In this document: positions 1-64,000 of the stretch, piece after piece
How the letters are laid out: each line of letters begins with the position of its first letter
Position numbering within the stretch: the first letter of the stretch is position 1
Assembly (NCBI GenBank): GCA_021234155.1
Contig: JAJEKV010000047.1
Span: 6,289,071-6,353,070 of the forward strand
DNA: 64,000 bases
Origin: Isoetes taiwanensis
Taxonomy: Eukaryota; Streptophyta; Lycopodiopsida; Isoetales; Isoetaceae
Direction: 5' to 3'
Notes under the pieces: model-generated
Seen by the model: the letters and a program-made list of their open reading frames with translations, nothing else
Database searches by the model: none
Told to the model about the DNA's origin: nothing
Translations under genes and position numbers: made by a program

Positions 1-2502
1 ATAAGGATCAAGGAAGAAGACATCCACAAAACTGCCTTCAGAACGCGGTATGGGTACTATGAGTTCACGGTAATGCCTTTCGGCTTATCGAACGCCCCAG
101 CAACCTTCATGCGCTTGATGAATGATATCTTCAGAGAATTCTTAGATGAATTTGTCATCGTATTTTTTGATGACATCCTAGTCTACAGCAAGACCATGGA
201 AGAGCATTGTCAGCACCTGAGAAGAGTTTTGGAGAAGCTAAGGGCATCGATTGTACGGTAATCTTTCCAAGTGCCACTTCGCAACAGGCTGAGTGGAGTA
301 TTTGGGTCATGTGGTGACATTTGAAGGGATCCCCACAGATCCAGCGAAGATTGAAGCCATAGTCGATTGGCCGGCACCAAGGAATGTGGGCGAAGTAAGA
401 AGCTTCCTTGGCTTGGCAGGATATTATCGGAAGTTCGTAAAGGACTTCGCGGGGTGGGCGTCCCCTCTGTCGGACCTCACCAAAGATAAGAAGGTGAAGG
501 ATTGGACAAAGCATTGGCTCGAGAATGTCCAAGCCTCCTTTGAGAAGCTCAAAGAGGCACTAACTACAGCACCGGTCCTCATCCTACCGGATCCAAGCAA
601 GGATAAGCTTGTGGCAACAGATGCTAGCAAGCTAGCAACGGGAGCAGTCCTCATGCAGGAGGGAAGGGTAGTCGCATATGACTCCAAGAAGATGAATGAT
701 GCAGAGCAACGCTACCCGACTCATGACCAAGAGCTTTTGGGCATTGTGAGAGCCTTGAGAATCTGGAGACACTACTTGTTGGGAAGAACAACTAGATACA
801 GATCATCAAAGTCTCCAGTACATCTTCACGCAACCACTCCTAAATCTAAGACAAAGGAGATGGACAGAGTTTCTCGGAGAGTACGACTTTGAAATAGTCT
901 ACAAGCTTGGCAAGTTGAATGTAGTCGCAGATGCTCTCTCCAGGAGGCCATTTGAGACAAGAACCCATTGCAATGCCATATCGACTCTCTCAAGTGAGTA
1001 TGGCAAGAGGATTGAAGAGACATTGCCATCAGACGGTGACTTTAGGGAGGTATGGGCAAGCCTCTCCAAGGAGGCAAGAACGGATAAGGAAAGGGAGATC
1101 TTCAAGCATTATAAAAAGGAAGGTAACCTACTATATCATAAGAATAAATTGTGTGTTCCAGGATCTACGGGAGTAAGGAAGTTGATTGATACTCCACAAT
1201 ACACACAACAGTCCCATAGCCGGACATGCAGGGTTCATGAAGACCTACTTCAAGATCCGGAGTAGTTATTTCTGGCCAGGCATGAAGAAGCAGATAGCCA
1301 AGTATATTCGGGAGTGTCAGCTATGTCAGGAGACCAAAGCAGAGCAACTCCGAATTCCAGGAGCTTTAGAGTTGTTGGCCTTGCCGAATGCAACATGGGA
1401 AGTCATAAGTATGGATTTCATTACGGGACTCCCAAGAACTATAAGAGGCAAAGATGCATTGATGGTGGTTGTGGATAAGTTATTCAAGATGGCACACTTT
1501 GTGCCTTGTAGAACCACAAATACGGCGATAGACACCGCCGTCTTATTCACAAAGGAGATTTTTAGACTCCATGGCATGCCTCATGAAATAATCTCGGATA
1601 GAGACTCAAAATTTATGAGTGCATTCTGGCAGGATTTGTTTAGCATTATTCAGACCCAGCTCTCCATGAGCAGGGCCTATCATCCTCAGACGGATGGTCA
1701 GACAGAACGCACCAACTGAATCATTGAAGACATGCTAAGGAATTATGTTTGGAATAAGCAATCTAAGTGGGATGATTTCATCCACTTAGTGGAGTTTGCC
1801 TACAACAGCACGAAACAGGAATCGTAGCAGATGTCTCCTTTCATGATTAATTACGGGTACCAGTGCCTGATCCCTGATACATGGCACAACCCAGTGTCAA
1901 AGGTAGAAGTCTCCCAGCAAATGTGATCAGATATGCAGCAGCTAGTTGAAGAGGTAAGGAGATATCTATTAGCAGCAAGAAGTCGGCAAAAGAGTGTAGC
2001 CGACAGGCACAGGACCGTAAGGGAGTTCAAGGTAGGCGGCAGTGTGTGGCTGAAGATTAAGGTAAAGCAAGCCAAGCTTCGCATAGGAAACTGCAAGAAG
2101 CTTGCTCCTAGGTGGGCAGGCCCCTTTAGGTTCTTGGAGCGGGTGGGCACACAGACCTACAAGCTAGATCTCCCGGTACACCTCAAAGTCCATAAGGTCT
2201 TCCATGTGAGCCTCTTAAAAAGGCACAATCCGAATCCTAATGAGATTTTGGAAACTCCAACCCTGTTGGAAATGATGGAGGAACAAGTTGAAACTGTGCC
2301 TGTATTGATTCTTGATAAGGCATTCAAGAAGACTAGAAGGTCTCGGTTCCTCCAATATTTGGTCAAGTGGAAGCACTTGCCCGTGGAAGACGCAACGTGG
2401 GTATTGAAGCAAGATCTTGAGAAGCAATACCCGGACTTCATGAGGGAGTTCGATGGGCGAGTTGTCTCCGAGCTTGTCGATGCTGACTTGCCAAGTGCTT
2501 AG
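1..2502 (+). pseudogene. Ty3/gypsy chromovirus pol pseudogene (RT, RNase H, integrase, chromodomain), 5' end outside window
   Basis: This is the second half of a chromovirus polyprotein, which in a live element copies the RNA and integrates the DNA. Domains in order are reverse transcriptase ([12 protein letters not shown] and the [10 protein letters not shown] active-site box, 73-225), thumb and RNase H (VEYLGHVV to DALSRR, 293-950), an HHCC zinc finger (1190-1330), an integrase core with all three acidic residues visible (MDFITG, SDRDSKF, DGQTERTN; 1412-1719), a GPY/F-like region (GPFRFLERVG) and a C-terminal chromodomain (FLQYLVKWKHLPVEDATW, 2350-2403). It is dead: reading-frame changes occur near 250, 790 and 1185, and there are in-frame stops at about 1718, 1826 and 1923. 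The chromodomain places it in the chromovirus lineage. Gag, protease and the 5' LTR lie before the window. Confidence 0.95.
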
Positions 2503-3375
2503 CCTAGTGTGCTTCTCAGTTAGCTCGAGTGGGGCATATGCATTCTAGCCAGTAGAGTGCATGTGCCAGGATCTTGGACGTGTAGGCAATGATGGGATAC
2601 GCCCCAAAGGCATTCTCTAGGCCAACACGCACCAAGGGTGTGCATGACCAGGAGGGTCATATGAGAGAGGAAGAAAGGCATGGTGGGCGATGATGGGACA
2701 TCTGTCGGATGATCTCTATGCCACAATGCAGGGCACGCGCACCTGACCATAGGGGGGTCATGGTGGGGTTTGAGTGATCATGCGCGGTAATGGGATCGTG
2801 AGACGTTCCCTAGCTTAAAACCTTCAGGGGCATGAGGCACTGGGGTGTACTCGATCTAGGGGATTGTGTACAAGGTAGCACTTGATCATGGGCAATGATA
2901 GGATCATCTTAAATGGTCCTTAAGCTCAAATCCTTATGGGGCCATGATTGAGTGCAAGGTAGTAGGGTAACCTTGAGCTAGTAGTTCGGCTCAAGGAGGT
3001 AATTAGGGGGGTGGTCCCCTAAAACCACAAACTTATTAACTAAACTAACGTAGTGTGCTACATGTGCAGGCCAGTGATAGGGGAACATTGAGGAGGAGCG
3101 CACTACGTGAAGATGGGGAGCCATGATTTAAACTTAAATTATGAACCCTAATAACTTTTGTGATAATATTTTGGCTTATTATAAGGAGTAACCTTGTTAA
3201 GGCTATATAATTTTGCATAGGTACAAATATAGCCTATATTCATGTTAACTGTTTAATAGGAAGTTGATCATTTCAGTTAAACCTAAGTTGTATACTTATG
3301 TTGTTGTGCAGGGATAGTGTAGGTTCGTCACCTTAGTGTAATGCTGAGGACAGCATTATCCTAAGGGGGGAGAAT
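2503..3375 (+). other. Non-coding 3' internal region of the gypsy element with decayed repeats and a polypurine tract
   Basis: There is no coding potential between the pol stop and the LTR. The first 450 bases hold about four diverged repeats around a core like GGCAATGATGGGAT, followed by a stretch resembling GGTCCTTAAGCTCAAA. The region ends in a purine run (AAGGGGGGAGAA, about 3363-3374), which is the expected plus-strand primer directly before the LTR. Confidence 0.7.
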
Positions 3376-3700
3376 GTGATGTTCCAGGGAAATATACGCT
3401 ATAAATACGTATATTTCCGGGTCCATCACTATACAAGTCTACTTTCATAGACTTGTATACCTTAGGAAGTGGCATGGGTGCATATCTAAGTTGAATATAT
3501 AACTTAGATAACCTTAGGATAAGGCCCATTTTCCACATGGCCTTATCCTATTGGGCAACTGCCACACGGCCTTGACCCATTGGCGCCATGTGGCATCCCA
3601 TGTGGACCCTAACCTACATTAACCTAAACCCTAGACCTCTTTTCCCGCCCTAACACCCTGGGAACCTTCTTCGCACTCGAAACTCCGTTTCGAGCGTCGT
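3376..3700 (+). repeat. Start of the gypsy 3' LTR (right edge not resolved)
   Basis: The LTR is called from the polypurine tract directly upstream and the TG start (TGTGATGTTCCAGGG). A TATA-like stretch lies at about 3398-3412. I cannot place the CA end because the matching 5' LTR is outside the window, so the end coordinate is a guess bounded by the gene that starts at 3785. Confidence 0.55.
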
Positions 3701-3784
3701 TTGCTGTGGCATAGCCTAGTGCAGCAGCCCCCAGAGTGCGTGTACGATCTTGGAGTGAGCGCGGCTTCGACCACTTCGAGGACC

Positions 3785-6382
3785 ATGGAGACGCCAGGAA
3801 TGGGAGGGAGCGCTTCGGGAGCAGGTATCCCATCAGCTGAGTATGCTCAAATCACAAACAAGCGTAGGTTAATTTCAGGGCAGCTTGATGATGAGAATAC
3901 ATTGCGCAATTCTGGAGCAAAGCATGCAATTATTTGGGCAAGAGGAGAGATTTACCCAAAGAATCCTATGACCGGACATCATCCAGATTTTAATTCGGTT
4001 GCCAGCTTAGTAAAGTTTGCTTGTGAAGGTAAATCAGGTTTGCTTGGATATTGCACAGACATGGTGCAATACAGTGGCCAATTGTTGGCTGAAATTCACA
4101 GATTATTGAGGTGCATGCATGAACGAAATGAAGAATTCTGTAATTTAGCAAGAGAAAGCATGTCAATGGAAAGTGCAATGAAGGATAAAGAGAAGACAAT
4201 CATAAAATTAAAAAATGACATATTGCAGCTTGAAGCTGACAAAACGCTTGCTAATTGTGTGTTGAAATTGACACAGGGAGAATGTGAGTCAGAGAGCAAT
4301 CGTGCAAATGACTTCAAGAGGAAACTTGTATCTGCTGAGAAGAGATTGGCCCGGATGAAGAGGACGTCTCTTGGATGGTGAGAAAGGAAAAAAGGGAAAA
4401 AACCAATTGAGAACTTGAATATGAGGTGTGGTGCTGCCAAGAGAAGAATTTATGCAATGAAGAATGTGTTAAACACAAAGAGGCCACACAATTACGAATA
4501 GGTTGTCAGGGAAAATGTAGGACAGATTGTTAAAACAATTGCTAACAATGAGGAGATAATTTCCTTGCTAGATGACCCTTCAAACATTGGCCTTAGGAAA
4601 AGAGTGCTCGAACATGTGGTTGGCGAGATATACTCTAAAATTGATGCATCCAAAGTTCAAGAGGTTTGTGATACTGCAAGGATCAGTAGACATGGCTACA
4701 AGTTGCTGTTCAAGCCATTTTATGATGCTTTGAAGTCATTCAACACAAAGAAAATTGTCATCCCTAGACCCTACAGCTTAGAGCTAATCAAAAGGAGGAA
4801 AAACATTTCAGTAAGTGAAATATTAGGGAGCATGCATTCTCTGGAATGTGGTTTTCCTGTTGCAGCTCCAGTTACAGTTGGGATCAGTAAGGGTGCCAAA
4901 AAAACTAGAAAAGATTCCAAAAAAGGCTCAAGAAGTAAAAAGAGAGATATTCTTGGATTGCATGCCAAAAATAACGCGTGGTTTGATTTGGATAAGGTTT
5001 TAAGTTTCATGGTTGTTTACTATGACATACAGGAGGCAGAGGTGAATGGGCAACTCGAAATTTGCTTGAAGTTGGATGAGATGGAGATGTCACACAGAAC
5101 AAAGTACGAGAGAGTATCCATAACCCTGATGAACAGAGCATGCACAAGCAAGTATGATGAGGAAAGGAACAAGAAGAAGAAAATTAGGGATCCAGACAGA
5201 TATCCCAAGGTTGCTAGGTATGTATGGCAATGGTGAGAAATTAAGTGTTGTAGGCCATGGTTCTTTTATTATTAATTTCCATTTAGCATGTGACCTGAAG
5301 ACAGAAAAGGCTATGTATAACATAAGTTCTTCAGGTGCCAAGACCACAAGGAATTGTGTTTATTGCTGCTACACATTGAAGGAGAAGAATAAGAAAGGGT
5401 CCAAGAGCACTCTTGAATGTGATCAGAACATGCCTCCTGATCGTCACTTGAAAGATCACACATTTGATCCAATACTCCCAATACCACTAGAAAGAGTGCA
5501 CATCTGCACTCTTCATGCACTTGTCAGGATTGTTGAGAAGATGATACATCACTCGGAGTGTTTTGTTTGGAACATCCGAGGGGAGAAGGAGAGGGAAGAA
5601 GGCATTGAGCGGGTTGAAAAGGTATTGTCCGAGGCAGGCTTGCATGGTGGATGCTTCAAACTGGAACAAGACCACAAGAAGTCGGGTAATGGAAAAGCTG
5701 CTCGGTCCCAGCCAAGGTATCCATTGGTGGAGTTAGAGCTAGGCCTTTCTTGAGCAGGCCTGAGAATGCTAAGGATGGTGTCTATGAATTTGGGAAGAAA
5801 TTAGTTGAGGCTGAAAGGGATAGGACAGATGGCGTGAATGGTACAGTGAGGAAAGTGGTTGGATGGAATGCACTGTCAAATATGAACACGCTTTTACAGA
5901 AGATATATTTATCTGAGGCTGAAATAGCCAGGTTTTACTTGGTGGTCAAGGAGTTTACACATGCATATATACAGGCCTGGGGTGAGACAGAGGTTTCTCA
6001 TTACATCCACATCTTATATGCTCATGGGCCTTGGTTTGCTCAGAAGTATGGCAGCCTGGCAATTTGGAACACGCAAGGTATGGAGAAGTCCCACAAGCAG
6101 GCCAAGGTTGCGTATAACCGGAAAACTCAGCGTGGAGGATCACATTCTTTGTCAAATCCACTTATACAAATGGCACAGTGGTTCTATAGAAGAGTTATTT
6201 CTCGACATGAGGAGAATGTGGCGAGACGGGCTGCTCCTCAGTTGCATAAGGCATTGGCTGAGGCCTCAAAGAAAAGAAAAGGAGAGGCTTGGAAAAGATC
6301 TGCTGCTAGCATTGGCCTAATGGCATGGAGGGAGAAAAGGCAGAGAATTGGCAGTAGGTACATTGTAAAAGAAACAATGTAA
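3785..6382 (+). pseudogene. Decayed transposase-like gene of unrecognised superfamily
   Basis: One long gene can be followed through two frames. It starts at METPGMGGSASG (3785; the frame is open back to 3701) and runs through a Ser/Lys-rich coiled-coil segment (about 4130-4370), a central region with LKIVE-like helices and a CVYCC cysteine pair (about 5355), and a conserved C-terminal block (YIHILYAHGPWFAQKYGSLA, then NTQGMEKSHKQAK, 6000-6105). That C-terminal pattern, Y.H...H.P....YGSL...N.QG.EK, recalls large transposase-like proteins repeated in many eukaryotic genomes, but I cannot assign a superfamily or a catalytic triad. Damage: stops at 4379-4381 and 4499-4501 (probably CAG to TAG), one frame change near 5200-5240 and a return to the first frame near 5720-5750. 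It is convergent with the BAH-like gene at 6860-8139. No terminal inverted repeats were found around it. Confidence 0.6.
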
Positions 6383-6486
6383 GTCATGTGTATAATTTCA
6401 TTCAGGTTTGTCAAATATTGGATTGGAAATTTCAGATGCTTTCTTGAATTTGAGATTGTTGAATCAGATGCCTTTTTGAACATGTG

Positions 6487-6548
6487 ATTGAATAATTGAA
6501 CATTGAATAATTGAATAATTGAACAATTGAATAATTGAATAATTGAAC
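6487..6548. repeat. Short tandem array of TTGAATAA/TTGAACAA units
   Basis: About seven imperfect copies of an 8-9-bp unit (GAATAATT/GAACAATT) lie shortly after the transposase-like gene. It is a simple AT-rich array and probably non-functional. Confidence 0.8.
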
Positions 6549-6859
6549 AGATTGAAAACATGTGAAAACAGATTGGAAAGTAATCGAGATCAATATCAGT
6601 TTTAGTACTCAGAACATATTTTTATCTTCAGTTTGCTGGAATCATGGTTGACTGGATACAAACAAGCAAGAGAAATCAGAAAACTTGGTGACTAAAACCA
6701 AGCTGAAAGCTTGCTAATTTCATGAAGAAAACCTACTGATATAACTATACAATTACTTTGTTGACCTGCATTTTAGAGTATCAGGATTTGAACCTGATTT
6801 CAACCAGTATTCTCAACCTTTTTTTTTGTTGCACTATAGTGACAGAAAATACATGACAT

Positions 6860-8139
6860 TCAACATGAACAGCCACCTACTCTACCATTATCCAAGGTTA
6901 CAATGCTAAGAGTGCTTGGGGGCTTGCAGCCCTTGCATTGCACGACAGATTCACGACGAAAGCCAACCTTCTTACCATCCAAATAGAACTGAAAATCACC
7001 ATAATAGCAAAACGACTCCACTAGCTTCCTGCACTCAAACAATGTCCAATCTTCTTCCATATTAAAAGTTCTGTCACCCATACCCGTACAAGATATTGAG
7101 AGCTCCATAGAATTTGAAGTAGCCTGGTGATCTTCCACCGCCTTCCATTCCCAATGATCTTGTTCCCATATGCGTCGTCTTCTCTCCACAAAGTAATTTG
7201 CATACAATATCTGTTTGGTGATTCTGTACCTGCAGTAGCAAGTGCCAAAGGTTTTAGACTTAATCAAGGACTAAAGTGAATCAAGCAACATACCTGAACA
7301 CTAGTGTGTCCCATGCAACTGAGGTTTCAGTCAGTTGCCCTCCACTTTCATGCTGCCTACTTTTCCTGTTACTTGGCAGCAGCAAGTCTAATGCTTCGGA
7401 TGATGGTTTGCTGACTGTGTATGTGATTGGTGCCACGCTAATCCTCTTCTCGTGCTTGAAAAAGAAAGCAAAGGCAGCAATTGGTAGAAATACTTTGAAT
7501 GCATATCTTACCCCACCCCTTTCTGTTAGTGTTCTAAAGAATTCAGCTCCAATACATTCTTGATATGCTGTTGCAAGACTCCTGTCATAAAAATCAGCAC
7601 CAATTTGCTTCAAATCCGGCTCTCCAATCTTGGCCAGCTTACCAATACCTGCACGAGAGACCGTGTAATGATACTTGTGAAAGAAAATACCTCGGGCTCT
7701 CAAGTTGGATGCAGAATCCTGAAAAATCAACTGGCCAAGCTTGTGATGATACACTTCAAGCACACTAGTAATGCTGCAGGCAGAAACTTTGTCAGTGTAA
7801 TCCGAAGAACAAATTGTGTTGGCTTCAACATCCGGCCTTCCAGAAATTTTCTTGTTGGCCAAATCAGAGCTAGTATACCCGTGTTCTACAATGACCTCCT
7901 TCGCCTTACTGCCTCCTGAACCAAATACAATTCCTTTTACACGGGCTTTCCAGTGGGCATTGACATCATTTATTCTGGCTCTTTTCACTGTGTGAGTACC
8001 TGTGGATCTAGGACGGAGGATAACCCAGCAGCCAACAGAAACAACAAAATCAAGCCATTCTCCATTGGCATCCTTGACATTGTGAAGGACTACTGTTCTT
8101 ACTTCAGACCGGCCTTCAGATCGATTGCCCATACTGCAT
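6860..8139 (-). CDS. Spliced gene with a BAH-like region, product unknown
   Basis: Two exons are supported, 8139-7295 and 7229-6860, joined by a 64-bp intron with clean signals (donor CAG/GTATGT, acceptor CTGCAG/G). The frame is kept across the join and open to the TGA at 6860. The first 150 residues resemble a BAH domain, a chromatin reader: VGCWVILRP, then WKARVKGIVFG, VIVEHGYTSSDL, DKVSACSITSVLEVYHH and FFHKYHYTVS fall in BAH order (strand, ARI.EI, V.V..Y...DL, D.V...SI..KC.V, FF.R..Y). This is my reading by eye, not a search. The remainder (WEWKAVEDHQ..., ending in CKGCKPPSTL) is unrecognised. An acceptor at about 8140 (CATGCAG) implies at least one upstream exon, at about 8225-8283, beside a MITE. 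It may be part of the methyltransferase gene upstream or an independent gene. No stop codons interrupt these two exons, unlike its neighbours. Confidence 0.5.
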
Positions 8140-8286
8140 GAATGCCAAAAAACAAGAAGTTAGTTTCAGTAATTTAAAATTTGAAACAACAAGAAGAAAT
8201 TTGAAATGCCGGATCAATACCTTACCCTGTGAGAGCTAATTACTGGCCCTGTTATTGAAAAACAATTTGGTAATTCAGAACCGAAA

Positions 8287-8639
8287 GGGTATCTCCAGTA
8301 TATCCGCGCTTGAGACCCGATTTGGAGCAGCTTCTGTACCTAACAATTGTTCTTCCAATGCTTCCCACACCAGCTCCAACCCGCCAAAACAGAATTCAAA
8401 AGCAGCAACCAAAATTAACTGCTCTCTATTGGGAAACGGTCTCTATGGGAAAATGGGGCAGATTTGGGAGTCCCCCTTGGGAGAAGGGACCCTATCTAAA
8501 ATCGACATGTGGCAGCCAAAGCTAACTAGGCATGGCAGGGATGTATGAATTAAGAAAAAAGCCACTCATTTGTGATTGGGTAGAGCAAAAATCTGATGTG
8601 GAATTTCCCTATTTTCGTAAAGGGCCCATTGGAGACCCC
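8287..8639. mobile_element. MITE, PIF/Harbinger-like ends
   Basis: This 353-bp element has imperfect terminal inverted repeats (GGGTATCTCCA on the left, TGGAGACCCC on the right) and is flanked by AAA on both sides (8284-8286 and 8640-8642), a possible 3-bp target duplication. It has no coding capacity. It sits between the last recognisable methyltransferase codons and the exon leading into the BAH-like gene. Confidence 0.55.
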
Positions 8640-8642
8640 AAA

Positions 8643-11052
8643 TTTTCTCTAATGACACAATTGTGGCTCTTCTTAAGTGCACATGCTATGGTAGTACCTG
8701 AGCCTGAGAAAGCACCGAGCACCCAATCTCCTTGACGTGAAAACATGTCAATGAGATGGTTGATAAGCTTCTGGGGCTTCTCCTAATGATTTACAATTCT
8801 GCCCTATGCACTTGGGTCTTGCAGCTTCTGCAACACTGCTGGGAACTCCAAAACATTGGAGAAGTCCGAGCAACCAGTAGTGTTAAAGTGCTCCACAGCC
8901 CTCTTGCCATCAAAGCTCCAGTAAGCAACGTGAAGGTATTCCACCTTGCTCAACAATCTGGAGGCTCCATCATAGTACTTGATGTTGGTTTTGTACCTAA
9001 AGACAAAAACAAGTCCAGTAAGTAAGAAGGACAAATGTCAAGAAGAAGTAAAGATATTTCACACTTCCTATTCCAGAATAAAAGAAAAAGACAAAAAGTA
9101 CTTCTTTTAGTAAAATACAACTAGAAGGTAAAAACACAAGCAAACAATAAAAAACAACTAAAAATTAAAAACACAACCAAACAACAAAAAGAACATATTC
9201 CAGAATATGAAACTTACCAAACCAATTTTTCGTAGCCCGCTTGATCGGAGGACCCAAAATACTTTTTGAAGCTCGCCTCAACGAGGCCAGCTTGTATACT
9301 TGAATGAAAAACAACCAGCCTCCAATGTTTAGCTGTTGTTATCTTCTGCAAGCCTTCGATGAAGTTGTTGAACTCAGTGTGCTTGAATGCTTAATCATCG
9401 TAACGGCTATCTTTAATTTTGAAGCCATAAGGAATATCAACAATGACAAGTGTAAAATTCTGTGGCTTCACACACCCCACTAGTTTTGTGCAGTCATCAT
9501 GTACGACAGAGAACAAATTGTTCTGATCGGTATGGTGAACTGTTCATAGTCCGAGTCTTCAACTTCCACCATCCTTCTCTCTACCAGATTTCTTTCTTCA
9601 CGGGTAAGCTTCACAAGGTGCATGAATCCCTCAGGAAGGTCCTTATTTTTCTTTTTGCTCTGAGGAGTGGTGGACAACGTTAGAAGAGGTATCTCAAAGA
9701 CGACAAACATTAACAAGCTTACCCAGCCATCAAAATTCGGAGAGTACTAAATGATGCACTCGTCAGAAGTAGCTATGGGGTAAAGTTCCTTGCACCTGTC
9801 CCAGCTGTCTACGTTTAGTTGTTCCATTAAACATGACTGGCAGGTAATTACATTCTTCTGGCTGCAACACAGAAGAAAAAACAGGTATGATTAAAAAACC
9901 AACAAGAACGTTCAAGAAAAACTTGCCAAACGTATTCAAGAATATGCCTTGTTAAACGCAAGTAAAAAAGTGTATTCTAGAATACACATTTGCAATTCAA
10001 AAGAAGCGGAGCATATTTGGGAATACCAAATGTGCTTTTCTAGCTCGAAGAAATGTGATAGAAAATATAACTCTAATCTTTCACGTTTCGAAGGTGTATT
10101 CCAGAATACATATCCGCACTCGAAGCACAACGGAGGTGTATTCTGGAATACATTTTCGCACTGTAAACAACGCAGACGTGTATTCCAGAATACACCTTGT
10201 CCAGTCTAACACACTCTTTAAACAACGTCAAGTTGCAAAAGAAACACACAATGAAGAAACTTACTTGTGCAACTCTTTAGACATCTCCTTTAACGTGAAC
10301 TCCTTGTTCACCACCTTTTGGAGAAGCCTTTCTAGCAGGTTGAAGTCCGTAAATCCCTGTAGCTCTCTCCAAACAATAATTGTCATTTCCTTTTTGGGGA
10401 CGTCGGAGCCTTTCTTTTTCTCTGAAACTTTTCCCTTGCTCTTCAGTTACCCGCACTCAAACATGGTAAAATTTTCATTTTGAAGCTCCCATATCTGCAG
10501 ACGACTTTCAATTAGTTTGTAACACGTATTTTGGAATACAAAACATAGGAATCAATGGACATACCTGGCCCTTTCTGAACACCAACTGAAACCAATTGTC
10601 ATGGCTAGTGAGTGAGGTTCTTTTATTGACCTCGTCGTACTTAAGGCCACACTCAATAGCACACGCTTCTTTAAGCTCCAACGAGTGTGCAGGCTTCTTC
10701 AGGTCGTCACCATACTTTTCTTTAAAAATGACGAACTCGCTGTGCATGAACCTGATCTTGTCAATAAAACTCATTTTGAGCTTGTACTCGTTATCCGCAT
10801 TGTGTGTGTGAGCCATTATTTTAGCTTCTTCATCAGTAAGTCCACAATAAATTGCACAGAGAATAGAAATGTATCTAGAATTATATTTCTCTTTGTACAG
10901 TTATCTTCTTGTCTTGAAGCTATGGTTTCCTCCCAAAACATAATGCGTATACGTGTAGGCATTTTCTCTGTCATACACTTGTGGGTCTGTGCACTATGTT
11001 CTGTCCACAAGCACGACAATGGGGGCCACGTGAGCGTTAGGGTTGCTCCTAA
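8643..11052 (-). pseudogene. ParB-DNA methyltransferase pseudogene, copy A, downstream part (rest at 23,932-24,612)
   Basis: Five exons read leftwards: 11,052-10,565 (continuing from 23,932), 10,494-10,265, 9861-9723, 9659-9218 and 8996 to about 8643. All junctions are GT-AG and the codon phase agrees at every join. The first exon continues a ParB-like domain with a G.H-type box (VLGGNHSFK, 10,916-10,942) followed by helices (GLTDEEAKIMAHTHN, then MSFIDKIRF). Exon 4 holds a GDC-like box (VVHDDCTKLV) and the catalytic motif IV, variant DIPYG (9424-9438). Exon 5 holds KPQKLINHLIDMF and AdoMet motif I, GDWVLGAFSGSGTT (8690-8713 for the core). The order IV then I is that of beta-class N6-adenine or N4-cytosine methyltransferases. 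It is a pseudogene: stops at 10,994, 10,901, 10,447 and 9747, a frame change near 9533, a stop near 9392 and two stops in exon 5. Similarity to copy B ends near 8660. Confidence 0.75.
9067..10540. repeat. Dispersed palindrome TATTCyrGAATA in the introns of methyltransferase copy A
   Basis: Copies of an 14-18-bp palindrome built on ATTCCAGAAT/ATTCTAGAAT/ATTCTGGAAT lie at 9067-9080, 9194-9209, 9970-9987, 10,094-10,110, 10,136-10,152, 10,178-10,195 and 10,526-10,540, with weaker ones near 9930. All fall in introns 1, 2 and 4, none in exons. The core TTCnnGAA also fits a heat-shock-element half-site pair. The four in intron 2 are followed by a CGCACTCGAAG-like phrase, so local duplication explains part of the cluster. 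Confidence 0.7.
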
Positions 11053-11055
11053 CAC

Positions 11056-11900
11056 TACAACAGTTTAGGGTGTTTTTCGTCGAGTATAGCGTCAATAAAA
11101 GTGACGCTATGTGTATTCTCAAAGCCCCTCTAACTGTCATATTATTGACGCTAAACGTGCTATACTTTGATGTCACATGGGCGTCAACTTTTGCGTCAAT
11201 TATTGCGTCAAGGCTACTTAACGCAAAAATGACATAATGACTACATTAGTGGCAATTGCATGGCGTGTTTGCGTCGATCTTATATCCAAGTTATTAAATA
11301 ACTGCGTCATATTTCTACCATATTAGTCTCCACACAATGACTACATTTGTGGCAATTGTATGGCATGTTTGTGTCAAGCTTAAATCCGTGTTATCCACTA
11401 ATTGCGTCATATTTTCTATCATATCAGTCTCGACACAATGATTATATTTGTGGCAATTGCATGGCAAGTCTTTGTCGAGCTTATGTCCAAGTTCTTCAAT
11501 ATTTGTGTCATGTTTTCTATCATATTAGTCTCGGCTATGCAACTAATTTGTTACACGATATTGGCATCCCTATTTTGCATAGGTTGACATCCTTTGCGTC
11601 GTATTTGTAACTCTCTTATAACATGTTTTATAGATTCTTGTTATGCAATTTATAATATGCCTAATTTATTTTTACAACGCGATTGTGACCTTTGGTTATA
11701 TCGTTATAAGAAACTAGTTCTATTTTTGTAATATTTGAGTGACAAAATTGTGTCAATTGTAAGTTATTTTTGTGGCATGTACATGTCAATTTTATGAGCA
11801 CGAATGATACCATTGTCTAATTTGTGTCCGAATTACATGTTGTCTTTGTGGCAATTCTATAGATTTTTGTCACTTTTATCTCTTCGTCCATCGATGGTTT
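11056..11900. repeat. Left subterminal repeat region of the CACTA element
   Basis: Repeats of GCGTCAA, GTGTCAA and GTGGCAATTGCATGGC occur every 20-110 bases, including three similar blocks of about 110 bp starting near 11,245, 11,345 and 11,448. The region is non-coding; short open frames here follow the repeat period. Confidence 0.8.
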
Positions 11901-12378
11901 TTTTTATCTTGAACAAATCTATATTTTAGATGCTTTTGTATTCATGTATGGAAAATTGTTTTTATTCAAGTCTATAGTTGCATCATGAGTATGAACGGTG
12001 GAAGAAAAAGTGAAAAAGAAGGTAATCGCACCAAGACTAATCACATCTTTGCAAAAAACAAAATTACTTGACAAAATAAAGAACATTATTTTGAATTCAA
12101 ATGAAAGATCATTATGCATTTAGAGTAGCATTAAGAAGTTATCTGTGAAAATAAATCTAAAAGTTTGAGCTTAACAATCACTTTCTATCGTGCATTTTTT
12201 GCATTCCAGATTATCGTCCTCAGTAAGAGACAGACCTAAGAGACGGACCTTTATCATTGGGCTCATTGCATTCTTCGTCTTCACTAACTTGCTTCAAAAA
12301 AGAGAACAAGAACTTGGTCAATTTTCAAATTGAGGTTATTTTGCCATGCAAAAAAGAACAAAAACAAATTAAGAACAC
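11901..12378. other. Non-coding CACTA interior left of the PIF/Harbinger insertion
   Basis: This is AT-rich sequence with no recognisable coding region, RNA gene or terminal repeat. It lies between the left subterminal repeats and the nested element. Confidence 0.6.
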
Positions 12379-13374
12379 TTAGGGTACCTTCGCACCCGCT
12401 GTTAAGTTAGGATTAAGTTAAATTTTTTTAACTGCCCAGTTAAATTTATAAAGACCCTTATGTTCGCACCAAGACTAAGTTAACTTTCCGTTAAGACTTT
12501 AACCTAACGAAAACTAGTTAAATCCTTTCAGACTAGAACAAGTTAGGTTATTTTTTTTTTAACTTAACGGCAAAATAAAAATGTGTTCGCACATGCTTTG
12601 GTTAAGTTAGTGCTAACTTAATGCTAACGACAATTTCTTCACATAGGTGCCTATTAAGTTAGTGTAACTTAATGCTAACGGCAATGTCTTCGCACATTCG
12701 TCCATTAGGTTTTTTTTTTAACTTAATGCTAACGGCAATACCTTCGCACATCCTCCGTTAAGTTTTATTTTTTTAACTTCTAGAATGCGTATGCTTCACT
12801 TTTGGTTAAACTAAGCCTTTAGTAACTATTATAGTGCATCCATTTGAATGTCAATTTGGTCCTAGCATATAACACCCACATACAAACACAAGCTGGACAA
12901 AAGTAGCCGTTAACCGAGCATTTACAAACAAGCTACAATTGAGTATGAGTATTCAATCATGTTTGCTATTCATTATGCCAATCTACTAGTCGTGTTCACA
13001 CAATTTTCACCTTATTCCACTTGTTTATGACATGAAATCTTAATTATGTACAATGGGGAGCTTTGGATTTTGAAATGAAATTCCCCCATTTGCATATGAT
13101 ATATCGATTGAGAAGCAAGTCACCTGCTGCCAGAGTAATAAGAAATTTACAAAATTGTGCGGAGGTGCGAAAACAGAGACATATGTAAATGGCTCCTCAA
13201 TTGAAACAATAGCTAACAGAATGGCGGCATGTAAGGTATATAATTTCCAATCTGCAAAAACCATATAAGCCATGCTTAACTCATTTTCTTAGTGCTGTGT
13301 ACGTGCATGTTGCCAGGTGCAATCTGATGAAGATTTAACTGCTCAGATATCCAACATTCCATCATTGAAGATTC

Positions 13375-14036
13375 TTTGAATGTGCGTCAGAAATTGATTG
13401 GCCAGATCCATATGGAGTGCGTGAAGACTCAAAATTAAAAGATACTAGAGCCTACATGAACTTTATTGGCATTAAAGGAGATTCAGTTGCATCAAGTTGT
13501 GCTCCACACACAACATTCTTTCAGCAGAGACTAAAGTAATGTTCTGAGGCTGACTGGGCATAGGTGAGCAAGTTTGGAAGTATTTATTTTGCTAAATGCT
13601 TATGGCTTTACATGTCTTTAATTACAAGGCTTGGTCTTATTGATCTGAAAGGGATGTCTCGTTGACAAAAACTAGCTTTTTGGATCAATATTTATAATGC
13701 TTCTATGATGCATGTAAGTTTAGCGAGTCTATGATGTCTGTGAAGTCAGGCCTTTCTTGAGTATGGAGTTGTAGGTAATGTTCGTAAAGTATTAACACTT
13801 GCTCGAAAGGTAAGCAAAAAATATATTTTGCATACATGGCACACATTACTAGAAGGATATGTTCTAAGAAATATGAACTTCCAGGCAACGTTAAATGTTG
13901 GGGGACATATGCTAAATCCTTTAGCTATTGAACATGTGATAATGCGTCTTTCCCCGAGCAGCTTCTCACATTGCTTTTGTGACAACAATCTTGAATCCGT
14001 TTCTGTTTACAGACTTGTACAAATGAGAGAGTTGAA
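13375..14036 (+). pseudogene. DUF547-family gene fragment captured inside the PIF/Harbinger element
   Basis: Exon pieces match the plant DUF547 family (function unclear; members often carry an N-terminal leucine-zipper region). They are DPYG with the following acidic stretch and a QQRLK end (13,375-13,539); LITRLGLIDLKGM then QKLAFWINIYNASMMH ending at a GTAAGT donor (about 13,606-13,713); AFLEYGVV (about 13,749-13,772) between AG and GT; and ATLNVGGHMLNPLAIEHVIMRL after a CCAG acceptor (from 13,885). The order is that of the family. The in-frame TGA before QKLAF (near 13,665) and the lack of a complete domain mark it as a fragment. The first and last exons of a normal DUF547 gene are missing. 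Confidence 0.75.
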
Positions 14037-14414
14037 AAACAAGTGAGTTGCATAACAATAACGAAGATAAAGCAACAGCAAAAAATATGCACAGTGACAG
14101 GAAATATGGCATTTAGTTAATGGGTACAACCACTACATGGTTCTTTTTTGAGATTGCATTTTACAGCCAGAATCTCTTTCGGAAAGATGTCCTAACAGAC
14201 GTTGGATGGTTACCAAAACCATGAATGCTTTGATTATCAGATCAACATTCTTTGGAGCCTTTGGATTTCTGTGAGAGCAAATGATATTCTTCACCTTAAT
14301 CTTTCCATTGCACAGAATTCCATGATCGAGCAACTGAAAAAGAGTTGGATGGCACTGTGAATCATGGCCAACATTCAGACGTAAATTTCATACAAGCATC
14401 TGTTCTTACAACTA

Positions 14415-15942
14415 GTGAAGGATCTTCGCTGCAGGCGTGCTACACCTGATTCAGTAGATTGTACCAGATTGCATGTGCAAGAAAAGAGGGAGAGATTACT
14501 AGCAGAAGTAGGCCACTCATTCTATCTCCTGGGATTCAATGAAATGGGTGAGGTTGTATCGGAATGCTGGGCTTATGAAGAGGAAAAGACTTATGATGAG
14601 CTTCAAATCTCTATAAATGACATTTTTAACATGCAAAAACTTTATTGTGTTTGCAATTTGCAATAGAATGTCAACGAATTGCAAAATTAATTTTACTTCC
14701 TTGCTTTCTATAATTTTCTCCAGATTTGAATTCATATGTTTTGCCTACAATGGCTTCTGTTTGGTAATAGCCTAGTATTTGTAGAGGGCAATGCATGATC
14801 AAAGTTCTTGTCATGCACTCTGGTTCCCTAGCAATGTTTAATGCCTTAATTGACAATAAGCCTCACTTTCCACCAGAGTGGCAGCACGGAACAAGCTGCT
14901 AGCCAAGTGGTATTTGAGCAGAATACGAAGAAGATTGCACTGCAATTGGTATTGCATCATATAAACTTATGGAAGCATCCCTTTGGCAAAGCATTGGCTA
15001 TAGCTGCTACCAATATGCTAAGCTATGTTTTTACAGTAAAAGCCCCAATTACTTGCACTCAATTACTTACTGCAGCTAGACAGTCCCCGAAACAGATTCA
15101 TCAAGAGTGCGAGCTCTAGTTCTACACATCTATTTCTAGCAATGAATTCACAAACGCATGCAATGGATCTGCCTACAACCAAATGCATATAAAGTTTGAT
15201 TCTGTAATGTATGCTGACCTGTTCACCAAGATCTGGATCTGTACCCTCCACATCATCTGCCATAGCTTGACTGTGTTTAACTTCACGGGTTTCCGTTTTC
15301 TTCAAACATGGGGTGCCTCTGAATCGTTGTTGATTGGAACACTTTGCACACAATTGCATCCAGTTGTAGGTAGAACATAATGTGTATTAATGTACTTCTT
15401 TTCAGATATGTGTTATACCTAGCTATTGCATCTTTTTTGGGAATAGAAAAGCTTCGGCAATCCATTCCAGCATGGCTTTTGTTAGAGCAAGGGTTATTGA
15501 AGAAGTATAACTGGAAGGTATAACAAAAAAGAATTTCTATTTTGTTTGGCTCATAAAATGCAGATATTACGTCGCATTTTTTGGTGAGGAATTTTACATT
15601 GTGTATTGTTTCTCTCTGTAGTGGGAAGAAAGAGTTATATCTCAAAATAAATTGAGCAGGAATTGCCATGATAGTGATGGTAACCCATGTGACCAGATAT
15701 CGGATTTTAATCCAGCCAGCTTGTTATTGAATGGAGTAGGCTGGTCTGTACCACAATCTCAACTTGGAAAATGGACCAAGCCCGCACCAATAGTGCAGAA
15801 AAATACCAGCAGTGGGAAGTCAGTGTCTGTTGCATCCATAACTTCCAATGATGAACCATCTCGTTCCCTTACAGCCATGATGGTATTTGAATGGTCAGAA
15901 TTAAAAAACTGGCATCTATATAAATTGGAAAGAACAAGCTGA
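14415..15942 (+). pseudogene. Exon-like pieces of one or more unrecognised genes inside the PIF/Harbinger element
   Basis: Several stretches read like real protein between plausible splice sites: AEVGHSFYLLGFNEMGEVV...ECWAYEEEKTYDEL (14,505-14,610), VVFEQNTKKIALQLVLHHIN...AIAATNMLSYVF (14,908-15,034), YVLYLAIASFLGIEKLRQSI...LKKYNWK (about 15,406-15,521) and WEERVISQNKL...NPASLLLNGVGWSVPQSQ (about 15,622-15,760, open to 15,942). The last two join in frame across an intron with a GTATAAC donor and a CTGTAG acceptor. I do not recognise the protein. These may be further exons of a single captured gene or of two. There is no evidence that they are expressed. Confidence 0.45.
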
Positions 15943-16668
15943 GTTTGTATGGTCTCCTCCTTATGTGCAACAAGACTTTAGGGCCCCCATTCAAAACAGA
16001 CTTTATGACTGGATGCTCAAAACATGAAGAGTTCCAGGATGCTCAAAACATGAAGAGTTCCAGACAGATAAAAATCGGAGAGATCATTATGGCATATAAT
16101 GGGACAAATGAATGGGATTTAAAGAATGGGATTTAAATGAATGGGATAAAGAATGGGATCTTGTTGTCTTACAGAATGAATGGGATTTAAAGAATGGGAC
16201 AAAGAATGGGATTTAAATAATGCCCTTTAAACACTCAGTTCGCCTCAGTTCTATTTTTAGAGCTCCATAAGCACAGGGATTTAGAATTTTTTATTTGCTA
16301 GGACACTCCTTGGCTCTTTATCTCCAAGTCAATAGTAAGGAGCCTAACTGCGTTGAAATGCAACTCCGGCATTCTAATTTATCTGCTTGAATTTGCAGTA
16401 TCAGAAAAGAAAACATAGAGGCATTTCCCAAGACTGACATGCTTCCCCATTTCATAAAATTTAGTTTCAAACAAAACTAACCCGCTGGGATCCTCATCCT
16501 CGTCGTCTTGTTCTTGTTCTGTTGCTATGGCCCAACCAGCTATTCCGCCAGCTCCAGCTATGGCCCGACATGGCCCGACGACAGGCCCTCGACCTGCTCC
16601 ACGATTTCGAGCTCGAGTTCTACTACTATCCGCCGTTTCGACAACAGAGCCAACAACCACGTCCGTTA

Positions 16669-16704
16669 AAAATTAAAGTGACCTTGAAAGGTCACTTTAA
16701 TTTT
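16669..16704. repeat. Perfect 17-bp hairpin with a 2-base loop
   Basis: AAAATTAAAGTGACCTT is followed by GA and then its exact complement. It lies 216 bases inside the right end of the PIF/Harbinger element. It could be a small insertion footprint or a structural part of the element. Confidence 0.85.
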
Positions 16705-16923
16705 CAGTGTAATTTTGATTTTCAGTTAACTTTGGGTTTAATTTATTAACTTAGGATAAATTAGTGTGAAGCCAATTTAGGTTAACACTTTTAGGTTAAA
16801 AAAGTTAACGGAATGCTAAATAAAAAAATTAATGTAAACCTAACCTAACTAGTGGTGTGAAAGCAAATGCAGTTAAAATCCTAACGGAATCCTAACTTAA
16901 CGGCGGGTGCGAAGGTACCCTTA

Positions 16924-19900
16924 AATCATTATTATCTTAATTGATTTCTAAATATCAATATCCTTTCAATCAATAGCCACATCACTGTCCTGTTTAGATA
17001 TAGGAGTAGAACAAATTTAATGGGGCCATATTAATGCAGTAGAAAGAAAAAACTGCACAAACAACTGCCAGAACTTATCTGCAAGAGCCAAAAAGGGAGA
17101 GCTTGAAATGGCAGGACCTATTCAACTTGCACCACAATAAGCCCCGTTAGAAAGGGTCTGCTCTGATTATTTCTTCCTTCACAGAGCCACTACTTCTGAG
17201 ATTCAGCGTATTGCAAGGAAGCATTTGCACACTAAAACATTGTAATCTGAAGAAAAAGAAAAGAAAAGCTTATCAAGGACTTCGAGCAAAAAGACAACAA
17301 AATCAAAGATAGTGTTACCAGAGGCGCCATTAAATTGTTATAAAAGAAACCAGAAGCCGCAAAAAGCCGGACGCAAAAGCTGGAAGCCGCAGAAGCCAGA
17401 CGCAATCTGAAGCTCTGCAACCTGTGAGGGTTTGATATAAAATGATTTTCATTCATGCAAATGAGGAAGCAACGCAAGAATCCTTTTATTAATCCATACC
17501 TATAAGTTGGAAGAAGCATCTACAGCAGAACCCACTAACACACCCTGTGCAGGAGCAGCAGTCTCTTTCTTCTCCTTCCCATCCCTCTTCGAACTTTTAT
17601 CTTATATTTACATTCAAGATCTGCTGTCTTTTAATGACCTTCCTTATTCCATTGGACTGCAGGACAGTTCTTTCAACTGAAACCCCGCCAATAAGCTTGT
17701 TAAGAGACAAGAAAATAGAGCAAAAATACATATATAAACAATAGATGGTGCCCACGGTCTTCCAGGCATAGCATTACAACTTCTAGACCCTTTCTTCTGC
17801 CAATAGAGGACGTATTTTGCAAAGGATTTTCCAATCTTACTTACAGTTTTTATGCCTGGTTCGAAAGCAGAAGAAAATGTGGGCATTGTGGATCTCTTGG
17901 GACTGCTTCAAAAACGCCGCAGAATCAGCAAAAATATGAGAAAAAACATTACCACAATGCCAATTTTGAACGAAATAGAGATTCTTATTACCTGACCGTA
18001 GTTTTCTTGGCACAACAGGCAGCTCCTCCATCTCCGGCTCACCAATCCGCTATGTTCCATTTCCTGTTCTGTGATATTGGCATAAAGCTTACCTGAGAAT
18101 GCTCATCTGTTGGCGACAGCCTGCTCGACTCTGCTCGGCTCGCTCGACTCTGCGCGGCCTGTGGGTTTGAAAGACTATCGGTGGTTTGCAAAGCGGCGAA
18201 GGGGGGAAGGGTAACGTGGAAACAACTGGCCAATGGGAAGATAAGACCGAGATCAAAATCTGGGCCCTTCATCTTAGTTCATCTCAGCCGTTGGATCGGA
18301 AGAAGTAGCTTATATTGGCTTAGCCATAAAACGCCAACACTGGACCATTAAATATCCATTACGCATCCTAGCGCACTGATTTTAGCTTGTTGAATACCTA
18401 GGCAAGCTATTCCTTAAGAGAAAACTGGACTGGAATGTTCCATCTTGTAATTGCATATATAACCAATATGGGAGATATGGTAATGTAGGCCTTAAACTAT
18501 AAAATTTGCCAAACCATAGTGAAGCTCAAGACCTTTAGATATAGCAAACCATATGAATACCGTCGAATTTGGTTTAAAAAGGAACTCAACGGTTTAAATC
18601 AAATTTCATGGTTTGCTACCAACCAACTATTCCTTAATCATAACTATTCATGGTTCAAAAATTCGGAGCATTCACCTGAAAAATTCAGCCATCCTTGAAA
18701 AGTTCCGACAAAAAATAGCGTGATATGATTTTTTCTAACATCAAACGGAGGGCGGCATTTGTCCCAGTTGGGTGTGCACCTAAATTCGACCCATGCGGAT
18801 ACACCGATATCATGCATGATAAAACCATAATTTCACTTTCACGTGTGTGACAAATCTTTTTATTTTGCCACGTGACAAAACTTAATGTTTGTAACCAATG
18901 ATGTGTGTGCCAATAAGCTGCCAGGATGTAGTGATGACATGGCAAAAATGGCATCATGATCTGACAAATGTTATTTTTGCAATCTTCACGAGATGAGTGG
19001 GAAAAGTGGAAATTTGCAAATGTTGACATGGAACATGATGATGCGGCACTCCAAGTGGTGACATGTCATGCCAAGTAAACAAGGCCAACCAAAAAAGTAC
19101 AACCTTGGACTTTCATGGGTGGTGTAGCAACGTTTGGACGATAGCAAAGGATATGGATGATTGTGGACATGGTGATTAAGCATTTTTGTTAGAAATATGA
19201 CAACTTTTAACGTCTCGTAAAAGAATTGGCATGAGAATTTACGGGCACTAAAAAAAACTACTTGTCTCACTAAAAAAAAAAAACCTTTTTTCAAAAAAAT
19301 TGGCCCAATCATTTTCTTAATCATCATGTGGCATGCCACAACATCCAAAGAAAATCCATGTCACCACGGAGAAATATCTTTTCTTAAAAAGTTGCAAAAC
19401 TGTCGAAGCAAATTGTTCATGTTTACACCCCTTCATATTTTGCCACCTCGCCACTCATCTTTGTCCCCTAACCATACTCATGCCATGTCATCTCCTACAA
19501 TTTTTGCAAATAGTCACCTTCTCAAAAGGAAAGAAGTTTGTTTGTTTTTTAATCCAGACAGTAATACGTGTGCTGCACTTCCTTTTTTGGGTCCCATAGG
19601 TTGTTGGTCTTCGTGGACGATAAAAATCATTCAATTCAATTCGATTCTTTTGATGCCACCTCATTATCTCTAGAGAGGGGGCATTAGTGTACGGCCTCAT
19701 AGAGAGGGGCCATTAGCGTACGACCTCATGGAGGTATGCAACCGGGATGCTGTATATCCCTTTTTGTTTGAATGTTATGAAGCGCTACAAGATGATGAAC
19801 TACTTAAAGATGCAAATCCGAGACTTGAACCAGAGTATCAATGAAGACAGCGTATGATGAGGAGCATATATTGTTGTTATATTTTTGTGCATTAGCTTTT

Positions 19901-21428
19901 CTTCCGACCTCTCCTTCACTAGGAAGGGGCTACGATGAATGTCACCGAGGCACTGCAACTCTTGCAAACGACCATTGGATTGTCAATTCCCATGGATATT
20001 CTCAGGATCCAACTATCATTGGCCGCCCCGACATTCCATGACAAGATGTATTGAGGTCGCCCATGTTGAAAATTTGCCTAAGGCCAAAATATGCCAAGTC
20101 ATCACTTGATATGCCACCGCATCCAAGAAAGTGCCATTCATATGACAAATTCATGCATCAGCATTAGCATTAGACAAACACAAAAAAATTGTCACTGCTC
20201 CTTAGCATTTTATTAGCTCTTTATATTTGAATTGTATGTAGCATAAAAGCATTGCCTAGATATGCGTTAACATCAACCACATTAAGGTTTCCCAAGTGCT
20301 TTGTCATTCAGCCAGTGCTTTGTCATTGGGCAACCAAGTTGACACCCTTCCCCAAGTCAAACAAGCCCAAAACTTTGTGAGGCTTCCTCACGAGTAGGGA
20401 TAGGCCAGACCCCAAAGGACAGGCCCCAAAGAAGTTCCCGAGGCAGCCTTTCGTGGCAGCGCTCCTCCGGGGCTCGTATATTAATGCCCGCCCTCATGGA
20501 GCTCTTTTCCCCTATTGGACTGTTGAATTCTCCATTCAAGGACTCTGCTTTGTGCAGGTTCAAAAAAATCCAAGATCGGTCCAGAAGAACTTACCAAGCC
20601 ACCAAGCTTCGGCGGGCGACTGAGTAGAAACCCAAGTGTTTTGTTGTTAGGGCAGTACAAAGGCTTCGAAATGGCGATTCGACTTCGTCATATCATCCGG
20701 AATGGCGAAATTACCCTAGGGACCAAGTTAGACGGTCTGTTTTAAAGAAAGAAACAGGAACGCCCTAACGACCAGTATTCCACAGGCACGACCTAAGACA
20801 ATTGACTACGAGTGTGTTAGACATAAGCTCTTTTGGCACTTCTTGCAGAAGGGGTAGTCTTCTGCCTAGGAAAGTTGGTCCCCATGGTAATGTCGATGTT
20901 TTGCGACCATTGGCATAGCCCATTCACAGTTCTGAAGTGGGGGAGTTGCACGTCCGTCGACATGGCCTTCAAAAGAGGACTTTTGGGGCAAGCTGCTTCC
21001 GGGGGGTTTTAAGGATCCATCTTCTAATGCCAACACCTTCCCTCTACGTGATGACACGATGCAATCTAACTAGGATATAGCCTCCGAAATGTAAACCCTA
21101 TGTATTGCTAGATTCTTGAAGGTTTATGTTTTGGAGGTTGAGTTTTGGTCATTTGTGCTTGGGACATGGCCAGAAGTTGCAGTTGGAAACACGAAGCATT
21201 GAGACCTGACGGAATGGAATTTGGATCTGTCCTCCACCCAATGTAGCAATTGGAAGTGAAGAGCTGCTTTTGCAGCAGTAGGAAGATATTGTTTGGGATC
21301 ATTCTGGCTGGCTGATAGATCCAAACTCCATTTTTTCAGTTGTCATGGCTCTTCATGTATTCTTAGAGATGGCGCACTGAGTTATCCATGAAAACGACCA
21401 CGTGGGTTGAGCATGTGTTGAGCCACGT
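16924..21428. other. Non-coding CACTA interior between the PIF/Harbinger insertion and the minisatellite
   Basis: About 4.5 kb with no gene I can support. Open frames are short and on both strands. The only recognisable item is a LINE 3' tail at 19,588-19,650. A GC-richer stretch at 20,340-21,060 has open frames without similarity that I can name. Confidence 0.5.
19588..19650 (+). repeat. Solo LINE 3' end with a microsatellite tail
   Basis: GGGTCCCATAGG, a short spacer and GTGGACGATAAAA match the last 40 bases of the three GC-rich LINEs in this window (ends at about 44,855, 49,031 and 61,805). They are followed by an ATTCA-type repeat. It is an extreme 5' truncation in which only the tail was copied. 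Confidence 0.75.
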
Positions 21429-22595
21429 TTGAGCCTAGGTGGCATGTTGGAGCCTAGGTGGCATGTTTGAGACACCGTGGCATGTTGGAACCTAGGTGGC
21501 ATGTTTGAGCCACCTTGGCATGTTGGAGCCTAGGTGGCATGTTGGAGCCCACGTGGCATGTTGGAGCCCACGTGGCATGATTCAGCCACCTTGGCATGGT
21601 TAAGCCTAGGTGGCATGTTTGGGCAACCTTGGCATGCTGGAGCCTAGGTGGCATGTTGGGAGCGCACGTGGCATGTTTGAGCCACCTTGGCATGTTGGAG
21701 CCTAGGTGGCATGCTTGAGCCACCTTGGCATGTTGGAGCCTAGGTGGCATGTTGGAGCCCACGTGGCATGTTTGAGCCACCTTGGCATGTTGGAGCCTAG
21801 GTGGCATGTTGGAGCCTAGGTGGCGTGTTGGAGCCCACGTGGCATGTTTGAGCCACCTTGGCATGTTGGAGCCTAGGTGGCATGTTGGAGCCCGCATGGC
21901 ATGTTTGAGCCACCTTGGCATGTTGGAGCCTAGGTGGCATGTAGCAGCCCACATGGCATGTTTGAGCCACCTTGGCATGTTGGAGCCTAGGTGGCATGTA
22001 GCAGCCCACGTGGCATGTTTGAGCCACCTTGGCATGTTGGAGCCTATGTGGCAAGTAGAAGCTTGCGTGGCATGTTTGAGCCACCTTGGCATGTTGGAGC
22101 CTAGGTGGCATGTTGGAGCCCAGCGTGGCATGATTGAGCCACCTTGGCATGTTTGAGCCACCTTGGCATGTTGGAGCCTAGGTGGCATGTTGAACCCCAC
22201 GTAGCATGTTTGAGCCACTTTGGCATGTTTGAGTCTAGGTGGCATGTTGGTGCCTAGGTGGCATGCTTGAGCCACCTTGGCATCTTTGAGCCTAGGTGGC
22301 ATGTTGGAGCCTAGGTGGCATGTTTGAGCCACCTTGACATGTTGGAGCCTAGGCGGCATGTAGGAGCCAGCTTGGCATGTTTGAGCCACCTTGTCATGTT
22401 TGAGCCTAAGTGGCATGTTGGAGCTTATGTGGCATGTTTGAGGCACGTTGGCATGTTGGGGCCTAGGAGGCATATTGGAGACCACGTGGCATGTTTGAGC
22501 CAGGTGGCATGTAGGAACCCGCATGGCATGTTTGAGCCACCTCGGCATGTTTGGGCCTAAGTGGAATGTTGGTGCCTAGGTGGCATGCTTGAGTC
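21429..22595. repeat. Minisatellite: 19-bp unit in 57-bp higher-order repeats, about 61 copies
   Basis: The basic unit is GGCATGTTGGAGCCTAGGT. Three variants recur in order (ending GCCTAGGT, GCCCACGT and GCCACCTT), giving a 57-bp higher-order unit with about 20 repeats. Because 57 is a multiple of three and the units lack stops in several frames, long open frames appear on both strands (364 codons on the minus strand). These are a by-product of the period. Confidence 0.95.
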
Positions 22596-22667
22596 GAAGG
22601 TGGGCAGGAGGTCGAAGGTGGCAAGAAAAACATTACGACACATGCCTATCATTCTCGTTTACGTCAT

Positions 22668-23154
22668 ATGTTTCGATCTCCATACCTTGCCTCATTTATG
22701 GATTATCATGCAAAGAACCGTAGTAACGATGGAAAAATGAGGATGCATGCAGATGGACAGTCATGGAAAAATATTGAGGAAAGGTGGCCACAATTTAAAT
22801 TCGAGTCTCGCAACATTAGACTTGGACTAGGACTAGATGGAATATGCCCCTTGGGATCTATGTCGTCAAAACATAGTGTGTGGCCAATAGTTGTTGGGAA
22901 CTGCAATATTCCACCGTGGATGGCTACCAAACCTGGTCATATCATGTTGACGTTGATTGTCTCTTCAACGAGATGAGATTGGAAGTAGTGGGCAACTAAG
23001 CGATAATGGCATTAGTGATGACTATATTGAAGATGAAGAAGTTCCAAACTTTGGTTCAGGTTTTAATTTGCTTACAAATTTGCGCTTACATTTGGATGAT
23101 GATGAGTTGGACGACATTGAGCATGATATTGAAGACCAATTCAATGCTTTATGA
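22668..23154 (+). pseudogene. CACTA transposase (TNP2/Transposase_21) fragment
   Basis: The segment MRMHADGQSWKNIEERWPQF, then NIRLGLGLDGICPLG, VWPIVVGNCNIPPWM and HIMLTLI is the standard core of TNP2-type transposases (HPADG..W, NVRLGL.TDGF.P.G, SCWPV......LPPWM, LTLIVPG). It covers about 100 residues of a protein that is normally 700-1000. Acidic sequence (DDDELDDIEHDIEDQF) continues to a stop at 23,154 in another frame. It lies 1 kb inside the right end of the CACTA element and is presumably what is left of that element's own transposase gene, with most of it replaced by the minisatellite and other DNA. Confidence 0.85.
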
Positions 23155-23931
23155 CAATTCATATTGAATATTTTATAAAAGTTTGCTCTAAGTTGATTTT
23201 CTTGCAATTTGATTAGGCTATACAAGACCTAAGAACATACATGTATAAATACATAAATATTGGTTGTAATGTTTATGTAGTACCACTAATGTTATTTATA
23301 CATTTATCATATTACCATTAAAACCATGCTAGTCTAATTAAAAACTATAAAATGTTTATTTGCAAGGTTGTTTCCCTCATACTAGCTAGTGGCACTTTTG
23401 TGTCAAACTTAGCCCTTTTTGTGTCAAGATATCTATGTAATTATACTTGACAATGTCGCTACATTGACACTGTTTTGACACAATCACAAGATATAAGTGC
23501 CACAATCTATAACAAAAAATTGACGTAAAATTGCCGTTACATTTGATACTACAAAATGATGCAAACGTTCTACAAAAGGTGACAAGAAACTATCACAAAA
23601 TGTGACACAAATGCGTAACAAAATCGACCCAAAACTGTAGAACTGGCGATGTTATAGTGGGAACAAACCTATTGCTACATTTACTTAAATTATGTCACAA
23701 TCTTGTTACAATAAACGATGTAATCATCATTATAAAAGCTAACAAAAAAATTCCAAAATTTTGACATATATGTGTTATAAGAATGACGTTGTTATTGACA
23801 CAATTGTATTGACACAAGTTCTGACACAATCAAATTAATTTGTGTCACTTTCAAGCTTCTGACACAAATCTGACAAATCTGAGAAGGTAGTGACGCAGGG
23901 GTTGACGCAAAAACCCTATCCTCTTGTAATT
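23155..23931. repeat. Right subterminal repeat region of the CACTA element
   Basis: From about 23,390 onward TTGACAC, TGACACAA and TTGACGC recur, in inverse orientation to the left end. The terminus is at 23,931. A TTATAGTG at 23,656-23,663 could be an internal, older CACTA end. Confidence 0.75.
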
Positions 23932-24612
23932 CTATCGTTCAGTTTCCTCAAGTGATCAGCATAAATTTTTCGAACCTGTAGTGGCCTTTCTCCTGCTTCA
24001 TTCTTTGGGGGCAGCTTCATATATGTCACCGGCAGATAAATAACTCCTTGCACAAACTTCAGCCGGTTTATTTCTTCCATTCTTTTTGTCGTCTTATCCA
24101 CTTTCTTTTCTCTGATAGCCACACCTGGTGTTTTGCCCTTGCCCTTTTGCTTTTTAGGGATTTCTTTTTGAGTTTCTGCCATAGCTAATTCAATTGTCTT
24201 CTTCTTCTTTGGCTCCTTAGCAGTGATAGTACCTTTTGGCCTCTTCCGTTTCACAACTTGTTCTCCAGCGGACTCTTCTGAACTTTTTGTGTCATCGTCT
24301 TCAGAAGAATCACCTTCTTGCTCCTGCTCCGACTCACTTGTAGGAAAAGTCTTCACTTTGACTCTTTCGAATCCTATCAATTAGATGCGAAAGCCTTTCC
24401 TTGTGCGTGTAGTGAGTAATGAACTTGTACAAAGGTCAGGCTGCGCCCTAGACAGTTTGAAGTAGGCTTCATCCAGAGCAATGAAAGCTTGAGACGTTTT
24501 AAAGGATATCCTTCCACCTTGTCCAGACTCGTCAGCAGTCTCGAAAATGTCCCTTATCGGTCCCATTGCAATCGAACTCGCTTGCAGCGTACCTTTTATT
24601 TCCTGGGCTTCT
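23932..24612 (-). pseudogene. ParB-DNA methyltransferase pseudogene, copy A, upstream part
   Basis: This is the 5' side of the exon that resumes at 11,052. An acceptor (TTTGCAG at 24,613-24,619) marks the exon start; earlier exons must lie to the right but I could not find them. It encodes an unrecognised N-terminal stretch, one stop (24,381-24,383), an acidic Ser/Glu-rich segment (SESEQEQEGDSSEDDD), basic clusters that look like nuclear localisation signals (KRKRPKG, PKKKK) and then the start of a ParB-like domain (GVIYLPVTYMKLPP, RPLQVRKI, HLRKLNDR). The last codon is split: AG at 23,933-23,932 continues with G at 11,048 once the CACTA element and its CTA duplication are discounted, and the frame then stays correct. 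It is transcribed leftwards. Confidence 0.7.
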
Positions 24613-24619
24613 GCAAACA

Positions 24620-25269
24620 TGCAAGAATGTTATGGTGCTTTATTTTCTTTGTGTGCCCCTTGTCATGAACCACTGAGTTTGTGCACAATCGTAGATAGCC
24701 GGTGTGATCTTAATGGTACCCCTAGTAAATTTTGGGAAAATTTTAAATATACCCCTCAAGATTGTAAACATCCCCAAAAATTTCTCTCAAATGAAAATAA
24801 CACCTTTTTTTTTGTGGAAGTAAGAGATGGTTTTATCATTAATTATAAATCCTCAAGTACATAGCAAAGAAAAACATGCTTATGATATGAAAGCATGCTA
24901 AAAAGATAGAAATTTACAACCAGTACAGAGCCACATAGTGTAACAGAACTACGATCCCTTGAAATTATCCAAAAATCTATGAAATGTCTATGACACTTTT
25001 GTGAGCAATCAAATAAAAAAGTGTCCTCCATGAAACTTATAGGTGAGAGTGAGACCTATCCATTAACAAGCATCTGAATCGAGTTGGAATCTTTGAGGTA
25101 CGGTGTTACTAAAAAGATGTTACAAAAAACAACTCAAATGAGCGTAACTTATGAATTTCAACTCCGATTTAGATAAATTTGATCTTGTTGGAAAGATCTT
25201 ATCATACTCTATAATGTTCTGGAGACAACCTTTGAATTTGAATTCCAATGAGCAAGGAACCCAAGACTA
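24620..25269. other. No gene recognised
   Basis: AT-rich sequence without supported coding regions. If upstream exons of the ParB-methyltransferase gene survive, they should lie here, but no open stretch with both splice signals stands out. Confidence 0.5.
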
Positions 25270-25690
25270 TTTTTGACTGAGGACCTATTAAATTGTTTTC
25301 CTCTGTGTACAAAATCTTTGCTAAGACATTGGCAGCAAAACATTTTGTCCGATCGTAAACAAATCTGGCTTTCTCCCTCGTTGATGTATGAATGTGGCTG
25401 CTGTATACGAGGAAATATATTGGGCCTACTTACAGGGTCATAGAGCTGTGTATCTTAAGCTTGATCTTGCTAAGGCTTATGATAGTATTGACTGGGGTTT
25501 CTTGGAGAAGTGTCTTCTTGGTCTTGGGTTCGGGGAGTCATTTACAAGAAATATTATGAAGCTTCATACCTCAGCAAGGTTTACTGTACTTTTTCAGGGC
25601 GAGCCATTCGATATTTTTGTAGTGGGTAGAGGAATTTGGCAAGGTCCTGCAAATACTCCCAAAGCCATTGGATTCTAGTCCCTATTAAAA
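25270..25690 (+). pseudogene. LINE reverse transcriptase fragment
   Basis: The block FSSVYKIFAKTLA near 25,295 and, after frame changes, NVAAVYEEIYWAYLQG and AVYLKLDLAKAYDSIDWGFL (25,391-25,510) are the palm region of a plant L1-type reverse transcriptase. It resembles the LINE at 33,987-36,367 (ILTNVAAAYEGLYWARRTGQ, YLKLDFAKAYDSV), so both belong to one family. Both ends are truncated. Confidence 0.8.
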
Positions 25691-25763
25691 CTTTCCATGT
25701 CAGCGATAAATGACAATCCCAATTCCCTTATATATAAAAAAATCTCAAAGAATTCTTCATCAT

Positions 25764-25837
25764 TCCGTTGTCGTCTAGTCCGGTTAGGATATCTGGCTTT
25801 CACCCAGGCGACCCGGGTTCAAATCCCGGCAACGGAA
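25764..25837 (+). tRNA. tRNA-Glu (anticodon UUC)
   Basis: The acceptor stem TCCGTTG/CAACGGA is perfect with discriminator A at 25,837. The anticodon stem TCTGG/CCAGG (one G-U pair) encloses CTTTCAC, giving anticodon TTC. The T arm CCCGGGTTCAAATCCCGG contains the B box. The D arm is slightly unusual (GTCTAGTCCGGTTAGGATAT) compared with the common plant form, but the A box is recognisable. There is no intron and no encoded CCA. A Pol III terminator follows within 2 bases. Confidence 0.93.
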
Positions 25838-25838
25838 A

Positions 25839-25844
25839 TTTTTT
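25839..25844 (+). terminator. Pol III terminator of tRNA-Glu
   Basis: A run of six T residues begins two bases after the tRNA 3' end. Confidence 0.85.
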
Positions 25845-25910
25845 AAAACCATTTCGGCAATTTCTAGTTCTATTTTTGATGCTCAGGTTTAGGGCAAATC
25901 ATATGAAGCG

Positions 25911-26252
25911 ATGGCAAGAGCCATGGCGTCAAACATCGGCAAGAAGCTTTGGGACCACTCAGATCCAATTTTGTTAACTGTGGCAGTGGTTTTGCTAGGG
26001 AAGCGCATCAGTTCTCAAGAGCAGGAGCTGGAGAAGTTAAGGGGAAATGAGGCTTTTGAAATTAAGCAGCTTCGGGAAAAGAATAAATTGCTGAAGGACA
26101 GGCTTTATAACGTCAGAAGCAGGTTAGTCGAAGAGGCAGAAATGGGCGAGCATCTTGGACATGCGGAGTTGAAGGAACGCTTTGACGCTGTTTTTGATGA
26201 AGTTGTATCTGCTGTCGTGCCGGAGGTTGTTTTCAATGATATGCCAGCATGA
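25911..26252 (+). CDS. Small conserved-looking coiled-coil protein, function unknown
   Basis: An intact 113-codon frame starts at MARAMASNIGKKLW (25,911); the internal ATG at codon 5 is an alternative. Residues 19-31 (PILLTVAVVLLGK) form a short hydrophobic, possibly membrane, segment. Residues 32-80 are a charged heptad-like helix (SSQEQELEKLRGNEAFEIKQ...) likely to form a coiled coil, and the C-terminus (AVFDEVVSAVVPEVVF) is hydrophobic and helical. No stop or frame change interrupts it, and amino-acid use is that of a real protein. I do not recognise the family. It could be a complete intronless gene or the last exon of a longer one. The tRNA-Glu ends 73 bases upstream. Confidence 0.55.
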   Translation: MARAMASNIGKKLWDHSDPILLTVAVVLLGKRISSQEQELEKLRGNEAFEIKQLREKNKLLKDRLYNVRSRLVEEAEMGEHLGHAELKERFDAVFDEVVSAVVPEVVFNDMPA

Positions 26253-26264
26253 TTTAATATCAAA

Positions 26265-26667
26265 ATGTAGTTGGATGTTAGAAAGATGCTCTTTTGAATC
26301 AACTTCATCAAATTCTGTGGATTCCGCTGCTTTTGTCCAGGTGTGAAGAAAATGAATTCAGTTTAATAAGATTAGATCAGCTTCTTTTCTGCATCCGTGC
26401 ACATTCATCTTTATCTTGGATAAGGCAACAGTTCTCTCTTTTCTTATATACTGGATTACCCAACAAAAATGTAGCTGGATGTTAGAAAGATTTGCCAATG
26501 ACGTTGCTCTTTTGAGTCAACTTCATCAAATTTTAATTTTATGGATTCCACTGCTTTTGTCTAGGTTTGAAGAAAACGATTTCATTTTAATAAAATCAGA
26601 TCAGCTTCTTTTCTCCATCTGTGCACAGTCATCTTTATCTTGGATAAGGCAACAGTTCTCTCTTTTT
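26265..26667. repeat. Tandem duplication, two copies of about 200 bp
   Basis: Copy 1 (about 26,265-26,444) and copy 2 (about 26,467-26,667) both start AATGTAG(T/C)TGGATGTTAGAAAGAT and end GGATAAGGCAACAGTTCTCTCTTTT. Copy 2 has small extra segments. It lies directly after the stop of the small gene and would form part of its 3' UTR. Confidence 0.9.
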
Positions 26668-26679
26668 GTTGAATAATAA

Positions 26680-28120
26680 AATATTAAAATGATGACTTAG
26701 AGGCTTCATTATCATGGCATTAGCCCATTATTGCTATTTGTTGAGATGATTATCTCTAAAAGTCACCCATATGAAGTCACCAGAATTGTACAAGTAAGAG
26801 TTCCCATGATTTGTTATGTAAGAATTAGCAGGAATGTAAATTTGGATAAACTCTTTCTGAATGACATTAAATTGAAGAAAACCTGCTAAGAACTTGAATT
26901 CAGGTTTTCCATATTTTGGCTACTCTATTTGTTTTGCATGCCAGCATTTTGTACATAACCATAATGTTAAGAGAAATTGACAGGACCATATGTTGAGAAG
27001 CTTCCTGTATATCTGAGCTACATTCATCCCCTGGATATTACTGACATGGAGTGTGCATGACAGGTTGATTAAGAATTATTCTGCCTGATGCATTGAGGAT
27101 ACATGCTGCTAATGCTGAAAGGGCTTGGTTATGTTTGAGTGAGAGTTTGTCTAGCATTATTTTATGTCATGTAAAGTTGGAGTTTGGCTGAAGTTTTGTT
27201 TCTCCTTTGGTGCTTTCATCTCAGTGCACATTCAATCGCGTCATCTGGTTCCATTTGCATTTTGAAGCAGTCAGGCAAGCATGAGAAGGCATTCTGGCTG
27301 AATATGTAGGCATAGATTATGTCCCCAAATGGAATTCTCTTGCAAATGCCTTATACAATGATCCAGCTGGTTTATAGCAATGCAATCAGTTTTAATTTAC
27401 CATGCTAAATTAGGACTATGGGACGTTAGTGGAATGCCACTGCTCAAGGCATGGTGGAAAAGCAGTTGTTGTTTTGGCATCCTCATTCAGTGATAGAATC
27501 TGAATGCTGTGTAAGATTTTTGTCTAACAATAAATGATCTAGACTCACATGGTTTATGCATTCAACCCTTTTGGTGGAAGTGGGAAACCTTTTTATTTTG
27601 CATCACATTTGTAAGCGTTTAATATCTTGTAGGCACATAGCATAAACAAAGGCGAGTGGAGCAGCAGACCTCTTAAGTTCCATATTCGAGGTCGGAGAAC
27701 TATACGGTGTTGCCGTCGTCCAATATTGCAATTAGCTCAGTTACCACCCTAAGATTGTCCATTCCTCACGATCTAACTTATCCAGCTCCATGGCGTCTAA
27801 ATTTTGGAAATTTAATGTCAGGTTACTTCAATATGGGACATTCAATTGGGAACAACTGACATGAGTTCATTTTGTGAACCAAGCTTGTCGGGAGCGACAC
27901 TCAACTGAGGATTAAACGTGTTACGTGTACTTTGTCAATACGATTGGTTCCGACAAGATCAGATGATTTGTCAAATAACATGTTCAATATGAGACTGCAT
28001 TACTGCCAAGAAAGTAAATGCCATTCAGCATTTGTTTAAGGCTAAATTTTCTCATGTACAAGCGAATGTGGCTTTATAGCAGACCAAGTAGCAGTGTTTT
28101 GCAATCACAGAAACATTCGA
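26680..28120. other. Intergenic DNA, nothing recognised
   Basis: AT-rich, with no open frame worth calling, no tRNA-like structure and no clear terminal repeats. Confidence 0.5.
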
Positions 28121-28307
28121 TTCCAATTGCTTTCATTCTTCGGCAGTATCTAGAATAGATTGTGATGGAAAAATCACAGATTAAATATGGAGATTAAGAT
28201 ATGAAGCTTCTTATTAATCAGACTCCCTGATTAATAAGAAGCTTCATATCTTAATCTGTGATTTTTCCATCACAATCTATTCTAGATACTGCCGAAAGCA
28301 ATTGGAA
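28121..28307. repeat. 187-bp foldback palindrome
   Basis: The two arms, TTCCAATTGCTTT...CGGCAGTATCTAGAATAG...TTATTAATCAG and its complement, are virtually identical and separated by 5 bases (ACTCC, 28,222-28,226). The left arm has two short extra segments: CATTCTT near 28,134 and a 13-bp local duplication near 28,184 (ATATGGAGATTAA). It could be a foldback MITE or a recent inverted duplication. A transcript would form a long hairpin. Confidence 0.92.
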
Positions 28308-29368
28308 CGGTATTATCATTTACTTGTCACGGAGATGCCTATTAAATGAAAACATGAAAGGAGAATCTTTGTAACATAAATTTTTTCTAGTAATCTTCTG
28401 AAACAGAATTACTAACAGAAATTACCACTACATATGCCAAAAGGAACCATGCGCCATGCCTAACTATAGGGGTCAAGCTGCAATATGACCATGCCTGGCC
28501 GGCTCCACCTTCATACTAACAATCAATTATAAAACCAGATAAAACGGAATCCCACATCCTTATGTCCCACCATGACAAATTCCTGGAGTGTGTAGGAAAG
28601 TCCAGCACAATATAACATCACAATGGCCCACCTGCTGGTTTCGATCTCATCCTTGACTGATTACTGATTAGATTAGTTTGAACATGGAAATTTAATATCT
28701 TTTGTGTGCTGCATAATCAGCCAAACTCCACATGCAATACATACATATTGACAACCTCTGCCCAAATCGTTATGATGAAATTATATTTTCTAGCTATTTC
28801 ACACGAGCAAAGTATGTAAAGCAACCATAATATCAGAAAACATTTTAACATTCTGATTGATAAAATAGTTTTCTGATATACCATGAATAGCTACATACCT
28901 GAAACATACCTGAAAGTATATACAACTTTATATACTGTTACATACCTGAAAATACTGTTACATACCTTGAAGTATTGCTATTAGCCGCACTACAAGAACA
29001 GCCAAATTAACCTTCAAACAAAAATGCAACTTTATCCTACAAAATAGCAGACATTCTGCAGAGACCACAAAACATTACATTATAATTACAAATCATCAGG
29101 CAAGCCTTGAAGGCCCTGATGAGGGATTTCAACAACTCAATACAAACAGAACCCACGACATTGGTTCCTTCAATATTCATAGCTACAATGGGAATTTGAG
29201 ACCCGACGCCAAATAAACCAATGTGCATAGGCAGCCAGCCGTACATTAAGGTAGAGAACCAAAGCACTGGTACGCTTCACATTCTGTGGATTTTTGATGA
29301 GCCAGATGGAAACAGTGATGCAACAGAATGCAATAGGCTATAGTCCACAAAACTAGCACCATACATAC
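28308..29368. other. Intergenic DNA and 3' flank of the At1g01500-like gene
   Basis: No gene is supported. Short repeats of CATACCTGAAA(A/G)TA occur at 28,895-28,980. The 3' UTR of the minus-strand gene ends somewhere in the right part. Confidence 0.5.
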
Positions 29369-30452
29369 TTAGAAGAGCCGCCGTCGGAAGGACCTTGTAG
29401 TAGCCTGGTATGTCCGTACCAACAAACCAACACCTATGCCAATCCCCAAGCACATGCCTAAGCCAATCCCAACGCCCACCCTGACACCTGCATTGAACCA
29501 AGACATTTCTCCATCGTCGTTCTCCATATACCCCATCCCTTCAGGAAGGTACATTTTGCGAAAGTCAATTTTATCACCTTCATCTTCAAAAGATGGATCC
29601 TCTAGCTCCTGCAGAACCAACAAAAAGCAATGTTACACAGACATGAAGTAAATTGAACCATTCCAATGAATGTCATATAGCATAAAAAGTACGCACCTGT
29701 CCAGCCGTATTGGCCAAAGCAAAAACAGGATTATCGAGCTTCTCACATTCCTCATCTTCAGGTATTGCATCAAGTGTCCCACATCGTGCCGTACGTCTTC
29801 TCGAAATCAACTGGACACTCTGAGCAAGAATAATAGGCGACCCTGAATAATTGCCAACAACACATATCTCCATTGAAGGTGGTGCAAATGTAATAGATGC
29901 ATAATCTGGCTTTGCTTTGGTAAAAATGCACCCTCCAGGTCCAACGGCACAAGCACATTCCATCGTCCATCCCACACCTACGCCTTTTGCTGCAACTGTA
30001 TCAGAATCAAACCTCTCATAAACCTGTTTATCTGGCAACTGTTCAAGTGTCCCATTAACTAAAAGTTCCTCTTTATCATAGATTTCAAAACTGGCAGATC
30101 CAACTACTCTCAGATGGTCTGTACTCACGTAAATGATTTCAACGGAGTCTGCATCTACCCTATCGCGCCTTAGAACAAGTGAGGCTTCCTCTGATGGAGA
30201 TATCCTTCCCCCATTAACCTCCAATGCTGTACCAATACTCCTTGAAGGAAAATGCATCCTCAACAATTCTGGACTTTCATCTACTTGACAACTGCTGACT
30301 TTCACATACAGGACCTTGACTTCAAACCATGTTGGACTAGGTACTGCACCATTAAAACCAACAAAATACTTTGAACCTAATTTTCCACGGCTTTGAGCAA
30401 AAGCCACATCCCCCATTTGAAATGCCCCTCTGCTATCCTCAGATTCATTCAT
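29369..30452 (-). CDS. At1g01500-like plant protein (labelled erythronate-4-phosphate dehydrogenase family in some databases)
   Basis: Two coding exons, 30,452-29,697 and 29,608-29,369, are joined by an 88-bp intron (donor CAG/GTGCGT, acceptor TCTGCAG/G) and give an intact 331-residue protein, close to the roughly 327 of the Arabidopsis relative. Family landmarks are WFEVKVLYVKVS, LRRDRVD with the following STD, FEIYDKEELLVNGTLEQ, CVVGNYSGSPIILAQSVQL, the linker DEEC, and a very conserved tail, GEMSWFNAGVRVGVGIGLGM...GIGVGLLVRTYQATTRSFRRRLF. The tail is glycine-rich and hydrophobic, likely a membrane anchor, with a basic C-terminus. The database name rests on weak annotation; there is no dehydrogenase motif and the biochemical role is unknown. 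I chose the ATG at 30,452 because the frame upstream has no other ATG in the coding exon. A separate 5' exon (30,714-30,622) carries two upstream ATGs. Confidence 0.9.
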
Positions 30453-30714
30453 TGTTCCTGAACGGTCTTGAATCCCAGAAAGTTTCAAACCATGTCCATT
30501 TTCTGCAAAGAATTGGTAACAATTCTAATCAGCCACGTTTGAACTTGTAACAAATTATTTTTGGGTAATCACGGAAGGAAACCGCCAAACCAGATTCTGA
30601 ACAGAAAGAGAATTGCCATACCTTAGGTCTGCCCTGATCAAAATCCATAAGCAGCCCCGCATCAAACTTCGCTAAATTCTACGTTACGTGCCGAAACAAG
30701 ACGAAATCACAGAC
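30453..30714 (-). promoter_or_regulatory. Spliced 5' leader of the At1g01500-like gene with two upstream ORFs
   Basis: The leader exon runs 30,714-30,622, with acceptor CCCACAG/G upstream and donor CTAAG/GTATGG. A 119-bp intron follows and the coding exon starts at 30,502. Upstream ATGs lie at 30,662 and 30,648. After splicing, the first ORF is about 32 codons and its stop overlaps the main start (ATGAATGA). The second is about 14 codons and ends 30-40 bases before the main start. Such arrangements usually lower translation of the main frame. A further intron probably extends to a donor near 31,142 (CCTG/GTATAG). Confidence 0.5.
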
Positions 30715-31748
30715 CTGTGGGAGAAATAAACGCCTAGATTAGACACCAACCAAGAAGGCGCAAAGGCGATTCGAAAGACCCAAAGGACATGCGAACAAAA
30801 CAAGATAACATCCACTCCAAATAAACCGTGAAGACGGAAAAAAGAACAAGAAGCAAGACCATGAAGAGGGTAAACGAAACGGCCGCAAATATGGTATGAT
30901 TGGAGCCAGGCTACCGGAACTTCGAAAGAAAGAATAAAATCAAACTCAAATCCCGAGCAAGATCTACTAAGAGACAAAATCTACTCCTTGGCATAGGGCA
31001 AGCAACTACGACATCATCGAGAAGAGAGGATCTGACAAAAGGAATGCAAAAATCCAAGTTTGGGATCATTCTGTAAATCAAAACATGCAGAAAAAAAAGA
31101 AAAGTAGCAAATTGAATACAAGGAAGTGGGTCGGCGGACTATACCAGGTTCTGACGAGATCAAGGTGCCAGGAGCCGGATCTGTAAGGCGGTGTGTGTGG
31201 CAACAGATCCTGCGGGCCTGGAACAGATTGACAGTCCGCCATAGCCAGGCCCTTTGGTTAGGGAGAAAGCCAACGCCCTTCATCCGTGGTTACTCCGGTT
31301 TGCCGGTTGATGCGGTGGCCCCATTGCCCTATTTTGGGTTGCCCCGGAGCCGCAACCGGCTCAACAGGTTTCCCTCCAATGATAATGTATTTAGTATTGT
31401 GTTTTCTTTTTTTCTTTTTTTTGGCCCCAATATCCATATGTTTGTTGCTGTTTATTTATTTGTCTCATACCCTTGAAAGCGTTATCAGCCATCTTCTAAA
31501 TTTAGACCAAGAGATGATGCCTAATATTGGTTTTGGCGATTTTTGTGCAAGTCCTCGAGGATGTCTTTTTTCCTACCCATTCTCATTGTGAAATTTTTTT
31601 GCCTGGGTCACCACAGTGATTACTATGCAGCTTGAACGCAGCTTTCCATGTGTATTATATATGACGTCCCGTATGCTCAAAGACGTAACAATATGGAAGT
31701 TCTAAGGACAACAATCTGGAGGCCTCGGTGCTCGTTGCACTATTCGGA
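30715..31748. other. Upstream region of the At1g01500-like gene
   Basis: It likely contains a first 5' UTR intron (to about 31,142), the first exon and the promoter in the GC-richer stretch 31,140-31,380. No clear TATA box or initiator could be fixed. Confidence 0.4.
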
Positions 31749-33970
31749 TGGAAGTTGAACTGGCATAATTCTTGCCAACAAGTAGAATGTCAATTTATGG
31801 AAGTTGAACTGGCATAATTCTTGCCAACAAGTAGAATGTCGATTTTCTTGAGAAGTTTCAACTTCCAATATTGTAGGCAAATGACAACTTGTCTCTTTAG
31901 GCAACGTTCCATGCGGCCTCCTGACTTCAAATTATTCCTCAAGTTATTGAAAAAGTTAACTTGGAGTTCTCAGAAATGGTCGAGGATTTCTGAAAGCTGC
32001 AGTTGACCCCTTTGAATTTCGAAGTCCGGTTACGTTCATGGGAACGTGGGTTGAGAAGGAGACTATCTAAATATGAATGTCATAAATAGGATATGTTGGG
32101 AGTAATGTTCCCTTAATATGAAAGCAAAGACCCAAATGTTATTGTAATGGGGTTGTTTGGGATGATCTATATGATGGGGTTGTTTGGGATGATCTGATGA
32201 TGACTGAGGCGAACTTAATGTCTATGTTCTAGACAGTTGATTGCATTTCATATATGTGTAGTTGTTTAGGGAATGAATGTGTGTGCATGACATGGCTAGC
32301 AAAATTTTCACCGAGGATGGGCCGCCTCGTCTGGCGGGGCCACCTGGGGAGATTTCGCAAGGAATCTTCTCGAGGGGTAGTTTCCTTTATACACAGTGTT
32401 GTGTTAGCTTTGCGAGGATTCAGCATTGAGCACAGTGCAACGGAGGGTGTGGAACTGAAGGCCCGGGTCATAGGCCCGAGTCATAGTTGGATGAAGGCCC
32501 ATTCTTATCAACGAGTGACTCAAGATGCTCTAGGGTGTGTGTGGTCAAACACGGCAATGGGCAAGGGGGTGCATTTGATATGGTAGAGCAACACTAGAAT
32601 ATATTTAGTGTGGAACAAGATCCGGATGTAGTGGCTTAGGTTTGGATGGAATGTAGAAGGACACATGTGGCGATGCAAATGCATGCAAGCGAAAGGATTG
32701 AAAGTGGGGCCTGCCTGGGCTGGATTAGATAACGGCCTCGCAATCCCCAAAATATCAGAGCCCAAGGACGCGTATGCCACTAATCCCAACCTCTTTGTGG
32801 GCCACTCCACCTTCCATGCTCTGGGTTTAGATAGCCGTCTCTATCTCCCAACTATTTTGTGGTTGTGGACTTTGGGATTTGTGTGTTCTCCTCCACGCCC
32901 TTAAACTTTTTGCCTTTCTCGGTTGGATTTTTCTATCTAAAAAAATGTGGACATTACAAATTGTATCTATCTATCTTATCTTTCAACTATGACTAGTAAA
33001 CTTGTGCCATGTGACTCAAGGCCCACATTAATAGGCACTTACCTTGGAAACATTCTTAGTCCCAGTAGCTAAACCTCTAATACGTAAGAGTCGGGTAAAT
33101 GAAATTCAGGCCACGGAGCCAATGACGCCCTTCCATGTGGCATTTTTTTTTTTTTTTTATGAAAGGGGACTTTTAATTACTCAATAGGAAGTAATACAGT
33201 ATTTGTCAAAGTAGGGTTACCTTTGACTAGATTTGTCCAATTAGGAGAATTATTAAACCTAGAATAACTGAAACCAAGGCCCTTGAGCAATACATTTGAA
33301 CTGCAGCATGTACAACTGTATTGAATAGTTAAAAACCACTATCTCAAAGTTGTAGTTCAATGACGTAGTTGAAAAACCATCAAACCACACCAAACTACCA
33401 AAATTGCTGGGAAGTATACACACATCAGCTTCATCTCAGAAGCCGAATCTTGTTCAATTTAAAACCACATACATTCCTGCTCCAAGCCGCCATCATCGAG
33501 CTCAAGAAGACACGGTGGAGAAGGCCAGGAAATGTTAGTCCAACGGAGATATGCAATAAGCCACAACAGATGGAGCTCGATTTCCTCAATTGCATTAGTC
33601 CCTTCTATTACAAATTTGCCTAGATGGAAGAAATAGATATTCCTGAACTGGTCCATAGACATAAAAGCACTGAAGGAGAAAAGGGGCATGTCAAGAATCC
33701 AGGCATGATAACCATCCAGCAGAATATTGTTGATACTTTCAACCATGAACCCTAATTTAAGGGCGGCCTGTGCTGTCCAAGAATGGCTAATTGGACCCAG
33801 GCTTTATTATCAGAAATTATATTAAACTGAGGATGACCATTAAGCAAGCCTGTCAAAAGATTCAATAAATCTAATATCCACAAAGTCATCAGAAGACAGT
33901 TGAGTATACTTGCACTTGAAATAATTAAAATGACCAAGAAAATGATCTAAAACCAGTCACTTTCTGTCAA
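31749..33970. other. Repetitive non-coding DNA
   Basis: A 42-bp phrase (GGAAGTTGAACTGGCATAAT...) is repeated in tandem at 31,749-31,790 and 31,799-31,840, and ATGGGGTTGTTTGGGATGATCT is doubled at about 32,147-32,191. A T-run lies at 33,147-33,160. No gene is supported. It looks like old element debris. Confidence 0.5.
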
Positions 33971-33986
33971 AATCATCTCCTAAAGC

Positions 33987-36367
33987 CTTCTACTATTAAT
34001 GATTGGAGGCCTATATCCTTGTTGTCCTCTGTGTACAAGATTATTGCGAAAGCCCTGGCCGAGAAGTTGAAGCCGGTGTTGACTTCTTCCATTAGTAAGG
34101 TGCAGTCTGGGTTTGTTCCTGGGAGGAACATTTTGACTAATGTTGCCGCAGCTTATGAGGGCCTTTATTGGGCCAGGAGAACAGGTCAAGGCATTGCCTA
34201 TCTTAAGCTTGACTTTGCCAAAGCTTATGATAGTGTCCGTTAGGAGTTCTTATGCGCCATGATGTTAGCGTTGGTCACGTGGTCCACGCTTTACGAAACG
34301 ATCATGAAGTCGCATAGGTAGGTCAGCCGGGCTACGGTGGTGTGCGGGGGTGAACCCTCCCTCCTTTTTCCTTAGGCGGCAGGGTAAGCGTCGAGGGTGC
34401 CCTTTGGCACCATTTTTGTTTACGATTGTGGCGGAGGCCTTTGTCTCGATTGTTTTTGGGCTGCAGGTGGAGGAGGGGGTGGTGGATGGGCTTGGATGCG
34501 GGATGGTAGTCGGCCCAGATTATTAACCCATTTCCCGATGACACTTTTCTCTTCTTGGTGGCGAAGAGAGGAATTTGCGGAATGTGAAGGGTTTTTGGAT
34601 ACTTTCTCCTTGGCCTCGGGCATTCTTTTCGAATTGGGGTAAATGCTCCGCGCATTATGGGCTCGATTGACTCCGCCTCCCCCCTTGTTTGGCTCTATTC
34701 CCTTGGAAGGTGCTTCCGATAATGTGTGTACTAAGCCATGGGGTATTCCCTTTGGAGGGATGTTTCCATGGGGAGGGTGTGGGATGAGATTTTGCGGGGT
34801 TGCGTAAAACACCTCAATTGGTGGAAGGGTAGCAAGTTGTCCATGGCGGTGTAGGATCACTATTGCCAAGTCGATTACTTTGTAGCACTCATGTGTATAC
34901 AAACATCTCTGCGATGTTAGCTCCCGAGGGTAAGATCACGGCTTTGGATAAGATTGTTCAAATTTTGTGTGGGGGGGGATGATGAAGGGGCGGTTGTTAA
35001 AGTGGCTTGGTGGAAGTGTCTCCGCCCGGGAGGATGGGGGCTTGGCCATTCGGATTTGGCAATTGCATAGTAAGGTGTTGGTCTCTAAGTTTATTTGGAG
35101 CATTCTCGCAGATGGAGCATCTTCTCACGGTGCGGCACTATTGTGGCAATCTCTTAGCCATTGTGTGGCATTTGGAAAGTCGTCTGTGCATGTAGAGTTG
35201 CCCCAGGCAATCGTTGTATGGTCTCCGGCCTTTCCCACATGCATCCCCTTTTCTCCGCGGGGGTGTTGCGGGCTTGGGATCACGCGTCGTGTGCTCTTCC
35301 AACTAGATTATGCCTCGGTTTATCACCACTCTTCTCCTTTCTTGTGGGTTCCTCTACCCCTAGCGTACTTGCCCTTGGTCGCCATCTTTGTGCATGCTCT
35401 CGGACGCTTGAGGCCGTTGGAGGCGAAGCTTTGTGCTCACCTTGGAGGATTGGTATTGGGATGGTCATTTAAGCTTCGTGGGAGTTCTTTTCGAGGCTCG
35501 CTTTTCGCTGAAGGGCGATGGCCAGGGCTATCACGGGAACAAGTGGCGGGGAGTATTCCGCTACACATACCTATAGTCCCTCGGGGTGATGTGGTGGTGC
35601 GGGTTTGGAAGGTTCATCCGGATGTTGTATCTTCTTGTTTTGTGCGGTCTTGTTACCGGGTGTTGGCTATTCATGACACTCTGCCCCTTCGGGCAAGTGG
35701 TCTCTGCGGCTCCGGGTTCTCGATGGCTTCGGTTTGGGCGTGGACATGGAGCTCACTTCCCCACCGGGTTCGGGTTATACGTGGCGGGTGGTGCAATCTG
35801 TGCTCGTGGGTGAATGTCCTTGTGAGTCGGTTTAGGCGGGTGTGAGCCCTCTTTGCCCTTGTTGTGGCCTTCATCGTGAGACTGTGGAGCATTATGCGGT
35901 TTTATGCCCTCACTTGCGGGTTGCCCAGGATTGGGTCGGGGGCTCTGTTTGGTGAGATTGAATAGCCAACAATTGCCGCTTCATGTATATCACGGTGCTT
36001 GGCCAAATGACGGCAGCAAGCCTTGCATCCGTCGTGGCTTGGTTGGTATGGTTGATTTGGGCGGCGGTTGTGGATCTTTCAGGGGATTCAGCAGCCTGCA
36101 GCCTCTCTGATTCCTCGACTCAGGCACAAGTTATTTCAAAGCTTTTTGGTGTTCCCGGGATTAGTAGAGCGGAAGTTTTCCATTTGGCGGGACTTCTTGG
36201 GTGTGGTAGATGGTGATGGTCAGGTTTATGCAATGATGCAAGAGTTGCGGTTGTTGTGGAGTGTCGAGGTATCACTGTCTCTTTGGGGCAGTTCTCCTTC
36301 CTCCTCACTTGCTTTGTAACATTACCATTCTTTTAATATATTGCTGACACAGTTCTTCAAAAAAAAA
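33987..36367 (+). mobile_element. 5'-truncated plant LINE (L1-type) with poly(A) tail and 16-bp target duplication
   Basis: It begins inside reverse transcriptase (INDWRPISLLSSVYK, then VQSGFVPGRNILTN and YLKLDFAKAYDSV), continues through decayed C-terminal sequence (about 35,020-35,130) and ends with a zinc-knuckle region (CPCCGLHRETVEHYAVLCPH, about 35,850-35,910). A run of A closes it at 36,358-36,367. The same 16 bases, AATCATCTCCTAAAGC, flank it at 33,971-33,986 and 36,368-36,383. There are numerous frame changes and stops, so the copy is dead although its target duplication is still perfect. Confidence 0.9.
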
Positions 36368-36499
36368 AATCATCTCCTAAAGCTTATTTTCTATATCAAG
36401 AATGTGAATCTAAATTATTATTTTTTGAACGCCGTCGTTGTTTTCTACTACTTCTTGATTTTCACCTCGCGTTATCAACTATGGGTGTCTAATGACAAA

Positions 36500-38040
36500 T
36501 AGGATCTCTGACCCATGCTGAAGAGACCGCCTCGTGCACCTCAACGGCAACAACAACCTACACAAGCCACTCCACATGCTGCTTTGGATCAACAAGCTCA
36601 AGAAGAATTTATCAGACCTTAAATCCTCCCGTTCAACATGCATAGGGTTGGTGTCACGCCAAACCCATGGTACTCCACCTTATCAGCTCGCACCCCAGGA
36701 CACACGGTCCCCTATGTTATTGACACTATTCCTGCGGATTCTGCCCCTAATTCGGTCGATTTTGCATCTTATCTTGACCACCTTATGCCATACGTTATGC
36801 CCAAAGTTCCAAAGTATCCTTTTCCTTATGCAGAAGTATGAATAGTGATAAATGTTCACGCTACCACCTGTACTCAGACAAGGGGAACTGAACCCTTTGC
36901 CTCCACGCCACCACCATGCACTCTTACATACCCCAATATTGCTGTTGAAGTTGAACTCTTAAAAGAAGTCGCAGCCACCTTAACCACGGAGTCTGCCTCA
37001 ATGGACACAACTAGCATTGCAACAAGTATCCCTTTGGAACTCCAAAGGAACTTTTTAAAATCAAGATTCCTCTCAGTCTATCTACTATTCTCAAACTCTG
37101 TCTTGGTCTTCGAGAACAATTACCTTTGCCTTCTATTCTTGTGGGAGCCGTGGCCACTTCCACGCCCGTTGTTCATGCTATCGTGGAAAACCAGCAAGTC
37201 AACCATGTCCAGATTGGTGGAGGAAGTGTTCTTAATTTGATCACAGATAAACTTCGGCACCAATTAGGCATCAAACTATTATATCGTGTCCCTTATGACA
37301 TCAAACTTGCTAACGATCACATTATACGACCTCAAGGTATTACATCGCAGCTGATAATTAGCATCGGTGAACTAAAATTCCCACTCGAATTTGGCATTTG
37401 GAGAGCAGTCCTGGTGATTATGAAATGCTAGTTGGCCATCCTTTCCTTTGACAAGCTAAGAGTATCCACTATTGGGCAAGGGGACATCACCTTGTGAAAC
37501 TTGTCAAAACCATGTGCATTAATGGGAGGGGGCAGCTTGTATGTATACTAGGGGTCATAGATATTTTTGGATGTTCTTCTAGTTATAAAACCATACGGAA
37601 AAGGGTCAAATTTGCCTATTAGAAACACATATAGTAGGGGTTTTTTGTCTACCATATGCACGCAACTGGCATGTCCCGTATAAAGAAGGTGGATCCCCCG
37701 ATCTATTGGGCTACTGATCAACTGGTCACAGATGGTCATTTAGATGCCACTATGGATCTTGAAACGGGTCAACTCATTGCTATGGAACATGCTGAACCGT
37801 TCTTGTCTGACGGTGATTCAGATGATATACATAATACCTATCAAGTCCAAGCTCCTGCTACTGAACTGCCTCTGTCGGCTTATCCTGAATATGTTGATCC
37901 TTGGGGTGACATGACTTTGGATCAAGATCATGCGATAGCCACCCTACTTGATCCTTACCTGGCACCTTGTTCTAAGTGTTCTTTGGTCGGGGGGAGTGTT
38001 AGTTACAGGACTATTTCTAAGATATACAAAGGAGCCTAAA
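36500..38040 (+). pseudogene. LTR-retrotransposon gag-protease remnant
   Basis: Reading frames in shifting registers include a proline/glutamine-rich gag-like start (near 36,510) and a retropepsin-like segment at 37,150-37,400 (VVHAIVENQQVNHVQIGGGS, then VLNLITDKLRHQLGIK). The usual catalytic Asp of the DGGS box is replaced, here reading QIGGGS. Further sequence with the frame DATMDLETGQLIAMEH...DPWGDMTLDQDHAIATLL runs to 38,040. It is broken by many stops. The IGGGS-VNLI style suggests a Ty3/gypsy-like element, but no RT is present to decide. Confidence 0.6.
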
Positions 38041-38138
38041 CGCAAAGGCAGGTGTCCACGTCAGGATATCAAGCCAACTGAGAAGAAGAGACCAAGAGAG
38101 TCTACGGCATAAGGAACCCTACGGCCTGTCAGTCCTTA

Positions 38139-38411
38139 TGATATGGTCTGTGGGGTATGGGATAAAACCTAGAAAGTTTGGGGCCCATTGCGTAACATTT
38201 GGTATCAGAGCCAAGGTTCAATTTTTCATGGCAACATTGGTGTGTTCCACATGCTTGAGGGCAAGCATCTGGAGGAGGGGGAGGAATTGATATGATCTGT
38301 GGGATATGGGATAAAACCTAGAAAGGTTGGGGCCCATTGGATAACGATTTCCTTGAAGGATCCGCTCTTTTAGTGTGTTGGTTACCACTAGAGGTGCTAG
38401 TGCGTAACATT
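38139..38411 (+). mobile_element. TRIM-like mini LTR retrotransposon
   Basis: A first LTR (38,139-38,198, TGATATGGTCTGTGGG...GTAACATT, internally deleted) is followed at once by a primer site TGGTATCAGAGCC (38,200-38,212, tRNA-iMet type). Then come about 60 bases, a purine tract GGAGGAGGGGGAGGAAT (about 38,271-38,287), and a second LTR (38,288-38,411) with the same start and end. No protein is encoded. Confidence 0.75.
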
Positions 38412-38415
38412 TAAT

Positions 38416-38950
38416 TGATATGGTATAAGGTTATATCTAACAATGAGCTCGGGTTGTGGCCAATATGATTATACACTAGGCGAAATCATATAGAGTTAGT
38501 ATATATCATGGTTGGGAACAAAAGGCAAAGGCAGGCCAAAGAAGGCTAAAGTCGTAGAGACTTCTATAAATAGAACTCGAACTTTAATTGACAATATCTC
38601 TGCAACTAGGGATCAAATTTGGGCAAATTTTACTTTTCTGGAACAGGCTCAGATCTAGTTTCCGGATTGGTATGGCACTTTTCCCGATTCATCCATATGC
38701 GAGAGAAATAACAGAAAGAGTGCTCGGGGGCCAAGAAGACTGCTTTACTCTTGGCTCTTGAATCTGATTATAAGAAAGCTATTTCTTTTTCCTAGAGCTT
38801 CTGTTGATCTTGTCTAGTAATCTATTACTATCTCTAAACCCAACTATTGATGTATCATATTGAGGAGCTCTTTTGAATAAGGCTTTGGCTACTAATCTAT
38901 GCGTAAAAGTTTTTTTATGTTTATTCAAGTATTCAGGGAAGATCATATCA
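38416..38950 (+). repeat. 5' LTR of a non-autonomous LTR retrotransposon
   Basis: It starts TGATATGG and ends ATCATATCA. It matches the LTRs at 49,189-49,824 and 49,826-50,471 over most of its length but lacks a segment of about 100 bp (the GCTAGCTCGAGGGAGGAGC region). Primer site TGGTATCAGAGCG follows at 38,954-38,966. Confidence 0.88.
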
Positions 38951-40059
38951 AATTGGTATCAGAGCGCAGTTTTGATTTTCCTTGTGGGTAGTGGAACCAT
39001 TGTCATGATCTTTGGCGTGAACATGAAGCAACTCTAAGTGTTTTGAAGGATGCTGGAATCCAACAAAGCAACAAAGAGGGGAAATATTCCAATGAAACAA
39101 GGACTTGGATGATTTCTCGAGTTTTAATTGAAATAGTTTTTAAGTTACCTATGTCATGAGATAGTTTTGCAGATACACATGTAGAGTAACTGAGGAAGTT
39201 AGATGAATGGGACTTATGAGGCAATATGCGAAAAGGAAACCACTGTTTCGAGAATTCTAAGAACGAAGTTATTCTTAAGGGAAAACTTCAATTGGATACT
39301 GTAAGACTTGAATTGCTTTAGTGGGAGAAGCCACTATATTTTGAATCAATTTAAAGTGGTATATTGTTGTTCAAAGTGATCCACGAGTAGGTTGTAATCA
39401 CAACAGAAAGAGACCCACGAGTAGGTGGGGACCTCGAGTTGTGTTAGTCCACGAGTAGAGGTGGCAACCAAGAACATAATTGGTCCATGAATAAGTGGCA
39501 ACCAAGAACTAAATTGGTCCACGAGTAGGTGGTAACCAAGAAGTAGTGGCCCACGAGTAGGTGGCAACCACTAGTATGTGAAAACCACGAGTAGGTTATA
39601 GACACAAAAATTATGAATAGGTGGTATCATAAACCAAGGTGGAAGCCACGAGGAGATGGTGACCACGAGTTGATAATAATATTATGTTAGGGGAGTAGCC
39701 TTACCACGAGTTGATAATAATATTATGTTAGGGGAGTAGCCTCTGAGTTCTCTCTCTTTAGGATTTACAGTCTCTCTCTAGCCCCATAACCCCCAGGCCC
39801 TCAAAAGTGCTCTGGCCAACGTTTTTGACCCCCAAATTGGATTCTGAGCGCAATTTTGACAGCCAGAAACCCAATTGCCTCTGACCCTAAAAGGTGCCCT
39901 GACCTATGTTTTTGGCCCCCAAATTGGATTATGCGCAGAATTTTGTATGCGAGAGACCCCACTGCCTTTGGAAGACAGCGCACAGAATAATGTTGAGCTA
40001 GGCTCCAACATTTGCCTGACATTGCCATAGCCCAACCAACTGCCTCTTGGCCTTGCCTA
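38951..40059 (+). mobile_element. Primer-site side of the LTR element interior, with two minisatellites
   Basis: The primer-binding site is at 38,954-38,966 (initiator tRNA-Met type). The interior to about 39,760 is non-coding and matches 51,363-51,830. It has a degenerate array around CCACGAGTAGGTGGTAA (39,376-39,660) and an exact 41-42-bp duplication (ACCACGAGTTGATAATAATA...GGGGAGTAGCC, 39,663-39,744). From 39,780 a different repeat pair (GCTCTGGCCAACGTTTTTGA and relatives) leads into the LINE. The lack of coding sequence makes it a TRIM/LARD-type passenger element. Confidence 0.7.
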
Positions 40060-43000
40060 GCTCGGCCACGCCACCATACCGCCTTCTCGCCTGCCAGGAC
40101 GACAAGCCCCTCGCCATAGCCTAGCCCAAGTCATGGCCACGTAGTAGCCCGTTGTCCTGGACTCACCCCTAGCGGTGAGCTTTCGCATGAACCATAGCAC
40201 CCCCACCGGGCAAACCCCAAAGACAGACTTTTGTCGACCTCACCACGAGCCAAGTCTACCTGGGAAAACTAAGAAGGGCCATCAAGGAAGCGGCCCCGTG
40301 CAGACGCAATGGGCAAGGGAGAGACATCCTCCATGAAGAAGGAGGCCAGGGCCAAGACCCACACAACCAGGCCGGCTCGACAGACGGGAGTTGGTCGCCA
40401 GGGGCCCACGGGGCCCCTCCGCTGGCGTAACCTTGGGCCGGCATCCAAGCTGGAGTTGAGGCCAACAGTGCCCACATTGCGGGCCTGGAGACGGAGAAGG
40501 AGTCTGCAACATCCCAGGTGTTGTGCAGACAGTTGATGATAGCAAAACAACAGATCACTGAGTTGGAGACCCAAGCACGCCGGGTGGGCGACAGCATCCG
40601 CTTGGTGCACTTTGAGAGACAACAAGACCAGCAGGCTCGCGTGGATACCCTGGACGCTGCGAGGCGGGGCGAGGACCGGCACCGGCCCGAGACAATTGCA
40701 ATCACGCCTCACCCGCCGAGGTCGATGAGGCCAATGCCATGGCACGGCGAGCACATGCCACACCCGCTTGGAAGTTGAGGAGGCTACCGCCGAGCGAGGT
40801 TGCGGGCCTTTGGAAGTTAACCAGCAAAGATCGAAGCGCCGCCGGAGAAAGGATTTGGCACGGACCGAAATGCGTGAGCTCCGTCTGCCGCTGCCCGGAA
40901 GGCAAGGGCCCTCCATGCAGGCGATGAACAATGGCGACCGCGACGCCGGAGATGGCAAGACAGACCAAGCCTTGTAAGAGCCGAGCTCCGACTTCGGGAG
41001 AACGTAGCCGCACACATGACACACCAGGCATCAAGCGAGCCCAACAACCCGCAAGGCGTCAATCGGGGTCATCCGGTCAACTGAGCGCCGACGCCGCAGC
41101 CAGCCTGCCGCACCATCATCATCAGCGTGCGCCACCGGGCGAGTGGGCGGTGCCCTCACCGGATGTTGAACTCCGTGAGCGCAGGCGAAGGAGCCACAAC
41201 CTGGTAGTTCGGGGCCTGCCGCCGAAGAGTTGGGAAAGAATCTCACCCGGAAGATACACACACAGATCCTTGGGCGCATGACGTTTCACAGTCCGGGACA
41301 CGATTACGTCGTCTACGCGACCAGCCCGTCATGGGGTCCAGCGCCCAGGCCACAGCCGAGTCGTGGTGTTCACGGTTGTGGATGCCCAAGTTCAAGAGGC
41401 CACATTGCGTCAGAGCAAGTTACTGAAGGGAACATCTCTGTATGTGAGCCGGGATCTTACTCGATTACAGCGGGGAGGCCCGCAAGGAGTTCGCCCGGGG
41501 TTAGGGGCGCCCCGCCGTCGACCAAATCGCTGCATTTGCACACCTTTCGACCAAATGCTACCCTTGCTGCCTCCGCTCCTGCTCCTCACCGCCCTTACAA
41601 CTTCGGTGCGCTCCCCTTCGGCCAAATCTTTGCCCTGGCCGCCTCGCTTCTTCTTGTCCCAAGTCCGCCCCTTGGCTTCGGTCTGCTCCCTCATGGACCT
41701 CATCTTCCTCATGGAGACATGGGAACACCCAGGCCACAGGCTGCCCGATCTGCCGGTACCAGGCATTTTTCATTGTTCAATGGTTGTATGCAGGGAGGCG
41801 TGGGGCCGCGTGGGGTTGCCTGCTACTACCGGGTAGCCTTGGCACATTTGGTTTCCCTCCAGAAGACCGACAGGCATAACCGCTACTTGTGGGTCCAAGT
41901 GCACCACCCTGGTGGCGATCCTCTCTTCCTAGCTTAGAGACTTCAATGCGGCGGGCGAGGGTGGAGCGAGGCCATGCGGTGGACCCCCTCGCGAATGGCG
42001 TCTTTGCGATTGCGTCCCGCGGTCACGGCTTGCCCACGGCACTCAGATGACAGTCAGGTCACCCGCTTCGGCAGACAATTGCTCCTGATGTGTGGTATCT
42101 TTGACCTGCTTATAGTGGCTGCACAGGATGTATACCTTGTCAGCCATTTTCACGTGGGCACGGACAGTCGGGACGAGGAGGCCGACTCAGATCACCTCCC
42201 ACTCTATGTGAGGCTGGCAAGCCGCTACGGCCCCTCGATAGCAGCACCTTGCCGACCTCGGTTTGCGCTTTGGATTATGAGCAGGCGGAGGGTTACGCTG
42301 ACATGCTCGCAGAAGCCCTCCCGACAGTTTTGCGGGCCCACACGCTAGAGCAGCAAACCGACCAGCTGGTTGAGCTCCTCAAAACATGGGCAGACAGCTG
42401 CTTTGGGAGACCTCCCCCACGCCAGAGATCAGAGGCCGCAACCTTTCCGCGTAACGGATGGTTTGATCTTTGAGGTGTAAGGAACGCATAACGCCTTTCC
42501 AGCCTCTCATCGTGGATCGGAACACGCGAGCTCGGGGCCACCAGCCCATTACCGCCTTCCTCAAGGAAACAAAGGCAAGGTACGGCAAGGCACCAAAGAG
42601 AAATGTTCGCCTACTAGACACTCACGAGAACTTTACGGGCATGGTACTCAAAGGCCGGCCACGACCTACGGGGAACATCCGCGGTGAACAATGGGAGCGA
42701 TACACGCAACAGCTTTATGATCCCCCGAACACTACGGATGTGCCCCTCAACATGGACCACCGGTGATCCGCGAAAGAAGATGTCGAAGAGGGTTGCGGCG
42801 CTGGCTAATGGGAAGGCGGCCAGACTTAGATGGCACATAGCCGGAGTTGCTCAAGTGGCGGGACAGCCCATGGTGCCCGTCCTTGCTTTGCCTTTGTTCA
42901 AGAGGGCGCGCAAGAGGGTTTTCCCGGTCATGGACCCGCAGGCGGGGGTTGTTCCAGATCTACAAAGGCGGGGGACCCACTTTGTCGACCAATTCTACAG

Positions 43001-44855
43001 AGCCATCAAGGTCAGCTCAATGTTTGCCAAAATTTGTTGGCGGGCATTTTCGAACAACCGAGCAACCAGTTGGCGAGGCGCGAAATCGGGGAACTTACCC
43101 GAGGCGGGCTTCCACCCCCGACATTCGACCATTGATCACATCTTCACACTCGGGCCTTGGTCGAGGGGCAGGCGAGAACCGTCGGGAGGACACATCTTGT
43201 TGTTTTGTGGGCTTTGCAAAAGCTTTAAACCGCATTACCGGGGAAAAGTTGTGGGCGAGATTGCACCATCACGGGGCTCCCCGTGGATCTACTGAGCGCA
43301 TTACCTGGGGCGCATCACGAGAGCTGCGCATTGGCCGCATGCAACCGGAAGGGCGATCATTTGCCCGGCAGCATTGGAGTTAGGCAAGGTTGTCCTCTCT
43401 CACCCACACTCTTTGGACTTTACATTGACCAGTTGGAAGCCTGGCTTGCTGCCAATGGGGGGGGACGGTATACAGTTTTGCACCAGGTCATCCGGCAACT
43501 CACCTATGCGGATGATGTGGACCTCTTGGCCCATACACCAGAGGGCATGCAGGCACACCTAGATGCCCTGGACACATTCTTCCAGGCGACGGACATGCGT
43601 GTCAACCTGGCCAAGACTAAGGTGGTCCTCATATCCTTCTCACGTCATCCAGCACCTCCGGCGCTCACTTATCAAGGGCAGATGGTAGAGGTCACACCCA
43701 GCTACAAGTACCTGGGGGTGGAATTTCCGTCCTCAATGTATTGGGATGCATCTATTCGCCTTTGGGTGACCAAGGGTTGGAAGGTCTTTATGCATAATCT
43801 TGAGAACAATAGTCACAGGCGGTTTGTATGGTAGGGGCCACCGATCACATTTGTTCCGAACCGGTTGGTGGAGCCAATTCTTACGTATGGGGTTGAGGTG
43901 TGGGGCCCGTGTGGTGTCTTTGGCGACTTGGAGCGACTTGGAGCAGGTCCGAAGGCATTTTTGGCGTGGGCACTTGGGGTCAAGCCCTCGGTTCCATATC
44001 GGATCTCGTTGTTGGGGAGAGGCGATTCATCCCCCGGCATCGCGACCCTCGATAGACACATTGTTTATTTCGAGGTGGCGGCATATGGCGACACTTTCGG
44101 CTCCGCATTTGGCTTCTGGCGTGGCGATGAGCCATAGCGACTCGAGGGGCTTGTTGGAAGGACAAGAGAGCCCGATGGCCGGGCGGAGCGAACGAGGCAC
44201 ATAGGTGCGTCCCGTGTGCACCTGACGCATTTGGCCGGGCCTGATAGGTTTGGGGTACTTGGACTCGGGAAGCTCTGACCACAATGCTCGAAGCAGTAAA
44301 GATGGCACACTACAAACGACACAAAACCCCACCACGGTTCGAGGCCCCACAGCTCTACCTACGTTCTCAGTTGCCCATGAAGAAGCGCAGGATCATCGCG
44401 TCCATTCGAACAGGGGCCCACCATCTTCGGCTTGAGACGGGTCGATGGATTGGAGAGCCGCGCCAGAACAAGCTTTGTCAGTGTTGCCCGCTGGGGGTTG
44501 TTGAGGATGAAAGCCATGCCTTCCAGAGCTGTCCAGCCTATAGTCAGATTCGAGCTCCCTACGCCCTTTTGGTGCGACACAGTGCGCTTATTTGCATGAG
44601 CTACTCAATCTGTGTCCGGTTCAATCCCTTGGCTCCTACCTCCAGGAGGTTTTGGATCTGCGGACTCACCTCTGTCCCCGCGTGCCTACCTGAGGTGCCG
44701 GGAATTCATGTGTATATGTATATTTTTACAGCTACCAGCAGGCTTGTTGCTGCGACGGTTATTCCCTCGTAAGGGAATTTTTTAATCCGGGTAGCAACGA
44801 GCTTGCTGCACCCGTGTAATTTGGGTTCCATAGGCCGATTGGCCTCCGCGGACGA
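40060..44855 (+). mobile_element. GC-rich LINE, copy A (near full length, dead)
   Basis: The start is judged from shared sequence with copy C (CAAGTCATGGCCACG, 40,129 here). ORF1 (about 40,300-41,500) has a coiled-coil stretch (QQITELETQARRV) and an RRM-like end (VVFTVVDAQVQEATLRQ). ORF2 has an AP-endonuclease start (MDLIFLMETWEHPG, 41,694), a reverse transcriptase with the box GCPLSPTLFGLYIDQLEAWL and the active site YADDVDLLAH (43,393-43,535), and a C-terminal zinc knuckle (CQCCPLGVVEDESHAFQSC, about 44,477-44,535). Frame changes occur every few hundred bases. The 3' end is the conserved hairpin tail GGGTTCCATAGGCC...GGACGAT. Many shadow frames on both strands result from its high GC. Confidence 0.88.
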
Positions 44856-47800
44856 TGGAACCTGCAAGACGTCAATCGGGGTCACCTGGTCAACTGAACG
44901 GCGAGCGGCCCGCGGTTGTGCCGCACCATCATCACGCTGTGCGCCACCGGGCGAGTGGGCGGTGCCCTCCGCCCGGACGGTGAGCCGTGAGCGCAGCGAA
45001 GGAGCCACAACCTGGTAGTTCGGGGCCTGCCGAAAGGGCTGGGAGAGAATCTCACCCGGAAGATACACACACAGATCCTTGGGTGCATGACGTTTCCTAA
45101 TCCAGGACCTGTTCAGGTTACGCGACCAGCCCGGCATGGGGTCCAGCGCCCAGGCCACAACCGAGTCGTGGTGTTCACGGTTGTGGATGCCCAAGTTCGA
45201 GAGGCCACAGTGCGACAGGGCAAGTTCTTGAAGGAACATCTCAGTATGTGGCCGGGATCTTACTCGGTCTGGCAGGAGGCCGCGAGGCGGGGAGTTCGCC
45301 AAGGTCGGGGGCGCGCCCGTCGACCAAATCTTTGCGGTACACACTTTCGACCAAATGCTACCCTAGCGCCTCGCTCTGCTCCTCCTCCTCCGCACCGCCT
45401 TACAACTTGATGCTCTCCCCGCCGGCCCAAATGCGCCCCCTAGCGCCTCCGCTTCTTCTTGTCCTAAGTCCGCCCCATAACTTCGATGCTCTCCAAGCTA
45501 GTCCTTCCAGTGACACACACTACACAAGCATCTCCGTCGCTCAATAGGAATTGTGCCTCCGGGTGGTGGTTTGGGTTTGTCGGGGGTTTCAGCGTGGCGG
45601 AAGGGCGATAGCCTCAATTCGATGGCTGTGGACATGGACCTCCTCCTCCTCATGGAGACATGGGAACACCCAGCCCCACAGGCTGCCCGATCTGCCAGGG
45701 GTACCCGGCATTTTTCGGTGTTCAATGGTTGTATGCAGGAGGGAGGCGTGGACGCGGTGGGGTTACCTGCTACTCTGAGGGGTAGCCTTGGCACATTTGG
45801 TTTCCCTCGGGAAGGCCAAACCGGACATAACCGCTACTTTTGGGTTCGAGTGCACCACCACGGCGATCCTCTCTTCCTAGGCGCTTGCTACTTTCCCCAT
45901 CGCGAGAGAGTCCCTTCTATCCGCATTACACCGGAGGTGGGCGGGATGGACCCGTATGTCGATCTATATGATGACATCTGGCGGCCTAAGCGGATGGGCG
46001 AGTCATGCTCCTTGGAGACTTCAATGCGCGGACGAGGGGTGGAACAGCCATGCGGCTGGACCCCTCGCGGATGGCGTCTTTACAATTGCGTCCCGGGCAG
46101 ATCACGGCTTGCCCACGGCACTCGGATGGCGGTCGGGTCACCCGCTTGGCGGACAATTGCTCCCGATGTGTGGTATCTTTGACCCGCTCATATGCAATGG
46201 CCTACCACAATGGTCCTCTTCCCACGGGTACACTTGCGCACAAGACAATCACGGGCGGCGGAACTAATATAAGTGGATTATGTCATAGTGGCTGCGCAGG
46301 GATGTATGCCTTGTTGCGCCATTTTTTTTCCGTGGACGCGGGCCGGACGGGGGAGGCCGGCCGACTCGGATCACCTCCCACTCTATGTGAGGCTGGCACG
46401 GCCCCGCTCGCTCACCCTCGATGCTTGACACCTTGCCCGACCTCGGTTGCGCTTGGATTATGAGCGGCGGAGGGTTACGCTACATGCTTCGCGAAGCCCT
46501 CTCGGCGATTCTGCGGGCCCACACGCTGAGGGCGACAAACCGTCCGGTTTGGTTGAGCTCCCCTCGAACATGGGCGCATTTTGCTTTTGGGAGACCTCCC
46601 GCGACGCCCGGAGATCGAGGCCGCAACCTTTCCGCCGTAATGGATGGTTTGATGTTTGAGTGTAAGGAACGCAAACGCCGCGACTCCGCCTCATCGTGGA
46701 TCGGGGACCGCAGCTCTCGCCACCAGCCATTACCGCGCCTTCCTCAAGGAAACAAAGGCAAGGTACCTAGCAAGGCACCAAAGAGAAATGTTCAGCCTAC
46801 TAGACACCCACCCGAGAACTTTCTGGCGCATGGTACTCCAAAGGCCGGCAAACCTACGTGGAACATCACTACGGAGCAATGGGAGCAATACACCGCAACA
46901 ACTTTATGATCCCCGGGAACACGGACGGATGTGCCCCCGCAACAATATGGCCCACCGGTGATCATCCGCGAAGAAGATGTCGAAGAGGGTTGCGGCCACT
47001 GGCTAATGGGAAGGCAGCAGACTTAGATGGCCTGCAAGCGGAGTTGCTCAAGTGGGCAGGACAGCCCATGGTGCCCGTCCTTGCTGCACTGTTCAAGAGG
47101 GCGCTGCAAGAGGGTTTTCCCCGGTCATGGATTACAGGAAGGGTTGTTCCGATCTACAAAGGCGGGGGACCCACATAATCCGACCAATTACCGAGTCATC
47201 AAGGTCACTCAATGTTTGCCAAGTTTGGCGGGCATTTTCGAACAAAGAGCAACCAACCAGGCGGGCGGTAAATCGGGGAACTTACCCGGGCGGGGCTTCC
47301 GACCAGGACATTCGATCATTGATCACATCTTCACACTCGGGCCCCAGTGGGGACAACAGAACCATCGGGAGGGACACATCTTTCTGTTTTGTGGACTTTG
47401 CAAAAGCTTTCGACCTTTGTACCGGGGAAAAGTTGTGGGCGAGATTGCACCATCCGGGGCTCTCTGGGATCTACAGAGCGATTAATGTACGGTGTGCGAG
47501 CTGCACAGCCGCATGCAACCGAAGGGCAGGTCATTTGCCGCCACATTGGAGTTAGGCAAGGTTGTCCTCTCTCACCCACACTCTTTGGACTTTACATTGA
47601 CTAGTTGGAAGCCCGGCTTGCTTTGCCAATGGGGGGGGCGGTATCTGATTTTGCACCGGTCATCGGCAACTCATCTATCTACGGATGATGTGGACCTCTT
47701 GGCCCATACACGAGAGGGCATGCGAGGCACACCTAGATGCCACTGGACACATTCTCGCCAGCGGCGGACATGTGTGTCAACACGGCCAAGACTAAGGTGG

Positions 47801-49037
47801 TCCTCATATCCTCCTCCGTCATCCGGCACCTCCGGGCTCACTTTATCGGGGCGGATGGTAGAGGTCACACCCGGCTACAAGTACACGGGGCGGAATTTCC
47901 GTCCTCAATGTATTGGGATGCATCCATTAAGCCTTTGGGTGACCAAGAAGTTGGAAGGCGTATGTCACGCAATGCAAAACAATAGTCACAGGCGGTAGCC
48001 AGTATGGTTGGGGCCACCAGTCACATTTGTTCCGAACCGGGTGGAGCCAGTTCTTACGTATGGGGTCGAGATGTGGGGCCCGATGGTGTCTTTGGCGACT
48101 TGGAATGACTTGGAGCAGGTCAAAAGGCATTTTTCACGCGGCACTTGGGGTCAAGCCCTCGGTTCCATATCGAGATCTTGTTGCGGGAGGCGGGATTCAT
48201 GCCCTGCGGCATGCGACCCCTCGATAGACACATTGTTTATTTCCGGAAGGTGGCGGCATAGGCGACACTCGGCTCCGCGCTTGGCTTCTGGCTGTGGCGA
48301 TGAGCCCGCAATGACTCGGGGCTTGTTGGAAGGACAAAGAGAGCCCGGTGGGGGCTATTTGGAGCGTAGAGGCACATAGGTGCGTCCAGTGCACCACAGG
48401 CAGCCGATAGGGATAAAGGGGGTACTTGGACTCTTGTTTCTGGGGAAGCTCACGGGACCACAATGCTCGGAACATGTAAAGATGGCACGCTACAAACGGC
48501 ACATAAACCCCACCACGGTTCGAGGCCCACAGCTCTACCCGTTCTCGGTGCCCATGAAGAAGCGCCCGGATCGCCAGCGTCCATTGAGCGAGGGGCCCAC
48601 CGTCTTCGGCTTGAGGCGGGTTGATGGATTGGAGAGCCGCGCGGGGGGCGAACTTTGTCGGTGTTGCCCGGGGGGTTGTTGAGGATGAAAGCCATGCCTT
48701 CGAGGCTGTCCGGCCTATAGTCGGTCGGGCTCGCTCGCCCTCTTGGTGCGATCTGGTGCGCGATTACGAGCTACTCGATCTGTGCGTCGGTTCGATCCCT
48801 TGGCTCCTACCTCCGGGGAGGTTTTGGATCTGCGGACTCACCTCTCTGTCCCAGTAGCCCTACGAGAGTGTGGGGAATTCATGTATATGTATATTTGTGC
48901 GGTACCCGGCCAGGCTTGTTCTTTACAGCAGTTTTCCCTCGTAAGGGGGTTTTTTAATCCGAGTAGCAACGGGCTTGCTGCACCCGTGTAATTTGGGTCC
49001 CATAGGCCGATTGGCTTCCGCGGACGATAAAAGAACC
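44856..49037 (+). mobile_element. GC-rich LINE, copy B (5'-truncated, dead), head-to-tail with copy A
   Basis: It starts without a gap at the 3' end of copy A, at a point corresponding to about 41,040 of A (GACGTCAATCGGGGTCA), so about 1 kb of the 5' end is missing. It has the ORF1 RRM-like end (VVFTVVDAQVREATVRQ, about 45,168), an endonuclease (LLLMETWEHPA, about 45,645; GDFNAR, about 46,013), a reverse transcriptase (GCPLSPTLFGLYID, about 47,562; active site reading TDDVDLLAH) and a damaged zinc knuckle (about 48,650). The 3' tail GGGTCCCATAGGCCGATTGG...GGACGATAAAA is followed by a CTTC repeat. It is heavily frameshifted. Confidence 0.85.
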
Positions 49038-49188
49038 TTCCTTCCTTCCTTAACAGAATTATAATATTGTCAATGGTTCATAAAAATTATGAAGGCTAAT
49101 AATCTTCATATTAAAGTGGATGTTAACGAGAACCTGAAAGTTGTATCCAATGCAACTGAGGTCAGTTGCTTCTGAGAAGGGAAGGAAT
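49038..49188 (+). mobile_element. Right end of the LTR element interior with polypurine tract
   Basis: After the LINE tail the host LTR element resumes. GAGAAGGGAAGGAAT (49,174-49,188) directly precedes the LTR start and is the plus-strand primer. Confidence 0.75.
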
Positions 49189-50471
49189 TGATATGATTTA
49201 AGGATGTATCTAATAATGAGTTGGGGGGAGTGGCCAATATGATTATACACTGGGCAAAATCATATAGAGTTAGTATATGTCATGGTTGGGAACAAAAGAC
49301 AAAGGCAAGCCACAGAAGACTAAAGTCACAAAGACTTTTATAAATGGAACCCGAACTTTAATTGGAGATATCTTCGCAACCAGGAATCGGATTTGGTCAA
49401 ATTTTACTTTTCTGAAAATGGATCAGGGTCTAGTTTTCGGATTGGGGTGGCACTTTTTCTTCTGATTCACCTGTATGCGAGAGAGATGGTGGAAAGAGTA
49501 ACTGGGGGCAAAGAAGACTGCTTTACTCTTGGCTCTTGAATCTGATTCTAAGAAAGCTGTTTCTTTTTCCTAGAGCTTCTGTTGATCTTGTCTAGTAACC
49601 TATTACTATCCCTAAACCCAACTATTGGTGTATCATATTGAGGACTGCTAGCTCGAGGGAGGAGCTACTGGAGGAAACTGGTTGTCATATATGCCTTACT
49701 GTCTCTATGTTCCAGCCTGATATTGCTAGCTGAGTGGTCCGGTTGGGTGGAGAGCTCTTTTGAATAAGGCTTTGACTACTAATTTGTGTGTAAAAGTTAT
49801 TATGCTTATTCAGGTATTCAGGGATTGATATGATCTTCCCTGAATACCTGAATAAACATAATAACTTTTATATGAATTAGTAGCCAAAGCCTTATTCAAA
49901 AGAGCTCTCCATCCAACTGGGCCACTCATCTAGCAATATTAGGCTGGAACATAAAGACAGTAAGACATATCTGACAACCAGTTTCCTGGAGTAGCTCCTC
50001 CCTCGAGCTAGCAGTCCTCAATATGATACACCAAGTATTGGGTTTTAGGATAGTGATAGGTTAGTAGACAAGATCAACATAAGCTCTAGGAAAAAGAAAT
50101 AGCTTTTTTAGAATCAGATTCAAGAGCCAATAGTAAAGCAGCCTTCTTTCCCCCTGGTCACTCTTTTCGCCATTTCTCTCGCATACGGATGAATTAGAAA
50201 AAGTGCCACCCAATCCGGAAACTTGTCTCTGAGATGGTTTTGAAACGTAAAATTCGCCCAAATCCGATCTCTGGTTGCAGAGATATCGCCAATTAAAGTT
50301 CGGGTTCTATTTATAGAAGTCTCTGTGACTTTAGCCTTCTTTGGTTTGCATTTGCCTTTGCCTTTTGTTCCCAACCATGATATATACTAACTCTATATGA
50401 TTTCACCCAGTGCATAATCATATTGGCCACTCCCCCGAGCTCATTATTAGATATAACCTTAAACTATATCA
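49189..50471. repeat. Two LTRs of one family in inverted, tail-to-tail arrangement
   Basis: The plus-oriented LTR (49,189-49,824, TGATATGATTTAAGG to TATTCAGGGA) lost its last few bases where a minus-oriented LTR begins (49,826, TGATATGATCTTCCC, running to TATATCA at 50,471). The second LTR is followed on its upstream side by the complement of its polypurine tract (ATTCCTTCCCTTC, 50,472-50,484). The arms are about 640 bp each and highly similar, so the locus is a near-perfect large palindrome. Confidence 0.9.
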
Positions 50472-50484
50472 ATTCCTTCCCTTC

Positions 50485-51362
50485 ACAAGAGGATCCTGTT
50501 TAAAACTCTGGTGCAGACAATAGTACTATATGGGGCCCCCATATGGGGACCAGGTATCTCAGCTAAACTATGGATACAAATTGAGCACGTTCAGAAGACA
50601 TTTTTGAGAGAGGAGCTTGGTATAAAAAGGCAAACCCCCTACACCATCATGTTGGCTGAGGCAGGGATGTTCCCGCTGGAGGTGGAAGCACTCTTTCAGG
50701 CGGTTAATTTTGTGAATAGGCTGGGGGAACAATCCGAAGACCGGGTATCAAATGTGGCAATGATGGCCTCAGGCAATCAAGGATGGCTGCGGGATCTGAA
50801 AGAATGGGCAGGTAAATGGGGAATAACATATTCAAACTGGCCTGATAATAAGAAGGATGCGCGTTCTTTGGTAGAGCAGCTAGCCATTGAGCGTATGTGG
50901 GCGGAGCCTGGTAGTAGAATGGAGCATTATAAGAGGCATGTTAATCAGATAATGGTATATCAAAGCCCAGAGTATCTAAATGCTAACATCCCTCGTGCAT
51001 TCAAACAGATCATAGCCCGCTATAGAACCAGCTCTCACAGATTGGAGATCGAGACAGATCGTTGGTCCAAGACCCCTATTGAGGATCGGTTGTGCAGGTT
51101 ATGTGACACAAAAAGTGTAGAGGATGAGCTCCACGTATTTACATCTTGCTTGGCATATGAAGATATCAGAAGGAAGTTTGATATTCATGCAGTAGATTTT
51201 TCTTCCTTGTTTACTTTATCTCCTTTAGACTTAGGATCATATTTCAAAACAGTGGATGCACATCGCTCATTTTTGTTGAAACTATGATGATATTTGTACT
51301 CAGGCTCCATGGCCTCTTCATAGGCCCTAAGAGAGATATTTAATAAATTAAATTAAATTAAA
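50485..51362 (+). mobile_element. 5'-truncated LINE: ORF2 C-terminus, uninterrupted
   Basis: An open frame at 50,511-51,287 (258 codons) encodes the region after the reverse transcriptase palm of a LINE ORF2: QTIVLYGAPIWGPG (the conserved A.LYG...W block), KRQTPYTIMLAEAG, then a CCHC-type knuckle CRLCDTKSVEDELHVFTSC near the end. It aligns with the C-terminal part of the GC-rich LINEs (ETDRW...EDRLCRLC against ETGRW...NKLCQCC) but has ordinary base composition, so it is a separate, younger family. The 3' tail is a short AAATT repeat (51,340-51,362). It inserted between a polypurine tract and a primer site of the LTR family. Confidence 0.85.
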
Positions 51363-51830
51363 TATCAATTGGTATCAGGCAATTTCGATTTTCTTTGGAA
51401 CTGTAAATAGTGGAACTATTCTCATGATCTCTGCCCTGGTAATGAAGAAGATACACATGTAGAGTAACCGAGGAAGTTAAATGCATTATGAGGCAATACA
51501 CGAAAAGGGAACCAGTGTTTCGAGAATTCTAAGAACGAAGTTATTCTCGAGGGAAAACTTTAATTGGATACTATTTATCCATGTAAGGCTTGAATTGCTT
51601 TAGTGGGAGAAGCCACTATATTTTGAATCAATTTAAAGCGGTATATTGTTGTTCAAAATGATCCACGATTACGTGGTAATCACGAGTGAATGTGATCCAA
51701 ATCACGAGTGAATGTGACCCACGAGTAGGTGGTAATCACAAGTGAATGTGACCCACGAGTAGATGGTAATCATAGCAGAAAGAGACCCACGATAGGTGGG
51801 GACCTCAAAAACAGAGTTGCATTTGAAACG
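51363..51830 (+). mobile_element. Another fragment of the LTR element interior
   Basis: It begins ATCAATTGGTATCAGG (LTR end and primer site) and matches 38,951-39,470, including the CACGAGTAGGTGGTAATCAC minisatellite (51,661-51,806). No LTR remains upstream in this orientation. Confidence 0.8.
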
Positions 51831-51859
51831 GGAGTGTTGCACAACTCCCGTTTCAAAGT
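51822..51859. repeat. Perfect hairpin, 14-bp stem
   Basis: TTTGAAACGGGAGT, an 8-base loop and ACTCCCGTTTCAAA. It lies at the edge of the LTR fragment and may be the trace of a small foldback element. Confidence 0.8.
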
Positions 51860-52153
51860 TTCCCTGTTAAAAACACAAAATGATCCAGAAAGTGATCTTT
51901 TTGGGCTGAGGTTGAGATTCTTCAATAGTTCAATTTTTTTTTACCCTAATTTTGGCACCTCATGCAGGGGAGAACTTGTTTTTGTAAAAGAACATACTTG
52001 AAAAGAGCAAATTTTAGAAATGCAATGTAAATCTATCAAAGTATTACAAAAAAAACCATCATTTGTGGGATGAAAAAAAATATATATTTCAGATATTTTG
52101 GTAACACATCAATTTTGGTAATGATAATAATAATTTGTTAGTCAGTTTTGAAT

Positions 52154-53537
52154 TCAAAGGTCCAAGATATACTCGTCATCACCCTTCTTGCTTGTCTCAG
52201 GCTCTTCTTTTGTTGTCGACTGATGCTTGTCCGGTGAAGTAACCCGTTCTTCTTCAGCTTTGTCTTCTAGATTAACAACTGGAGCAACTTCTTTTAGCTC
52301 TACAAAATCAACCTCTTCGTCAACAGAGCTCGTCAGAGGTGGCTGAATCTCTGATGATGTCATCTTGGCATAATCAGATGAGGATTTGGTGCCTAGCTCT
52401 TGATTCTCATCAGGAAGGTTTGGTAAGGCGGTAATCTCATCTTAATAAAGTTCCACGGACCTCCTTGTCTATGTCCACGACCACACAATTTCGGCCCTTC
52501 TTGAGTGCACAAGCAATGGTGGTACGAGCGAGAACGCATCAAGCACCCAATCTCACGGGCGAAAACATGTCAATGAGATGGTTGATGAGTTTTGGGGATT
52601 CTGATAGTGGTTCACAATTCATACGTACTTTCGGGTCTTCAAAACTCGTAACAACTGCAGGAAACTCTAAAACATTTGAGAAGTCGGTGCGGCGGAAGTG
52701 TTGAAATGCTCCATGGTCCTCTTGCCATGAAGCTCCAAAGAACTAACGTCGCGGATATTCCACTTTGCTTAACAGACTGGGGCCTCCACCATGATATGTT
52801 ATATTCGTTTTGTACCTTCAAGAGAAAGGGCATTGGTCAGCAACTAAAAGAAAATACCAAGTAGTGTATTCCGAGATACAAAGCGTGCGGACTAAGTTCT
52901 CCTAACCCGGCTTGGTCGAGGAGATCCAAAGTGATTTTGAAGTGGCTTCAACAAGACCAGCTTGCATACGGGGAAAATACCACTAACCGCCAAATGTCTA
53001 GTCTGTAGTGATCTTCATTAAGCCTTTGATAAATTCATTGAAATTAGCATGCTTAAAGGGGCGTCATCGTGTCGGTATCTTTAATCTTGAAGCCGTAGGG
53101 AATGTCGGCAATGATTAAGCGTGAAATCTTGTGGCTTCACACTCATTACAAGCTTGGTGCAGTCCCCATGTACAATTGAGTAAAGATTGTTTTGGTCGAA
53201 TAAAGTAAACGTTTCATAGTCCGTTTTACGCGACCTCTATCAACCGACGCTACGCCAAAGTTCTTTCTTCCCGAGCAATCCTTACCAGGTGCATGAAACC
53301 TTCTGGTAGGTCCTTGTTTTTCTTCTTACTCTGCAAAACCACAAAATAATTAGAACATTTACAAATCTACGCTACCTAAACGCCCAAAGCAGGCTTACCT
53401 AGCCTTCAAAATTTGGAGCGTACTGAACAATTCTCTCGTCAGAGGTAGCAATAGGATAAAGCTCCTTGCACCGTTCCCATGTTTGCACATTCAATTGTTC
53501 CATCAAACATGTTTGACATGTAATGACGTTCTTCTGG
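52154..53537 (-). pseudogene. ParB-DNA methyltransferase pseudogene, copy B (C-terminal half only)
   Basis: Three exons correspond one-to-one with exons 3-5 of copy A: 53,537-53,399 (QKNVITCQTCLMEQLNVQTW), 53,330 to about 52,925 (KNKDLPEGFMHL, HGDCTKLV, motif IV as DIPYG at 53,092-53,106) and 52,815-52,154 (NVLEFPAVV, KLINHLIDMF, motif I remnant DWVLDAFS at 52,529-52,552, then GRNCVVVDIDKE). Splice signals are kept. Copy B keeps the motif I aspartate that copy A lost, while copy A keeps the GSGTT that copy B lost. Beyond the catalytic domain copy B has an acidic tail ending GDDEYILDL and a stop at 52,154, which copy A lacks. Frame changes occur near 53,120 and 52,520 and there are stops in the last exon. 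Nothing like exons 1-2 was found upstream, so it is 5'-truncated. Confidence 0.75.
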
Positions 53538-55976
53538 CTGCAACATCCAAACCAAGAATTACATCAGGGACACGTCTACAGAAGAACTTTATCGCAATCA
53601 CAAAACAACACCACATCAAACAAGAAAAGCCAAAGTCTGGATTTGGGGCAATTATCTTCAGTGCATATATTGTTTGTGACACGGACAATCTTATCAAGTG
53701 TTTCTCCTATGATGATTACATATGGGCCTCTATATCTCTTTATCTTGACATCTTGAACTTCTTCCTAACGCTTCTGCAACTCCTCAGTGGAATGGATTCA
53801 AATTGAGAGGATCTTCAATACAACTGGAATAAGATATGTGGACTGAAAGAACTGTTTCATTTTACCGATTTGGCAAGCAAGCAAGTACTTCTAAGTGTTA
53901 TTGGTTCATTTGCATAGTTATGTGTCCACAATAAGATCTGAACTCAAGACTTCTTTGGATCTAAATTAATAGATCTGATGACAATGACGCTCTTGAACCA
54001 CCCATGTACTCAAAGGTAGTTTTAGAAGCTTGAGATAACTTTTCAAGATAGCATATTATACATTTCGTTATTATATGACTATCATTATTGGATAGGTGAT
54101 ATTTTGAAGCAGGGCTGAGTGGCCTTTCTAGAAAAGCAGGTTTGAGTGGCATATCTTTGCAGCAGGAAACACTGGAGCATTGCAGTATTGTTTGGCCTCT
54201 CATTTATTCTATATGTTTCATAGTGACGAAATGTAAGTATGCCAATCAGAGTCAAAGCTTTTTGGTTTGTTTCATAGAGAACACTACAATGGGTTTGTCC
54301 CGTGACATCATTAGATTTTCCAGAAGAACCATGTCTTAACGTAATTCTGAGAAGGTGAAATTTTGTTTTTTCTGTTACTAAACTCTATAATTACCAACAT
54401 TCATTCCTTGCTTCTGTATTTATCTTTACATACTATTGATTATATATTTAATTCCCTATATTTCCTACATCCAAATTTTGAATGCCTTCTGAAATGATAA
54501 CGCTAGCACAGCATGACAATCTGCAAAGTCCATTATCTATAATGGAGCAAAAGCAGGCCACATACAATAGAACTCTAACGTGAAATTTTTCTGCAGATGT
54601 ACGCGCTCTGTTATGCTTTACACAAGGCAAAGGAACACAAAGTTGGGTTCATAGCTTCATGCTACGGAGCAAAAGCAACTGAATAGGTAAAGATATGCCC
54701 TTTGTATTTGTATTTGCATGCTATTATTCTAAAAATGATTCTTTTGATATCTATCATAAATAGTCAAACTGCAGTAAACACTATAATTTGCGGTACTATG
54801 GATGAGGCACTTTTCATGTGGTTAAAACTATCAATGATGATTCGCAATGTCCTGTTAAATAGTCATCATAGCTCTCTCTTTGACAATGCCGCTGCTGGTT
54901 CACGTGTTCCAGTAATTTCATATTACAGTCCTCTCTTTCATAGGAGGAAAGCCATGTTGGGGAGAAAGGTGAAATGGTTATAGCAATTGTGCCTGCAACT
55001 AGCCAAATATTTTTCATGCAGTAACGGCTTTGGATTTTTAAAGGTTCTTTTTATATTCCTCTTTTAAGCTTTCTTGGTAGGTCAAGAAGCATGCCGTAAG
55101 TAGTTGACAGGCATGGAGGAGGAAGAAACCTTGATTAAGATCATTTGTAGTGTATAAGAAAGTCGTTCAATAAACTTTACATCAGAATGTTGCATTTGCA
55201 GATTAGTAGCTACCTGTGGATTTAAAAGGTAATAGCAAAATCTACTATTGAATTTTATTTGGTGTTTCAACCTTAGATACATGCAGCACTTAATAGTTCA
55301 AATGGTGCATCTATCGCCATCAGCCATGTGCATTTAATCGACTGGCAGTGAAGATATGGCTTTATGCCCCTCCATTTATGGGCTTGGATGTCGTTCTAGC
55401 TGCCATGATTCATGCCTTCGACATCATCTCTTTCTTTTTGATATGTTGCTTCTTAGAGATACTGCCTCAGAAATTGTGAGTTTCAAGTTTTAGAAACTTT
55501 GTAATTGTTGAGTTGGACCTCATTATTCAAAGGAGTTTCAATAGATTAACTCTTTATATAGATATTCTCATTTCCGTTCTTTATGGAGTTGTTTTAGGTG
55601 AGATGCCTTGAAAAACAATGAGATATCATTTCAAGTCGGCAATGCATAAATTCTCATTGCACCTTCTAAATTGAATACAAAACCTTCAACATCTGGGTTG
55701 GTCTTAAAGCCACAAAAATGCATTTATGGTTTTGTGGCAATTTCAATATATACATCTCCATAGTTGGCTAGCAGGAGTATATGTTGTACACTGTCATGGT
55801 ACCACACATTTCTCCACTTCAAGGCAAATGGAAAGGAATGAGTTGGTCTTAGAGCCACAGAAACACCTCCAAGGTGAAAAGAACATATCCAAGATTTATT
55901 GGCAATTTGTTAAAATGTTTGGCTAGGAGGAGTTTCAAAGGTGTAGTTATACATTTGCCCAAGTGGAAGTCACCAC
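53538..55976. other. Intergenic DNA, nothing recognised
   Basis: AT-rich sequence with scattered short open frames on both strands and no domain or RNA structure that I can identify. Confidence 0.5.
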
Positions 55977-56722
55977 TCTTCGACAGACTGTATCTCTCAC
56001 ATCCGGTGTCAGATTTTTATGTGCTTGAGCCTGTTGGAAAGCTGGTTCAGAGAGCTTTCCAACGGTGTATGATACTTGCATGTTTGTCTTTGTTTCAGTG
56101 CTCAAATCTGCTGTTTTCCGGGCTGTGTGCTAGGGTTTTTGTGGCAGCCCTTCTTCTTCCTTCTTTGAGAAGTATAGCCCTCGCCTGATGCCGTTGTTGG
56201 CCTTAGCCATGCGGTGTTGAAAGGTGTGTGTTGTACTCTTATTGAAGGTTACGAGAATGTTTTACTAATTCATACCCTAGTTCCTGATGGTGCTGTTGAT
56301 GAAAGTCCGACACCAATATAGGGATTGGCGTATGGTTTAGTAAGTATTCGATTGGTCTCGTCTTGCGGCAGAATTTTGATCGGTCATATCTCTTGCATCC
56401 GGTGTCAGATTTTCATGTGCTTGGGCTTGTTGGAAAGCTGGTTCAGAGATCTTTCCAGCGGTGTATGGTACCTGCATGCTTGGCGTTGTTTCTGTGCTCA
56501 AATTGGCACTTTTCCAGGCTGTGTGCTAGGGTTTCTGTGGCCATCGGTAGACACTTCGACAGACTGTATCTCTCACATCCATGTCGATTCTTATGTGCTT
56601 GGGCTTGTTGGAAAGCTGGTTCAGAGATCTTTCCAACGGTGTATGATACCTACATGCTTGTCTTTGCTTCAGTGCTCAAATCTGCACTTTTCCGGGCTGT
56701 GTGCTAGGGTTTTGTGGCAGCC
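55977..56722 (+). repeat. Three diverged direct repeats of about 170 bp
   Basis: Units at about 55,977-56,150, 56,372-56,545 and 56,551-56,722 share GTATCTCTCACATCCGGTGT, GTTGGAAAGCTGGTTCAGAG, CCAACGGTGTATGATAC and GGGCTGTGTGCTAGGGTTTT. Units 2 and 3 are adjacent. They give overlapping open frames but no protein family is recognisable. They could be an LTR or a tandem repeat of an element into whose last copy the next LINE was inserted. Confidence 0.85.
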
Positions 56723-56739
56723 CGGTACACACCCGGATA

Positions 56740-59700
56740 TCCGTGAGTCGTCGCCCAAGTCATACCCCAAGTCATGGCCACGATTACCCCCCGTGTGTGG
56801 ACCCACACTTGGTTGGTGAGCTACCTCGGACCACACCAACCCATCACAGGAAGGCCCAAACACACCAACCACGGTTGACCCCACGCAGTGCGAGCCCTCC
56901 GGGAAGACCATGAAGCGGGGCCACCAAGGAAGAGGCCTCGCGGAGGGAGAGACGTCTTCCATGAAGAGGGAGGCCCGCAAGGCCCGGCCGACCCGACAAA
57001 GCCGGGCCACATAGCCAATCCACCCGGTCGAACCTTGGAGCCGCATCGAGGCGAGGGTTGAGGCCAGCGATTACACACCTTTGCGTGCCTCCGGCAGAGG
57101 TGGAGAACATAACATCTCGGATGTTGCGCAGCAGCTTGGTGCGAGAAAAACGGCGAATCCGCGGTTGAGGATCAGCGCAGACAAAAGCATGATAGCATCC
57201 ACTTGCTACAATTTGATTGCATGCAATATCGCCAGGAGCTTGCGATATGAGGGGCGGTAGACACCGTGGTTGGCGGCTATGGAAGCCGGGGGCCACGCAG
57301 ATGAACCGGGTAGTCGCGCAGAGACACTTCAGAACCACGCCCGGATCCGGCCGAGGTTGAGAAGGCTAAGGCCACGGCCGGAGGAGCCTGAGCCGCCACG
57401 CCGAGGTTTCGAGGCCGCCATCGCGGAGACAAGGATTCTAGGTCGCTGGAAGCTAGCCGTGCAGAATGGCGCTCGCCGGAGTAAGATTTAGCACGAGATC
57501 GAGCTACAGAGGCCGGGCGCCGTTGCCCAAGAAGGCAAAAGGGCCTCCATGCCGGTGAGCACATGAGCAACTCCGCCATTGCACGCGGGAGATGGCAAGA
57601 CATGACAACGTCCTGCAAGAGCTGAGCTCCAGACTCCGGAGAACAGAAACCACAGCAAAGAACACACCAACCCCGCGAACCCACCAACCTACAGGACGTC
57701 AACCTGGAACACATGCTGCGGACACATCAGATCACGTCGGGCCGCCACCACCCCGGCCGCGCCGGCCACATCCTATGCCTCACCCACCTCAACCAACACA
57801 CAGTGCGGCCCCCGAACCGAAACGTGAGACGCGAGGAGCCGCAATGTGGTAGTCGCGAGGCGGCCGAGGAGTCGGGAGAACATCTCACTTCCGACTCGCA
57901 CCGGATCTTGGACGGATGATGTTCCCAAAGACTGTGACCATTGGAAAGGCGAAGTCGTCATGGAATTGGCCCTGACGCCCGGTGGTCATCTTCACATTTG
58001 AGAGCGTGCAGGCGGGTGGCCATCCCGCGTCGGGGGCGAAGTTGAAGGGGCGGCTGCATGCGTTGGCCGACTTGACCCCAAAGCCGGCAACAAGACCCCG
58101 GCGTGAGCTGGCCAAAGTCGAGGGCCGCCGGAGACATGGAGGGGCGGGGCTGGTCCGGGAATGATCTCTTGTAGTGAGGCGACCAAACGGGGATCTGAGG
58201 CACTCCGGCCCCTCGAGTCCCCTCGAGGGGCCCCACCACGAGCATCCACATCTTCCGCTCCCCACAGGACCACCACTACCACGGACTGAAGTGGCGATGC
58301 ATGCCACTAAATAGGGATCGTGCCTGGCGTGGTATCCCCGAATTGCCGTGGCTTTCCATGGCGAAGGGGACGATCTCAATTAAAATTATGCCATGGACAT
58401 GGACCTTATCTTCCTCATGGAAACATGGGAACATCTTTGGTCACAAGGCTACGATTTGCGGGATATCGGCGCTACTCGGCCTTCAATGAGTGCATCGGAA
58501 ACGAGGGACACGGAGGAATTCATGGTTATTACCGGGCGACCTTGGCCCAATCGGTCTCCCCGTAAAGGCGACGAATTGCGCCACAACAGATAATGTGGGT
58601 ACGAAAAGTGCATGCAAACGATGGCAGCCCTCTCTTTGTGGCGGCTTGCTACTTCCCACATCTTTGAGCAACTTTTACCACACGACTTGGATGTGGACGG
58701 TAGGAGCCCTATGTCGATCTATATGATGACATACAACAAGATGCAAATTGGGCAAGGTCATGTTGCTTGAGATTTCAATGCCGCATTGTGGGCAGAAAGC
58801 ATCCCAAAATTCGCGACCTCTAGTCGAGGATGTGTTGCAAATGGACCCCAGAGATGGTTTGGCCAAAGGCGCCGATGACAACCGGTGACACGCTGATGGC
58901 CCGTGGCACCGGGCCGCTTGTCGGGCGATCTTTGACCTGGTCATTTGCAATGGGTCGGCATTGCTGGTCGGCCCCTCCAAACTTCAATTTGTAGACGAGG
59001 AGAACCGTGGGGCACCACCCGTGGTGGATTACGTGCTAGCAGACGAGCAATGCCTACACTTGATCACTTTCGCTTGGTTAATCCGGACGGTGGTCGGGGC
59101 GAGGAAGTAGACTCAGCCATCACCCCTGTTCTTGCGGATAGATTGGCTTGCCAACCGAGCACCCATTGCCCCAACACCCCATGTACCCACGGTTGCGCCT
59201 CGGACTATGATCATGCGGCGGTCTATGCGAGGATGCTTGAGCATGAGCTGCCGGAGTCTTTACTGCAACTCCCCACACTTCAACAAAGCAGACGCCCACC
59301 GAACCCGGCTCCTTCCGAGAGTAGGGGACGATGCTTTGGGAGAGACCGCTCTCGACGATCCATTGTGGGCTGCAACCACCTTCCCCGCAATCATCGGGTT
59401 CGATGATGAATGTCGAGAGGAAACGATGGCTCCGCCAAGTCTTTGGACCCCACCATTCGCCGCTCGGGCAGTCCGTCCGGTCAATACCGCTTCTTCCTCA
59501 AGACCAAGAAAGCCGGGTACCTTCTTGAGCACCGTAAGAATGATGTTTGGTCTTCTAGACCGCCACCCTAGGGCCTTACGGAGAAAGGTCTTGAGTAAGC
59601 CCCGCATTATTACGGGAAATATTACCGGAACAATGGGTGAGATACTTGCGGCCCGGTATGACCCAATGGGAAGTCGGGCACCGCATTACCTCATGACCAG

Positions 59701-61815
59701 CCTACTTTGGTCATTCTTGAAGGGATGTCATAATGGGCACATAGCGCCTACCGCTAATGGGAAAGCAGCAGATTTGGATGGTATGCGGGGAGAGCTTCTC
59801 AAGTGGGTAGGGCCCCCAATGGTGCCGTTCTCCACGGCACTCTTCAGCGGGCATTGCAAGAAGGCTTCCCCCGCTTGGACTACCGGTAGAGTTGTGCCCA
59901 TATACAAAGCGGGGGACCCCACATTGACCAACTATCGTTACCATTATGGTCGAGTTAAATCTTTGCCAAGTTGCTTGCAGGGATTCTTGGCCCGGCGATT
60001 GACACTTTAGGCGATGGAGAAGTGCGGGCTCGCCGCAGCAGGAGAACTCAAAAGCCCGGGCATTCTACTATTGACCATATCTTCACTCTGCGAACACTCA
60101 TAGAGGATAGCGGGAATCGGCGCTTGAAATGCAATCTTGCATTTGCTTTGTGGATTTCGCAAAGGCTTTTGACCACGGTGCCTCGAGATAAGTTGTGGGA
60201 CGATTGAGACGACTAGGGACCCCGTCGACTTGCGAGAATGCTATATCCGCACTATCTGAGGCTTGCTCCGGTCGTCTCCTGCTTGTCGGGGAGCCCGTTG
60301 TTAGTAGCATTGGGTGCGCCGGGCGCCCCTCTATCCCCACGCTCTTGGCTTGTACATTGACCCGGCTAGAAGAATGGCTAGTGAGCACGGGAGCTCAGTT
60401 GATGCACCACATAATCCGGCAACTCATATATCTTTGATGATGTTGGCCCTTTCGCGATATACCCCGGAGGACATGCAACGCCACACGGATGCTTTGGACA
60501 CTTTCTCGCCAATTCAGCGACATGAGAGTTAACTTGGCCAAGACAAGGGTGCCTTTGCTTTGGTCCCATCATCCCCAGCACCCACGTCTTCCCTCATTCA
60601 CTTACCCGGGGCGTAGTGGAGGTGGCTCGATCTTATAAGTATTTGGGCATTGAGTTTTCTACTACCACACACCGATGCATCCATCGTTTCGGGTCACCGC
60701 TTTGCCGGAAAGCCACAGATGCAATGCAAAACAACAGTCACAAGGCGAGCCAGATGCATGGGGTCACCGGGCACACTTGTTCGGGGCCTTGGTTGAACCG
60801 GGTCCTCCTCTATGGGGCGTAGTGTGGGGCCAGTGATATCCCTCACCACTTGGAACGATCTAGAGCAGTGTACAGAAGCTTTCTTGGCCCGGCACCGAGT
60901 GAAATCCACGGTCCCCATATCGATCTTGCTCCAAGAGACAAGCTTCCTTCCATTACGAGGGTCTGCTGGAACGTCACATTATTTACTTCCGGGTGGTGGC
61001 TATGGATGAAGCCCGCTGCCCAACCTTGCTTTGGCGAAGGCGATGGACCCGCGGCGACTCAAAGCCTTTGGAAAGACAAGCAAGCCCAGTGGTTCTCGCT
61101 ATGGAATGTGCGAGCACACAGATGTGGACCCGATGCATACACCAAAAGAACGCCTTGCCTTGAAGCGTAAGACGGATGCTTGCTTCATGGCCAAGCTTTG
61201 GGATCAGAGGCCCTATCACATGTCAAGGTGGCAAATTATCGACAAAGAAAGTTAATCGCATGCTCACGAGGGGCCCACACCACTACTGCGCACCCATCTA
61301 CCCATGAAAAAGCGGGGGTGATTGCTTCCATTCGCCGCGGAGTGCACACCACCTCCGCGTGATTGAGACGGGGAGATGGATTCGGGGCCGCGTGAGGGGG
61401 ACAGAGTCCGCCGCTCTTTGTCAGCGAGCGCATTGAGGATGAAAGTCACGCCCTCCGTGCCTTGTCCGTCTGAGCATATCCTGCCTCGGTATGCTGTTCG
61501 GTTAGTTGTGCCCCATCGGGCTGGCATGAGCTACTGCGAGCACCTGCCTCTGTAGGCTTGTTGGGATCGTTACCTCCGGGAGGTAATGGATCTGTGGACT
61601 TCGGTTATGCCCCCACAATAAGGCAGTAACCTCAAATTTGTACTTGTGATTATGTATATAATCATGCGGTATGTCGGCATCCTTATTGCTACTAAGGTTT
61701 TCCCGAAACCCCTTGGTGGGGGTTTTTAATCCCGGTAGTAATCGCTGCCGCTCTCTCTCTCTTTGTACTTGGGTCCCATAGGCCAGTTGGTCTCCGTGGA
61801 CGATAAAATCATATT
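56740..61815 (+). mobile_element. GC-rich LINE, copy C (near full length, dead, most diverged)
   Basis: The start region matches copy A (CCCAAGTCATGGCCACG). ORF1 remains lie at 57,000-58,300. ORF2 starts MDMDLIFLMETWEHLW (58,393). Reverse transcriptase pieces are at 59,750-60,550 (GKAADLDGMRGELLKW, VPIYKAGDPT, LYIDPARRM) with the YADD box no longer readable. The C-terminal part runs to about 61,560. The 3' hairpin tail GGGTCCCATAGGCCAGTTGG...GGACGATAAAA is followed by an ATTCT repeat. Stops and frame changes are denser than in copies A and B. Confidence 0.85.
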
Positions 61816-61829
61816 CTATTCTATTCTAT

Positions 61830-62105
61830 TTCTTTAGCACTTTGGGAACTAGATCTTCCTTCCCTAAAGATCTATTTCTTTAGCACTTTGAGAACTAGAT
61901 CCTCCTTCCCTAAAGATCATATTGCAGGGCACATACTAAGCTGGGACACAAATTTCAAAATGTTTTAGAATGGTTTGACGAGTTTTGACGTCACCTTTTA
62001 ACCTCGAAATGCAAATACTCAACATACTAAAGTGGGACACAAAAATGGTTTGACGAGTTTTGACGTCACCTTTTAACCTCTAAATGCAAATACTCAACTC
62101 ATACT
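61830..62105. repeat. Two local tandem duplications
   Basis: TATTTCTTTAGCACTTTGRGAACTAGATC with its extension CCTTCCCTAAAGATC occurs twice (about 61,827-61,917, unit about 47 bp). A longer unit holding GGTTTGACGAGTTTTGACGT, CACCTTTTAACCTC and AAATGCAAATACTCAA occurs twice (about 61,945-62,105). Confidence 0.85.
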
Positions 62106-62931
62106 ACTAACCGCGCACTTGGCAAGCTCATTTCTTAATGTGCATGGAAAATTGTAAGGAATATAAGTGGGTTTATAAAAACACTTCAGGGACAAATACA
62201 AATTCATGTTGTGGACTTTGTCCTATTCTGGTGCATTCTAACTTCTTCCACAACAAACATCATTCCAAACACCACTACAAGCATCATTGCAGTCGTCACT
62301 ACATGTGAATTATCCTATCAAATGTACAACTGTCCAAACAACTTAATGGAACCCTTACTAGCTATATGTATGCCATCGTTGTGTGAAAGCTCTATACATC
62401 TTATTGTGGTACATGAAATTCCCCTAGCAACTGGCCATGATGAACCACTATATAATTCAACTAAAAAGACTCACGAGCCAATGTATGTGCGCCGATGCTA
62501 GAGAAACAACCTTAGGATTGACACTGATCTCACAAATTATATATGCTCTTTGTGCTACATGTTCATGCATTCTCATTTCAAGTATAATTCTGCTTAGATA
62601 TTAAATCCATCTTTCTTGCCTATAAAATACAGGGAGAAGATTTTGACCTATAAAATATAAGACAAATGTAGGGGGCTTAAGCATGTCTTTTGGGTTATAA
62701 TGCATTTCACCATGTAGCTAGAGGCGTCTTTTTTGGGCATTTCTATTACACACCAAATTAACAAACAACATGCAATAATGCCCCTCACACGCACAATCAC
62801 ATTCACACCTTCCTTCCGCTTTAGAATCATGTCAAATACAAAAGTTGCCACATTCTTTCTTCTAGCCAATAATGAATCCACCATCCTTTCAAATTGTAGT
62901 AAAGCCCGGCAACGCCGGGCACCATAACTAG
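61917..62931 (+). mobile_element. Non-autonomous Helitron (3' end certain, 5' end tentative)
   Basis: The 3' terminus has the hallmark form: a GC-rich hairpin GCCCGGC-AAC-GCCGGGC (62,904-62,920), a short spacer and CTAG (62,928-62,931) followed by T, the expected AT target. The 5' end is less sure; A/TCATATTGCAGGGCAC at 61,916-61,917 starts with TC after an A and would give about 1.0 kb. No Rep/helicase is encoded. Confidence 0.75.
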
Positions 62932-63169
62932 TGTTATATTACGAAGACATCATTTTATATTATGGCATTATGACATCATTTTATATTATGGTCTCATGCA
63001 TAAAAAGGACACGCATTGTATGCTGAATTCTAAGGAAGCTTGCATTGCATTGGGGAAGTTGAAGGTGCAATCCTCGTGATGTAAAGTCCCTTCATGCTAA
63101 AGGATCCTAATGGTTACATCACTTGGTAAACAAATTTAAATATGGTCTAACTCCCTTAGCTAATGCACG

Positions 63170-63547
63170 ATGCACGCACGTAGTTGCAAAGGAAAGTTAG
63201 TGAATTTTATTATCAAAATGGAGGTGGTGTGTCAAAAATGGAAAATGATTGATTCTTGGAAAAGATGTTGTGATGAAGATATGTGGTTTGTAGCTCATCC
63301 ACAATTGGTCAAGTTGTGGCAAATTATACTAGTGCTTCCTAGTAGTACGGCCATTTGTGAAAGAGGGTTTTCAAAGTAAAACTACCTAAAAGAAGATGAT
63401 CGCTCTCGTCTTGACTTGAAGATGCTGGATGAGCTCATGTTTTTATCATTGACGGCACTGGCAGAAGAGAAGCTTGATATTGATGGTGCTTTTAATCTTT
63501 GGCATGAGAAGAAAAATCGAAGAATGCTCGATCTAAATGAACATTAA
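63170..63547 (+). pseudogene. hAT transposase C-terminal fragment
   Basis: HPQLVKLWQIILVLPSSTAI followed by CERGFSK is the hAT dimerisation (hATC) block, continuing after an in-frame TAA (63,376-63,378, probably from CAA) with NYLKEDDRSRLDLKMLDELM and ending at TAA near 63,545. Only about 120 residues of a protein of 600 or more remain, with no DDE or BED zinc finger in the window. Confidence 0.9.
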
Positions 63548-64000
63548 TGCTTTACTTATTTCCTAAAGGTTGACAATGTTCATATGATTTCTATATATTT
63601 AACTCTCATGTTTTAGACTCTTATGAATTAAACGATTTGCTGAAATTTAATGATGTTCATACAATCTTTATGTGTGAAATGCGAGTGCATTGTCACTTTT
63701 AAATATTTTAAGGGGAAAACAATAAAATAGAAAAGCCCTAGCAATGCAAATGAAAGTCTAATTTAAATTATGCCATTGAATTTGAAAGTCCACTTTTTAA
63801 AGTGACCCTAAAAAAAGGTAAGGGCAACACTTCAATTTCCAACCCTGGCCTAGATTCTTTGGTGGTGATTGGCTCCGGATTGGAAGACATAGAGGATTGA
63901 TGGTAAGCACCTTTGGGTGGTGGTTGTTTTGTGATTGGAATGAGAATCCTACCGTAAATAAACATTGGGATTAGCTTGTGAGCTCCTAAAACCATTATTG
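63548..64000. other. Non-coding flank to the window end
   Basis: Nothing is recognised. A minus-strand open frame near the edge (63,995-63,768) has no features that I can support. Confidence 0.4.

Follow-up and report, generated by a model that had tools for sequence, protein, structure and literature searches.

The question raised by this locus is whether a gene on the minus strand of an Isoetes taiwanensis window, the whole stretch of 64,000 nucleotides that was analysed, is a functioning plant fusion of a ParB-like domain with a bacterial-style DNA methyltransferase, as an earlier note had proposed from the sequence, and if not, what it represents.

A disrupted fusion gene and a second, decayed copy

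From N- to C-terminus, the first copy of the gene (copy 1) comprises an acidic/basic N-terminal region, a ParB/sulfiredoxin-fold domain, a linker and a beta-class N6_N4 methyltransferase. Both the strand and this order, as proposed in the earlier note, are borne out by alignments to single proteins; pieces of the ParB and methyltransferase halves align in order to the single protein P0001 (E 2.9e-64), which also places motif IV and motif I in one gene. The features of the window are as follows.

23927..24380, minus strand: exon 1, first part; acidic/basic stretch followed by the beginning of the ParB-like domain (VIYLPV ... RPLQVRK ... KLNDRI); open frame
23927..23929, no strand: one copy of a putative target-site duplication, TTA, read in the sequence; also the last bases of the first part of exon 1
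11053-23926, minus strand: CACTA-like DNA transposon inside the ParB exon (exon 1)
11050..11052, no strand: the other copy of the putative target-site duplication, TTA, read in the sequence
10565..11049, minus strand: exon 1, second part; GGNHS box of ParB with the helices after it; in-frame stops at 10996 and 10903
10564-10495, minus strand: intron before exon 2; 70 bp, GT-AG, phases match
10264..10494, minus strand: exon 2; final portion of the ParB helical region, plus linker; stop at 10449; 3' limit set by the alignment
9723..9863, minus strand: exon 3; linker; stop at 9749; 5' limit set by the alignment
9722-9660 and 9217-8997, minus strand: GT-AG introns with matching phases, splice sites read in the sequence
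9218..9659, minus strand: exon 4; linker and N-terminal methyltransferase half with motif IV DIPYG; stop at 9393; frame change between 9522 and 9513
8654..8996, minus strand: exon 5; C-terminal methyltransferase half with motif X (KPQKLI) and motif I (FSGSGTT); stops at 8806 and 8785
52483..53545, minus strand: copy 2; decayed exons for linker and methyltransferase, sharing at least two intron positions with copy 1

The first part of exon 1 aligns to P0031 from Chara (E 3.1e-6) and weakly to P0017 (E 0.005), while the second part matches P0019 with 41.8% identity in a tblastn search (E 1.7e-38). The proposed structure of five exons with matching phases holds for the three GT-AG introns but not for the 13-kb gap, whose reading as an intron was ruled out in favour of a CACTA-like insertion, given the TTA on both sides and flanking exon parts that continue in frame. 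Transposons of the CACTA (En/Spm) type have CACTA termini and produce a 3-bp target duplication. The 12.9-kb insertion has at one end an intact CACTACAA terminus, read on the plus strand from 11053, and the opposite end is without its outermost bases; near each end there is a cluster of GTGTCA/GCGTCA-type motifs, and the similarity of the ends, which had been picked by eye beforehand, was matched by 6 of 5000 random 40-mer pairs. No transposase was identified within the insertion.

Copy 1 is a dead pseudogene, because its frame carries the seven stops marked above and a frame change, and its ParB exon is split by the insertion; the idea that this copy is a working gene is thus not supported. 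Editing of stop codons in RNA, known from organelles, was considered as an excuse for the broken frames and set aside. Copy 2 shares the donor region of exon 3 with copy 1, and the DNA upstream of it yielded no ParB part. The two copies differ at 17, 8 and 42% of first, second and third codon positions, respectively, and since these differences are mainly at third positions, selection at the protein level must have acted on the methyltransferase for a long time.

Relatives and the properties of the two domains

Relatives were found as six gene models taken as Ginkgo (the Gb_ prefix of their EukProt names presumably denotes that genus), in Ceratopteris, Adiantum and Chara, and on contigs of a cyanobacterial MAG. 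The contigs are probably DNA of the fern Azolla, because they were found in a Trichormus MAG and are placed next to Ceratopteris in the tree; mosses as the source of the ENA proteins were dropped in favour of Azolla. The ParB and methyltransferase parts lie within one gene with short introns in 8 of 9 of these probable fern contigs, and contig L028 has the ParB part and no methyltransferase match. Metagenome ORFs that might have passed for ParB-only proteins were ruled out as such, as they end at a splice site. A spliced plant gene joining a ParB-like domain to a beta-class methyltransferase, the central proposal of the earlier note, is supported, with relatives in ferns, Chara and the models taken as Ginkgo.

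The Pfam comparison sustained this proposal for one half of the protein and failed, by sequence, for the other. The methyltransferase of copy 1 matches N6_N4_Mtase (PF01555) with E 2.7e-11 and 44.3 bits against a cut-off of 26.7, the same profile is matched by all five sequences of alignment A7 (the listed one with 57.1 bits), and the aligned motif order IV-X-I is that of the beta class. For the ParB part of the window there is a sub-threshold match to DUF6551 (E 0.015, 15.2-15.3 bits, cut-off 26.8), and ParB_N has no match in the window or the relatives scanned. The ParB-like fold was instead recovered from a structure model of the Ceratopteris relative P0019 (mean pLDDT 77.6), which shows this relative with a predicted ParB/Noc fold of the ParB/sulfiredoxin superfamily. 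A resemblance to SANTA/PH in the structure comparison is weak, and the model of P0001 (mean pLDDT 54) supports no claim. A PDB sequence search with alignment A3 returned one match that is not credible (E 0.49), scans of IMG/VR with alignments A3 and A1 gave 32 and 90 pattern matches and no relatives, and Pfam found only weak DUF4062 (E 0.012) and Gag_MA (E 0.22) matches in the six N-terminal pieces. CTP-dependent ParB proteins carry a GERR nucleotide box. In alignment A3 the corresponding ParB box reads GG(S/C/N/T/D)H(S/C), from which the arginines of the CTP-binding proteins are absent, and loading driven by CTP may therefore fail.

With respect to the target base, N6-methyladenine is favoured over N4-methylcytosine by the resemblances of the methyltransferase sequence, because motif IV reads DIPY and not SPPY and the PDB matches at E <= 0.01 that are named for their base are adenine enzymes. 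DIPYG is present in both window copies and in the eight contigs with a methyltransferase. In the three Ginkgo-type models that extend over motif IV it is replaced by DIPHG or DISQG, so that these proteins may be inactive; the SPPY motif of 4mC writers of the N4CMT type is absent from all of these. Among nine PDB matches at E <= 0.01, the three with a base in their names (MboIIA and two DpnA) are adenine-specific, and we take CcrM and RsrI, also among the matches, to be adenine enzymes. Counting against adenine, a looser search also brought in three N4-cytosine enzymes (E 0.35-0.91).

Probable transposon setting, origin and competing explanations

A divergent neighbour gene is present in all five contigs with enough upstream DNA, and it encodes a DUF7869 protein in the four tested. 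The domain is without function in Pfam, and we call this partner transposase-like from its setting between terminal inverted repeats (TIRs). Related inverted repeats flank the gene pair in the probable fern contigs, where the genes are open. The three elements with both ends (L020, L026 and L027) span 6.0-7.8 kb; their own ends match at E 1e-3 in L026 and L027, and in L020 only with 78.8% over 33 bases (E 0.082). A scan of these three found no consistent target duplication, and because it allowed shifts, a 6-base match in L020 may be due to chance. The intact relatives, which are probably of fern origin, reside in what look like cut-and-paste transposons, and the gene may accordingly be a jumping one whose product puts chemical marks on DNA. 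Within the window, there is no convincing DUF7869 remnant (best E 0.064), the contig TIR was not found (the best candidate has 14 mismatches of 34), and the plus-strand ORFs at 3635-6379 gave nothing above the Pfam cut-off.

The reading we prefer, with a probability of about 0.6, is that the window gene is a dead copy of a streptophyte ParB-like/methyltransferase family which a TIR DNA transposon carries along as an accessory gene in at least one fern lineage. Attachment to DNA, probably within the element, would fall to the ParB-fold domain together with its helical, HTH-like extension, and the beta-class domain would use S-adenosylmethionine to methylate nearby bases, most likely at adenine N6; such a mark could help the element escape silencing, or time its transcription or transposition. 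That the copies in the window derive from an element of this kind is inferred, as are the protein's presence in the nucleus, its binding to DNA, the sites and the base that it targets, and the benefit to the element. If true, transposon-carried DNA methyltransferases of bacterial type would extend from algae to land plants, as a ParB-methyltransferase fusion kept under strong selection across copies, and would mark out specific loci at which to seek genuine adenine or cytosine-N4 methylation in plants, reports of which are questioned in the available portion of PMC12695648. A wider idea, speculative and doubtful at present, is that DNA transposons of land plants bring along an epigenetic writer of their own. 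This ParB-fold protein would load onto the DNA of the element and deposit N6-methyladenine (or N4-methylcytosine) there, a mark unused by the host 5mC machinery, by which the element would shield or time itself. The gene would persist only in lineages with swimming sperm, perhaps having been recruited there for the paternal genome.

The gene might instead belong to the host, as an ancient domesticated DNA methyltransferase that the plant uses to mark its whole genome, in gametes for instance, and of which transposons later captured copies. Constraint among the contig copies is indeed very strong, with 55% of third positions differing compared to 10.5% of ParB residues, below the 27% of residues in the DUF7869 partner; no match in the relative searches bears a flowering-plant or conifer name, most being without an organism name; and Chara, Ceratopteris, Adiantum and Ginkgo, all the organisms named or inferred among the matches, have swimming sperm, which counts for a host role. 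Also listed for this reading is that Marchantia sperm uses another methyltransferase, according to the accessible text of PMC8885841 and PMC8566409. Several copies in the Gb_ models, the contigs and the window nonetheless argue against a host gene, as does the transposase-like partner in 5 of 5 contigs able to show one, with inverted repeats around. The reading of an isolated host gene loses ground for the same reason, the probable fern contigs having the gene between inverted repeats beside a transposase-like gene, and also through the algal transposon precedents described below; a host gene appears unlikely. That motif IV and motif I are unrelated pieces of different genes could be suggested by a window copy that is broken and spread over 16 kb, but this is refuted by the alignment of all pieces in order to single proteins and by relatives that hold them in one gene, and its probability is negligible.

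As to origin, the phage fusions to which the gene had been likened in the earlier note have the same two-domain order, with 284 records covering at least 80% of one such protein, and the match to phrog_67, the best PHROG profile, begins at position 109 of 743, leaving room for a domain ahead. Both observations suit a horizontal transfer of a phage or bacterial fusion that was kept as such. The phylogeny gave a divided answer, in that the best trees place the plant methyltransferases outside the phage-fusion group (support 98/96 and 99/96), yet a tree joining the two is not rejected by the AU test (p 0.336 and 0.158). Against transfer, the plant profile scores 10 of 12 stand-alone enzymes above all 8 fusions (the tenth by 0.2 bits, with b008 and bP0032 below one fusion), an outcome favoured by the choice of most stand-alone enzymes for their likeness to plant proteins; furthermore, plant and phage ParB halves give a weak profile match (probability 4.9%), and the Ceratopteris half has no phage match at E 10. 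Such a transfer is quite improbable. A better candidate, though one we place somewhat short of even odds, is a convergent fusion, in which the union of a ParB-fold domain with a stand-alone beta-class methyltransferase arose in a eukaryotic transposon, independently of phages. The AU test does not separate it from transfer (p 0.158), and the sampling is uneven; because this reading concerns origin, it is compatible with the transposon-accessory explanation.

Comparison with known systems

The accessible text of a 2025 paper (PMC12477816) describes Sola1-1_Ec32 of the brown alga Ectocarpus, a DNA transposon with a ParB-methyltransferase accessory gene on the strand opposite the transposase, and cites beside it ParB-methyltransferases of green and red algal transposons. 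From these cases the fusion has eukaryotic precedents and is of a kind already known. A land-plant form, of which the earlier note knew no described case, was not found in the literature searched; Walker et al. 2025, Iyer et al. 2011/2016 and the Bostrychia paper may mention some. Compared by description, the plant and algal transposon proteins alike combine ParB and methyltransferase in one chain, and in the probable fern contigs the gene is paired with a transposase-like gene, here DUF7869, between TIRs, a pairing that was looked for and not found in the window. Unlike Sola1-1_Ec32, which measures 21.5 kb, the contig elements are 6.0-7.8 kb and their partner is a DUF7869 protein.

Phage and bacterial fusions (a Criblamydia plasmid; Blautia, Gardnerella, Vibrio, Gordonia and Streptococcus phages; L009-L016) similarly have the ParB-like domain first and the methyltransferase, which belongs to the same class, second, but they total 404-444 residues, their ParB part being short and lacking the long helical extension, and their methyltransferases group apart from those of plants in the best trees, not significantly. 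The adenine-N6 methyltransferases of CcrM type provide the best solved match (6pbd, E 2.5e-11, over most of the domain) and the best NCBIfam match, the latter at 45.7-50.8 bits against a cut-off of 830; the plant domain differs in its fusion to ParB and in sharing 23-30% identity with two aligned CcrM-like proteins. The 4mC writers MpDN4MT1a/b of Marchantia and N4CMT of bdelloids are likewise bacterial-type methyltransferases in eukaryotes, and are set apart by description: the Marchantia enzyme is without extra domains in the available part of PMC8885841, and motif IV of bdelloid N4CMT is SPPY in that of PMC11065753, whereas the plant protein is a ParB fusion bearing DIPY.

The window gene and the element inserted into it

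On the minus strand, 24380-8654 holds what remains of a single spliced gene. Its exon pieces lie in the order set out in the earlier note, a ParB-like domain followed by a methyltransferase bearing DIPYG and FSGSGTT, and Pfam matches the latter to N6_N4_Mtase (E 2.7e-11), as that note had expected.

Features of the two window copies
24380-23927, minus: acidic/basic stretch running into the first part of the ParB-like domain
11053-23926: CACTA-like insert in the ParB exon
11049-10565, minus: remainder of the ParB-like domain with the GGNHS box
10494-10264, minus: linker exon
about 9863-9723, minus: linker exon
9659-9218, minus: first exon of the beta-class methyltransferase, DIPYG
8996-8654, minus: second exon of the beta-class methyltransferase, FSGSGTT
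about 53545-52483: second decayed copy, linker and methyltransferase exons, two or more introns at positions in common with the first copy

Three of the gaps proposed as introns are GT-AG introns with matching phases (10564-10495, 9722-9660 and 9217-8997), but the large gap in the ParB exon is not an intron; its best reading is the insertion of a CACTA-like transposon. Relatives read through this site uninterrupted, both in unspliced metagenome ORFs and in six metagenome contigs (L020, L021, L023, L024, L025 and L027); TTA flanks the insert on both sides, and the exon reading frame runs on from one flank into the other. The length across the site matches that of Ceratopteris, the Ginkgo-type models and the metagenome ORFs; two further relatives (P0028 and P0029) are one residue longer and the Adiantum protein P0030 lacks the stretch. 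One end of the insert is an intact CACTACAA terminus and the other a matching repeat without its outermost bases; the similarity of these ends, which were picked by eye before testing, is equalled by 6 of 5000 random 40-mer pairs from the window. GTGTCA-type motifs cluster near both ends, and a minisatellite of about 61 copies of a 19-bp unit occupies 21427-22587 inside the insert.

Formerly taken for a working gene, this copy is dead, bearing the insertion, seven in-frame stops (10996, 10903, 10449, 9749, 9393, 8806 and 8785) and a switch of reading frame between 9522 and 9513. The second copy is not a retrocopy, since at least two of its introns lie at places common to both. Mismatches between the copies in the aligned blocks amount to 39 of 229 at first, 19 of 228 at second and 93 of 224 at third codon positions, a pattern that requires prolonged protein-level selection preceding the decay of both. 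No link of either copy to a transposon was seen inside the window.

Just 3' of the gene and on the same strand, a 292-codon open stretch (7284-8159, minus) shows a BAH-like pattern by eye, with no Pfam match above cut-off. Apparent remains of a Ty3/Gypsy-type retroelement (reverse transcriptase end and integrase, by eye) lie at the window start (293-2499, plus), followed at 3635-6379, plus, by four open stretches of 206-248 codons in a row that resemble a decayed large protein. This row is transposase-like by eye, with a late HYIH...NTQGMEKSH stretch; no Pfam family reached its cut-off here, and contigs L020-L028 hold nothing that resembles it convincingly (best E 0.24). A GC-rich LINE-like element occurs twice, at 42112-44856, where a reverse transcriptase domain is present, and at 46285-49028, the copies being 83% identical.

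Relatives and the probable source of the metagenome contigs

Searching 5.8 billion proteins with the window exons joined together yielded three hits, each a EukProt model whose Gb_ name we take to denote Ginkgo biloba; six such models occur across the hit lists (37443, 10123, 17912, 03516, 14868 and 14004). A composite query built from the Gb_ hits returned 32 hits, including Ceratopteris richardii KP509_1Z236600, Adiantum nelumboides L7F22_015107, Chara braunii CBR_g36777 and many metagenome proteins with no organism named; one further hit, P0032, was rejected from the family as an ordinary bacterial-type methyltransferase. A profile search gave 37 hits, apparently all of this family and most unnamed, with Chara absent despite its presence in the query alignment. 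In the Adiantum protein the ParB-like part is joined to a LURP-one-related domain (E 5.8e-9) and not to a methyltransferase, probably through a false join or exon capture. The named or inferred hosts, Chara, Ceratopteris, Adiantum and Ginkgo, all have swimming sperm, and no conifer or flowering-plant name occurs among the mostly unnamed hits, a pattern that could reflect chance or search reach.

One scan of GTDB contigs with the ParB-part alignment A3 found nine loci (L020-L028), every one in a single MAG named Trichormus; NCBI lists Trichormus azollae under that genus. The metagenome proteins would thus derive from Azolla, and the contigs (run ERR2144891) would be fern DNA contaminating a MAG of the Azolla cyanobiont, because the MAG is Trichormus, the contig genes are spliced, one contig additionally has what looks like a Ty3-type retroelement, and the metagenome ParB parts fall on both sides of Ceratopteris in a tree with open forks and long branches. 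The Azolla metagenome paper gives the study as PRJEB19522, to which run ERR2144891 may belong. The GTDB MAG 'uncultured Trichormus', kept as a species genome, appears to include fern-host contigs that carry nine or more copies of a single transposon-linked gene family.

The gene pair and candidate element ends in the contigs

In eight of the nine contigs, methyltransferase exons, all with DIPYG, closely follow ParB on its own strand; in L028 no methyltransferase match was found within more than 2 kb downstream of the linker match. Six contigs (L020, L021, L023, L024, L025 and L027) keep an open large ParB ORF, which is broken in the other three (L022, L026 and L028), and in L020, L023 and L024 the ParB segment and all three searched methyltransferase segments are open. 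Over pairs of copies matching the open-frame patterns, non-matching copies being left out, differences at first, second and third codon positions are 11/5/55% for ParB (6 copies), 16/8/56% (4 copies), 12/5/54% (6) and 19/13/52% (6, including an 11-residue remnant of L026) for the methyltransferase segments, and 20/14/47% for the neighbouring gene (4 copies).

This neighbour, a divergent opposite-strand gene of about 870-900 codons, occurs in each of the five contigs that extend 3 kb or more upstream (L020, L021, L025, L026 and L027); the other four have too little sequence on that side to show it. Its four open copies match DUF7869 in Pfam (E 1.8e-52 to 3.7e-51), presumably a transposase; in L026 the gene is broken and was recognised from 74-76% DNA identity. 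Candidate ends lie to the left of the gene pair in five contigs and to its right in five. Of the 25 left/right pairings, 8 agree at E 1e-3 in inverted orientation and none in direct orientation. Three elements, with lengths of 7724, 6044 and 7805 bp, have both ends; an element's own ends are alike at 94% over 34 bases in L026, at 81% over 37 in L027 and at only 79% over 33 (E 0.082) in L020. Their flanks showed no consistent target duplication. The unit is read as a TIR transposon carrying a transposase-like gene and the ParB-methyltransferase gene back to back.

Origin and known counterparts

A comparison with phage fusions, as the earlier note proposed, was made in trees of 21 and of 25 methyltransferases; in both, the plant sequences cluster together, apart from the phage ParB-fusion group. 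The AU test does not reject a joint grouping (p 0.336 and 0.158). The bacterial sample is uneven, having been picked by likeness to the plant proteins or one fusion. An independent fusion is somewhat favoured. That the gene product methylates, what it would target and what the element would gain from this are inferences. The earlier note knew of no described plant gene of this kind, which holds for land forms in the literature searched, whose coverage missed key works and is weak evidence of absence. ParB-methyltransferase genes in transposons are a known kind: a 2025 paper (PMC12477816) reports one in the brown-algal transposon Sola1-1_Ec32 of Ectocarpus and cites green and red algal ones.
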